NCBI GenBank assembly: GCA_944372245.1
Contig: CALVYN010000004.1
Coordinates: forward strand, 1 to 51,069
Direction of reading: 5' to 3'
DNA from: an uncultured Bacilli bacterium
GTDB lineage: Bacteria > Bacillota_I > Bacilli_A > RFN20 > CAG-288
DNA length: 51,069 bases
The notes under the pieces are model-generated. The model searched no databases and had not been told where the DNA came from. It worked only from the letters and a program-made list of their open reading frames with translations. Positions 1-51,069 of this stretch are shown here, one piece after another. The first letter of the stretch is position 1. Each line of letters opens with the position of its first letter. The translations under genes and the position numbers were made by a program.

Positions 1-2676
1 AGCACTGGTGGCGGCCAGGGCGGCTCCAGCGGTTCCGGCGGCGGAACCGCTGAGAAGGCCAATGGCGCTTTCAACTATCTGGCTAAGAGCTACGACGAGC
101 GCGCTGAGATCCTGGGTGCTCTCGAGAGCTATGCGATCACCAACCACCTGACTGGTATCCCCATGTTCGACGATGGCGGCGAGGGCATCTACAGCCAGCG
201 TCTCATCTTCCCCACCGAGAACTACGTCAACGGTTACGGCTGGGGTATGCTGCGCGAGGGTAAGATCAATCCCAACGGCGTGATGCTCCCCGACGGCACC
301 ACCCTCGTGGACACCGATGATCCTTCTCGCAGGTACTATGACTACCTGCACTACATGCAGGATGAGAACCCCGTCACCATCAACGGCGCGGACTCTCAGG
401 ATACTGTCGGTTCCAACTATGACAGCTATGCGCACGTCGGTCTGTTTGGCACCAGGCTGAAGACCGATGCCAACGGCGACTACCTCGAGGAGTACGAGTG
501 GTACCCCGTCCTGGCCAAGACCTTCCCCAAGCCTGAGAAAGGCATCATCGAGGGTGGCGACGGCGAGCAGACTCTGGCTTCCACCTATCGCTTCTACGTC
601 AAGACCGGTGCGGATGGCGTCAAGTATTCCACCCTGTCCACCGATCGTGAGATCAGCCCCTTCAACGGCCGCGATGTCCAGGCTGAGGACTACGAGTTCG
701 CCATGCGCATGCTGCTCTCGGGCGACATCAACTACTACCGTGCCTCCCAGTACATCGACACCACCCCTCTGGTCGGCGCAGCCAACTACTTCAACGTCTC
801 GCAGCAGTACGGCTGGTACTCCAAGGAAGCCGATGCGGCCTGGGAGGGTGTGGGCTATCACGTCGGCCACGACCAGCAGGGCGACTACGTCGAGGTGACC
901 TATCAGGTCCCCACCAACGAGTTCTACGCCATGTACCAGATCACCTCCTTAACCACCCCTGTCCCCCAGGAGTTCTTCGAGACCGTCTGCCACTTCGACG
1001 CGGCGCACCCCGAGACCGCCAACTACCTGGCCTACGGCAACGTTGACGGCAACCGAACCCCCGTGGACACCTACCTGTCCATCGGCCCTTACACCATTGA
1101 GACCTGGCAGACCGGTAACGGCATCTTCACCTTCAAGCAGAACCCTGACTGGTGGGAGGTCAAGGAGGGTGCCTATCAGATCAAGGGCATCAAGTACACG
1201 ACCGACCGCAAAATAAAGGACGATCCCAATGCGGTCATCACCGCCTTCTTCAAAGGCCGGACCGATTCGGCTTCCGTCACCGCCAACTTCTACGATCAGT
1301 GCCACAATGCTCAGAACGAGAGTCTGGTCAAGCAGACTCCCGGTTCCACCACCTTCAAGTGGAATGTGAACTCCTGCGACGATGCGATGTGGGAACAGCT
1401 CTTCGGCCCCAACGGCACCATCGTCCAGACCCCCGAGAGCGGCAAGTGGGAGCTCAAGCCTGCGATGTCCAACGATGACTTCCTCAACGGTCTGTTCGTC
1501 GCGACCGACCGCGATGCCATCGCCGACCAGACCCACTCCAACGCTGCCTACGAGTACTTCACCGACGAGTACCTGATCGATCCCGAGAACGGTGGCGTCT
1601 ACAACGAGACCGAGGCTCACAAAGCCGCTGTCGCTGCCTACTACCCCGAGACCAACGGCTACAACCGCGCCGCGGCTGAGACCCTGTTCACCAGGGCTAT
1701 CCACACCTTCATCGAGTCCGGTGCCTACCAGGCGGATTCCACCATCAGGATCTCCGCGATCCAGATGCTGCAGTCCGAGCTCGACACCTGGGGCAGCCTG
1801 TGGGAGTCCAGCGTCGAGAGCATCTTCAACAGCGCGGCCGACGCTGCCGGCTATCCCGACATGACTCTGGACATCGTCCAGGAGGCTGTCGCCAACCAGA
1901 TGGACGTCTACGACAAGCACCTGAATGTCGGTCAGTTCGACCTGTGCATGGGCGCCATCTCCGGTTCGACCCTCGATCCTCTGGGCTTCATGGAGTGCCT
2001 CAAGTCCGACAACTCCTCCGGCTTCACCCTGAGCTGGGGTACCGACACCTCTCTGGATGATGGCACCCTGCAGTACGACGGCAAGTCCTGGTCCTACGAT
2101 GCGCTCTGGAGTGCGGCCAACGAGGGTGCCCTCGTCAGCAACGGCGAGATGGCTGAGCCCTACCTCTACCTCGAGAGCACCGCGAAGAAGACCGTCATCA
2201 ATACCGATGGCGAGCAGCATGTCGCCCTGCAGCTGTCCTTCGAGGTCAACGCTGACCTCTGCGCGGCGGCTGGCATCGACCTGACTGTCGATCCCGAGAC
2301 CGGCGTGCCCGCCGGCATCGCTGGCGTGAGCGTGACCGCCTCCTACTACGACGCCGACTCCACCCTGATGGTCGACGGCCAGCTCTACAGCTCCTTCAAG
2401 TTCACCAGCAGCGCTGACCAGATCACCTACGATGAGGCGACCAAGACCCTGACTGTCTACATCGACCTCAACCTGGCTACCGACCCCAAGACCGTCACCA
2501 CCGACGACGCTGAGCAGACAGCCTACCTGGAGAAGTTCATCGATGTCTTCTCCGGCGGCGAGGGCTCCAACCCCGTCTCCTTCAGCGTCTCCTTCTCCTC
2601 CAACATGGAGATCAACGGCGTCCCCTCGACCGGCGACAGCGTCACCATCTTCTCCTCCTCGATCGCGAACGCTTAA
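1..2676 (+). CDS. oppA: Oligopeptide ABC transporter substrate-binding protein, 5' truncated by the window edge
   Basis: The frame is open from base 1 with no start codon, so the N-terminus (presumably a lipoprotein signal) lies upstream. 891 residues are visible. The first 16 visible residues are almost entirely Gly/Ser/Thr, a linker of the kind found between a lipidated Cys and the folded binding domain. The rest resembles the SBP_bac_5 peptide-binding family: long, rich in Tyr/Asp/Asn, with a typical FVATDRDAIAD-like stretch in the middle. It would capture extracellular peptides and deliver them to the OppBC pore. This fits its position just before oppBCDF. It is long for the family (usually about 550-650 residues) and has a beta-rich C-terminal part after about residue 700. 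Two terminator-like hairpins separate it from oppB, which would let the binding protein be made in excess over the permease. Family assignment rests on overall resemblance and context. Confidence 0.85.
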   Translation, partial: STGGGQGGSSGSGGGTAEKANGAFNYLAKSYDERAEILGALESYAITNHLTGIPMFDDGGEGIYSQRLIFPTENYVNGYGWGMLREGKINPNGVMLPDGTTLVDTDDPSRRYYDYLHYMQDENPVTINGADSQDTVGSNYDSYAHVGLFGTRLKTDANGDYLEEYEWYPVLAKTFPKPEKGIIEGGDGEQTLASTYRFYVKTGADGVKYSTLSTDREISPFNGRDVQAEDYEFAMRMLLSGDINYYRASQYIDTTPLVGAANYFNVSQQYGWYSKEADAAWEGVGYHVGHDQQGDYVEVTYQVPTNEFYAMYQITSLTTPVPQEFFETVCHFDAAHPETANYLAYGNVDGNRTPVDTYLSIGPYTIETWQTGNGIFTFKQNPDWWEVKEGAYQIKGIKYTTDRKIKDDPNAVITAFFKGRTDSASVTANFYDQCHNAQNESLVKQTPGSTTFKWNVNSCDDAMWEQLFGPNGTIVQTPESGKWELKPAMSNDDFLNGLFVATDRDAIADQTHSNAAYEYFTDEYLIDPENGGVYNETEAHKAAVAAYYPETNGYNRAAAETLFTRAIHTFIESGAYQADSTIRISAIQMLQSELDTWGSLWESSVESIFNSAADAAGYPDMTLDIVQEAVANQMDVYDKHLNVGQFDLCMGAISGSTLDPLGFMECLKSDNSSGFTLSWGTDTSLDDGTLQYDGKSWSYDALWSAANEGALVSNGEMAEPYLYLESTAKKTVINTDGEQHVALQLSFEVNADLCAAAGIDLTVDPETGVPAGIAGVSVTASYYDADSTLMVDGQLYSSFKFTSSADQITYDEATKTLTVYIDLNLATDPKTVTTDDAEQTAYLEKFIDVFSGGEGSNPVSFSVSFSSNMEINGVPSTGDSVTIFSSSIANA

Positions 2677-2691
2677 AAAAGCTGTTTCAGC

Positions 2692-2729
2692 AAGGAAAAA
2701 AGAGGGTGATATACACCCTCTTTTTCCTT
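2692..2729 (+). terminator. Hairpin with U-tract between oppA and oppB
   Basis: AGAGGGTG (2701-2708) pairs with CACCCTCT (2714-2721) around a 5-base loop. The flanking A-rich and T-rich arms extend the stem. It begins 15 bases after the oppA stop and ends in TTTTTCCTT. It probably works as a partial terminator, because oppB-F follow in the same direction with no obvious strong promoter. Confidence 0.75.
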
Positions 2730-2752
2730 GATTTATATTAAAATTCATTATT

Positions 2753-2772
2753 GTGCACCTCTGCACTTTTTT
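2753..2772 (+). terminator. Second small hairpin plus T-run before oppB
   Basis: GTGCA (2753-2757) pairs with TGCAC (2762-2766) over a 4-base loop, followed directly by six T residues. The stem is only 5 bp, so on its own it is weak. It may strengthen the first hairpin. Confidence 0.4.
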
Positions 2773-2804
2773 CGAGACGACCTTAGAGATACGAGGCAGA
2801 ACAA

Positions 2805-3848
2805 ATGGGAAAACTAAAGTATGTTCTCGAGAGACTTCTGCTGGCGTTCATTACTGGTTTCATCATCCTCACCATCACCTTCATCCTCGTCAAGCTCCTG
2901 CCCGAGGCGAAACCGGCCGGTGACGTCGGCGCACAGCTCTCCTACTACAACAACCAGGTCCGACTTGGCTACTACACCTCCAGCCCCTTCTTCATGGCTG
3001 ATCTCGGCGATCCCACCTGGACTTACACCGCCGATGACGGCACGATGATGTACTTCTACAAGCTGCCGATCATGACCCAGTATGGCAACTGGCTCAGGAA
3101 CGTGTTTACCAAGTGGGATTGGGGAACCTCAAGCAGCATCGACCGAAACCGTGATGTCTTCATCATGATCGGCGAAAGATTGCCCCCCACCATCGTCGTC
3201 AACGTCATCACCTTCGCCCTCGCGGTGCCTCTGGGTATCGCTCTGGGCATCTGGTCCGCCCTCAAGCGGAACAAGCCCACCGATCGGGTCATCTCCGTCC
3301 TGGTCATGGTCTTCATCTCCATCCCCTCCTTCGTCTTCATCTCGCTGCTGATCATCATCTTCGGCTACACGCTCAACTGGCTGCCAGTCCGCTGGCCGGC
3401 GACCACCGCCACCCTGGGAACCAGGGCGGCCGGTCTGGTCATCCCCGTCCTAGCGGGCGCCTTCGGTTCGATCTGCGGCTATGAGCGTCTGGTCAGAGGC
3501 GAGCTGATCGAGGCCCTCTCCTCCGACTACCTGCTCCTGGCCCGCACCAAGGGTCTGACCAAGGGTCAGTCCGTCGTGCGCCACGCCCTGCGCAACGCCA
3601 TGGTCCCCATCCTCCCCTCCATCCTCGCGCAGATCGTCGGTATCCTCGGCGGCTCGGCCATCCTCGAGCAGATCTACTCCATCCCCGGTATCGGACAGCT
3701 GTTCATCCTTTCAATCAAGACGATGGATATCAACGTCATGCTGGCGGATATGACCGTCTTCACGATGATCGGCCTGCTGGCTGGCATCGTCCTCGACCTG
3801 TCCTACGGTTTCCTCGACCCCCGCATCAGGATGGGAGAAAGGAAGTGA
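2805..3848 (+). CDS. oppB: Oligopeptide ABC transporter permease OppB
   Basis: 347 residues. First of the two membrane subunits of the peptide importer. A short cytoplasmic N-terminus leads into a first membrane helix (about residues 9-32). An extracellular loop of about 100 residues follows, then the binding-protein-dependent transport domain with five more hydrophobic helices. The EAA coupling loop that contacts the ATPases is visible near residues 245-270 (LLARTKGLTKGQSVVRHALR). The loop between helices 1 and 2 holds aromatic and Tyr-rich segments and is of ordinary size for OppB. Start chosen at the ATG that opens MGKLKYVLER, the classical OppB N-terminus. A GAGG lies about 10 bases upstream. 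Six bases separate its stop from oppC, so the genes are cotranscribed. Confidence 0.93.
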   Translation: MGKLKYVLERLLLAFITGFIILTITFILVKLLPEAKPAGDVGAQLSYYNNQVRLGYYTSSPFFMADLGDPTWTYTADDGTMMYFYKLPIMTQYGNWLRNVFTKWDWGTSSSIDRNRDVFIMIGERLPPTIVVNVITFALAVPLGIALGIWSALKRNKPTDRVISVLVMVFISIPSFVFISLLIIIFGYTLNWLPVRWPATTATLGTRAAGLVIPVLAGAFGSICGYERLVRGELIEALSSDYLLLARTKGLTKGQSVVRHALRNAMVPILPSILAQIVGILGGSAILEQIYSIPGIGQLFILSIKTMDINVMLADMTVFTMIGLLAGIVLDLSYGFLDPRIRMGERK

Positions 3849-3854
3849 TCGCGC

Positions 3855-5870
3855 ATGGAAAATAACGAGTTCTCCTTCGCGCCGCAGACCCCTGCGGTCG
3901 CGGCCGACGGCTTCACCTCCGAGGACTTCAAGTTTGTCCAGCTCGACAAGAGCATCCACGACCAGAGGTTCCAGGGCCGCTCCACCACCTACCTCAGGGA
4001 TATCGTTCGCCGCTTCGTCAAGAACAAGACCTCGGTCTTTGGCTTCTGCCTGTTCGGCCTGTTGATCCTCCTGGCGATCGGCTTTGCCCTGTTCCTGCCC
4101 GGTAACGCCGACAAGACCTCCCCCACCCCCGCTGAGAAGCAGCTGCCGCCCAAGCTCTTTGCGGCCGGCACCGGCTTCTGGGATGGCACCCGCAAGTACG
4201 AGGAGTACCTGTTCGACACCGAGACCGGCCAGCCGGTCCTGGGCAGCCTCGAGCAGGACGCCATCCTCCAGGACACCCTGGTGACCTACGCGGGCACCTA
4301 CGACTCCGAGACCCCCTACGGCCATGGCGGCTACGTCGTCATCGACCCCTCGGCCCAGCTGCGCAGCCCCGTCCTCGAGATGTCGCTGGCGGATGACGGC
4401 AGCGCCTACCAGGGCGAGTACAGCCTGACCTTCGACCACCTCACCTACGGCCTGGACACCTCCTACACCTCCACTCCCACCTACGCCATCTGGTTCCAGG
4501 GCATCGACAACTCCGGCGCCACCATGAGCAACGTCCAGCTGGTCAGCGGCCTGACAATCGACACCAGCCTGGAGCAGACTACCGTCGACCTGAGCGCCTA
4601 TGTCGACGCTATCCAGGCCAACGCCTCTGGCGAGCTGCCCGCGCGCGGCCGCTTCATCGTTCAGGCTGCCGATGCCCCCATCTTCTTCGAGGGCATCAGC
4701 CTGAGCTCCAGCGAGGTCGACTGGAGCGGGACGGGCATCGACGATGCCTCCGACGATCTGATGATCACCCGCTACAACGAGACCTCCGACACCGGCGACG
4801 ACATCGAGGGCTACGAGAACTGGTGGACCCGCTCCTCCTCGCAGTCCGTCCACGGCTACCGTGTCCCCGTCACCTACTGCGACTTCACCTACGACCCCTA
4901 CGAGGAGGTCTACGGCATCTCCACCGTCAGCATGACCCCCGGCACCCTCAACGATCTCAAGACCCGCGGCGCCATCGACTACCAGCTCGATGAGGATGGC
5001 GTCATCATCATCGACTCCCTGGTCGAGCTGAGCGAAGAGAACTATCTGATCATCGGCGACAGCGAGTACCCCATGGAGCTGAAGATCTCCTCCGGTATCG
5101 CCGGCACCACCTGGACCCTCGAGGCCTACCAGATCACCTACAAGAATCCGACCTTCGGCTATACCTCGATGCCAATCCACATCTTCGGTACCGACGTCAA
5201 CGGACTGGACATGCTCAAACTCGTCTCCATCGGTATGCTCTACTCCCTGTTGATCGGTATCGCCGTCTCCGCCATCTGCTTCCTCATCGGTCTGGCCTGG
5301 GGTTCCTTCTCCGGCTATCAGGGCGGTCTGGTCGACCTGGGCATGGAGCGCGTGGTCGACGTCCTCTCCTACATCCCCGGCATGGTCGTCATCACCCTGT
5401 TCATCCTCAACTGGGGCCACACCTTCTGGGTCTTCATGCTGGCGATGTGCGTGACCGGATGGATCTCGACCTCGGCCCTGACGCGCACTCAGTTCTACCG
5501 CTTCAAGCGGCGCGAATACGTCCTCGCCTCGCGGTCGCTGGGCGCTTCCGACGGGCGCTTGATCTACCGCCACATCCTGCCCAACGGCCTGGGAACCATC
5601 ATCACCTCCTCGGTTCTGATGATCCCCTCGGTCATCTACTCCGAGGCCTCTCTGGCCTATCTGGGTCTGGGTCTGCAGGACATCACCTCGCTGGGCACCA
5701 TCATCCAGAACAACCAGAGCACCATCACCACCGCGGGCGGCAACCCCGACCTGACCTACCTGATCATCTTCCCCTCGGTGGTCCTCGCTCTGCTATTGAT
5801 CTGCTTCGAGCTGTTCGGCCAGGGTCTGCGCGATGCGGTCAACCCCAACACCAAGGGTATGGACGACTAG
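3855..5870 (+). CDS. oppC: Oligopeptide ABC transporter permease OppC with a large extracellular insertion
   Basis: 671 residues, about twice the usual 300-350 for OppC. Residues 1-60 are cytoplasmic and 60-82 form helix 1. A normal OppC would then run in about 30 residues from the LPP motif (98-100) to the FGTD..G.D motif, here at about residue 444. Instead about 340 residues are inserted, rich in Tyr, Thr, Asp and beta-prone, with no obvious repeats. By topology this domain faces the outside. The C-terminal part (about 450-671) is a standard transport domain with five helices and an EAA loop (YVLASRSLGASDGRLIYRH). The insert could dock OppA or bind a surface ligand; that is inference. Cotranscribed with oppB (6-base gap) and oppD (17-base gap). 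Confidence 0.92.
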   Translation: MENNEFSFAPQTPAVAADGFTSEDFKFVQLDKSIHDQRFQGRSTTYLRDIVRRFVKNKTSVFGFCLFGLLILLAIGFALFLPGNADKTSPTPAEKQLPPKLFAAGTGFWDGTRKYEEYLFDTETGQPVLGSLEQDAILQDTLVTYAGTYDSETPYGHGGYVVIDPSAQLRSPVLEMSLADDGSAYQGEYSLTFDHLTYGLDTSYTSTPTYAIWFQGIDNSGATMSNVQLVSGLTIDTSLEQTTVDLSAYVDAIQANASGELPARGRFIVQAADAPIFFEGISLSSSEVDWSGTGIDDASDDLMITRYNETSDTGDDIEGYENWWTRSSSQSVHGYRVPVTYCDFTYDPYEEVYGISTVSMTPGTLNDLKTRGAIDYQLDEDGVIIIDSLVELSEENYLIIGDSEYPMELKISSGIAGTTWTLEAYQITYKNPTFGYTSMPIHIFGTDVNGLDMLKLVSIGMLYSLLIGIAVSAICFLIGLAWGSFSGYQGGLVDLGMERVVDVLSYIPGMVVITLFILNWGHTFWVFMLAMCVTGWISTSALTRTQFYRFKRREYVLASRSLGASDGRLIYRHILPNGLGTIITSSVLMIPSVIYSEASLAYLGLGLQDITSLGTIIQNNQSTITTAGGNPDLTYLIIFPSVVLALLLICFELFGQGLRDAVNPNTKGMDD

Positions 5871-5887
5871 GAAAGGAGGTCTGAAGT

Positions 5888-7765
5888 ATGAGTGAAGAGA
5901 AGCAGCAGACCTCCGGTGAGGTCATCCTCTCCGTCAGGGATCTGACCATCGACTTCCGCTCCGACGAGGGCTTCACCCAGGCGGTGCGCGGCGTCTCCTT
6001 CGACCTGAAGAAGGGCGAGACGCTGTGCATCGTCGGCGAGTCCGGCTCGGGCAAATCCGTCTCCTGCAAGACCATCATGGGCATCCTGCCCGGCTCGGCC
6101 ATCATCCGCAAGGGTTCGGTCATGTACCGCGGCGAGGATCTGACCAAGATCTCCGAGGAGGAGTTCCATCGCATCCGCGGCAACCTCATCGGCATGATCT
6201 TCCAGGATCCCCTCTCCGCCCTCGACCCCATCGTCAGGATCGGCAAGCAGATCACCGAGTCGATGATGGTCAACGCCAACCGCCTGAAGATCAGGCGCGA
6301 CAACCTGACCCTCAGGGAGCTTTCCCACTACAACTCCATCGTCTCCGAGGTCAAGAAGGCCAAGGCAGCCATCAAGGTCCTCAAGGCTGACAGGGCCGAG
6401 ATCAAGAAGTTCAAGGAGACCTCGGCGGTCAACATCGACTACAGGGTCGACGACCTCCACGCCGCTAACGCCGAGCGCCTCGCCCTCCACCCCGAGGAGA
6501 AGGAGGCTCTGGAGCGCCAGGAGCGCGAGCTCCGGGCCCAGCTGAGCGCTGAGCGCCAGGCTGAGATCGAGAAGCGCCTGGCCTCCCTCAAGGAGCGCAA
6601 GGCCCAGGCCAAGGCCAACTACCGCCAGGTCAAGAAGGCCTCCAAGGCCCCCAAACGCGAGGCCGCCAAGGCCCTGCGCGCGGCCCGGAAGCGGGCCAAT
6701 GCCGAGATACGCACCTTCAAGCGCGACTCCATCGCCGAGTACAAGCACCAGCGCGACCTGATCGAGTCCCGCTACCCCAAGGAGGAGATCGAGGCTGAAT
6801 ACAGGAAGGCCAAGAAGGCCTTCGAGGCCGAGGCCCGCCGTATCGAGAGCGAGCGCAAGGTCGAGCTGGCCAAGATCTCCGCTAAGCGCGCCCTTAGAAA
6901 CAGCGGTCTAGCCGCCGAGCGCAAGGAGGTCAACATCGCCTTCGACCAGAAGCGCAAGGAGGCCTACGAGCGCCTGCTCAAGGCCGCGGAGGACCGCCAC
7001 AACGAGCGCCAGGCCAAGCTGGATGAGAACTTCTTCCACAACTACTGCGAGAAGATCCGCTACACCCGCCGCTACGCCAAGGCCCGCGCCATCGAGGTCA
7101 TGACCGAGGTCGGCATCCCCCAGGCCGAGAAGCGCTTCCGCCAGTACCCCTTCGAGTTCTCCGGCGGCATGCGCCAGCGCATCGTCATCGCCATCGCCCT
7201 GACCGCCAACCCCGAGATCCTCATCTGCGACGAGCCCACCACCGCGCTCGACGTCACCATCCAGGCCCAGATCCTCGAGCTGATCAACCGCCTGAAGAAG
7301 GAGCGCAACATGTCGGTCATCTTCATCACCCACGACATGGGTGTCGTGGCCGAGATGGCTGACCGCATCTGCGTCATGTACGCGGGTAAGATCGTCGAGT
7401 TCGGCACTGCTTACGACATCTTCTACAACCCCAAGCACCCCTACACCTGGGCGCTGCTCTCCTCCATCCCCGACCTCGACTCCAAGGAGAAGCTGGAGGC
7501 CATCCCCGGCACCCCTCCCAACATGAACTTCCCGCCCGAGGGCGACGCCTTCGCGCTGCGCTCCAAGTACGCCATGGCCATCGACTTCAAGCAGATGCCT
7601 CCCTTCTTCAAGGTCTCCAAGACCCACTATGCCGCCACCTGGCTGCTCGATCCTCGCGCCCCCAAGGCCGAGATGCCTAGGATCGTCTCGCGCAGGATCG
7701 AGATCTCACTCAATAAGGCAGGAGTAACGTATGAGCAACTTGAAAGACAGGAAGAATCTGATTGA
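5888..7765 (+). CDS. oppD: Oligopeptide ABC transporter ATPase OppD with a long charged insertion
   Basis: 625 residues against about 330-360 in typical OppD. Walker A GESGSGKS is at 50-57 and the Q-loop FQDPLSALDP at about 105-114. The signature FSGGMRQR is near 423, followed by Walker B (ILICDEPTTALD), the H-loop (ITHDMG) and the OppD/F C-terminal HPYTWALLSSIP motif. Between Q-loop and signature the helical domain is interrupted by roughly 260 residues (about 130-395) rich in Lys, Arg, Glu and Ala. The pattern suggests long helices or a coiled coil. All catalytic motifs are intact, so it should hydrolyse ATP with OppF. The start is fixed by a near-perfect Shine-Dalgarno AAAGGAGGT at 5872-5880, seven bases before the ATG. 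The 3' end overlaps oppF by 35 bases. Confidence 0.93.
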   Translation: MSEEKQQTSGEVILSVRDLTIDFRSDEGFTQAVRGVSFDLKKGETLCIVGESGSGKSVSCKTIMGILPGSAIIRKGSVMYRGEDLTKISEEEFHRIRGNLIGMIFQDPLSALDPIVRIGKQITESMMVNANRLKIRRDNLTLRELSHYNSIVSEVKKAKAAIKVLKADRAEIKKFKETSAVNIDYRVDDLHAANAERLALHPEEKEALERQERELRAQLSAERQAEIEKRLASLKERKAQAKANYRQVKKASKAPKREAAKALRAARKRANAEIRTFKRDSIAEYKHQRDLIESRYPKEEIEAEYRKAKKAFEAEARRIESERKVELAKISAKRALRNSGLAAERKEVNIAFDQKRKEAYERLLKAAEDRHNERQAKLDENFFHNYCEKIRYTRRYAKARAIEVMTEVGIPQAEKRFRQYPFEFSGGMRQRIVIAIALTANPEILICDEPTTALDVTIQAQILELINRLKKERNMSVIFITHDMGVVAEMADRICVMYAGKIVEFGTAYDIFYNPKHPYTWALLSSIPDLDSKEKLEAIPGTPPNMNFPPEGDAFALRSKYAMAIDFKQMPPFFKVSKTHYAATWLLDPRAPKAEMPRIVSRRIEISLNKAGVTYEQLERQEESD

Positions 7766-9719
7766 TCAGGTGGGGGTGACCGCCCCCCTGTCGGTGCTCT
7801 CCTGCCGGGAGATCACCGAGCGCAACGCTGCGCGGGTCCGCCGCGCCAGCGTGCGGGTCGTCCACCTGGCCGAGGTCGATGCGCTGATCAAGGCCTCGCT
7901 CAAGGACCGCCAGCCTCGGGTTGAGAAACACGAGGCTGCCAGTGAGACCTCTGTAGCTTCCAATCCTGTGGCTACCTCCGAGGTTGCCCCTGAGGTCAAG
8001 GTCGAGGTCAAGGCTGAGACCGTCGAGGAGGCGCCTGCGGCTCAGGCTGAAGCGCCTGTGGCCGAGGCGGCTTCCGCGGCTGTGACCGAGACTGAGACTA
8101 AGACTGCGCCTGCAGCTGAGTCGGCGCCGGCTGCGCCCGCGGTTATCACCGCCGCGATGCGCCGCCCCGCCTACTGGTATCAGGGTGCGCTCCAGGCCTG
8201 GGATGAGGTCTGCAGCCAGATGAGGGCGAGCGACATCGAACCCGCCTACTGGTTCCACCACGCCCAGCAGGTCAACGCCCACGGCCGCGCCTACAAGTCT
8301 CTGGCTCAGGAGCATCGCGAGATGCCCGAGTGGGAGAAGCAGAAGCTGTCCCGCACTACCTTCGATCAGAAGCTGATCGACGACGATGTGATCCTCTCCG
8401 TCCGCCACCTCAAGAAGTTCTTCACCCTCGGCTCCGGCCTCAGCAAGGACAAGCTCAAGGCCGTCCACGACGTCTCCTTCGACGTCCACAAGGGTGAGGT
8501 CTTCGGTCTGGTCGGCGAGTCCGGCTGCGGCAAGACCACGACCGGACGCACCCTGATCAGGCTCCACGCCCCCACCTCCGGCTCGGTCTACTTCATGGGC
8601 TACAGGATCGCCGCCGGCGACCGCTGGAACCAGAAGGAGATCAAGTGGAAGCGCAAGCGCGGGCGCGCCATGATCAAGAAGCTCAAGCGCGACCGCCGCG
8701 CCGAGCTGACCGAGGCCAAGGCCGATGCTGCCAAGCGCGGCAGCATCCCCGAGATCAAGAGCCTGTACAGCCAGCACATCGCTGAGTCCCGGGCCCAGAT
8801 CAAGGCGACCATCGCCGAGCAGAAGGCCAAGATCAAGCAGATCCACTACGATGAGAGGCACGTCGACAAGCACCTGCTGACCAAGATGCAGATGATCTTC
8901 CAGGACCCCATCGACTCCCTCGACCCCCGCATGACCGTCCAGGACATCATCGCTGAAGGTCTGAAGATCCAGCACTACGGCCGCCGCATGACCGAGCGCC
9001 TGGAGCGCGAGCGCGACGACAACATCGCCAGGCTGAAGGCTTCCAACCTGCCCGCCAGCATGAAGGCTGACAAGGAAGCGTTCATCTGCGAGGACTATCG
9101 CCGCCGCATCGCCAAGGTCCAGGACTACAAGGGCCTGGTGGCCGACGTCCTGGCCAAGGTCGGCCTCATCCCCGAGTACGCCTCCCGCTATCCCCACGAG
9201 TTCTCCGGCGGTCAGCGCCAGCGTATCGGCATCGCCCGCGCCCTGGTCATGAACCCCGAGCTGATCGTGGCCGACGAGCCCATCTCCGCGCTGGATGTCT
9301 CCATCCGCGCCCAGATCATCAACCTGCTCAACGACCTCAGGGACGAGATGGGTCTGACCATCGTCTTCATCGCCCACGACCTCTCCGTCGTCAAGTACTT
9401 CTGCGAGCGCATCGCGGTCATGTACTTCGGCAACCTGGTCGAGCTGGCCACCTCCGACGAGCTGTTCAAGCACCCGCTCCACCCCTACACCAAGTCGCTC
9501 CTCTCCGCCATCCCCAAGCCCGATCCCCTCTCCGAGAAGACCCGTGTCCGCATCAAGTACAACCCTGCTGAGGACCACGACTACTCCCGCCAGGAGCCCA
9601 CGCTCCAGGAGATCGAGCCCGGTCACTTCGTCCTGGCTAACGACGCCGAGATGGAGAAGTACCGCAAGGAGATCGAGGAGGACGACCGCCTCGAGACTGA
9701 GAAGCAGCTCTCCGAGTAG
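7731..9719 (+). CDS. oppF: Oligopeptide ABC transporter ATPase OppF with an N-terminal extension and insertions
   Basis: 662 residues against about 310-330 usually. The first roughly 210 residues precede the ATPase core. They include an Ala/Glu/Val/Pro/Thr low-complexity stretch (about 80-145) that looks unstructured, then a Trp-rich segment (about 148-200). The ATPase has Walker A GESGCGKT at 262-269, Q-loop [11 protein letters not shown] near 388, signature FSGGQRQR near 490, Walker [14 protein letters not shown]-loop IAHDLS and the C-terminal [15 protein letters not shown] motif. A basic helical insertion (about 295-380) lies between Walker A and the Q-loop, and a second shorter one (about 405-455) before the signature. 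Start ATG follows AGGAG and lies inside the end of oppD, implying translational coupling. Last gene of the operon; a clear terminator follows. Confidence 0.92.
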
Positions 9720-9740
9720 CTCCCTTCAAAACTGAGATAG

Positions 9741-9770
9741 ACAGACCTCGAAAGAGGTCTGTTTTCGTTT
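9741..9770 (+). terminator. Terminator of the opp operon
   Basis: ACAGACCTC (9741-9749) pairs perfectly with GAGGTCTGT (9754-9762) around a GAAA loop, followed by TTTTCGTTT. It lies 21 bases after the oppF stop. Confidence 0.9.
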
Positions 9771-9870
9771 GAAAACTCCAGTTGAAGAGTAGCTTTAGAG
9801 CTCGGTGATCAGTTACTAAAAGGAGACATCAATGGAGGAAAACTAAAGGTTGCCAACTCCATTGAACATG

Positions 9871-9902
9871 AAAAAAAGCTCGAGCTTGATGCCCGAGCTT
9901 CT
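9871..9902 (-). terminator. Terminator of the Ig-like lipoprotein gene (minus strand)
   Basis: Read on the minus strand, AAGCTCG (from 9900 to 9894) pairs with CGAGCTT (9882 to 9876) and is followed by a run of T. It lies just after the stop at 9917. The 100 bases between this and the opp terminator hold no convincing gene. Confidence 0.8.
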
Positions 9903-9916
9903 TTCAGCTGTCAGAT

Positions 9917-12900
9917 CTAGTAGTTGCTGTTGAACGAGGCGGAGAAGGTGTAGCTGTTGGCGATGGGGTTGAAGGTGAAGTAGGCGGTGGTGCCATAGTC
10001 GTAGAAGGGGCAGCTGACCGTCTCATCCCAGGAGGCGGTGAACTCGGCCTCGCCGATGTTGGTGAAGGTCAGGGTGCCGCTGTTGTAGGTGTAGTTGAAG
10101 GTGGCTCTCTCGAGCTCCTCGCGGCTGTTGTAGTCCTTGAGGATGAAGACGCCGGTACCATCCTCATTGAACTCGACACCGAGGTAGTGAGGAGCCTCGT
10201 TATAGGTGACATAGGCATCGCTGTAGGTGTACTTCAGAACGGGGTTGGCGTAGTGCTTGGTGAAGGTGACCGACTCGGAGTTGGTGTAGCCCATGCGGAC
10301 GAGGTTGACGGCGAGGCTCTCGTAATCCAGGGCGGCATCGATGGACAGATCGGTGCGGATGTAGCCGAAGTAGGGGTCGTAGTGGCCCGCGCCGGGATCG
10401 GTGGTGGGGGTCTGACCGATTGCGATATAGGTGCCGGTCATGCCGGTGACCTCAGTGCCGCCGGTCAGGGTGAGGACGCCGTCGGTCAGGGTGTAGCTCA
10501 GGGTGTCGACATACTCGACATCGCCGTTGTTCTGGGTGATGGTCATGGTGCTGGCATCGGTATCGAAGGAGATGTGCGCACCCATGTACTCGCTGCCGTA
10601 GTCCCAGCTCTGGCTCAGGACGTTCTCGATGATGTCGTCGTTCGTTCTGGGCGGCAGGACCTCGATGGTGTAGGTCTCGGTCGTGACCAGGTCGTAGTCG
10701 GCGAAGCCGATCTTGAAGGTGTACTTGCCCTCCTTCAGACCGCGGATGACATAGCCCGCGGTGCCCTCGATGGTGGAGGAGGGACGGCGCAGCTCCAGCG
10801 CGCCGTCGGCGGGCTGACCCTGCTCGTCCTTGATGTCCTTGAGGACGAAGTTGTAGCCGTCAGGGTTGTCGGGAGTCGCGTTGATGAAGAAGCGGGCGGT
10901 GTCGGTGCCGAAGAGGATCTGACCGAAGTCGGTGGGGTGGTCAACGCGGATGGAGGCGGGCTCGCCGAAGTCGGTGTAGCGGATGATGAAGGATTTGGTC
11001 ACACCTTTGGAGGTGGTGAAGGTGACCAGGGACTTGCCCTTCACGGAGTTGCCCTGGTTGGTGAAGCTGTTGGCGACGATATAGATGTCGCTTCTAAGGT
11101 TGTTGACGGTGCAGACGGGGAGAGGAACCTCGGGGGTCACATCGCTCTCATCTCCCTGGTTGGCCAGGATGGTGTACTCGATGGGGGTGACCTTGACGGA
11201 GATGTCATCCAGCAGGACGCTGCCCGAGCCGGTCAGGCGCAGGGCAAAGCTCATGTTCGGGGTCATCGTGTAGACGGGATACCTCTGGCCCTCGTACTCC
11301 TCATAGTCAGGAATGTCCTTGGAGAGGTACTTGGTGTCATCGGTGAAATCGTACTGGTCGCTCTTCTGGCCGAACATGTTGTTGACATCGAGATAGCTGA
11401 CCAGCAGGTTGTCGATGACGATGCGGTTCTGGTAGCTCGTATCGGCGGTCTTGGTGCCGTAGGTCAGTTCGGCGGTCTCGCTCACGTAGTTGATGACCTT
11501 GGAGTCCTCTAGGACCACGGAGCTGAAGGCGTAGTAGGTCAGGCTGCCCTTACCATCGAACGCCAGGGTCAGAGAGATGGAGTTATCCAGGGTGGTGCCG
11601 AAGTTGTCGATGCTGGTGAAGACGGAGGTGATGCCGATGGCGTGGTCGGTGGAACGCACGACCATGTTGCGCTTGGCGGCGCTGTTGGCGATGGCGGGCG
11701 CACCCATGTAATCGGTGCTGGTCAGGATCTCGATAGCGTTGTTGACCAGGCCGTAGGTAGAACCATCGTCGTAGTTGAAGGCTAGGTTGGCATTCTGCTC
11801 ATATCCAGTCGCAGCGCTCTTGCTATAGACATCGTTGACATTTGTATTGCCGTAGTTGCTGGTATAGCTGAAGTTGTAGTAGCGCTCGTTCTGGATGCCG
11901 GAGTAGGCGTTGGTGACATTAATGTTGCTTCCGGTGTTGGTAGTTACGGGCTCGGTGATCGTGGTGTAGACCGCATCGGTAAAGTAATCGTACTGGATGG
12001 TCTTGTCCGAGGTCTCGGTGACATCGGTGTAGACGGGGTCGCCGGAATCATCGAAGCTGGTCTCGGTGGTGACGGTCTTGGTCGAGCGGCTGACCGTGGC
12101 CGAGGTGGCGCTCTCAGCCTCGGCGCTGACCGCGGCGGTCAGCTTTTCAGCCAGGGCGTCGATCGCCTCCTGGTTGGCGTCCTTGATCTGCAGCTTGAGC
12201 TCGCCGTAGACATACTCGGTCTGGGAGATGGGATAGCCGACCTGGAGGGTCAGAACCACATCATCCAGAGGCATCAGAACCTCGCAGACGCCGGTGGCGC
12301 GATCGACATCCACATAGCTCTCATAGGAGACGCCGGAGGTGTCGGGCAGCAGGCGGTAGAAGACGTCGCCCACAGGGGCGATGGGGTTCTCCACATCCAG
12401 GTTGTAGAGGACGTGGAAGGTCGAGTAGACATCGACGGTGTAGATGCCGCTCTCCTGGTCGAAGGTGGCCTCCTCCGCATCGATGTAGGGCAGGACCTTG
12501 GTGGGGACGTTCTTGACGGCGGAGACGGCGACCGTCCAGGTCGCGGTCTTGGCCGGATCGACGGTGGAGGCCGCCTGGATGGTGGCAGAGCCCTCCGCCA
12601 GTCCGGTCACGCAGCCGGTCTGGTCGACGCTGGCGATCTCGGGGGTCAGCGAGGTCCAGGTGACCCGGTTCTCGGGGTCACCCTCCACGCCGGCAGTCAG
12701 GGTGATCGACTGGCCCACGTTGACCGAGGTGGGACCCAGGATGCTCACGCTGGTGATGACCAGCTCCTGGCTGGAGCTCGAGTCCGAACTCGAGCTGGAC
12801 GAGGTGGAATCGGGCAGCTGAGTGCTAGGGGTCGAGGAGACAGGAGAGGAGGAGCTGTTGCCCTGCTCACCGGGGGTGCAGGCCGCGAGCGGCAGGACGA

Positions 12901-12940
12901 TTGTCGAGAGAAGACTCAACAGAAAATAGGGCTTTTTCAT
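9917..12940 (-). CDS. Large surface lipoprotein with a bacterial Ig-like (Big_2) domain
   Basis: 1007 residues from the ATG at 12940. An in-frame upstream start exists, but this one opens a proper lipoprotein signal: MKK, a hydrophobic core, then LPLAAC with the lipidated Cys at 21. A Ser/Thr/Pro spacer (about 25-60) follows. Residues about 62-140 match a group 2 bacterial Ig-like fold: the VGQSITLTA and VTWTSLTPEIASVD patterns and the GLAEGSATIQA turn are typical. The remaining roughly 860 residues are beta-rich, Tyr/Thr/Asp-rich and not recognised. Probably an exported, membrane-anchored protein for adhesion or glycan contact. It is transcribed from its own promoter (12974-13002), with an AAAGGA ribosome site, and ends at its own terminator. 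It follows a four-gene lipoprotein operon in the same direction but is not part of it. Confidence 0.82.
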   Translation of the reverse strand: MKKPYFLLSLLSTIVLPLAACTPGEQGNSSSSPVSSTPSTQLPDSTSSSSSSDSSSSQELVITSVSILGPTSVNVGQSITLTAGVEGDPENRVTWTSLTPEIASVDQTGCVTGLAEGSATIQAASTVDPAKTATWTVAVSAVKNVPTKVLPYIDAEEATFDQESGIYTVDVYSTFHVLYNLDVENPIAPVGDVFYRLLPDTSGVSYESYVDVDRATGVCEVLMPLDDVVLTLQVGYPISQTEYVYGELKLQIKDANQEAIDALAEKLTAAVSAEAESATSATVSRSTKTVTTETSFDDSGDPVYTDVTETSDKTIQYDYFTDAVYTTITEPVTTNTGSNINVTNAYSGIQNERYYNFSYTSNYGNTNVNDVYSKSAATGYEQNANLAFNYDDGSTYGLVNNAIEILTSTDYMGAPAIANSAAKRNMVVRSTDHAIGITSVFTSIDNFGTTLDNSISLTLAFDGKGSLTYYAFSSVVLEDSKVINYVSETAELTYGTKTADTSYQNRIVIDNLLVSYLDVNNMFGQKSDQYDFTDDTKYLSKDIPDYEEYEGQRYPVYTMTPNMSFALRLTGSGSVLLDDISVKVTPIEYTILANQGDESDVTPEVPLPVCTVNNLRSDIYIVANSFTNQGNSVKGKSLVTFTTSKGVTKSFIIRYTDFGEPASIRVDHPTDFGQILFGTDTARFFINATPDNPDGYNFVLKDIKDEQGQPADGALELRRPSSTIEGTAGYVIRGLKEGKYTFKIGFADYDLVTTETYTIEVLPPRTNDDIIENVLSQSWDYGSEYMGAHISFDTDASTMTITQNNGDVEYVDTLSYTLTDGVLTLTGGTEVTGMTGTYIAIGQTPTTDPGAGHYDPYFGYIRTDLSIDAALDYESLAVNLVRMGYTNSESVTFTKHYANPVLKYTYSDAYVTYNEAPHYLGVEFNEDGTGVFILKDYNSREELERATFNYTYNSGTLTFTNIGEAEFTASWDETVSCPFYDYGTTAYFTFNPIANSYTFSASFNSNY

Positions 12941-12973
12941 GTGTAAAACTTTCCTTTCGCTTCGACGCGATAG

Positions 12974-13002
12974 ATTATGCAACCACAGCATTTTCTTGTC
13001 AA
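12974..13002 (-). promoter_or_regulatory. Sigma-70-type promoter for the Ig-like lipoprotein
   Basis: On the minus strand, TTGACA (13002-12997) and CATAAT (12979-12974) are separated by 17 bases, 33 bases upstream of the ATG at 12940. One mismatch from consensus. Confidence 0.8.
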
Positions 13003-13097
13003 AGCGACAATGTTTGTGTAGTGGAGGACGGGTTTAATTCGAAAGGCAATCTTTCACTAGCAAAGTAGGATTGGAAAACTAAATATCTTTATATATC

Positions 13098-13130
13098 TGC
13101 AAACGAAAGAAGCCAGCTCGCGCTGGCTTC
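13098..13130 (-). terminator. Terminator of the four-gene lipoprotein operon
   Basis: GAAGCCAGC (13109-13117) and GCTGGCTTC (13122-13130) form a perfect 9-bp stem around a 4-base loop, followed on the minus strand by TTTCGTTTGC. It starts 6 bases after the stop of the last gene. The stretch 13003-13097 holds nothing else recognisable. Confidence 0.85.
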
Positions 13131-13135
13131 AGAGC

Positions 13136-15139
13136 TCAGGCCTGAGCCTGAGAGAGGTACTCCTCCAGCTCAGCGACCTGAGCGTGGCCCAGATCGAAGT
13201 AGGAGAAGCTGGTCATCATCATGTTGCCGGAGGGGTCGCTGAGGTAGAGGTAGGCGGTGAGCTTGTTCATCTTGGTGGAGGGGTCATCGCCCTGCAGGCT
13301 GGTGCGGAAGCCCAGAGCGTAGGGGGTCAGGGCCTGACCGCCATAGTTGAAGATGGAGAAGTAATCGACCACCCAGGCGTTGAAGGTGGGGTCGGTATTG
13401 ACCCACATGGGCAGGCCGTAGTCGTCGAAGAGGATGTAGTTATCCAGGTCGTACATGGCCGCCCTTACCGCCTCGGTCTGGTCGCTGAAGGTGGGGTGCG
13501 AGAGGTAGCTCAGATCGTCGCTGGCGCCGTAGTACTCGCCGGTGCCGGGCAGGACGATGTCGGCCGCGTTGCCGACGCTCACCTCGCCCGTGCCATCGAT
13601 CCGGATGTCGACCACGTGGCCATCCTCGAGGAGGAAGCCGTAGTCCGAGCCGCCATAGGACTGGTTGGCGTAGCTGGCGTAGTAGTACTCGGGCGTGTAG
13701 ATGGTCTCGCTCATGTAGAGCTGGCCCAGGCCGTACTGGGCGTAGCGGCCGGTCTCGAACAGCTCCAGGGCCCGGCCGAACTCGGCCTTGTCCTGGGTGG
13801 CGGCATCGTCGCCCTCATAGAGCAGGCGGTCTACCGGGGTGTTCACGGTGCTGTTGAGATCCTTGAAGGTGACGAAGGCCGAACCCAGCTGCTGGCTGGT
13901 GGTCAGGGTCTCGTAGGGAAACTCGACGGTGAAGCTGTGGCTGTCCCAGTCGTCGATGGTGATGAGGATCTCATCGACGTGGAAGGTGTCGTCGTAGCCG
14001 ACGTTGGACAGGTTGGCGATGGCCGAGATCAGCTGGGTGTTGCTGAGGTGGTAGACAGTCTCCCCATCCTCCTCGGTCATGTAGCCCATCAGGGAGGAGG
14101 CAGTCAGATTGAGGAAGCTCTGGCCGATCTCCTGAGCCCACAGGTCGGTCATGGCCGTGCCGGAGGCGTCGGCCGCAGCGATGGCCCCGAAGACGACATC
14201 GCTGTTGTCGTCGACCTTGTAGCCCACGACGGTGTTCATATATTGGACGTAGCCCGAGCCCTCGGTGATGTCGTCGACATAGCTGAACTCAGCCTCGTCG
14301 GTGAAGAGCTTGGTGTACTTAGGCGAGGAGATGCCGGAGGACTGGACCTGGCTCAGGTCGACCTCGACGGTGTAGTTGGTCGAGGCCAGATAGGGCAGCA
14401 TGAAGGCCACGAAGCGGTCGGAGACGTAGTCCTTGGCGGTGCCGCCCTCATCCAGGAAGGTCCTCACCAGGGACAGCTCGGTGGTGCCTACCTGGGTGAA
14501 GGTCGCGCTGACGGTATCCTGGTGGCCGCCTTCGTAGACCAGGCCGACGCCCTCGCTCTGCAGGGCGTTGCCGACTGCGCGGAACCTCAGGGAGGTGGGG
14601 TTGGAGGAGCCCTCGGTGTAGAGCATGCACATCTCGCGCATGATGGCGTCGTTGGCCTCGCTCACGCCGAACTGGTAGGTGTACCAGCCATCCTCGTCCG
14701 CCTGGGCGGGCAGCGCATCCAGGTCGATGTCCTTGAAGGTCGTGCGGAAGTCGGTGATGTCGGTGTAGCGCATGCCGGTGAAGGAGTCGATCGAGGGGGC
14801 CTGGGACTCGACGTGGCGGTCCTGGTTGGCGCCCTCGTAGGTGTAGGGGAAGATCAGGCCGTCGCCCTGGGCGACAGCGTTGAAGCCGAAGTAGCCATCG
14901 GTCTCGATGGCGTAGTCGGTGTAGTAGGTGTGCTGGGTGTAGTCTCTGGCCGCCCCGGCGTAGGAGAGGTCGTACTCCGCGGTGAAGTTGCCCTGGGCGA
15001 GGTTTTGAAACACCCGCTGCAGGGAGTTCAGCTCGGCGGTCTCCGCCTGTCTGACAGGGGTCTCAACGCCCTGGGTCAGGGTCGAGCAGCCGGTGGCGAG
15101 AAACAGGGCGGGCAGGGCGAGAAGCAGATATCTCTTCAT
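13136..15139 (-). CDS. Lipoprotein of unknown function, last gene of the surface operon
   Basis: 667 residues. Lipoprotein signal: MKR, hydrophobic stretch, LATGC with Cys18. No recognised domain. The body is acidic and rich in Tyr, Asp, Thr and Ser, consistent with an exported beta-rich protein. Unlike its operon partners it lacks a poly-Ser spacer. The first 100 residues after the Cys resemble the same region of the upstream neighbour (pattern: L..L...F.........Y.....A......H.Y.....T...GF), suggesting the two are distant paralogues. It starts 2 bases after the upstream stop, with GGAGG inside the end of that gene, so translation is coupled. The context with two M6 proteases points to a shared surface function, but no specific activity can be named. 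Confidence 0.75.
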   Translation of the reverse strand: MKRYLLLALPALFLATGCSTLTQGVETPVRQAETAELNSLQRVFQNLAQGNFTAEYDLSYAGAARDYTQHTYYTDYAIETDGYFGFNAVAQGDGLIFPYTYEGANQDRHVESQAPSIDSFTGMRYTDITDFRTTFKDIDLDALPAQADEDGWYTYQFGVSEANDAIMREMCMLYTEGSSNPTSLRFRAVGNALQSEGVGLVYEGGHQDTVSATFTQVGTTELSLVRTFLDEGGTAKDYVSDRFVAFMLPYLASTNYTVEVDLSQVQSSGISSPKYTKLFTDEAEFSYVDDITEGSGYVQYMNTVVGYKVDDNSDVVFGAIAAADASGTAMTDLWAQEIGQSFLNLTASSLMGYMTEEDGETVYHLSNTQLISAIANLSNVGYDDTFHVDEILITIDDWDSHSFTVEFPYETLTTSQQLGSAFVTFKDLNSTVNTPVDRLLYEGDDAATQDKAEFGRALELFETGRYAQYGLGQLYMSETIYTPEYYYASYANQSYGGSDYGFLLEDGHVVDIRIDGTGEVSVGNAADIVLPGTGEYYGASDDLSYLSHPTFSDQTEAVRAAMYDLDNYILFDDYGLPMWVNTDPTFNAWVVDYFSIFNYGGQALTPYALGFRTSLQGDDPSTKMNKLTAYLYLSDPSGNMMMTSFSYFDLGHAQVAELEEYLSQAQA

Positions 15140-15141
15140 GA

Positions 15142-16929
15142 TTAGCGTGCCTCCGTATCGGTCAGCGCGGCGAAGGTCTCATCCAGCGCGCTGACGCTGG
15201 TGGTCCCGATCTGGGAGATGGCCATGTTCATCTGGACCTGGTTAGCGGGATCCTCGGGGTTGTTGGCGTACAGGCGGATGTCGCACCCGTCGATGGCCTG
15301 GTCCGCGCCGCGGTGGATGATGGTCTCGCCGCGGGTGACGTCGCTGACCCAGGAGTCGCCGGGGACGAAGCCGAAGCCGAACAGGCCGTAGCCCAGGGTG
15401 GAGAGGACCGAGGCGTCGGTGGTGTAGTAGGTATCCGCCGCCTTGGGATCCTTCTCCATGTAGAAGCGGGCGATGTGGCCGATGGTGGCGGCCGAGGTGT
15501 AGAAGGTGGCGCTGTTGGTGATGTAGAAGTCGGAGACATCGTCGTACCAGTCGGTGTAGGGCGTGAAGCCGTAGGTGTCGTTGACCGCGTCGATGACCGT
15601 CCACTGGTAGGCGACGTTCTCCGCGGTGACGATGTAGAGCCAGCCCTCATGGCGCTGCTCCTCGGGCAGGGCCATGAGCTCCTCCTTGGTGTCGACCTGG
15701 ACGAACTTGACCGTGTCTGTCTCGTTGGGTCCGAGGCGGGAGATGAAGTGGGGCTGGCCGTCGACGAAGTCGAAGTCGTAACAGGCGGAGTAGGGGACCG
15801 AGGTCACCTCGCTGGGGGCGTAGGTGCCATCAGCCTGCCTGGTCTCCAGCTGGATCTCGACCCCGGCGGGGACGAACATGTAGCCGAAGTCGGTGTAGCC
15901 CTGCTGGTTGTAGGTATCGGTGTAGTCGATCAGGAAGTAGTTCTCCGTCAGCTGGGCATCGAAGGTGGAGAAGGTGCCGCCCTGGTTGGTCACGGTGGGG
16001 TGGATGGTGTAGTTATCCTGGTTCAGCATGCCCTCGTACAGGGTGACGATATCCTGATAGTAGGGCACGCCCTGAATCGTTCCATCCTCCAGCGCCTGGT
16101 CCAGGTCGTCATACTCGGTCTCCATCAGGGGCGTGAAGTCGGAGACGATTGAGCCGCGGTCGCCCAGACCGATGGTGACGCGGAAGCTGTTGGTGTAGGG
16201 GTCGGTGATGGTCAGGCGGCACTCGGTCATCAGCGAGGCGATGGACGAGCCCATCTGGGTCATGAACTGGAAGATCGTGTAGGTCGAGGAGGAGGTGATG
16301 AGGTATTCGGTCTCGCTCAGCTTGATGCCGGTCAGCTCGTCCAGGGTGGTGTCGGAGATGTTGTTCAGGCCCGCGATGCCGAAGACGCCGTAGAGGTCGG
16401 TCATCGGCTCGGGCTCATCGCCGGTGTAGTCGACGTACTCATACAGGGAGGCGCGGTAGCGGTCCAGGCCCTCCTGATCCTCGTCCACATAGAAGCGGAA
16501 GACGTTCTTATCGGCGCCATCCGCCTCCTCGGCCAGGCCGAAGCTGGCGGCGGGGTCGGTCAGGTTCTCCTCGTAGAAGTAGTGTTCGCCGTAGTGGTCG
16601 ACCACCTGGGAGGTCGCTCCGTCGATGTTGTAGGTGGTGGCGTAGGTGTAGGTCCTGAGATCCTTAAAGCCTTCGAGCAGGGTCTTCAGAGCCGAGACGT
16701 CGGTCATATCGACCTCGGCCTCGTCGTCGTACTGGCCGCCGCCCAGCTCGTCCTCACCCACCGGGGGCAGGTCGGGGTCGGGGGTGGAGGAGGAAGAAGA
16801 CGAGGAAGAGCTCGCGCCGGTGGAGACGGGAGTGGAGGAGGAAGAGGAGGTGTGGGAGGTCTGGCCTCCGGGCTGGCAGGAGGCGACGACGATCAGGGGC
16901 AACAGCAGCAGAAGTCTCTTGTTTCGCAT
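15142..16929 (-). CDS. Lipoprotein of unknown function with a poly-Ser spacer
   Basis: 595 residues. Signal peptide with lipobox VASC, Cys18, then two Ser-rich runs (about 26-50) ending in a Pro/Asp-rich hinge. The mature part is acidic and Tyr/Thr-rich, with no recognised domain, HExxH motif or other catalytic signature. Its N-terminal mature region resembles that of the next gene downstream, so the pair probably arose by duplication. The gene lies 2 bases from each neighbour: 16932 upstream and 15139 downstream. Likely anchored on the outer face of the membrane with the Ser-rich spacer crossing the wall. Confidence 0.75.
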   Translation of the reverse strand: MRNKRLLLLLPLIVVASCQPGGQTSHTSSSSSTPVSTGASSSSSSSSSTPDPDLPPVGEDELGGGQYDDEAEVDMTDVSALKTLLEGFKDLRTYTYATTYNIDGATSQVVDHYGEHYFYEENLTDPAASFGLAEEADGADKNVFRFYVDEDQEGLDRYRASLYEYVDYTGDEPEPMTDLYGVFGIAGLNNISDTTLDELTGIKLSETEYLITSSSTYTIFQFMTQMGSSIASLMTECRLTITDPYTNSFRVTIGLGDRGSIVSDFTPLMETEYDDLDQALEDGTIQGVPYYQDIVTLYEGMLNQDNYTIHPTVTNQGGTFSTFDAQLTENYFLIDYTDTYNQQGYTDFGYMFVPAGVEIQLETRQADGTYAPSEVTSVPYSACYDFDFVDGQPHFISRLGPNETDTVKFVQVDTKEELMALPEEQRHEGWLYIVTAENVAYQWTVIDAVNDTYGFTPYTDWYDDVSDFYITNSATFYTSAATIGHIARFYMEKDPKAADTYYTTDASVLSTLGYGLFGFGFVPGDSWVSDVTRGETIIHRGADQAIDGCDIRLYANNPEDPANQVQMNMAISQIGTTSVSALDETFAALTDTEAR

Positions 16930-16931
16930 CT

Positions 16932-18548
16932 CTAGTGCACCTCCGTGAGGTCCTCGACCGTGACGGTCGCAGACAGGGTTGAACCGTCGTTGAGGGTGTC
17001 CTCGTTCAGGAAGAAGTCGGCATACGTGGCGAAGGAGAAGGTGTCGCCCTCGCCGAAGTAGGAGCGGGCGGTCTGGAAGCCGCCGGTGGAGAAGGTGTTC
17101 TTGCCCTCGGCCTCGATCAGGCGGATTTCGTCGTAGGGGAAGACCTCAATGTCGAGGTTGAGGTCGTAGTAGTACTGGTTGTAGTCGACCGAGTTGGTGA
17201 TGGGGAGGATGAAGCCCTCGCCCTCGCTCAGCTCGGTGCCCTGGGCCTCGGTGGTCACATACTGGCGGGCGATCTCGTCGTAGCGGGTCACGAAGCGGCG
17301 GTTGTCGATATGGTAGATGCGCACGCCGGCTCTTTCGGGAGGCAGGGGGCGCTGGGCCACGGGGTACTCCCGGTCGAGAGCGTTGACGCCGGTGGGGGAG
17401 TACAGCTCGATGAGGATGTACTCGCTGAAGGGGTCGAAGACGCCATCCTCGACGGTCTGACCATCGGGCAGGAGGACGATGAAGCTGTTCTCCTGGTCCG
17501 CGGTCAGGGTGATGGTGGCGTCGCCCGAGACTACGTAGGGCTTCTCCCAGCCCAGCAGCATCTTGGTGTAGGCGTTGTGGTCGCCGATGTTGCCATCCAT
17601 CATGTCGACCTTGCCGACGGGGTTGTAGAAGGAGCGGTCGGAGTAGTAGTCGTTCAGGCCGAGGAAGTGGCCGGTCTCGTGGATGTAGGTGTGGGCGTCG
17701 GGATGGTCCTCGTAGGTGTCGTACATGAAGTCGTAGGAGGCCCAGCCGAAGAGGTTGTAGGCGTACTGGTTCAGATCGGGGTTGGGCGTGACCGACTGGT
17801 TGCCCCAGGAGGTGTAGGCCCAGAAGTTCTGGTCGTCGGTCATCGGGCCGTTGCGGCTGTAGTCCTCGGCCGAGTAGATGACCCAGATGCCGTCGTAGAA
17901 GCCATCCTTGTCGCTGTCGAAGTCCCGGCGGGACAAATGGTAGGTCTTGAAGGCCCAGCTGACCGCATCCTGGACTAGGTCGTAGGTCGCATCGATGGTG
18001 ACCTGGGCAGAGGCGGTGATGCCGGAGAGAGAGGCGTCGTACCAGTCGGTCACGGTGCCCGAGAGGCGCAGCTGGCCGTGGGAGGACTCCTCGTAGAAGG
18101 AGGCGACGGAGTGGATGCCCTCGGCGGTCTCCTCGCCGAAGAAGGCCTGCTCGATGTCGCTCTTGACCGCCGCCTGCTTCTCCTCCTGGGAGAGGGTGGC
18201 GGGCAGATCGGCCTCGGCGAAGCTCTTGTAGTCGGGCATCAGCACGGGGATGACCAGCAGGTTGACATCGCCCTTGGAGGGCAGGACCTGGGTGTTGTAG
18301 AAGCGGTCGTCCTCGATGGAGTGGAGGTCGTCGGCCAGGGTCACCTCATCCGGGGAGAGGACCTGTCCGCCCTCGGCTCCATCGATGCGGATGGTGGCTG
18401 AGTCGGCCGTAGGCTGGACGACGCTGCTGGAGGACGACGAGGAGGAAGAGGAGGTGGCGGAGGAGCTGCTGTCACCCTTGCTCGCCTGGCAGGAAGCCAG
18501 AGCCAGAGGCAGGGCCAGCAGCCCGATTAGATAGCTCTTTCGATTCAT
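16932..18548 (-). CDS. M6-family (immune inhibitor A-like) metalloprotease lipoprotein, second copy
   Basis: 538 residues. Lipoprotein signal ending LASC, Cys20, followed by a Ser-rich spacer (about 26-42). A zinc site HETGH is at 290-294, continuing into GLNDYYS. Downstream comes the conserved VDMMDGN turn and KMLLGW, the layout of M6 peptidases (HExxH...GL.DxY...DxM...K...GW). Predicted extracellular, cell-anchored endopeptidase. About 110 residues before the HExxH there is a D.DKDGFYDG stretch that could bind calcium. It is a clear paralogue of the preceding gene: both share GDVNLLVIPV, a DIE.AFFG segment and a TDW(Y/F)D segment. Seven bases separate the two. Physiological substrate unknown; host or dietary protein is plausible. 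Confidence 0.85.
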   Translation of the reverse strand: MNRKSYLIGLLALPLALASCQASKGDSSSSATSSSSSSSSSSVVQPTADSATIRIDGAEGGQVLSPDEVTLADDLHSIEDDRFYNTQVLPSKGDVNLLVIPVLMPDYKSFAEADLPATLSQEEKQAAVKSDIEQAFFGEETAEGIHSVASFYEESSHGQLRLSGTVTDWYDASLSGITASAQVTIDATYDLVQDAVSWAFKTYHLSRRDFDSDKDGFYDGIWVIYSAEDYSRNGPMTDDQNFWAYTSWGNQSVTPNPDLNQYAYNLFGWASYDFMYDTYEDHPDAHTYIHETGHFLGLNDYYSDRSFYNPVGKVDMMDGNIGDHNAYTKMLLGWEKPYVVSGDATITLTADQENSFIVLLPDGQTVEDGVFDPFSEYILIELYSPTGVNALDREYPVAQRPLPPERAGVRIYHIDNRRFVTRYDEIARQYVTTEAQGTELSEGEGFILPITNSVDYNQYYYDLNLDIEVFPYDEIRLIEAEGKNTFSTGGFQTARSYFGEGDTFSFATYADFFLNEDTLNDGSTLSATVTVEDLTEVH

Positions 18549-18555
18549 GATCTGC

Positions 18556-20370
18556 TTACTCCTTCAGAGTGGTCACATCGACGGTGAAGGGGAGGTTCTG
18601 ACCGCCGTTATAGGTGTAGCTGCCGTTGAAGAACTGCATGGCGAAGCCGGCGATGGAGAAGGGCTCGGTCGCGGGGGTGAACAGGGTGTCCTCGGTCATG
18701 GGCTGACCCATCTCGAAGGTGTTCACCCGGGTCGCTTCCAGAAGGCGGAGCTGGTCGAAGCTGTTGAAGCTGATACCCAGCTGCATGCCCAGGCTGGAGT
18801 CGACATCGATGTTGCCGGTGCCGACGGCGTTGGTGATGGGCATGAAGATGGCCTGGTTATTCTCCAGCTGCTCGCCCTCCCAGATGTAGTCCTGGTTGTT
18901 GAACAGGATGTTCTGCTGGCCGGTGATGGTCTCCTGGATCGTGCACTTGAAGATGCGGGAGTCGACGTGGTAGATGCGCACGCCGGTCGCCTCGGGGCCG
19001 GACTGGCGGGCGTTGAGGATATCCTCGCCGATGTCTCTCCCGTTCAGCCCATCGGGGGTGTACAGGTCGATCATGATGTACTCGCTGAAGGGGTTGAACT
19101 CGATCTTGATCTCGTCGGGGTCGTAGCCGTCGTCCAGCTGGGCCTTGACCTGGTCGTTGATCTCCTCGTAGTTCGCGGGGATGACGATGACCTGATGGTC
19201 GTTGACCTGGCTGCCCTGGAGGAGGATCTGGGAGGGACCATAGGCCACGTAGGGGGTGACCCAGCCCAGGACCATCTTGGAGTAGGAGTCCAGGTCGCCG
19301 ACGTTCTGGTCCATCATCGTGAACTGGCCCGCGGGGCGGTAGGTCGCCGAGTCGGTGGCGTAGTAGTCCTCCAGACCCAGGAGGTGTCCGGTCTCGTGGA
19401 TGAAGGTGTGGGAGTCGACGGGAATCGAGGCATAGTCATCCAGATCGGGCACATCGTTGGGCAGCATCTCGCAGTAGCCGGTGTAGAGGGAGGAGAAGGA
19501 GGCCCAGGAGAAGGCCGAGGTGCCGTGGCCCCACTCGATCTGCTCCTGGATGTCCTCCTTGGACTTGTAGGAGTCGTAGTCCCAGGAGGTCATGTTCCAC
19601 CAGGTGTTGTCGATGTCGCTGGTCCCGTCGATCGCGTTCTGGGAGTAGGTGTCCAGCTTGTCGTAGACCAGCCAGATGCCATCGATGTAGCCGTCGGCAT
19701 CGTAGTCGTAGTTATCGAGATCGATGCCCTGAGTATCGACCGCCCAGCCGACCGCGGCGCGCAGGATCTCCTGAATCCCCGCGTTGCGATTGGCGGAGAG
19801 CTGCTCGGTGGACTGGATCGAGGTGTGGGCCGCCACGTCGAACCAGTCGGTGACCTCGCCGCAGAAGTTCAGCTTCCCGAAGGAGGCCTGGCGGTAGTAC
19901 TCCGCGAGGGAGGGATATCCCAGGCGGGCATCGTTCTCGTCGCCGAAGAAGGCGCTCTCGATATCCTGGCGCACCTGCTCGGTGTTATTGGTCTCGCCGG
20001 GCAGGTGGACGGGGATGACAAGCAGGTTGACGTCGCCGATGGAGGGGCAGACGGTCTGGTTGTTGCTGAGGGTGCCAGACAGGGTCTGGTAGGACAGGTT
20101 CACGCTGACGTTGCGAGGGGCGATGTAGCACTCGTCCAGCGCGCTGTCCTCGCTGCGGAAGATGCGGACGGTGGCCGTGCCGTCATCCTCGGCGGTGATT
20201 ACGGGCGCCTCGCCGGTGCTCGAGGAGCTGGACGAGCTGGATGATGAGGAGCTGTCCACCGGGGTGGAGCTGCTGTCGGAGCTGGAGGATCCTTCTCCAG
20301 GGTTGCCCTGACAGCCGACCTGGATCAGGCCGATGGTCGAGAGCAGGAGTGGAAGCAGATTCTTTCTCAT
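18556..20370 (-). CDS. M6-family metalloprotease lipoprotein, first gene of the surface operon
   Basis: 604 residues. Lipoprotein signal ending IQVGC with Cys20, then a Ser-rich spacer (about 28-51) including a run of twelve Ser. Zinc motif HETGH at 325-329, followed by GLEDYYA, FTMMDQNVG and KMVLGW, the M6 layout. A DYDADGYIDG calcium-binding-like loop precedes the catalytic motif, as in the paralogue downstream. Predicted to be exported, lipid-anchored and to cleave extracellular proteins; released peptides could feed the Opp importer in the same window (inference). AAGGAG precedes the ATG by 7 bases. First of four genes separated by 2-7 bases. No promoter close to consensus was recognised in the roughly 130-base leader. 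Confidence 0.87.
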   Translation of the reverse strand: MRKNLLPLLLSTIGLIQVGCQGNPGEGSSSSDSSSTPVDSSSSSSSSSSSSTGEAPVITAEDDGTATVRIFRSEDSALDECYIAPRNVSVNLSYQTLSGTLSNNQTVCPSIGDVNLLVIPVHLPGETNNTEQVRQDIESAFFGDENDARLGYPSLAEYYRQASFGKLNFCGEVTDWFDVAAHTSIQSTEQLSANRNAGIQEILRAAVGWAVDTQGIDLDNYDYDADGYIDGIWLVYDKLDTYSQNAIDGTSDIDNTWWNMTSWDYDSYKSKEDIQEQIEWGHGTSAFSWASFSSLYTGYCEMLPNDVPDLDDYASIPVDSHTFIHETGHLLGLEDYYATDSATYRPAGQFTMMDQNVGDLDSYSKMVLGWVTPYVAYGPSQILLQGSQVNDHQVIVIPANYEEINDQVKAQLDDGYDPDEIKIEFNPFSEYIMIDLYTPDGLNGRDIGEDILNARQSGPEATGVRIYHVDSRIFKCTIQETITGQQNILFNNQDYIWEGEQLENNQAIFMPITNAVGTGNIDVDSSLGMQLGISFNSFDQLRLLEATRVNTFEMGQPMTEDTLFTPATEPFSIAGFAMQFFNGSYTYNGGQNLPFTVDVTTLKE

Positions 20371-20499
20371 ATCTATCTCCTTGACTTAAAAAAGGGATTT
20401 GCACGCGATTCGGGCCTGAGTTGAGCGCAGTGGGTCCCCAGCGCTTCGCCTCAGCTTTCCCAGTGTGGAAAAAAACATAAATTCCGAATCGGACAAGAA
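20371..20499 (-). other. Leader/upstream region of the lipoprotein operon
   Basis: A stretch of about 130 bases between the mscS terminator and the first M6 gene. It must contain the operon promoter, but no pair close to TTGACA/TATAAT was found. A GC-rich imperfect inverted repeat (AGCGC...GCGCT, around 20430-20452) lies in the probable untranslated leader and could fold in the RNA. Confidence 0.35.
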
Positions 20500-20540
20500 T
20501 ATAAATAAAGAAGGGATGGGTTTCAAACCCCATCCCTCGG
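20500..20540 (-). terminator. Terminator of mscS (minus strand)
   Basis: AGGGATGGG (20512-20520) and CCCATCCCT (20529-20537) form a 9-bp stem around an 8-base loop. On the minus strand it is followed by TCTTTATTTATATTC. It lies 25 bases after the mscS stop. Confidence 0.75.
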
Positions 20541-20561
20541 TATACGGTTTCAAAGATGCTA

Positions 20562-21575
20562 TCAATCCTTCTTCGCGCCGTCCATCTCGGCCTGGATCCG
20601 GTCGGCAGCCAGGGCGCGGTCGTCGGCGATGTGGACATCGATATCGCCCCGGCCGACAGTGATACCGACCTTCTTGAGCTCGACCACGACCGCCTCGTTG
20701 AGCTCCCAGCCCAGGTTCCAGTAGCTCTCGCTCTTGGTGTAGGCGCGGATCTGCAGGGCCATCGAGCGGTCCTGGATGCCGGTGACCAGCAGAACGGGCT
20801 CGGGGTCGGGTAGGGTGCGGGGATTGGCCTTGGCCGCATCCAGCACGGTCTTTCTGACCAGCTCCATGTCGGCGGTGGTGGGCACGGTGAAGTTGACCCT
20901 AGCCACCATCACGGGCACGGCGGAGGTGTTGATGACGGAGCCCTTGCCGATGATGTTGTTGGGGATGAAGACTCTTTCCTTGGGGACGGTGATCAGGACG
21001 GTGGTCAACAGGTTGACCTTCTCCACCGTGCCCTCCGTCCCATCCTTGAGCATGATGTAGTCACCGATCTGGAACTCGTGGGTGGTGAGGATGATGACGC
21101 CGTAGGCGAAGGAGGAGATGACGTCCTGCAGTGACAGGGAGATGCCGGCGACCGCACCGGCGAGGATGGTGCCAAGACCGGTGAAGTCCAGGCCGAACAT
21201 CGCCAGGATGATGACGAAGACCGCGATGTATAAGCAGGTTCTAATCAGGGCCTGGACGAAATAGATGATGCTGACGTTGACCGGCCCGCGAGGCTTCTTT
21301 CCCTTGGCTTCCAACTTCTTGTTGACGGCCTTGGTGCGCGAGAGGCCCTTATAGATTAACCAGTTGATCAGCTTGACCAGATAGTGGCAGAGGATGATAA
21401 GGAGAATCGCCAGGACAATCTTGATCGCCACATCCGCCAGATTGGCCGGCGAGAAGAAGGACTTGATCGACTCCCAGAGCTGAGCGAACCACTCGCTGGC
21501 GTTGGCCGGGGGCTGCCCGGTTACACCGGACGAGGTTCCGACAGAGGAAGTCGCATCGGCTAGAAATTGGAACAT
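20562..21575 (-). CDS. mscS: Small-conductance mechanosensitive channel, MscS family
   Basis: 337 residues. A short N-terminal segment is followed by three or more membrane helices (about 48-72, 105-125, 130-160). Helix 3 has the Gly/Ala pattern of the MscS pore (TGLGTILAGAVAGISLSLQD). Then comes the beta domain (FQIGDYI...G..GTVEKVNLLTTVL), the PNN motif (IPNNIIG) and the cytoplasmic alpha/beta domain with VNFTVP. It releases small solutes when membrane tension rises on hypo-osmotic shock. GGAGGT precedes the ATG. It stands as a single transcription unit between its terminator and a TATAAT-bearing upstream region. Confidence 0.92.
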   Translation of the reverse strand: MFQFLADATSSVGTSSGVTGQPPANASEWFAQLWESIKSFFSPANLADVAIKIVLAILLIILCHYLVKLINWLIYKGLSRTKAVNKKLEAKGKKPRGPVNVSIIYFVQALIRTCLYIAVFVIILAMFGLDFTGLGTILAGAVAGISLSLQDVISSFAYGVIILTTHEFQIGDYIMLKDGTEGTVEKVNLLTTVLITVPKERVFIPNNIIGKGSVINTSAVPVMVARVNFTVPTTADMELVRKTVLDAAKANPRTLPDPEPVLLVTGIQDRSMALQIRAYTKSESYWNLGWELNEAVVVELKKVGITVGRGDIDVHIADDRALAADRIQAEMDGAKKD

Positions 21576-21605
21576 CTATCTACCTCCATCGTTTCACTGA
21601 GATTA

Positions 21606-21611
21606 ATTATA
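21606..21611 (-). promoter_or_regulatory. Likely -10 box of mscS
   Basis: A perfect TATAAT on the minus strand, 30 bases upstream of the mscS start. The -35 region at the right distance (around TGTGAG) is poor. Confidence 0.4.
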
Positions 21612-21722
21612 GGGATAAAGGGCTTCTCTCACATCTTTTCGAGATGGAGACGGAGTTATGGGAGTGAGAAGCTGATGGGAAAAGCGGAGAGTCTCTTTAA
21701 AACATTTGTGTTTGCATAAAAG

Positions 21723-21736
21723 TTGCTTATAAGCAA
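21723..21736. repeat. 14-bp perfect palindrome after the mevalonate operon
   Basis: TTGCTTATAAGCAA is a perfect palindrome without a loop, 18 bases after the end of the last gene of the mevalonate operon. On the minus strand CTTTTATGC follows. It could be a weak terminator stem or a dyad binding site for a regulator of mscS. Between it and mscS there is also an imperfect inverted repeat (CTTCTCTCAC...GTGAGAAG). Confidence 0.4.
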
Positions 21737-21753
21737 AACAAATCTTTTAATGC

Positions 21754-22053
21754 TTAATTTCCGAGCATAAATGCTTCCACCAGCAAGAGTGTGAAGCAGA
21801 TTGCACTGACGGCTAGAAGGATTCCCAAAACCCATCCCCGAGACTTGTCCTTCGTCTTCCAGCTGATGACTCCGAGGCAGATGCCATAGATCAGGCAGAG
21901 GATTCCGATGGCGTGGATGGGAATCAGAGCGGCAGCCAGAGGAGTCGACTGACCCTTGAGAGCGGCGGCGATGGGGACGGCAGCAATCGAGGTGGCGAGC
22001 TGGATGGCCTCGGCGATGATCGTCTTTACCGTATAGCCGAGAGGTTTAGCCAT
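21754..22053 (-). CDS. Small membrane protein at the end of the mevalonate operon
   Basis: 99 residues from the ATG at 22053, which overlaps the last 8 bases of fni and has GGAG 9 bases upstream. A longer in-frame start exists but would overlap fni far more. Hydrophobic segments at about 15-35, 40-63 and 75-96 suggest two or three membrane helices, with a charged loop (KTKDKSRGW) between the last two. No recognised family. The overlap means it is cotranslated with the isoprenoid genes, but a role there is only suggested by position. Confidence 0.7.
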   Translation of the reverse strand: MAKPLGYTVKTIIAEAIQLATSIAAVPIAAALKGQSTPLAAALIPIHAIGILCLIYGICLGVISWKTKDKSRGWVLGILLAVSAICFTLLLVEAFMLGN

Positions 22054-23083
22054 GGCGGACGCTCCGCTGCTCAGCGAACTCTCTGAGCTTGCCGTGCAGG
22101 ACATATTCGACCTTCTTTGCATCGTTGATTCTCTGGCAGCCGAAGAGGCAGAGGAGGACTCTGAGCTCCTCGATGAAGCGGGCTAGATAGGCTCTGCAGC
22201 CCTCCTCGCCTTCCTGCTTTAGAACCTTCAGGACGCTGCCTGCCATCCCGACGAGGTTGGCTCCTCCCACGAGGCACTTGAGGGTATCCAAGGGAGTGCG
22301 GATGCCGCCGGAGGCGATGATGTTGATACCCTTGATACCCCTGAGGTCCATCAGCGACTCGGCGGTGGTCAGACCGAGGTCAGCCAGGGTGGAGAGATGA
22401 TTGTCATTCCCACCGCGCTCGAGCTCGATCTGTGCGAAGTTCGTGCCGCCCTTTCCTCCGATATCGAAGGTGTCGACACCGATCTCAACGAGCCTCTGGA
22501 CCGAGCGGCGGTCGAGGCCGAATCCCACCTCCTTGACGATGATGGGGCAGGGGCAGGACATCCGGATGTTCCCGATGTGCTCGAGCCAGGTCAGGTCCCT
22601 GTCACCCTCGGCCATCGCCATCTCCTGGACGGCGTTGAGGTGAATCTGGAGGGCATCGGCCCGCATGCCTTTAACCGTCTTTCTGATGGCTCGCACCGGA
22701 GTGGTGGGCGAGCAGTTGGCGAACAGAAGTCCTTTTCTATTCACCTTGCGCGCGATGGTGAACGAGCTGAGGGACTCAGGGCTCTTTTCGACAATCGAAC
22801 AGGACCCGAGAGCTAGGCCGATTCCCAGGTCCCTAGCAATCCTGGAGAGTGCCTCATTGATCTTGGCAGCCTCATCCGTGCCCCCAGTCATCGCCTCGAT
22901 GAGGATGGGGGCCTTCAATTCGTGCGCGAGAAAGCTCGTGCTCAGGTCGACCTGGCTGAGCTTGGTCTCGGGCAGGGCCGGACGGATCAGCTCCATCTCG
23001 TCGAAGCCGTTATCTCCGTCGGTCTGTTTCATGGCGAGCTCTAGGTGCTCGCGCTTGCGCTTGGCTCTCTCTTCGTCTGCCAT
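22046..23083 (-). CDS. fni: Type 2 isopentenyl-diphosphate isomerase (FMN-dependent)
   Basis: 345 residues. Interconverts isopentenyl and dimethylallyl diphosphate, the last step before prenyl chain building; needs FMN, reduced cofactor and Mg. Seen: RKREHLELA near the start (typical RK..H), EAMTGGTDEAAKIN, a KEVGFG strand, DIGGKGGTNFAQIE, and the FMN-phosphate loop ASGGIRTPLD, all in TIM-barrel order. The start at MADEERAK (23083) is 4 bases after the mvaK2 stop and gives the usual N-terminus. A start ten codons upstream is possible but would overlap mvaK2. Belongs to the mvk-mvaD-mvaK2-fni operon, whose order matches Gram-positive cocci. Confidence 0.95.
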   Translation of the reverse strand: MADEERAKRKREHLELAMKQTDGDNGFDEMELIRPALPETKLSQVDLSTSFLAHELKAPILIEAMTGGTDEAAKINEALSRIARDLGIGLALGSCSIVEKSPESLSSFTIARKVNRKGLLFANCSPTTPVRAIRKTVKGMRADALQIHLNAVQEMAMAEGDRDLTWLEHIGNIRMSCPCPIIVKEVGFGLDRRSVQRLVEIGVDTFDIGGKGGTNFAQIELERGGNDNHLSTLADLGLTTAESLMDLRGIKGINIIASGGIRTPLDTLKCLVGGANLVGMAGSVLKVLKQEGEEGCRAYLARFIEELRVLLCLFGCQRINDAKKVEYVLHGKLREFAEQRSVRHG

Positions 23084-23087
23084 AAAC

Positions 23088-24098
23088 CTAGATATTGAAC
23101 TTGGCAGGAGCAAACTCCAGCCTCAGGGGCTCGATGCCCGCCTTCTCCCACTCGGCGCAGACCGCCTCGATCTGCTCCTGGCTGTCGCAGATGGCATAGC
23201 CGCAGTCGCCACCCCAGGAGCCAGAGGGCTTGGCGGTGGCGCCGTAGCGCTCGGCCAGCTTGACCAGCTTGTTCAGCTTCTTGGTGTAGAGCGACATCTC
23301 GGCCGCGTTGGAGAAGGCTCTGACGGCATCGCGCGAGAGGCGGATCGCCTCGCAGATCCGGGCGGAATCGCCGCGGTCCAGCGCCTTTCTAAACATCGAT
23401 GCAGCCTGATTGGAAGCATCGATAAAAGTTTGGAACTCTTTCTTTTTCTTAGTTTTAGCAACTTTAAACTTCTTCACTAAAGATGATGTTGAGGCCTCCT
23501 CCCTGGTCCAGCCTAGAAGCAGGTGGAGGTTAGCCGGCCAGGGGTAGCGGGTCGCAGTGACGGTGGGCCATCTCGACTCCACCAGGGCTCTGACCGGGGT
23601 GGTGGCGATGTGGCTGCCCAGCCAGTCGGAGTCGATGGGGCTGTACTCGAAGAAGCCGCCGCAGGCTGCAGCCGCCACGTCTCCGAAGGAGCCATCGGGC
23701 TGAATGTTGGCCTCGGCGATGGAGGCCAGGCGGTAGAGCAGGCTGACCGATGGCTCGATGCTGTGAGCCTTCAAGATGGCGTGGACCACCGCGGCGCAGA
23801 TGGCGCCGGAGGAGCCCAGGCCGATCTTGTGGCCCTCGGCATCGACCAGGCCGTTGACCAGGCTGATGCTCCCCTCTTTGAAGGGGATGTTGCCCTCGGT
23901 GACATAGGCCCTGGCGGTGGCGATGGCCGAGCTGACTAGTTCGCCCTCGGGCTCGCCCTTCTCACCCAGGCGATAGGTCGCCTCGACGCCGCGGTCGAGG
24001 GCGGCGATGAAAGCGGGGCAGCCCTCCAGCACGGAGTACTCTCCAATCAGAAAGATCTTTCCGGGGGCTGAGGCTTTGAATTCTCTCTCGTCAGGCAT
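23088..24098 (-). CDS. mvaK2: Phosphomevalonate kinase
   Basis: 336 residues. Converts 5-phosphomevalonate to 5-diphosphomevalonate with ATP. GHMP kinase layout: APGKIFLIGEYSV at 11-23, the ATP loop GLGSSGA at 93-99, and the C-terminal GSWGGDCGYAI motif, which matches the GAGGGDCG motif of phosphomevalonate kinases with Trp in place of Ala. A Lys-rich loop (KVAKTKKKKEF) sits mid-protein. The gene starts 8 bases inside the end of mvaD with GGAGGT before the ATG, so translation is coupled. It acts on the product of Mvk and hands its own product to MvaD, both encoded just upstream. Confidence 0.93.
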   Translation of the reverse strand: MPDEREFKASAPGKIFLIGEYSVLEGCPAFIAALDRGVEATYRLGEKGEPEGELVSSAIATARAYVTEGNIPFKEGSISLVNGLVDAEGHKIGLGSSGAICAAVVHAILKAHSIEPSVSLLYRLASIAEANIQPDGSFGDVAAAACGGFFEYSPIDSDWLGSHIATTPVRALVESRWPTVTATRYPWPANLHLLLGWTREEASTSSLVKKFKVAKTKKKKEFQTFIDASNQAASMFRKALDRGDSARICEAIRLSRDAVRAFSNAAEMSLYTKKLNKLVKLAERYGATAKPSGSWGGDCGYAICDSQEQIEAVCAEWEKAGIEPLRLEFAPAKFNI

Positions 24099-25047
24099 GT
24101 CTCACCTCCAATCCTGGACCGGGTCCAGCGATGATCGTCTCGACGTCGAATCGGCTGTGCACCCGCTGCGCTATCAGCGGGGCGAACTGCTCCTGGGTGA
24201 TGAGGAAGGCGTTGGCGCCCGCGTCGTTGGTGTACCAGCAGGCGATGCCCTCCTCCCGCAGCTGCTTGGCCAGCTCGCAGATCATCTCCGTCTTCTCCCT
24301 GGGGTAGATCAGGGGAGGTCTAGCCGTCTGATTGACCCGGTTCATTGCCAGGGTATTTCTCTCGGTGATGTCGCCCAGGGTGCTGAGGTCACCGAGCCTC
24401 AGGGCGGTGCAGGCCTCCTTGAAATCCCGGTGGCACTGGTAGATGAAATCCTCGTACAGGGGCGAGGACTGCGCCATCCTCATACCCAGGCGGGAGGGGA
24501 TGGACTTGAACTCGCGGCTGACCAGGCAGATGACCACGCTGATATCCTCCAGCAGGGGGCTTTCCAGAGGTTGGGCCACAGAGGTCTGATCGTCACCCTC
24601 GACCCAGGCGGCAAAGCCTTCGTAAACGCTCCGGCAGGCCGAACCCGAGCCGTGCCTTGCCAGCCTGGAGATTGCTGGCAGGGAGAGGTTCTTCCCGCTG
24701 AGGCCGACCAGTGCCCCGGCCATGGCGGCGCAGCTGGAGGCCGAGGAGGCCAGACCTGCTGCCTGGGGGAAGTGGTTGACCGACCGGACGATGACCCCAC
24801 TTTCAAGGCCCAGCTCCGCCTTCAAAAAGCGTAGATAGTTGAGGTCCCGCTCGCTCTCGGTCTTCTCTCCATCGATAAAGACCGCATCCTCCCCGGTGGT
24901 GCTGCCCTCCGCCACGCAGGTGGTGCTCAGGGCATCGAGAGTCAGAGAGAGGCTGGGGCTCCTAGGCAGGATGAGATCCTCATCGCTCTTGCCCCAGTAT
25001 TTGACCAGGGCGAGGTTGGCGTGTGCGCTGGCCAGGCTCAGGTTCAC
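24091..25047 (-). CDS. mvaD: Diphosphomevalonate decarboxylase
   Basis: 318 residues. ATP-dependent decarboxylation of diphosphomevalonate to isopentenyl diphosphate. The diagnostic ALVKYWGK is near the start (residues 13-20), followed by LPRSPSLSLTL. The Ser-rich ATP loop AGLASSASSCAAM is in the first half, and a C-terminal TNDAGANAF matches the family T.DAGPN pattern. Start set at the GTG at 25047: it has GGAGGG 7 bases upstream, overlaps the mvk stop as GTGA and gives the family N-terminus. A second GTG five codons upstream is less likely. Overlaps mvaK2 by 8 bases downstream. Confidence 0.94.
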   Translation of the reverse strand: MNLSLASAHANLALVKYWGKSDEDLILPRSPSLSLTLDALSTTCVAEGSTTGEDAVFIDGEKTESERDLNYLRFLKAELGLESGVIVRSVNHFPQAAGLASSASSCAAMAGALVGLSGKNLSLPAISRLARHGSGSACRSVYEGFAAWVEGDDQTSVAQPLESPLLEDISVVICLVSREFKSIPSRLGMRMAQSSPLYEDFIYQCHRDFKEACTALRLGDLSTLGDITERNTLAMNRVNQTARPPLIYPREKTEMICELAKQLREEGIACWYTNDAGANAFLITQEQFAPLIAQRVHSRFDVETIIAGPGPGLEVRHA

Positions 25048-26054
25048 AGATCGACCCTCCACGCGTCCCTGCCCAGAATCTTGAGCTGAGCGATGGCTCT
25101 CTCGGCCGTCTGCTCGTCACTGTAGAGACCGATGGCGATGCCGCCACAGCCGCCGCCGGAGAGCTTGGCGCCCAGGGCACCGGTGCTATGCATGCTGTCG
25201 ATCAGCTGATCCAGCTCGGGCGTGGAGAGCCCCAGCGAGGCCAGGTGGGTCTGGGCCTCATCCATGAGGGCGCCGATCCTTCTAGCTTCCTCGCGCAGCC
25301 AGATCCTTCGCGCCTCCTCCGCCAGGCGGCTCAGGGCGGTCATGGCCGCCACGGCCGCCTGGTCGTTCCTATCGAGGCGCTGCCTGACCTTGACGATGGC
25401 ATCCTTGGTGTTCTTGTCCTTTCCCGTGTCGGCGATGACGAGGCTGAGGCCGAGGCTCGGGAGGGGCAGACCCAGCGTCTCCGCCAGGACCAGAGAGTCG
25501 AAGGTCCGCTCGTCCGCCACGGAGAACTCCTGGCGGCTGGCCCGGTGGAAGAAGCGGGTGACCGAGGAGCAGACGCCGCACTGATCCAGGCCCGAGGCCG
25601 AGCCGTGGACCGCGTCCTCGCAGGCGCGGACAATCGTAAAAATCTGGCTCCGGGGAACCGGGTTGGTAAGCTTTGAATCACACAGGCACTCCGCATTTCT
25701 AAACATGTTGTGGAGCGCGTTGGTCATCGCCTGGGCCACCGCAGCGGAGGAGCCTAACCCCCTCGAGGTCGGAATGTTGGATTCGGTGGAGAGGGAGATC
25801 GAGTAGCCCTCGGGGCAGGGAAAGTGGCTCAGGGCGGTGTACACCCCGGGATAGAAGCGCGCCAGCTCCTCGAGGCCGACCCGGCGCTGGGACATGACAA
25901 ACTCGGCGGGCGTGCCCCCGTTGAAGGTCGCCGTGGCGGTGACCCTCAGCTGGGGCACGGGCACGACGATGGCTGAGCCGCCGTAGACGATCGAGTGCTC
26001 TCCGAAGAGGATCGCCTTGGCGTGAGCGGTATAGCTGGCAGATGTGATTTCCAT
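25044..26054 (-). CDS. mvk: Mevalonate kinase
   Basis: 336 residues from MEITSAS. Phosphorylates mevalonate with ATP, first gene of the operon. GHMP motifs: KAILFGEHSIVYGG at 13-26 and the ATP loop SRGLGSSAAV at 97-106; the C-terminal GAKLSGGGCGG motif is intact. The three genes for mevalonate production itself (HMG-CoA synthase, reductase) are not in the window. No Shine-Dalgarno precedes the ATG at 26054 or the in-frame ATG at 26078. Instead TAAAAT lies 8 bases upstream of 26054, so the transcript may start at or near the start codon. The upstream PPDK terminator sits only about 40 bases away. Confidence 0.94.
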   Translation of the reverse strand: MEITSASYTAHAKAILFGEHSIVYGGSAIVVPVPQLRVTATATFNGGTPAEFVMSQRRVGLEELARFYPGVYTALSHFPCPEGYSISLSTESNIPTSRGLGSSAAVAQAMTNALHNMFRNAECLCDSKLTNPVPRSQIFTIVRACEDAVHGSASGLDQCGVCSSVTRFFHRASRQEFSVADERTFDSLVLAETLGLPLPSLGLSLVIADTGKDKNTKDAIVKVRQRLDRNDQAAVAAMTALSRLAEEARRIWLREEARRIGALMDEAQTHLASLGLSTPELDQLIDSMHSTGALGAKLSGGGCGGIAIGLYSDEQTAERAIAQLKILGRDAWRVDL

Positions 26055-26062
26055 ACGCGGAT

Positions 26063-26068
26063 ATTTTA
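26063..26068 (-). promoter_or_regulatory. Candidate -10 box of the mevalonate operon
   Basis: TAAAAT on the minus strand, 8 bases before the mvk ATG at 26054. If used, transcription would start about at the ATG (leaderless). No clear -35 was found; its place is next to the PPDK terminator. Confidence 0.35.
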
Positions 26069-26085
26069 ATCCATACATCGAAGGA

Positions 26086-26120
26086 TAGAAAAAGCGCCCG
26101 GCGCGAGGCGCGGGCGCTTC
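26086..26120 (-). terminator. Terminator of ppdK (minus strand)
   Basis: AAGCGCCCG (26092-26100) pairs with CGGGCGCTT (26111-26119). On the minus strand TTTCTATCC follows the stem. It sits 26 bases after the ppdK stop. Confidence 0.85.
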
Positions 26121-26144
26121 TTCTATCAGCGGATGGCGAGAGGA

Positions 26145-28910
<2,766 letters not shown>

Positions 28911-28950
28911 TTGATCCTCCTGATGAATCAGCTGTTTACCTACAACAAGC

Positions 28951-29000
28951 AAAACAAAACTCGCCGTAAGCGCACGCAAAGTATAGCACGCGCGGGCGAG
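28951..29000 (-). terminator. Terminator of the M29-like gene, overlapping the ppdK promoter region
   Basis: On the minus strand CTCGCC (29000-28995) pairs with GGCGAG (28965-28960) across a GC-rich interior, followed by TTTTGTTTTG. The interior holds TGCTATACT, an extended -10 box, so ppdK transcription may start inside this hairpin region. Confidence 0.6.
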
Positions 29001-29034
29001 CTTCTCTCTAGGTTGCTAGCGTTGTCTTACAGCC

Positions 29035-30282
29035 TCAATCCAGCACCAGCCGCCCCTTCTGATAGACGGTGCGGGTGCTGCGGTTGCCCAGGGGGTCGAT
29101 GCTCTCGCCGACGATGCACAGGTCGGGAGCGTACACGGGCAGGCTCAGCCGGGTGTAGGCCTGGTTGAGGCCGTGGGAGATGCGCTCGCTCCGGTCCATC
29201 AGCTCGGAGCCGGCCAGGCTGTCGGCGCTGCTCTGGCCCAGGCAGAGGGCGACGGGGCTGGCCATGTTCAGCTCGTTGCACCCCAAACCGGCCAGGCGCT
29301 GCCTGGGACCCGCGGGGAAGGCGGAGATGGTCAGGATGCCGGGCCGCCTGGCCGAGACGTCCTGGATGAAGGCGTTCAGAGCCTCGGCGCCGGTCTCGGC
29401 GGTCGCCTCGACGACCTCGCCGTTTCTGAAGGTCAGCCGCGCGCCGGCGATCCTCTCTCCATAGAGGTATAGGGGCGCGGTGACCGCGAGGACGCCATCG
29501 GTCCCGTGGGAGTGGGTCGAGGTGTAGATCCCGCCCGAGGGGATGTAGCTGACGAAGGTCTCCTGGCGGGTGGTGTCGGTGCGGACGGCCGAGCGCCAGA
29601 AGCCCTTTAAGGGCAGCTGGACGGTCAGGTCGGTGCCGACGCTGGGCACGGTCAGGTGCAGGCGGTAGAGGTTTCTCCGGTTCATCGCCGCCTCGGCCCG
29701 GTCGACCTGGCTGAAGTGGCTCATGATCGCCTCGTCGTTTCTCACCTCGGCCAGTTCGAGGGCGGCAAAGAGCTGCTGCCACATGTGGTCCAGAGCCTGG
29801 GAGGGGGTCAGATCGGGATACATCTCCGCCGCCCAGTCGCGGGTCGGAACGACCGCGCGCACGTGCTTGATCCTATCGGTGGCGTAGGCGAGGAAGTACT
29901 GGTAGGAGTCGGAGAGGGCCTGGAAGGTCGCCATGAGCTTGTTGGGGGAGAAGCGCTTGAGGGAGTGGAAGTCCCTTCCGACCAGATCGACCAGGATCAT
30001 GTTCTCCCGGGCGTAGCCGGCCACCCGCTCGGCCAAGTTGGTCACGGCGGCGGGGATCCTAGTCTCCGGCGTGTTGTTCACCCACTGGCGGGTGATGTCC
30101 TGGTCGTGGTAGACGACCTGGACGCGGCGCACCTTGGCCTTGTAGAGCTCGCCCACGAGGTAGCGGACGAAGACGCTCATATCCACATCAGCGTAGATGA
30201 CGACGTCCTGCCGCAAGACCGAATGCATGCCCACCTCGATGAGGAAGTCGGCATATCTCTTCATCATCCTGACCTTTTGCAC
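29035..30282 (-). CDS. M29 (AmpS/AmpT-like) aminopeptidase homologue with a degraded metal site
   Basis: 415 residues, the family's normal length. The N-terminal half follows the M29 pattern (KRYADFLIEVG, then VRAVVPTRDWA). The C-terminal half follows the metal-binding domain in outline. M29 enzymes use two Glu, two His and an Asp to bind two metals. Here the first Glu position, usually in a PTEEVFT-like turn, reads IPSGGIYTS (247-255), and the usual H.D near the end reads YAPDL. One His (370) and possibly one Glu (337) remain. Activity is therefore doubtful. The start could be GTG 30282 (ideal GGAGG spacing) or ATG 30267. Divergent from the next operon. Family call is by pattern only. Confidence 0.7.
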   Translation of the reverse strand: MQKVRMMKRYADFLIEVGMHSVLRQDVVIYADVDMSVFVRYLVGELYKAKVRRVQVVYHDQDITRQWVNNTPETRIPAAVTNLAERVAGYARENMILVDLVGRDFHSLKRFSPNKLMATFQALSDSYQYFLAYATDRIKHVRAVVPTRDWAAEMYPDLTPSQALDHMWQQLFAALELAEVRNDEAIMSHFSQVDRAEAAMNRRNLYRLHLTVPSVGTDLTVQLPLKGFWRSAVRTDTTRQETFVSYIPSGGIYTSTHSHGTDGVLAVTAPLYLYGERIAGARLTFRNGEVVEATAETGAEALNAFIQDVSARRPGILTISAFPAGPRQRLAGLGCNELNMASPVALCLGQSSADSLAGSELMDRSERISHGLNQAYTRLSLPVYAPDLCIVGESIDPLGNRSTRTVYQKGRLVLD

Positions 30283-30413
30283 TGCGGTTTCCTCCAGCTC
30301 TTGGCAACGGAGGGCTCACCCCTATCCACCGGGCGTGGAAGATGGAGCCCAATGAAATGTTTTTGGCTTTTGGTTTAGGATAACCGAAAATAGATTGTTT
30401 TTGGGAGGTTTTT

Positions 30414-31274
30414 ATGCTGACAGCTACCCTAAACCTTACTTCCGGGCTCGTTTCCAACCCTGGAGAAGGTGTAAATCTCAATCTGGACTGGCCCGCCGAC
30501 CGTCCCGTCCCTCTCGCCCAGCTCGACGAGCTGGCCAGCCAGCTGCGCCAGCAGGGCGTCACCGACCTGGTCGCCATCGGTGCCCACATCCAGATCGAGG
30601 AGGCCAAGGCCGTGGCCCTGGGCCTGCGCTACGCCGGCCCTCTGGCCGACCTGGCCAAGGCCAAGGTCGAACCCTACTCGGCCGCAAATCTCTCGGTCGT
30701 CCTGGCCGGCACCTGCGGCGGGAGCGAGCTGATCCCCCAGTGCTCCTTCTTCGATTCCGAGAGGGGCTTCCTCCGCAGCGTGAGGATGCCCAGATGCGAT
30801 ATCACCTATATTGACCGTGCGGAGCTGAATGCGGCCGTCGGCACCGGCTTCTCCTGCCTCATCCGCCTTTTAGAGCTCTCCGTCGCTCCGGGTGTGCCCG
30901 CCGGCCTTAGAGCCTGCTCGCGCGCCCTCTTTGACCAGGGGGCCATGGGGACTCTCGCGCTGGATGAGGTGGCCTGGCAGGGGGCCAACCTCATCGGGCT
31001 GATTCACCGCCTGAGCCGGCCCCAGCTCCCTCTGACCTACATCGCTCAGATCGCCGCGGCCAAGGGCCGGGAGGGCAACCTCGATGCGGCCTACCTCCTC
31101 GCGGCCCAGCTCCTCTTTTCCGAAGATGCTTCCACCCTGACTGAGATCGCCCAGAGGGCTGGGGTCAGACCTTTGAAACTGACCCCGGCGAGCGAAAAGC
31201 AGATCGTAGATAAGGTAGCGGGGCTTCGTCTGTCTTATACTCTTAACCCGCTAGGAGGAAAACTTCATGGCTGA
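30414..31274 (+). CDS. Degenerate iron-type alcohol dehydrogenase-like protein
   Basis: 286 residues against about 380 for the family. Seen: GVTDLVAIGAHIQIEEAKAVA (from 48) lines up with the D.IVAVGGGS.ID.AKA nucleotide-binding region, but the GGGS loop is lost. AGTCGGSELIPQCSFFD (98-114) lines up with AGTGSEVTP...TD, and a later ITYID.AEL with VAIVDPEL. The metal site pattern ATGMDALTHAIE becomes GTGFSCLIRLLE (143-154), losing the Asp and His ligands. It is probably a non-catalytic relative; a glycerol dehydrogenase or dehydroquinate synthase origin is equally possible. RBS GGGAGG precedes the ATG. It overlaps the next gene by 8 bases. Confidence 0.55.
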   Translation: MLTATLNLTSGLVSNPGEGVNLNLDWPADRPVPLAQLDELASQLRQQGVTDLVAIGAHIQIEEAKAVALGLRYAGPLADLAKAKVEPYSAANLSVVLAGTCGGSELIPQCSFFDSERGFLRSVRMPRCDITYIDRAELNAAVGTGFSCLIRLLELSVAPGVPAGLRACSRALFDQGAMGTLALDEVAWQGANLIGLIHRLSRPQLPLTYIAQIAAAKGREGNLDAAYLLAAQLLFSEDASTLTEIAQRAGVRPLKLTPASEKQIVDKVAGLRLSYTLNPLGGKLHG

Positions 31275-32529
31275 AAACGAACAGCGCCCGGAAGTGTCCA
31301 CCACCGGCTCGACCCAGACCGGCGTGGGCACTCCCTCCAAGAGAGCCGTCCAGATGATCGACGAGATGAAGAAGCCGACCAAGCCGCTCCCCATCCTCAA
31401 GAAGAACTGGGCCTGGCCTTTCTTCATCCTCGTGATGGGCTTCATCGTGGGTATCGCGGTGGGCTCGATGCAGGATGGCATCGTCAGCGACAACTCGACT
31501 GCGGCCTCCCGCGTCGGCTTCCTCATCGCCGTCTTCTTCCTCGGCTCGCTCCTGGGTGTCATCGTCTACAACATCGGCAAGACGATCGGCGCCTACCTGG
31601 CGGGCTACCGCCTGTCCTATCTGTGCATCTCCGGCGTGTGCTGGGATGCTTCCCGCCCTGCGAAGCGGCTCTACTTCGACGGATCCCAGTTCCTAGAGAT
31701 CCACTCCCGCTATGCGCCCAAGGACGATGACCTGAACCGCAACCCCATCGCGATGTTCCTGGGCGGCTTCGCCTTCTGGGCGATCGTCTTCGCCGTCGTG
31801 ATGGCTGTCGCCTTCACCGCCGTCCCCAGCCAGTCGATCGTCCGCTCCGGCATGATCTGGGGCGCGGCCTTCTCCGGCGACTACATCATCTACCAGCTCT
31901 GCCCCTTCCGTCAGGACTACGCCGCCGACATGTTCTCCCTGGTCTCCACCCGCAACGCTGAGGACCGCCGGGCCTTCAACCTCTACTACTACAACCGCGG
32001 CAACGAGTTCGCCGACAGGGAGATGCTGGTCCCCGACTTCACCGCCTACGACAGCTATTGGAAGGCCAAGACGATGATCTACCTCTTCCGCAGCCACCTC
32101 TACACCAAGGGCGAGATCGACCAGGCCCTGGAGACCTTCCCCCGCATCCACGAGGTCAGCGCCTACCTCAACGACGAGGAGAAGGCCCAGGTCGCCGGCG
32201 AGCGCATCTTCGTCCTGCTCCTGCTGAACGACCGCGCGGGCGCGGACAACCTCTTCATCGAGCTGTCCAAGACCGTCAAGGGCGAGGTCATCCGCGGCAA
32301 CAACCTCGGCTCGATGCGCACCGCCCTGCTGGTCTCCGGTGCCATCGTCGGCCGCGAGGACACCACCGTGGACAACGTCAAGTCCATGAAGGCTCTGATG
32401 GTCAAGAACCCCACCTCCCACAAGCTCCAGACCGAGCAGTCCTACTACCGCCTGGCCTACGCCAAGGTCAAGGAGATCAAGCCCGGCTTCAACCTCCCCG
32501 CCCTGCCCGAGGCGGCCGAGCAGAACTGA
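31267..32529 (+). CDS. Membrane protein resembling an M50 site-2 protease without its catalytic motif
   Basis: 420 residues. Cytoplasmic N-terminus, membrane helices at about 49-68, 83-107, 165-188 and possibly 192-212, then a helical, charged C-terminal half (about 225-420) that looks like a TPR-type solenoid. The second helix reads YNIGKTIGAYLAGYRLSY (101-118). It lines up well with HE.GH.....L.GY....F of small M50 proteases, with His/Glu/His replaced by Tyr, Asn and Lys. A later QLCPFRQDYAADMF resembles the NLIPF......DG second motif. It is thus likely a non-proteolytic relative. Start follows AGGAGG and lies 8 bases inside the upstream gene. A strong terminator follows. Confidence 0.65.
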   Translation: MAENEQRPEVSTTGSTQTGVGTPSKRAVQMIDEMKKPTKPLPILKKNWAWPFFILVMGFIVGIAVGSMQDGIVSDNSTAASRVGFLIAVFFLGSLLGVIVYNIGKTIGAYLAGYRLSYLCISGVCWDASRPAKRLYFDGSQFLEIHSRYAPKDDDLNRNPIAMFLGGFAFWAIVFAVVMAVAFTAVPSQSIVRSGMIWGAAFSGDYIIYQLCPFRQDYAADMFSLVSTRNAEDRRAFNLYYYNRGNEFADREMLVPDFTAYDSYWKAKTMIYLFRSHLYTKGEIDQALETFPRIHEVSAYLNDEEKAQVAGERIFVLLLLNDRAGADNLFIELSKTVKGEVIRGNNLGSMRTALLVSGAIVGREDTTVDNVKSMKALMVKNPTSHKLQTEQSYYRLAYAKVKEIKPGFNLPALPEAAEQN

Positions 32530-32555
32530 TAGGCTCTAAACCAAGTTACAAAAAG

Positions 32556-32586
32556 TGCTGCCCACCATTCGGTGGGCAGCATTTTT
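32556..32586 (+). terminator. Terminator after the M50-like gene
   Basis: TGCTGCCCACC (32556-32566) pairs perfectly with GGTGGGCAGCA (32571-32581) around ATTC, followed by five T. Confidence 0.93.
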
Positions 32587-32747
32587 ATGAAGAAAATTCT
32601 TGCGGGATACACTTATGGATGACATATATTCCCTCTCTTCACACTGTCTGAGAGGCACGAGTCTCAAAATGTTGCACAAGCTGATCAGAGAGGGTTTGAG
32701 GGATTATCGAACAGGAGCCACGCCTCTCTCATCCAGGTTAATTTATG
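32587..32747. other. Spacer with no recognised feature
   Basis: Between the terminator and the yebC promoter. A 72-codon open frame crosses it (32600-32818) but has no ribosome site, no family resemblance and runs through the promoter, so it was not accepted. Confidence 0.6.
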
Positions 32748-32777
32748 TTGAAACAATAATGCGCGTAGGGATAAAAT
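32748..32777 (+). promoter_or_regulatory. Promoter of yebC
   Basis: TTGAAA (32748-32753) and TAAAAT (32772-32777) with an 18-base spacer, about 60 bases upstream of the ATG. Confidence 0.65.
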
Positions 32778-32839
32778 ACCGCCTGCACTCTGCGTATCGT
32801 TTTTGCGCGCAGCAGTAATAAATAGAGAGGTATATCGGC

Positions 32840-33586
32840 ATGGGAAGAGCACATGAGGTTCGCGCCAAGAAGATGGCCGCGACCAACGCCGCGAAGTCGG
32901 CGCTTTACAACCGCGCCAGCAAGGAGATCTACCTTGCGGCCAAGTCTGGTGTCCCCGACCCCAACTCCAACCTCTCGCTGAGAGCGGCAATCGAGAAGTT
33001 CAAGGGCCAGGGTGTCACCCGTGACGTCATCGACCGCGCCATCAAGAAGGCGGCCGGCGGCGACGCCACCACCTACATCTCCGGTCGCTATGAGGGCTTC
33101 GGCCCCGGCAGTGTCGCTATCATCGTCGACACCCTAGCCGATAACGACAAGAGAGCCTTCGCGTCCGTGCGCGCCGTCTTCAACCACAAGGGCGGCCACA
33201 TCGGCAACACCGGCTCGGTCATGTTCCTGTTCAAGGAGCTGGGCGACTTCATCTTCGAGGCCAAGCCCGAGGACCAGGAGAACATCGAGATGGCTCTGAT
33301 CGAGGCCGACATCGAGGAGACCGCCACCTACAACGAGGAGGACGGCACCCTCGAGATCACTGTCGACCGCAAGGACTTCGCCAAGGCTCACGACATCATC
33401 CAGAGCCAGGGCGTGACTGAGTTCCTCAAGTCGGAGATCGCCTGGGTTCCCAACGAGAAGAAGCACCTCGAGGGCGAGGATAAGCGGAAGCTGATCAACT
33501 TCGTCAACGAGCTGAACAAGATCGAGGACGTGCAGAACGTCTACACCGACGCCGACTTCGACCCCAACAACGAGGACGCTGAGTAG
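32840..33586 (+). CDS. yebC: YebC/PmpR family protein (TACO1 type)
   Basis: 248 residues, the family's usual length. The N-terminus MGRAHEVRAKKMAATNAAKS is the family hallmark (commonly MAGHSKW..IKH.K...D..R.K.F), in a variant form. The body has NLSLRAAIEKFKGQGVTRDVIDRAIKK and the YEGFGPGSVAIIVD, NHKGGHIG..GSV.F.F segments. Family members bind DNA as regulators or help ribosomes through difficult stretches such as poly-proline; which applies here cannot be told. It has its own promoter and a strong terminator. AGAGAGG lies about 10 bases before the ATG. Confidence 0.93.
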   Translation: MGRAHEVRAKKMAATNAAKSALYNRASKEIYLAAKSGVPDPNSNLSLRAAIEKFKGQGVTRDVIDRAIKKAAGGDATTYISGRYEGFGPGSVAIIVDTLADNDKRAFASVRAVFNHKGGHIGNTGSVMFLFKELGDFIFEAKPEDQENIEMALIEADIEETATYNEEDGTLEITVDRKDFAKAHDIIQSQGVTEFLKSEIAWVPNEKKHLEGEDKRKLINFVNELNKIEDVQNVYTDADFDPNNEDAE

Positions 33587-33594
33587 GAAGCGGG

Positions 33595-33621
33595 GCCCAC
33601 GCGTCAGGCGTGGGCTTTTTT
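33595..33621 (+). terminator. Terminator of yebC
   Basis: GCCCACGC (33595-33602) pairs with GCGTGGGC (33608-33615) around a 5-base loop, followed by six T. Confidence 0.92.
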
Positions 33622-33638
33622 CATCGGAGGTTATCCCT

Positions 33639-34127
33639 ATGCACAAGGTGAGGCTCTACATCGCCTGCTCCTGGTTCAATCCTGAGCAGGTCGCCAACAT
33701 GGAGCGGGCGCACGCCCTGCTCAAGAAGAATCCCAGCGTCGACTGGGAGGGCTCCTACCGGCCTGTCGAGCACCAGTGGGGCGGCCACGTCTTCGGTCAG
33801 GACCCCGAAGAGGACGAGCGCTGGTACAACAACCGCGACTGGCAGGCGCACACCTACTACGAGGACCTGCTCGGGCTCAACCGCTCGGAGATGTGCCTCT
33901 TCGTCCAGTGCGACTTCAACGAGGACCCCGGTCAGGCCTTTGAGCTGGGCTACGCCGTGGCTCAGCACAAGCCCTGCGTCATGGCCCTCATCGACCCCAC
34001 CTGCAAGGACCACCCCCTCAACCTGATGCTGGCGGTCTCGCCCGACAGGTTCATCGCCATCGATGACCTGGACACCTTCGACTTCAACAACTTCGGCTAT
34101 GAGTACTGCCCCGGCAAGGTCTACTAG
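33639..34127 (+). CDS. Nucleoside 2-deoxyribosyltransferase-like protein
   Basis: 162 residues, normal for the family. The N-terminal strand KVRLYIACSWFN with a following Gln matches the substrate-binding start (YLA.PFF...Q). DPGQAFELGYA (96-106) carries the catalytic Glu at 102 in the D.G...E.GYA pattern, and the following KPCVMALID is the usual next strand. The enzyme moves deoxyribose between bases, or hydrolyses it, in nucleotide salvage. An EDERWYNNRDWQA segment in the middle would supply the conserved Asp. GGAGG precedes the ATG. No separate promoter was seen after the yebC terminator, so it may depend on read-through. Confidence 0.82.
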   Translation: MHKVRLYIACSWFNPEQVANMERAHALLKKNPSVDWEGSYRPVEHQWGGHVFGQDPEEDERWYNNRDWQAHTYYEDLLGLNRSEMCLFVQCDFNEDPGQAFELGYAVAQHKPCVMALIDPTCKDHPLNLMLAVSPDRFIAIDDLDTFDFNNFGYEYCPGKVY

Positions 34128-34150
34128 AGGTAAAACCCTCCTGGGTCGTG

Positions 34151-34156
34151 TATCAT
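34151..34156 (+). promoter_or_regulatory. Candidate -10 box very close to the next start codon
   Basis: TATCAT seven bases before the ATG at 34164. If used, the mRNA would begin at about the ATG. No good -35 is present. Confidence 0.3.
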
Positions 34157-34163
34157 CTCTCAC

Positions 34164-34646
34164 ATGGAAATGAAGGAAATGAAGGACCGGCTCAAAGCCG
34201 GCTGCCGGAAGGCGTGGGATTATCTCTCAGCCCGCTTTAAGAAGTTCACCGTCATGCGCTGGATCGGCTGCATCTTCTCTCTCCTGGTCGCGGTGCTCTG
34301 CATCATGTATGCGATCATGTTCACCATCGACCGCGCCAAGGGTCTCCCCTTCTTCACCGACAGCGAGGGCAACGCGATGCACACCTACGAGATCCTGGTG
34401 ACCATCGTCTTCTACCTCGTGGGTCTCTTCCTCCTGGGCACCTGGGTCTATGAGACCTTCATCGCTCCCATCAAGCCCAAGTACTCCGGCCCGGCGAAGG
34501 ATATCGTCGGCGGCCGCGTCATCGAGATCCCCCGGGCTTCGACCGCAGAGGACCAGGCAGCAACCCAAGAAGCAGATAAAAAGGATGCTTCCGGCGAAAA
34601 TAAAGACGAAACCCCTAAAGAATCGGAAGATAAGAAGTCTGAATAG
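34164..34646 (+). CDS. Small two-helix membrane protein with a charged C-terminal tail
   Basis: 160 residues, no recognised family. A basic amphipathic N-terminus (about 1-30) leads into helix 1 (about 33-53), a short loop, and helix 2 (about 75-95). The tail from about 120 is hydrophilic and very rich in Glu, Lys, Asp and Ala, probably disordered and cytoplasmic. Three Met codons stand close together at the start (34164, 34170, 34179). None has a proper Shine-Dalgarno. The first was chosen because TATCAT at 34151 would give a leaderless start there. A bidirectional terminator follows. Base use is less GC-biased in the tail than in neighbouring genes. Confidence 0.7.
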   Translation: MEMKEMKDRLKAGCRKAWDYLSARFKKFTVMRWIGCIFSLLVAVLCIMYAIMFTIDRAKGLPFFTDSEGNAMHTYEILVTIVFYLVGLFLLGTWVYETFIAPIKPKYSGPAKDIVGGRVIEIPRASTAEDQAATQEADKKDASGENKDETPKESEDKKSE

Positions 34647-34653
34647 CTCATGC

Positions 34654-34684
34654 AAAAAGCGCTGGCCTGACCCAGCGCTTTTGC
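34654..34684. terminator. Bidirectional terminator between convergent genes
   Basis: AAAGCGCTGG (34656-34665) pairs with CCAGCGCTTT (34672-34681). A runs on one side and T runs on the other make it usable from both strands, for the small membrane protein and the GH43 gene. Confidence 0.88.
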
Positions 34685-34698
34685 TTTGGCTCTAAGAT

Positions 34699-35919
34699 TT
34701 AATCCCTCTTAAGATGGCAGGTGTGGTAGGGCCCGACCTCGACCTTATCCTTCCTCTCGATGTCGATATCCGCCCAGAAGAGCGAGCGCTTGGGAGCCAT
34801 GTGGTTGCGACCGTGGAAGACGTAGACGAGGCGGTCGCCGACCTCCACGATCGAGCCGTGGCCGGTGGAGTAGATATCCTCCTCGGGCTTCTGGTGGATG
34901 ATGGGGTTAGCCTGGTACTTGGTGTAGGTGCCCAGCGGGCTGTCGGCGAAGGCGAGACCGACGCCGTAGGCGGGGGACTCGAAGAAGTTGGCAGAGTAGG
35001 TCAGGCAGTAGGTGCGCTTGCCGTCGATCTCTCTCACGAAGGTCGTGGAGCCCTCGCTCCAGCGGCGGTCCTTGCGCTGGCCGTGATACTTGCTGTAGTC
35101 GTCGACGTGGTAGAGCTCCCAGCTCTGGGGCTGGAGATCGTAGCCCACGATGTTGACGAAGCCGTCCTTGCGCACGCCAGGATAGCGCTGGTCGTCGTGA
35201 TTAGCATCGAAGAAGCGCGGGGCGATGGTCGGCATTGTCCTACCCTCTGGGTCGGTGAACCAGGTCGGGTCGAGCTCGACGCCGGAGATGTCGCTCTGTT
35301 CCACGAACTTTCCGAGGCTCTCATCCCAGATCCAGTTGGGATAGGCGCAGCGGGAGAAGTACATGTACTGCCGGCCGTCATCGTCGAAGAAGATGTTCAC
35401 GTCGATGAGCGAGGAGAAGACGCCCCTGGGCGCCTTCTCGCTCTCCTTGAGGGAGCAGGGTTTCATCAGATCGGCCTGGCCCATGAGCTGGTTGAGGTCG
35501 GGCTGCGTGCGGTTATAGGGGAAGTAGTCGATGGGCCGCGCCTCGAGGTTGATGAAGGGCCCCTCGGGCGAGTCGGAGGTGGCCACACCGAACTTGGCGC
35601 ACTCGATGAAGTCCGCTCGGCCGAAGTTCTCGGCGATCTTTTCGGGATAGACGCGGGCGGAGTAGAAGAGGAAATACCTGTGAGAGTAGGGAGAGTAGTA
35701 GCACTCGGGCGCCCAGAACCAGTCGCGGCCCCAGCGCTTCTCATCCTTCTTCAGCGCCTTGCCGCAGTAGCGCCACTCCTCGAGGTCATCCGAGACATAG
35801 ATGTTGAAGGCCCAGTCCTGATCCTCGTCGTCCTCGCCCGTGCAGTAGGAGTAGTAGTGGCCGCTGACGGGGTCCTTCATCACGTGCGGGTCGGCGCCGA
35901 TGACGATTCCTCTCTCCAT
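34699..35919 (-). CDS. Glycoside hydrolase family 43-like enzyme (beta-xylosidase/arabinofuranosidase type)
   Basis: 406 residues from the ATG at 35919, preceded by GGAGGA; an in-frame start 39 codons upstream lacks support. Five-bladed propeller signature: ADPHVMKDP near the N-terminus (catalytic base Asp), WAPECYYSP, DVNIFFDDDGRQYMYFSR (Asp that tunes the acid), SEGSTTF (likely acid Glu) and STGHGSIVEVG near the end. No signal peptide, so it probably acts in the cytoplasm on imported oligosaccharides; exact substrate not predictable. A palindrome upstream (35986-35999) suggests control by a LacI-type repressor. It is a single-gene unit. Confidence 0.85.
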   Translation of the reverse strand: MERGIVIGADPHVMKDPVSGHYYSYCTGEDDEDQDWAFNIYVSDDLEEWRYCGKALKKDEKRWGRDWFWAPECYYSPYSHRYFLFYSARVYPEKIAENFGRADFIECAKFGVATSDSPEGPFINLEARPIDYFPYNRTQPDLNQLMGQADLMKPCSLKESEKAPRGVFSSLIDVNIFFDDDGRQYMYFSRCAYPNWIWDESLGKFVEQSDISGVELDPTWFTDPEGRTMPTIAPRFFDANHDDQRYPGVRKDGFVNIVGYDLQPQSWELYHVDDYSKYHGQRKDRRWSEGSTTFVREIDGKRTYCLTYSANFFESPAYGVGLAFADSPLGTYTKYQANPIIHQKPEEDIYSTGHGSIVEVGDRLVYVFHGRNHMAPKRSLFWADIDIERKDKVEVGPYHTCHLKRD

Positions 35920-35985
35920 AACGATCTCCTCCAGTCTTCGATTCAGGGCATAATTGTCGCCTTTCGAGGCTAAAAGTTTCAGGTT

Positions 35986-35999
35986 AAATAACGTTATTT
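35986..35999. promoter_or_regulatory. Perfect 14-bp palindrome upstream of the GH43 gene
   Basis: AAATAACGTTATTT, centred on CG, 67-80 bases before the ATG at 35919. Even-length palindromes with a central CG are typical of LacI/GalR-family operators, which often control glycosidase genes. No regulator gene lies nearby. Confidence 0.5.
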
Positions 36000-36029
36000 T
36001 TAATGGAGGACAAAATACTCTTTTGAAAA

Positions 36030-36060
36030 CAAACAACCCTTCGGCAAACCGAAGGGTTTT
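36030..36060 (-). terminator. Terminator of the SpoU methyltransferase gene (minus strand)
   Basis: AACCCTTCGG (36035-36044) pairs perfectly with CCGAAGGGTT (36049-36058) around CAAA. On the minus strand GTTTGTTTTC follows. Confidence 0.82.
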
Positions 36061-36115
36061 AACTCTAATAGAGCACTGAATTCAAGAGAAGATATTCGCT
36101 GCTGAACCTCTGGCT

Positions 36116-36844
36116 CTATCCCCTCTTGATCCGATAGCGGAAGTCGTGGAGAGCCACGGCGATCGAGGTGGTCAGATTCAGGCTGTCGACCTCGTCCGAC
36201 TGCTCGATCCTGATGGCATCAGGGGTGCGGAAACCCTCGGGTAGGCCAGTTCCCTCGTTGCCGAAGACCAGGGCTATCGGCTCGGCCGGAACTCTCTCGA
36301 TCTTGGAGAGGAAGCGGTCGGTCTGGAGCACGAAAGGATAGAAGGTGCGAGGATAGGCGCTTATATACTCCTCGAAGGAGGAAAAGTGGGCGATGCGGAT
36401 AGAGAAGAAGGCGCCCATGGATGCCCGAATCGCCTTGGGGTTGAAGCAGTCGGCACAGGGAGTGATGAGAGCCAGGTCCTTGTAGCCGAATGCCAGCATC
36501 GTGCGCATGGCGTTGCCCACATTGCCCATATCCATCGGATTGACCATCACCAGGTGGTCGCCCTCGGGGTCCAGAGCCTGCTCTTCAGGGATGTTGAAGA
36601 CTCCGATGACGTGGTCGTTGCCCTTGGAGCCGAGCTTTGCCACTGCCTCGTCGGAGATGATGACTTTAGATTTATCTACTAGGCTAAGGATTCTATCTAA
36701 CCCCTCAGTTCCCACCGCATCCTTTGAGGCGTAGACCAGCCTCAGAAGCTCCGGCTTACGCTGGATGAGACACAGGGTGGGGAAGAAGCCCGCCGTGTAG
36801 GAGAAGCCGCATCCGCGGCTGTAACGCTGAATCTTTGCTGCCAT
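36116..36844 (-). CDS. SpoU/TrmH-family RNA 2'-O-methyltransferase
   Basis: 242 residues. SPOUT knot motifs in order: motif 1 NPMDMGNVGNAMRT (102-115, the Asn and Arg of the family), KAIRASMGAFF, motif 2 ALVFGNEGTGLP, and motif 3 IEQSDEVDSLNLTTSIAVALH, close to the family's I.....SLN.S.A..I. It would methylate a ribose 2'-OH in rRNA or tRNA using S-adenosylmethionine; the exact target cannot be told. The first 95 residues form a separate N-terminal domain. No Shine-Dalgarno precedes the ATG; TATACT lies 9 bases upstream, so the mRNA leader would be only 2-3 bases long. Confidence 0.9.
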   Translation of the reverse strand: MAAKIQRYSRGCGFSYTAGFFPTLCLIQRKPELLRLVYASKDAVGTEGLDRILSLVDKSKVIISDEAVAKLGSKGNDHVIGVFNIPEEQALDPEGDHLVMVNPMDMGNVGNAMRTMLAFGYKDLALITPCADCFNPKAIRASMGAFFSIRIAHFSSFEEYISAYPRTFYPFVLQTDRFLSKIERVPAEPIALVFGNEGTGLPEGFRTPDAIRIEQSDEVDSLNLTTSIAVALHDFRYRIKRG

Positions 36845-36853
36845 AACTCAGAA

Positions 36854-36859
36854 AGTATA
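36854..36859 (-). promoter_or_regulatory. -10 box giving a nearly leaderless SpoU mRNA
   Basis: TATACT on the minus strand, 9 bases before the ATG at 36844, with TTGCGG 16 bases further upstream as a possible -35. Confidence 0.45.
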
Positions 36860-36944
36860 ACTGCATCAAAAAACGCCGCAAACGCTAAATTGCAGTAAGC
36901 GCAAATCGGCACCTGCCAGAGTAGGTACAAGTTTTCACTGGCAG

Positions 36945-36980
36945 TTGCACTTAGTCTGGCAATTTGCACTTAGTCTGACA
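36945..36980 (-). repeat. Two tandem copies of a 17-bp motif also found at the window's right end
   Basis: On the minus strand, TGTCAGACTAAGTGCAA (36980-36964) and TGCCAGACTAAGTGCAA (36961-36945) repeat with a 19-base period. A nearby CTGGCA/TGCCAG inverted repeat (36913-36942) extends the region. The same core occurs twice at 51004-51060. Tandem terminal motifs like this are typical of transposase-binding ends, so a remnant of a mobile element is possible. The rest of 36981-37087 is AT-rich with nothing recognised. Confidence 0.7.
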
Positions 36981-37087
36981 GTCCGCGGCTGAGAGCGAGA
37001 GTTCTCTGAAGAATTGTTAAATTAGATGTTAATAAAGAGAACAATTACCTAATCCAAGAAAGTCATTCCCATTTCATATAAAGTTGG

Positions 37088-37116
37088 AAACAAAAAACAC
37101 CGGCATCTGCCGGTGC
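37088..37116 (-). terminator. Terminator of the rpsF-ssb-rpsR operon
   Basis: CACCGGC (37098-37104) pairs with GCCGGTG (37109-37115) around ATCT. On the minus strand TTTTTTG follows. Confidence 0.87.
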
Positions 37117-37142
37117 TTACAAGGTGTCTCTCGCGGTGAAGA

Positions 37143-37370
37143 CTACTCGACCACGAAGGGCAGCAGGGCCATGTAGCGCGCGTTCTTGATCGCCTTGGCG
37201 AGCATGCGCTGGTAGCGGGCCGAAGTGCCGGTGGTGGAGCGAGGAGTGATCTTGCCGTTGGGGCTGATGAACTTCTTCAGCAGCTCGACATCCTTGTAGT
37301 CGATCCACTCGATGTGGTTTTTGGTGAAGTAGCACACCTTGCGGCGGGGCTTGAACTTCCTGTTGAACAT
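37143..37370 (-). CDS. rpsR: 30S ribosomal protein S18
   Basis: 75 residues. Seen: [38 protein letters not shown], and [20 protein letters not shown], the full S18 pattern. Only one Cys is present, so this is the form without a zinc site. S18 sits on the platform of the small subunit paired with S6, which is encoded two genes upstream. Third gene of rpsF-ssb-rpsR, 30 bases after ssb. Confidence 0.97.
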
Positions 37371-37400
37371 CTTTGAAAATCCTTTCCTGACAGTTACAGA

Positions 37401-37817
37401 CTAGAAGGGCAAATCATCGTCGGCGGAATCGATGGATTCGATGGGCTCGTCCGCAGAGGGTTCGGCAACCGCGGAGATGCTGGTGCTCTCCTGGCTTCCC
37501 TTCCTCTCCAGGAACTGAACCTTGTCGCAGATGACCTCGACGATCGAGCGCTTGCTACCATCCCTTCCCTCGTAGCTGCGCTGGGACAGGCGGCCGTCGA
37601 TGGCCACCAGGCTGCCCTTGTGGCAGTACTGGCAGACGTTATCGGCGGTCTTGGTCCAAGCTTGGCAGGAGATGAAGGAGGTGGAGTTGCCCCCGTCTCT
37701 GCGCGGGGGATTGTCGACGGCGAGGGTGAAGCTGCAGACGTTGGATCCCGAGGTGAGAGTCCTCTTCTCGGGGTCCCTGGTCATCCTACCGATCAGGATG
37801 ACGCGATTGATTGCCAT
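37401..37817 (-). CDS. ssb: Single-stranded DNA-binding protein
   Basis: 138 residues. OB-fold N-terminal part: NRVILIGRMTRDPEKRTL, FTLAVDNP, FISCQAWTKTADNVCQYCHKG, VAIDGRLSQRSYEGRDG. A short acidic linker leads to the tip DDDLPF that recruits repair and replication partners. It coats single-stranded DNA at forks. The linker is short compared with most SSBs (about 160-180 residues). AAGGAG precedes the ATG. Located between S6 and S18 genes, the standard bacterial arrangement. Confidence 0.97.
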   Translation of the reverse strand: MAINRVILIGRMTRDPEKRTLTSGSNVCSFTLAVDNPPRRDGGNSTSFISCQAWTKTADNVCQYCHKGSLVAIDGRLSQRSYEGRDGSKRSIVEVICDKVQFLERKGSQESTSISAVAEPSADEPIESIDSADDDLPF

Positions 37818-37838
37818 AGTTACTCCTTTTCGTGATCA

Positions 37839-38168
37839 CTAGGCGTTCTGACGAGGCGCCTGAGCGACCTCATCGTGACCCTTGGTGACCAGGTAGCGGA
37901 GAACGTTAGCATCCAGCCTGACGATGCGGCCGAACTCATCCAGAGCCTTGGTGGACTCGCCGAGCTCGAAGTTGAGGATGACGTAGTAGCCCTTCCTCTC
38001 CTTCTTGATCTCGTAGGCCAGGTCCCTCAGACCCCACTCGGTGGTCTTGGTGATGGTCGCACCATTGTCGGTCAGGATCTTGGCCAGCTTGGCATTCTCA
38101 GCCTTGTAGGCCTCCTGATCGAGAGTGGGCTTGACGATGTACATGATCTCGTACTTTCTCATGGGCAT
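37839..38168 (-). CDS. rpsF: 30S ribosomal protein S6
   Basis: 109 residues. RKYEIMYIVKPTLDQEAY, then AKILTDNGATI and WGLRDLAYEIKKERKGYYVILNF match S6 closely. It pairs with S18 in the 30S platform. GGGAGG lies 5 bases before the ATG at 38168; an ATG two codons later is also usable. First gene of the operon, with a consensus promoter and a structured leader of about 95 bases. Confidence 0.96.
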   Translation of the reverse strand: MPMRKYEIMYIVKPTLDQEAYKAENAKLAKILTDNGATITKTTEWGLRDLAYEIKKERKGYYVILNFELGESTKALDEFGRIVRLDANVLRYLVTKGHDEVAQAPRQNA

Positions 38169-38264
38169 TATGCCTCCCTTCGGTCATCGGCTGCGGGCAG
38201 CTCTCACGAGGCGCGCAGCAGAGAGCTTTGCCAAGAGAAAAACCAGCGTATTCTCTTTCAAAGC
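38169..38264 (-). promoter_or_regulatory. Structured rpsF leader, possible S6:S18 autoregulatory RNA
   Basis: Between the predicted transcription start and the rpsF ATG. It contains GCTCTC...GAGAGC and GCTGC...GCAGC complementary pairs, and CCG repeated twice shortly before the ribosome site. An S6:S18-binding leader with a bulged CCG is known upstream of rpsF in many bacteria. The match here is by position and these elements, not by a computed fold. Confidence 0.5.
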
Positions 38265-38270
38265 CAAAAG

Positions 38271-38299
38271 ATTATAGAAGAGGAGCCGGGGCCTGTCAA
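38271..38299 (-). promoter_or_regulatory. Full-consensus promoter of rpsF-ssb-rpsR
   Basis: On the minus strand, TTGACA (38299-38294), 17 bases, TATAAT (38276-38271): no mismatch. A second TTGACAGG copy stands just upstream, repeating the -35 element. Confidence 0.92.
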
Positions 38300-38363
38300 A
38301 GCCTGTCAACGCTCTCCAAACATAACTATCCACAGAAGAATATATATGAGAGCGATATGAACT

Positions 38364-38397
38364 TAAAAAGTGAGGCACGGATTGCCGTGCCTCACTT
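38364..38397 (-). terminator. Terminator of the calcium ATPase gene (minus strand)
   Basis: AAGTGAGGCACGG (38368-38380) pairs perfectly with CCGTGCCTCACTT (38385-38397) around ATTG. T residues follow on the minus strand. Confidence 0.93.
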
Positions 38398-38418
38398 CGA
38401 TTCGGGATGGATTTCTTC

Positions 38419-41523
<3,105 letters not shown>

Positions 41524-41657
41524 GCCGATTCCTTTCCGTAATTCCCACGCGTGTGCGCTTGCGCGTGCACACGAAATATATGTGGAAACGACGGGATATA
41601 CTTTAGCAAATTTCCACTGCCATTTTCCTTGAATCCCGGTCTTTTTAACTGGGTGTG

Positions 41658-41686
41658 TTGAAATGCTTTCGGCCCGTGGGTATAAT
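41658..41686 (+). promoter_or_regulatory. Promoter of tRNA-Gln
   Basis: TTGAAA (41658-41663), 17 bases, TATAAT (41681-41686), 13 bases before the mature tRNA end. Confidence 0.85.
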
Positions 41687-41699
41687 TCACTTTCGCAAT

Positions 41700-41774
41700 T
41701 GGGGATTAGCCAAGTGGTAAGGCTCTGGTCTCTGAAACCAGCATGCGGTGGTTCGAATCCACCATCCCCAGCCA
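41700..41774 (+). tRNA. tRNA-Gln (anticodon CTG)
   Basis: Acceptor TGGGGAT pairs with ATCCCCA; anticodon stem CTGGT/ACCAG encloses the loop CTCTGAA with anticodon CTG at 41732-41734. The T-arm is GGTGG-TTCGAAT-CCACC. The discriminator is G and the CCA end is encoded. Confidence 0.96.
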
Positions 41775-41784
41775 CGATTAAGAG

Positions 41785-41816
41785 ATACCTGCGCTGAGAG
41801 GCACAGGTATTTTTTG
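41785..41816 (+). terminator. Terminator after tRNA-Gln
   Basis: ATACCTG (41785-41791) pairs with CAGGTAT (41804-41810), followed by a run of T. The AT-rich stretch 41817-41975 beyond it holds nothing recognised. Confidence 0.75.
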
Positions 41817-41978
41817 TAATCACGTCAGATTTTTGAAATCATTTCAGGCTTGAATCTATGAATGCTTAGCTCTCTAACAAAAAGTTGTTTGTGATTGAAA
41901 GATGGACGGTAAACAAGAAATTTAAAGCTGATAAATCAATCGTGTGTAGCAGATATCAACCGGGGATTCCAACCCACG

Positions 41979-42022
41979 AAAAATGCCTGACCCCATCCGC
42001 GATGCTGGGATGGAATCAGGCA
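41979..42022 (-). terminator. Terminator after tRNA-Pro (minus strand)
   Basis: TGCCTGA (41984-41990) pairs with TCAGGCA (42016-42022), with an inner CCCATCC/GGGATGG stem. On the minus strand TTTTTCG follows. Confidence 0.82.
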
Positions 42023-42035
42023 GGTTCTCTCTAAA

Positions 42036-42112
42036 TGGTCGGAGATGCGGGGTTTGAACCCGCGACCTCTTGGTCCCGAACCAAGCGCGCTACCAAACTG
42101 CGCCAATCCCCG
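42036..42112 (-). tRNA. tRNA-Pro (anticodon CGG)
   Basis: On the minus strand CGGGGAT pairs with ATCTCCG (one G-U). The anticodon stem CTTGG/CCAAG encloses TTCGGGA with anticodon CGG. The T-arm is GCGGG-TTCAAAC-CCCGC; the discriminator is A and CCA is encoded. TATATTATT lies about 12 bases upstream as a likely -10 region. Confidence 0.96.
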
Positions 42113-42156
42113 AGGCGTTGAATAATATACTAGGTTTTAGCGATTTTTGGCTTCTC

Positions 42157-42636
42157 CTATTTGTGATAGGTCTCCCCGCGGTTGATCTTGAAGGCGCGAT
42201 AGACCTGCTCCATGCTGACCAGCAGCGCCAGCGGGTGCGTGAAGGTCAGAGTCGAGAGGCGCCAGAGGTAGTCGGCCCGCTGGCGAATCCTGGGGCTGAT
42301 GCCGTAGGAGCTGCCGACGATGAAGACCAGATTGGCGCTCTGCTCGCTGAGCTTTGAGAACTCTCTGGCGAAGGTCTCGCTGTCGCTCTCGGTGCCCTTT
42401 AAGTCCAGCGCGATGACGCAGTCGGTCCTCCCGATGGTCTTCAGGACGGCCTCCGCCTCGTCGTCGAGAGCCTTCTGAATCTGGCTGGGGGAGGGGCGCT
42501 CGGGGAGCTTGACCTCGCGGGCGTACTCGACTTTGGTATCAGCGTACTTTAAAAGGCGCTTGCGATAGTCCTCATAGAGGTTCTCGAGCTCGGGAGAGTG
42601 GGGCTTGCCCACCAGGATGAAGCGCAGGCGTCCCAT
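42157..42636 (-). CDS. rlmH: 23S rRNA pseudouridine-1915 N3-methyltransferase RlmH
   Basis: 159 residues, the usual length. SPOUT fold: the N-terminal RLRFILVGKP strand, DCVIALDLKG, FIVGSSYGISPRIRQRAD (knot loop, normally GG..G), the LTFTHPLALLVSMEQVYRA helix and the C-terminal hallmark ETYHK. It methylates pseudouridine 1915 in helix 69 of 23S rRNA. The start at 42636 overlaps the walJ stop by one base (TGATG), so the two are coupled. The usual Arg after the T..H motif is replaced by Ala. Confidence 0.95.
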   Translation of the reverse strand: MGRLRFILVGKPHSPELENLYEDYRKRLLKYADTKVEYAREVKLPERPSPSQIQKALDDEAEAVLKTIGRTDCVIALDLKGTESDSETFAREFSKLSEQSANLVFIVGSSYGISPRIRQRADYLWRLSTLTFTHPLALLVSMEQVYRAFKINRGETYHK

Positions 42637-43409
42637 CAGTTGATGGTATCCCCGCCCCCGACCGGCGTCTTCGCGTCGAGGGTCTTCAAAGTCAAATCGG
42701 GCACCTTGCCAAACTGGGCTATGAAGGCATCCTTGAAGGTGTCCAGCGCCATCTGGGGCGTGTTGCACTCGTGGGAGAGGTGAGCCAGCGCTACCTCCTT
42801 GGTCCGCTTGCCGACCATGAGGGTCAGATAGTGGGCGCACTGCTGGTTGGACAGGTGGCCCTTGTCGCTTAAGATGCGCATCTTCAGCCAGTTGTTGCGG
42901 TCGGAGCGCATCAGGGTCTCAGGGTCGTGGTTGCTCTCCAGGAGATAGAAGTCGCAGTCGTGGCAGTAGTCCAGATCCTTGAAGGGGATATATCCGGTAT
43001 CCGTCATGTACATCAGCCGGCGGCCGTTGGCTAGATCCTCCAGGAGATACCCCATCGAATCCGGGGCATCGTGGGAGGTCGGCAGGGCGGTGATCGCCAG
43101 GCCAGCGATCTCGATCCGCTGAAAACTCTTTAAAACATTCGTAGATTGGTATTGCTTATCAATTACGCCAGCATCGCCACTATATGTGCGTTCCTTCAAA
43201 GTGGCGAACGAGTCGATGTGCGCCGTGTGATCCTTGTGGCGGTGGGTGATGAGCAGGGCGTTGACATCGTCGAGGCTGCGCCCGATCGATCGGAGGCAAT
43301 CCACCACCCGCTTGCGGCTGACCCCGCAGTCGATGAGGATGGTCGCCTGGGCCGTGTAGATGATGGTGGAATTGCCCGTGGAGCCGGAACCGACATTGAG
43401 GTATCTCAT
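42636..43409 (-). CDS. walJ: WalJ/YycJ-type metallo-beta-lactamase-fold hydrolase
   Basis: 257 residues. MBL motifs: THRHKDH with His56, His58, Asp60 and His61; SHDAPDSMGY; TDTGYIP; and ESNHDPE. The N-terminal SGSTGNSTII is typical of YycJ. In Firmicutes this protein is encoded with the WalRK system and RlmH and affects DNA replication or wall coordination; a 5'-3' exonuclease-like role has been described for the family. Here the two-component genes are absent, but rlmH follows directly and dnaB precedes by 3 bases. Confidence 0.92.
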   Translation of the reverse strand: MRYLNVGSGSTGNSTIIYTAQATILIDCGVSRKRVVDCLRSIGRSLDDVNALLITHRHKDHTAHIDSFATLKERTYSGDAGVIDKQYQSTNVLKSFQRIEIAGLAITALPTSHDAPDSMGYLLEDLANGRRLMYMTDTGYIPFKDLDYCHDCDFYLLESNHDPETLMRSDRNNWLKMRILSDKGHLSNQQCAHYLTLMVGKRTKEVALAHLSHECNTPQMALDTFKDAFIAQFGKVPDLTLKTLDAKTPVGGGDTIN

Positions 43410-43412
43410 GCT

Positions 43413-44891
43413 CTAGTTCCCTTCGCCGGCCCCGTACTGGTTCTCGTCGGCGATCTCGGTGAAGATGCAGCGGGGCTTATCGAAGCTCATCGTCAGCTTG
43501 CCCGTGGGGCCGTTGCGGTTCTTGGCGATGTTGATGATGGTCTGGGAGATGGGCTGGTTGACCTGGAGGTCCTTCTGGCCGTCCTCATCCTTGCTCTTGC
43601 CGTCATCGTAGTAGTCGGGGCGGTAGAGCAGGTAGATTTGGTCCGCGTCCTGCTCGATGTTACCCGAGTCGCGCAGGTCGGAGATGGTCGGCTCGTGGTG
43701 GCCGGTGCGCTTGTCCGGGTCGCGGGAGAACTGGGAGAGGACCAGAAGGGGGATGGACATGTCGCGGGCGACGTTCTTCAGGGCGCGGGAGATGTCGCCG
43801 ACCACGGTCGCGCGGCTGTCCTGCGAGTTCACCTTGGCGCCGGCGGAGACGATCATGGTCAGGTAGTCGATGACGACCAGACCCAGGGTCGGGACCTTGG
43901 TCTGGAGCTGGTGGATCTTGTTGCGGATGACGTTGACGGTCGTGCCGGGGCGGTCGTCGATGTAGATCTCGCGCTGGCGCAGGTCCGCCAGGCCCTTCTG
44001 GAGGAAGCTCATGTGGCTCAGGGCATCGGGGTCGGTGCGCTTGCTGGGCGGGAGGGTGAAGACGTGGCGCCCGCGCTCGTCGGTGCTCGAGACCAGATCC
44101 AGGTCGCGAACCTCGTCGGCCGAGAGGTAGGAGGTGTTGGAGAGCATGCGGCGGATGATGCTGATCGCATCCATCTCCAGCGAGAAGAAGGCCACGGGGA
44201 CGTTCTTGGCCGCGTTGAGGGCCATGTTGATGGCCAGCGCGGTCTTACCGACCGAGGGGCGGGCGCCCATGATGATCAGCTCGCCCTTGTGGAAGCCGGA
44301 GGTGATGCGGTCGAAGTCACGGTAGCCGGAGGAGACGCCGGTGACGTAGTAGTCGGTCCCCTTCTCGCGGCGGAGCCGGCTCTCCTCCTCGTAGCCGCCC
44401 AGGACCGCATCGAGCATCTGGCTGACCGAGCGGAAGCCGCCGACCTGCTGCTTCTCGGCCACCTCGGCGATCATGTTGCGACTGTTGCTGATGAACTCGG
44501 GGATGTTGTCGATGCCACCCTTCTTGATCTGGTCGGTGATCTTGTGGCAGGCCTCATCCAGGCGGCGCAGGGAGGAGCGCTCGCGGATGACGGTGATGTA
44601 GTCGCGGTAGTTGGCGATGTCGTCGACGTTGGCCACCAGGTTCTTGACGAAGCCCACGCCGCCGACCGACTCCAGGGTGTGGTCGCCATTGAGGATCTCG
44701 ATCACGTCGACCGCATCGCCCGAGGTGCCCCGCTCCGCCGCCCGCTTGATCGCGCGAAAGACCAGCTGGGTCGCCTTGGTCGAGAAATCCTCCTCGGTGA
44801 GGATGCTGGTGGAATCCAGCATGGAGTCGCGATCCATCATGCATATGCCCAGGACCGCCCGCTCGGCATACACGGCAGAATCAACGTTCAT
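43413..44891 (-). CDS. dnaB: Replicative DNA helicase DnaB (DnaC in Bacillus terms)
   Basis: 492 residues. N-terminal domain (about 5-105, AERAVLGICMM) that binds primase and forms the hexamer collar. A linker is followed by the RecA-like core: Walker A GARPSVGKTALA, FFSLEM, LVVIDYLT (Walker B), LSQFSRDPDKR, and SDLRDSGNIEQDAD with the arginine-finger region, then IAKNRNGPTG. Unwinds DNA at the fork. Contains an extra Asp/Lys-rich loop (YYDDGKSKDEDGQKD) near the C-terminus. GGGAGGT precedes the ATG. Placed after rplI as in most Firmicutes. Confidence 0.97.
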   Translation of the reverse strand: MNVDSAVYAERAVLGICMMDRDSMLDSTSILTEEDFSTKATQLVFRAIKRAAERGTSGDAVDVIEILNGDHTLESVGGVGFVKNLVANVDDIANYRDYITVIRERSSLRRLDEACHKITDQIKKGGIDNIPEFISNSRNMIAEVAEKQQVGGFRSVSQMLDAVLGGYEEESRLRREKGTDYYVTGVSSGYRDFDRITSGFHKGELIIMGARPSVGKTALAINMALNAAKNVPVAFFSLEMDAISIIRRMLSNTSYLSADEVRDLDLVSSTDERGRHVFTLPPSKRTDPDALSHMSFLQKGLADLRQREIYIDDRPGTTVNVIRNKIHQLQTKVPTLGLVVIDYLTMIVSAGAKVNSQDSRATVVGDISRALKNVARDMSIPLLVLSQFSRDPDKRTGHHEPTISDLRDSGNIEQDADQIYLLYRPDYYDDGKSKDEDGQKDLQVNQPISQTIINIAKNRNGPTGKLTMSFDKPRCIFTEIADENQYGAGEGN

Positions 44892-44910
44892 GCGCCTACC
44901 TCCCTCGTAT

Positions 44911-44936
44911 TAAATGGGGACCTTCACAGGTCCCCA
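44911..44936 (-). terminator. Weak hairpin between rplI and dnaB
   Basis: TGGGGACCT (44915-44923) pairs with AGGTCCCCA (44928-44936) around TCAC. Only TTTAAT follows on the minus strand, so it is more likely an attenuator than a full stop; dnaB begins about 20 bases on. Confidence 0.55.
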
Positions 44937-44962
44937 ATGCTATCTGACGGATAGATTTTAAC

Positions 44963-45424
44963 CTACTTCTTCGCGCTGGCCTTGGGTTCGACGAGAACGT
45001 TCATAATTCCGTATACACCCTTGTACAGCTCGACCTTGACGTGGGACATGCCGAAGGCGTTGACGATGTTGTGCTCGGGGAAATCCTCCTTGTCCACGCT
45101 GACGTTGAGCTTCTCCCTCAGGGCCTTCTTCAGCTCCTTGATGGAGATGGTGCCGATCATGGCGCCGCGGTTGCCCACCGGCGCCTCGAAGCGGAAGACG
45201 ATATCCTCGAGCTTCTTGGCGATGGCCTGGGCCTCCGCGGTCCTCTTGGCCTTCTCCTGGGCGATGGCTAAGAGCTCCTTCTCGCGCACCTTGACCGCCT
45301 CCTTGGTGTAGAGGACGCCCAGGCCCTGCGGGATGATGAAGTTCGCTCCGTAACCGTCCGAAACCTCGACGACATCGCCGGCCTTGCCGACCTTTCTCAC
45401 GTCCTTCTTGAGCAGAATCTTCAT
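44963..45424 (-). CDS. rplI: 50S ribosomal protein L9
   Basis: 153 residues. N-terminal domain MKILLKKDVRKVGKAGDVVE and VSDGYGANFIIPQGLG, a long connecting helix (about 42-75), and a C-terminal domain with GTISIKELKKAL. L9 protrudes from the large subunit and helps keep the reading frame. It follows gdpP by 34 bases and precedes dnaB, a conserved Firmicutes order. Confidence 0.97.
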   Translation of the reverse strand: MKILLKKDVRKVGKAGDVVEVSDGYGANFIIPQGLGVLYTKEAVKVREKELLAIAQEKAKRTAEAQAIAKKLEDIVFRFEAPVGNRGAMIGTISIKELKKALREKLNVSVDKEDFPEHNIVNAFGMSHVKVELYKGVYGIMNVLVEPKASAKK

Positions 45425-45458
45425 GCTGTTGACCTCACTTTCTGCTGCTGGCGCGCTC

Positions 45459-47486
45459 TCAGGAGTTCGTCCGCGTCAGCGTACGCCTCCTATTATCCGT
45501 TTTTTTGCTGGGCTCGGGTGCATAATCGCCATCGTTGAGCACGGCGATCAGCTGCTGCTTGACCGCCTCCAGGTCGGTCGAGACGACGGTGGCCGCGGCC
45601 GAGGAGAAGTGGCCGCCGCCCCCGAAGGCCTTGACGATCTTCTCGACGTTGAACTTGGGGTTGGAGCGGGCCGAGATGCCGATCTTCTCGGGCGAGATGC
45701 GCCCGATGGCGAAGGCGGCATCGTTGCCGGCGATGGTCATCGCCTGGCTGGCCACCATGGCCAGCATCGTGGTATCGACGATCTCGTCGGAATCGGGATC
45801 GACCGCGATGCAGATGTTCTCGGCGTAGTTGGAGGCGTTCTTGAGGAACTTGATCTTGGTCTTGAACTGCTCGTAGTTCTCGCGGGTCATCGAGGTCGCC
45901 ACCTTGGGCGAGGCCCGGCGGTTGAGCAGGTAGGACATGGCCTTGTAGGTGGGCTCGGCCACCTTGGAGCGGAAGCGGGTCGTGTCCACCATGGTGCCGG
46001 CCAGCATCATCGTGGCCGCCCCGTCGATCATGTTGATGGGGATGGGCGAGGCCTCGATGTATTCCGCCAGGAGCTCGCAGGCCGAGGAGGCCGAGGAGTC
46101 AGAGCCGTTGAAGACCACGTGCTTGAAGGTGCGCTCGGACTGGCGGTGGTGGTCGATCAGGGCGACCCGGACGTCGGAGTCGTAGCTGATGAAGTTGGGG
46201 TAGACCAGCCGCTCGGGGGCGGAGACGTCCACCAGGACCACCAGGGTCTTCGAGCTGATGGCATCGAGGGCGTCCGCGCAGTCGATGGTCAGCTCGTCGA
46301 GGTGGTCGCGATACTGGTCCTCGAAGGCCTTGCGGCACTCCTGTTCGGTGTTCTCGGGCACGTAGACGATGCGGCACTTCACCCCGAGGGTGTTGCAGAT
46401 GCTCTTGACGCCCAGGCAGGCGCCGATGCTGTCGAAGTCGGCGTAGGTGTGGCCCATGGTCAGGACCAGCTCCGACTCTTGGATGGCGGCGATCAGCTCC
46501 TTGGACAGCAGCCTGATGCGGGCGCGGTTGATCGTGGCCTTGGACTCGGTGGTGCCGCCGACGTATCTGGCCGCCTTGCCGAACTCGCTGATCAGGGCCT
46601 GGTCGCCGCCGCGGGCACCGGCCAGCTCGACGTTGCTGTAGGCTTCCTCGCAGGCCGAGGCCAGGTCGGGGAAATTTCTTGCAACTCCAACGGAGATGGT
46701 CGAGATGGAATTATTCATCTCGCGCACCTCGCGCACGATGGAGAGCTCGTTGTCGACCTGCTCCAGGGGCTGGTCGTTCTCGCCGATGATGATGTAGGTA
46801 TCATCGCGCACGGAGCGGATGACGTAGCGGCCCTCGCCGATGCCGTAGAGGGTGGTGGACAGCTGGTTCATCCACTTGGCGACCGCCACCTCGCCCACGG
46901 CGGTGATGCGGTCGGCGTAGTTGTCCACGCGGGCGAAGGCGACGAAGGGGGCCGCGTTGCGATAGTCCCGCTGCCGCCCTCTGAGCTCGGACTCATCCTT
47001 GAGGATGAAGAGCCCGGCGCTCTTGACCAGCTCGACATCGAAGCTGTGGTTGTTGAAGTCGATCCGGTTGTTGGTGATGCCGGACTCGAACATGGTGCCC
47101 AGCTGGGGCGTGACCTCTCCGATGGGCTTCTCCAGGGCGGCCACCCCGACCTTGGCCATGTAGTCGCTCTGATAGGTGACGATCCCCTTCTCGTCCACCA
47201 GGATCAGACCCACGCGGCAGCGCTCCAGGGCGTGGCTGATCTGGGGGCCGTAGACGTCGGTCAGGCTCATGTCGCCCGCATCGGAGACGTGGCGGATGCG
47301 CCAGTAGAAGAACCAGCCCGTCAGCAGGGTGGCTAAGACTAGGCTCAGCCCCACGGCCAGACCGACGGCCCAGTAGTAGTCGAAGGGGACCAGCAGGATG
47401 CAGACCAGGATGACTATGGCGGCGACGGCGGAGATGCCGCACAGGATGCCGGCGGCGGTCACCATTCTCTTGGCTATCTTGTTCAC
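45459..47486 (-). CDS. gdpP: Cyclic-di-AMP phosphodiesterase GdpP
   Basis: 675 residues. Two N-terminal membrane helices (about 8-30 and 38-60), a PAS-like sensor (about 85-165), a degenerate GGDEF domain (about 170-305, ending RGGDQ), and the DHH/DHHA1 hydrolase. Catalytic motifs: GHTYADFDS at 345-353 (His346, Asp350, Asp352), VDVSAPE, D445-H446-H447, TMVDTTRF and GGGGH at 622-626. Cleaves c-di-AMP to pApA, lowering the second messenger that governs osmolyte uptake and wall stress. Starts with GTG overlapping the upstream stop as GTGA, with GAGGAGG upstream. The neighbour upstream is a second, catalytically empty copy. Confidence 0.95.
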   Translation of the reverse strand: MNKIAKRMVTAAGILCGISAVAAIVILVCILLVPFDYYWAVGLAVGLSLVLATLLTGWFFYWRIRHVSDAGDMSLTDVYGPQISHALERCRVGLILVDEKGIVTYQSDYMAKVGVAALEKPIGEVTPQLGTMFESGITNNRIDFNNHSFDVELVKSAGLFILKDESELRGRQRDYRNAAPFVAFARVDNYADRITAVGEVAVAKWMNQLSTTLYGIGEGRYVIRSVRDDTYIIIGENDQPLEQVDNELSIVREVREMNNSISTISVGVARNFPDLASACEEAYSNVELAGARGGDQALISEFGKAARYVGGTTESKATINRARIRLLSKELIAAIQESELVLTMGHTYADFDSIGACLGVKSICNTLGVKCRIVYVPENTEQECRKAFEDQYRDHLDELTIDCADALDAISSKTLVVLVDVSAPERLVYPNFISYDSDVRVALIDHHRQSERTFKHVVFNGSDSSASSACELLAEYIEASPIPINMIDGAATMMLAGTMVDTTRFRSKVAEPTYKAMSYLLNRRASPKVATSMTRENYEQFKTKIKFLKNASNYAENICIAVDPDSDEIVDTTMLAMVASQAMTIAGNDAAFAIGRISPEKIGISARSNPKFNVEKIVKAFGGGGHFSSAAATVVSTDLEAVKQQLIAVLNDGDYAPEPSKKTDNRRRTLTRTNS

Positions 47487-49678
47487 TTTGACTCGTCCTC
47501 CTCATCCTCGTCCTCGTCGGTGGGAGCCTCGGGCTCGATAGCGGGCTTATCGACTGCGACCTCGTCCAGCTCGTGCTCCTCGCTCTCCAGCTCGGGATAG
47601 GGGTCCTTCGCCCCCAGAGCGCGGGCGATGGCGGAGATCAGGTGGCGGCGAACCTCCTCCAGGTCGTCGGATTCCACCCGGGCCAGCGTGCGCTCGCCGT
47701 GGGTGGTGGTGTGGCGGGACAGCTGGTGCATGATCTGGGGGATGGGCAGCGCCCCGTCGCCCCGGCCGGCCACGGAGATCTCCTGATCCCCGCTGCGGGA
47801 GAGGGCGAAGGCGGCCGAGATGTGGGCGACGTTGAGCGCGTCGTTGAGGGCCGCATCCAGAGCCTCGGAGGAGAGAGTGGTCTTGCGCCAGTCGGGGTCG
47901 TAGCAGACCAGGACGCCAGGGAAGGGGATATCGGAGGTGTTGAGGATGTCCATCCTGGCGCGGAACTCCTCGCTGGTCTCCTTGAGCATGTCCAGGGCGT
48001 TCTCGTTCTCCGCGCCCTGGCGCTCTAGGAAGGCGGCCGAGAGGAAGGTGTTGGCCCTGGTTTTGACCGTGAAGCTCTGGGTCGCACCGAGGATTCCGGT
48101 ATAGAGGAGGGTCGCCACGAAGGTGGGCAGGTGGAGGCTGGACATCGTCGTCTCGATCATCCCGGCTACCAGCTCGGAGAAGCAGGAGGCCTGGCCGATA
48201 TCCAGGGTCAGGACCGGATGGGTGAAGGTGGTGGGCACGGGGTCCCGCCCCTTGATGATGATGGTGCGCAGGCTCTCCTCGCCCTGGAAGAGGCTGGGGG
48301 CGCAGGAACCCTCGGGCGTGGAGAAGCCGACGCAGATCATCAGAGTCTCGGGCCGGATATCCCTCTTGGCGGCCTGGGCGCGCTTGGCGGAGCCGTTCTC
48401 CTGGGCGTGGGTGCACCAGCGGGAGGGGCCGCTGCGGGCCCGCTCCTGGAGCGAGTCGATATCGAAGACCCAGAAGCATGGGATGCCGGTGGAGGTGACC
48501 ATCTCGTTGAGGGCGATGGTGGCCGCCAGCTCGTCGAAGCCGCTGCTGGCGGGCGGCACGATGATGACGTTGGGGGACTTGCGCACCTCGGCCAGCAGGC
48601 TCTGGCACCACTCGGAGAGGATCGCACGCGTCGAGAACTGGATGGAGTTGTCCCCGCCGGTCACCAGGTTGCCCTCGGGGGTCGAGACGATCAGCTGGTC
48701 GCCGCCGCGGGAGTTGCACAGGCCCAGCGCCTCGGTGGCGTGCTTGGACAGCTCGACGAAGGAGGTGTAGCCCCAGGCGATGGCCACCGAGATGGTCACG
48801 GTGCCGTCCATGCGCCTCTTCAGCTCCGAGCAGAGGGGATAGCCGTCGGCTCGGATCTTATCCAGGCACGACTTCTCGCCCAGGAGGATGAAGGTGGAGT
48901 CGGAGCTCTGGCCGATGTAGACGCGATAGCGGTTGGCAAAGTCGGTCAGGATGTCCCTGACCTTGCCGATCGTCTCGGCAATCTGGATCTCCGCCTGGGT
49001 GGCCGTTTTAGCATTCTTTCCGTATTCAGAGAAATTGTCTATCTGTATAAAGCCCAGAATCGAGGACTCTTCCTCGATCGTCTCATTGAGGCACACTATC
49101 CTCGTAATATCCTGGACGAAGAAGCAGTAGTCCGCGGAGGAATACCAGGCGCGGAAGCTGCGGTTCTCCCTCTTGAAGACCGTGGGATGGTCGGTGTCCC
49201 GCCCCTTGATGACCGCGTCGCGCAGCTCGGGCGCGATGACCTCGACGCCCTCGCCCACGCCGGTGAAGCCGTTGTCGACCAGATAGGAGCTGATCCAGAC
49301 GATCCGGTCATCCTGGTCGATGGCGATCACGCCGCACTGGCCGATGGCCGCGGCCTCGACCGCGCCGACGGAGAGGATCATGTTGGCGTTGTTCTCCTCG
49401 CGGATGCGCGAGCGCTTGAGGGCGACGGCGAAGCCGCAGATGATGGCCAGGCCGATGAGCACGAAGACGGTGACCAGGATCCAGCCCGCACTCCAGAAGT
49501 GGCCATGGTCCATCGCAGCGGCGCAGATGAAGAACAGGCCCAGCGCCACCAGGGCTGCGCCCGCGTATATCCAGAGGGTCAAACGCATCCACCTCATGAG
49601 GATCTGGACCTGGGAGGCGCCGAAGCGCCTACGCGGCCTCTCGCTCCACATCTTCAGTATTTTCTCTTTGATGCTCAT
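47483..49678 (-). CDS. GdpP paralogue lacking catalytic residues (putative pseudoenzyme)
   Basis: 731 residues from the ATG at 49678; a GTG three codons upstream is possible. Same architecture as GdpP: two membrane helices (about 38-58 and 68-88), PAS-like region, degenerate GGDEF ending RGGDQ, then a DHH-like domain. The alignment of key segments shows losses. GHTYADFDS becomes PPASSGFDE (375-383), so His and the first Asp are gone. VDVSAPE becomes VGFSTPE, DHH becomes KGR, TMVDTTRF becomes ILGATQSF, and GGGGH has no counterpart. An acidic tail (DEDEDEEDE) ends the protein. Overlaps gdpP by 4 bases, so both are made together. It may pair with GdpP and sense or regulate rather than hydrolyse. 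Confidence 0.85.
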   Translation of the reverse strand: MSIKEKILKMWSERPRRRFGASQVQILMRWMRLTLWIYAGAALVALGLFFICAAAMDHGHFWSAGWILVTVFVLIGLAIICGFAVALKRSRIREENNANMILSVGAVEAAAIGQCGVIAIDQDDRIVWISSYLVDNGFTGVGEGVEVIAPELRDAVIKGRDTDHPTVFKRENRSFRAWYSSADYCFFVQDITRIVCLNETIEEESSILGFIQIDNFSEYGKNAKTATQAEIQIAETIGKVRDILTDFANRYRVYIGQSSDSTFILLGEKSCLDKIRADGYPLCSELKRRMDGTVTISVAIAWGYTSFVELSKHATEALGLCNSRGGDQLIVSTPEGNLVTGGDNSIQFSTRAILSEWCQSLLAEVRKSPNVIIVPPASSGFDELAATIALNEMVTSTGIPCFWVFDIDSLQERARSGPSRWCTHAQENGSAKRAQAAKRDIRPETLMICVGFSTPEGSCAPSLFQGEESLRTIIIKGRDPVPTTFTHPVLTLDIGQASCFSELVAGMIETTMSSLHLPTFVATLLYTGILGATQSFTVKTRANTFLSAAFLERQGAENENALDMLKETSEEFRARMDILNTSDIPFPGVLVCYDPDWRKTTLSSEALDAALNDALNVAHISAAFALSRSGDQEISVAGRGDGALPIPQIMHQLSRHTTTHGERTLARVESDDLEEVRRHLISAIARALGAKDPYPELESEEHELDEVAVDKPAIEPEAPTDEDEDEEDESK

Positions 49679-49701
49679 CCGTGCCACCGCCTATCTGATG
49701 G

Positions 49702-49707
49702 ATTATA
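49702..49707 (-). promoter_or_regulatory. -10 box of the gdpP-like/gdpP/rplI/dnaB run
   Basis: Perfect TATAAT on the minus strand, 23 bases before the ATG at 49678, with TTCACC 18 bases upstream as a possible -35. Confidence 0.6.
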
Positions 49708-49754
49708 TTCTAGGTTTCCTATGAGGGTGAATCGCCCGAGAGGAGGAGATATCT

Positions 49755-50366
49755 ATGCAGAGATTGACTTTCGCCGATATCCCGGCGGCCGCCGCGATCC
49801 TAAAGCGGGGCGGCCTGGTGGCCTTTCCCACCGAGACGGTGTACGGCCTGGGCTGCCGCTTCGACGACTGCCTGGCCTACGACCGCCTCGTCTCGGTCAA
49901 GCGGCGGCCGGCCGACAAGCCCTTCACGATGATGTTGGCCGACCCCTCCCGCATCGGGGAATACGCCCTGGTCGATGCGCGCCAGCAGCGCTTGATCGCG
50001 CGCTTCATGCCCGGCGAGGTGACCTTCATCCTCAAACGGCGGGACACCATCCCCGACAGGGTCGCCCTCGGTGGTCCGACCATCGGGATCCGCGTGCCCG
50101 CGCATCCGGACCTTCTAGAGCTTCTCAGAGCGGTGGATGTTCCCCTCCTAGTCCCCTCCTGCAACCGCTCGGGCGAGCCCCCCGCCCCCGATGCGGATGC
50201 CATCGAGAGGATCTTCCACGATGAGATCGACGCGGTCATCGACGGCCCGCTGGGCGACTCGATCCCCTCGACCGTCGTCCTCCTCACCGGGGCGGAGCCC
50301 AAGATCCTCAGGCAGGGGAAGGTTGCAGCGGAGGCGATCATGAGAGAATGGAACAGGGAGGAATAG
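49755..50366 (+). CDS. tsaC: L-threonylcarbamoyladenylate synthase (Sua5/YrdC/TsaC)
   Basis: 203 residues. Makes threonylcarbamoyl-AMP from threonine, bicarbonate and ATP, the first step of the t6A37 tRNA modification. YrdC motifs: FPTETVYGLG at 24-33, KRRPADKPFTMML from 49, the TIGIRVPAHP strand and PSCNRSGEPP. The length fits the TsaC type, without the extra C-terminal Sua5 domain. GAGGAGG precedes the ATG. Divergent from the gdpP-like operon, and 2 bases upstream of rpiB. Confidence 0.94.
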   Translation: MQRLTFADIPAAAAILKRGGLVAFPTETVYGLGCRFDDCLAYDRLVSVKRRPADKPFTMMLADPSRIGEYALVDARQQRLIARFMPGEVTFILKRRDTIPDRVALGGPTIGIRVPAHPDLLELLRAVDVPLLVPSCNRSGEPPAPDADAIERIFHDEIDAVIDGPLGDSIPSTVVLLTGAEPKILRQGKVAAEAIMREWNREE

Positions 50367-50368
50367 AT

Positions 50369-50809
50369 ATGGCGAGAATTTCCATCGCGTCGGATCACGG
50401 CGGCTTCGAGGCCAAGAAGGCCGTCATCGCGCACCTTGCGGAGCGCGGCTACGAGGTTGTCGACCAGGGGACCAAGTCCCTGGACTCCTGCGACTATCCC
50501 ATCTTCGGCGAGAGGACGGCCCGCGATGTGGCCGAGGGCCGGGCCGATCTCGGCATCCTGATCTGCAGCTCGGGCGAGGGCATGTGCATGGTGGCCAACA
50601 AGGTCCATGGCATCCGCGCGGCGCTCCTCTATAACGATGAGGTCGCCCAGCTGGCCCGCCAGCACAACGACGCCAACGTGATCTGTTTTGGCGCCAAGTT
50701 CATGCCGGTGGCGGATATCATCCGCCGCATCGACCTCTTTCTGGCCTCCTCCTTCGAAGGTGGCCGACACCAGCGCCGGGTCGATGAGCTGAACGCAATC
50801 CAGGGCTGA
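50369..50809 (+). CDS. rpiB: Ribose-5-phosphate isomerase B
   Basis: 146 residues from the ATG at 50369, preceded by GGGAGG; a start seven codons upstream lacks support and overlaps tsaC. Interconverts ribose-5-phosphate and ribulose-5-phosphate. Motifs: ASDHGGFEAK near the start, CDYP, and ICSSGEGM with active Cys66, followed by NKVHGIRAAL. The LacA/RpiB fold is complete. Sits with tsaC as in other Firmicutes. Confidence 0.96.
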   Translation: MARISIASDHGGFEAKKAVIAHLAERGYEVVDQGTKSLDSCDYPIFGERTARDVAEGRADLGILICSSGEGMCMVANKVHGIRAALLYNDEVAQLARQHNDANVICFGAKFMPVADIIRRIDLFLASSFEGGRHQRRVDELNAIQG

Positions 50810-50829
50810 ACTCAAGTATCTATATATAG

Positions 50830-50860
50830 AAATGAGGGGACTTCCCTCATTTTTATTTTT
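50830..50860 (+). terminator. Terminator of tsaC-rpiB
   Basis: AAATGAGGG (50830-50838) pairs with CCCTCATTT (50844-50852) around a 5-base loop, followed by TTATTTTT. Confidence 0.9.
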
Positions 50861-50870
50861 CTATCTTTTA

Positions 50871-50905
50871 CGCGTACGCATATGCGAGCACATGTGCGCA
50901 TATGT
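50871..50905. repeat. Cluster of short palindromes in alternating purine-pyrimidine DNA
   Basis: CGCATATGCG (50877-50886) and GCACATGTGC (50888-50897) follow each other, then GCGCATATGT. Most steps alternate purine and pyrimidine. No gene overlaps. Confidence 0.6.
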
Positions 50906-50940
50906 TTACCCATGTGTCTTTAGGCCTGGTTATTTATAGG

Positions 50941-50978
50941 TGAGAGGCAGCTTTGAGGGCCCGGAGAGCCACCTCTCA
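50941..50978. repeat. Inverted repeat near the window end
   Basis: TGAGAGG (50941-50947) pairs with CCTCTCA (50972-50978), extended by GCT/AGC inside and followed by a run of A. No U-tract on either side in the right place, so it is not a standard terminator. Confidence 0.5.
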
Positions 50979-51003
50979 AAAAAAGTTTGCGAATTTCGAT
51001 AAT

Positions 51004-51060
51004 TGACAAACTAAGTGCAAGTTTTAAGGGTTTCAAACTAAATTGACAGACTAAGTGCAA
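51004..51060 (+). repeat. Two copies of the TGACAGACTAAGTGCAA motif at the right edge
   Basis: TGACAAACTAAGTGCAA (51004-51020) and TGACAGACTAAGTGCAA (51044-51060), 40 bases apart, with a partial CAAACTAA copy between. These match the pair at 36945-36980 in opposite orientation. Possibly the end of a mobile element lying beyond the window. Confidence 0.75.
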
Positions 51061-51069
51061 TTTTGAGCC

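Follow-up and report, generated by a model that had tools for sequence, protein, structure and literature searches.

A Degenerate GdpP Copy Encoded in Overlap with the Intact Phosphodiesterase Gene of an Uncultured Bacilli Bacterium

The presence of two GdpP-type genes side by side, one of them intact and the other apparently stripped of its active site, raises the question of what role a degenerate copy of a c-di-AMP phosphodiesterase may play next to the working enzyme. The window analyzed here, that is, the whole stretch of 51,069 nucleotides, is one entire contig (CALVYN010000004.1) of a draft genome of 1.12 Mb in 61 contigs (90% complete, with 0.9% contamination), and the named relatives of its gdpP gene are uncultured Bacilli or Bacillales genomes from metagenomes. 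The locus contains the following features, in which the degenerate copy is referred to as pseudo-GdpP.

44963..45424, minus strand: rplI, the gene after gdpP, in the conserved order gdpP-rplI-dnaB-walJ-rlmH
45459..47486, minus strand: intact gdpP gene, encoding a c-di-AMP phosphodiesterase of 675 aa that has the DHH and DHHA1 domains and the complete set of catalytic residues; GTG start at 47486
47483..47486, minus strand: 4-base overlap GTGA between the pseudo-GdpP stop and the gdpP start
47495..47503, minus strand: GAGGAGGAC, a Shine-Dalgarno-like stretch for gdpP, within the codons of the acidic tail of pseudo-GdpP, about 10 bases before the gdpP start
47483..49678, minus strand: pseudo-GdpP gene, 731 aa, ATG at 49678, stop TGA at 47485-47483, alternative GTG start at 49687; a GdpP homolog without the DHH catalytic residues
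49702..49731, minus strand: promoter-like site TTCACC-18-TATAAT upstream of the pair, the best match of the region, by consensus only
49755..50366, plus strand: sua5-type gene, a divergent neighbor, also found beside a lone gdpP in contig L055

The coordinates, the reading frame and the 4-base overlap given in the initial annotation of this DNA proved to be right. The minus-strand order in the window is the pseudo-GdpP gene, gdpP, rplI, dnaB, a walJ-type gene and rlmH. Co-transcription and translational coupling of the pseudo-GdpP gene and gdpP are likely, given that one promoter-like site lies ahead of the pair, that consensus matching found none at the junction between the two genes, and that the Shine-Dalgarno match is located inside the tail of the upstream gene.

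Other parts of the window contain genes of unusual size. The oligopeptide ABC transporter genes at 3855-9719 (plus strand) are unusually long, and include an OppC-like protein of 671 aa, whose permease domain is confined to residues 479-666, and a pair of ATPases (625 and 662 aa), the first of which has its ABC_tran match at residues 34-452, indicating a long insert inside the ATPase domain. Four large adjacent genes are found at 9917-18548 (minus strand), one encoding a 1024-aa Big_2 protein and one a protein with a weak peptidase M6 match, while two (667 and 595 aa) have no Pfam match at 1e-5.

The second gene of the pair encodes a recognizable, albeit divergent, member of the GdpP family, with the following regions.

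49376..49615, minus strand: two membrane helices (aa 22-55 and 61-101), from two hydropathy peaks and the structure model
49109..49369, minus strand: PAS-like region (aa 104-190), 17.9 bits against a Pfam cut-off of 27 (active copy 19.5 bits, likewise below), its strands present in the model
48680..49063, minus strand: GdpP-type GGDEF domain (aa 206-333) with RGGDQ intact, PF24898 GGDEF_GdpP at 66.8 bits, 2.8e-18, cut-off 30
48083..48643, minus strand: degenerate DHH domain (aa 346-532), with P376, G380, D382, G451, KGRD476-479 and A532
47975..48082, minus strand: inter-domain helices (aa 533-568), the dimer face in the family, well kept, from the structure model and alignment
47615..47974, minus strand: degenerate DHHA1 domain (aa 569-688), R639 and H660 kept, GGG replaced by TTT657-659
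47486..47578, minus strand: disordered acidic tail (aa 701-731), pLDDT of about 40, with no counterpart in GdpP

Pairwise alignment of the two proteins, which the initial annotation had proposed as a check, shows that they are homologous across 673 aa, with 21% identity (E 2e-37), and the shared domain order with an RGGDQ-type GGDEF is confirmed by Pfam, the structure model and the alignment. The PF24898 score is higher in pseudo-GdpP than in the active copy (40.7 bits). The DHH/DHHA1 homology is seen solely through pairwise searches and the fold, as no Pfam DHH or DHHA1 match was obtained up to an E of 1, and a DHH profile search of the whole genome matched gdpP, two frames of about 330 aa (NrnA-sized) and one RecJ-sized frame, and missed the pseudo-GdpP gene. 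In the pairwise searches, residues 205-684 matched the PDB GdpP 9n0l at 2.3e-23, and the catalytic domain 5xsi was recovered at 9e-12. Modeled with AlphaFold2 (mean pLDDT 81.7), the protein has two membrane helices, the folds of PAS, GGDEF, DHH and DHHA1, and a tail that is disordered; the pTM of 0.46 leaves the packing of the domains uncertain, and an input alignment full of GdpPs biases the model towards the GdpP fold. The top Foldseek match is 5xsp, the GdpP catalytic domain with pApA (E 5e-27, TM 0.76-0.81 of the target). By the same tests of sequence and structure, the active copy is a normal GdpP, matching 9n0l at 1e-45.

Pseudo-GdpP shares with the GdpP/YybT family (PF24898, PF21370, PF01368, PF02272; PDB 9n0l, 5xsi, 5xsp) the order of two membrane helices, PAS-like region, GGDEF and DHH-DHHA1, a GGDEF model score above the cut-off, and the fold match of the catalytic part. 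It differs in the absence of five of the six metal ligands, the DHHR motif, the GGG loop and a Pfam DHH/DHHA1 match, in its extra acidic tail, and in its position as an additional copy next to an intact gdpP.

The reference for the metal site is the DrRecJ-like protein (8IOO), in which two metals are bound by H34, D38, D40, D95, H121 and D171, and in which alanine replacements leave almost no activity (PMC11229311). The equivalent ligands of the active copy are H346, D350, D352, D420, H446 and D501, all six of which are kept in each of 100 aligned relatives, while pseudo-GdpP has P376, G380, D382, G451, G477 and A532 at the same positions. The DHHR motif has become KGRD and the GGG loop TTT, and both motifs are kept by all 100 relatives. 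In Staphylococcus aureus, GdpP with D418A or D497A (B. subtilis YybT D420 and D499) has no phosphodiesterase activity (PMC3164647), and the equivalents of these two residues in pseudo-GdpP are G451 and A532. The motif changes reported initially (GHTYADFDS to PPASSGFDE, DHH to KGR, VDVS to VGFS, and TMVD to ILGA) are all correct in the alignment, and no metal ligands were found elsewhere in the protein. The claim that every catalytic residue had been lost holds for five of the six ligands, DHHR and GGG, but not for the third Asp of HxxxDxD (D382, equivalent to D352 of GdpP), the DHHA1 arginine (R639, equivalent to R607) and the GGGH histidine (H660, equivalent to H626); the reported lack of GGGGH, similarly, applies to the glycine loop but not to its histidine. 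Among the aligned GdpPs, this histidine is an asparagine (GGGN) in 24 of the 100, with the DHH ligands intact in all 24. Judged from these residues, pseudo-GdpP is almost certainly dead as a catalyst, and the hydrolysis of c-di-AMP by the known mechanism may be ruled out with high confidence.

The loss of the ancestral site may, in principle, have been accompanied by the remodeling of the DHH pocket for a new enzymatic or binding activity, as the fold is predicted to be intact and several positions have been swapped for specific new residues. This is very improbable, however, given that no new cluster of His, Asp, Glu or Cys is found in the stretches of motif that surround the metal site, where only D382 (and E383) are present.

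The main rival explanation is that pseudo-GdpP acts away from GdpP as a stand-alone receptor, which would relay a signal elsewhere upon binding a nucleotide, be it c-di-AMP, pApA or a ligand of the GGDEF domain. The retention of the GGDEF domain and of R639 and H660, which probably correspond to residues that bind phosphate in DHHA1 enzymes, is consistent with this role, for which LapD, a c-di-GMP receptor with a degenerate GGDEF-EAL, provides a working precedent (PMC5231407). Like pseudo-GdpP, LapD is a membrane protein composed of second-messenger enzyme domains with degenerate active sites, but its messenger and domains are different, and its output and ligand are known, whereas the partner of pseudo-GdpP is probably the active enzyme itself. 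The substitution of the GGG loop by TTT and of the Arg after DHH by Asp, which reverses the charge, would leave the c-di-AMP pocket badly altered, and the tight coupling to gdpP speaks for a common task, so that a receptor of this type is considered unlikely.

The integrity of the gene itself bears on two further possibilities. No stop interrupts the 731 codons of the frame, its third-position GC is 0.82-0.98 in each hundred-codon block from end to end, and its codon preference resembles that of its neighbors and the contig. With 3.5 changes per column, pseudo-GdpP has the longest branch of the tree, and its mean path length indicates evolution some 1.3 times faster than in the active copy. 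Path lengths from the window to its relatives are 1.29 times the usual for rplI, 1.17 times for dnaB, 1.33 times for gdpP and 1.76 times for pseudo-GdpP, and this last excess over the other three led to the rejection of fast evolution across the genome as the cause of the divergence. The gene shows no decay, as a decaying gene would not be expected to remain open at such divergence. An origin by faulty assembly or binning might be suspected in a metagenome-assembled genome of 61 contigs, but is scarcely credible here, given the agreement in codon use with the contig, the presence of the expected gdpP-rplI-dnaB order, the grouping of pseudo-GdpP with the GdpP of the window and its family in the tree, and the low contamination. 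The gene is real and coherent. The loss of the ligands, the single promoter-like site, the Shine-Dalgarno match in the tail and the lack of decay together provide good support for a catalytically dead copy of GdpP that would be produced together with the active one.

The pair is known from this single metagenome-assembled genome. Related genomes were sampled as 279 of the order, 391 of the class and 245 of the phylum, which overlap and amount to approximately 650 distinct genomes, none from the same genus. The same pair, which the initial annotation had suggested seeking in relatives, was not found in this set, in which no second genome encodes a pair of full-length GdpP-like proteins. Those genomes with two matches that were inspected were rejected as pairs, given that they consist of contig-end fragments, a single gene broken in two, or weak matches to DHH proteins of approximately 310-340 aa. 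All 80 named loci have one GdpP copy each, and back-translated patterns recovered no relatives of the pseudo-protein from the collections of genome and viral contigs.

Contig L055, from a genome of the same family (G004), contains a divergent rpiB/sua5 block followed by gdpP-rplI-dnaB-walJ-rlmH, with no gene of the pseudo-GdpP type between sua5 and gdpP, which represents the state without the duplicate. In this contig, rpiB and sua5 are seemingly fused in one 369-aa frame (L055:1394-2503), while they are separate, overlapping genes in the window. Two loci elsewhere have an interrupted gdpP: in L038 (G273, of the same order), the single gene is found as two overlapping frames, a GGDEF half of 348 aa and a DHH half of 388 aa, through either true fission or a sequencing frameshift, and in L036 (G270), the break coincides with a masked run of N. 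In the tree, both copies group with three sequences of the same family (97/87), and a topology that forces the two copies, both long branches, into a sister pair is neither rejected (p 0.25) nor proven. The simplest account of pseudo-GdpP would be that the gene was duplicated within the family and that the copies then diverged.

The pattern of conservation across the domains provides a further line of evidence. Each alignment column was scored for conservation by comparison with 41 order-level relatives, and the result is expressed as a fraction of the mean of the family itself. The values for pseudo-GdpP and the active copy, respectively, are 0.31 and 0.52 in the PAS region, 0.56 and 0.53 in the GGDEF domain, 0.26 and 0.79 in the DHH core, 0.56 and 0.39 in the inter-domain helices, and 0.35 and 0.79 in DHHA1, while the sequence of the membrane part of pseudo-GdpP is hardly kept. 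The ratio of catalytic to regulatory conservation in pseudo-GdpP (0.55) is outside the range of 100 relatives (0.96-1.80), whereas that of the active copy (1.73) is high, but inside it. Across regions, the two copies differ with a p of 7e-7 (6e-5 without the active-site motifs), and the block-bootstrap interval of this difference is 0.75 to 1.99, the latter being the safer guide, given that the regions were picked once the domain layout was known and that adjacent columns are not independent. The inter-domain stretch begins after the last ligand and, in a mapping made by offset from the D171 anchor rather than by superposition, contains the positions of F185, Y213 and L220 of the DrRecJ-like protein, at which changes gave a monomeric protein (PMC11229311). 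Within the GGDEF domain, D225, associated with a weak ATPase in B. subtilis, is S261 in pseudo-GdpP, and this loss, like the weakly kept PAS and membrane sequences, the faster evolution of the copy and its occurrence in a single genome, weighs against a retained regulatory role.

The loss of the ligands is selective, in that the GGDEF domain and the inter-domain dimer helices are preserved as well as or better than in the active copy, while DHH and DHHA1 are not, which is a new result. On this pattern, the constraint on catalysis appears to have been lifted in pseudo-GdpP, while its GGDEF and dimer parts were held under tighter constraint. The same pattern, together with the 731 open codons at very large divergence and the neighbor-like codon use along the entire length, argues against a dispensable duplicate in the process of being lost, which is improbable, even though the gene evolves fast and is absent from all the relatives searched.

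The preferential retention of the GGDEF domain and the dimer-interface helices fits a hetero-oligomer of pseudo-GdpP and GdpP, for which the odds appear to be about even. Neither of the outcomes that the initial annotation named as refuting its reading is observed, given that no ligands were found elsewhere in the protein and that the gene, although absent from the relatives searched, shows no decay. The two proteins would be co-translated in the membrane and would associate via the inter-domain helices as well as their PAS/GGDEF regions, while the PAS/GGDEF part of the dead subunit would set, and most likely dampen, the activity of the sole working active site, so that the breakdown of c-di-AMP may respond to signals read by a subunit that needs no catalysis. 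Dimerization is required for the function of the DrRecJ-like DHH/DHHA1 protein. Point changes in the GGDEF of GdpP reduce its activity (PMC3164647), and the catalytic part of the Enterococcus faecalis GdpP is approximately 13-fold more active alone than in the whole protein (PMC10243994); given this, a PAS/GGDEF subunit could plausibly restrain GdpP. The genome has the synthesis gene CdaA, and its candidate c-di-AMP phosphodiesterases are GdpP and the two NrnA-sized DHH frames, while PgpH was not found in this 90% complete assembly.

Other known systems resemble the pair only in part. The atypical GdpP of M. bovis (PMC10720645) is also a divergent GdpP of a small-genome organism, but it lacks the PAS, still hydrolyzes c-di-AMP, and does not accompany an intact gdpP as an additional copy. 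The DHH-DHHA1 dimers of the NrnA/DhhP type (PDB 8IOO, 5JJU) have the same catalytic fold and dimer helices, but are active homodimers without a sensory part. No earlier description of a dead GdpP paralogue was found in the literature searched, in which subscription journals are sparsely covered.

A dead subunit with its GGDEF and dimer faces kept is most likely a regulatory partner that would restrain or tune the active subunit. This reading, in which a gdpP duplicate became a pseudo-phosphodiesterase and was retained to regulate the active GdpP as one of its subunits, has an equal chance of being right or wrong. The control of GdpP activity by signals through its PAS and GGDEF domains is a named open gap in the field (PMC10243994). 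More tentatively, the pair may represent a two-subunit GdpP in which sensing is split from catalysis, with the regulatory parts drifting in the subunit that has the active site and the GGDEF and dimer faces kept in the other, which would be the first hetero-oligomeric c-di-AMP phosphodiesterase. A natural pair of this kind would separate sensing from cutting, and the mixing and matching of its subunits would make the question of how GdpP is regulated testable.
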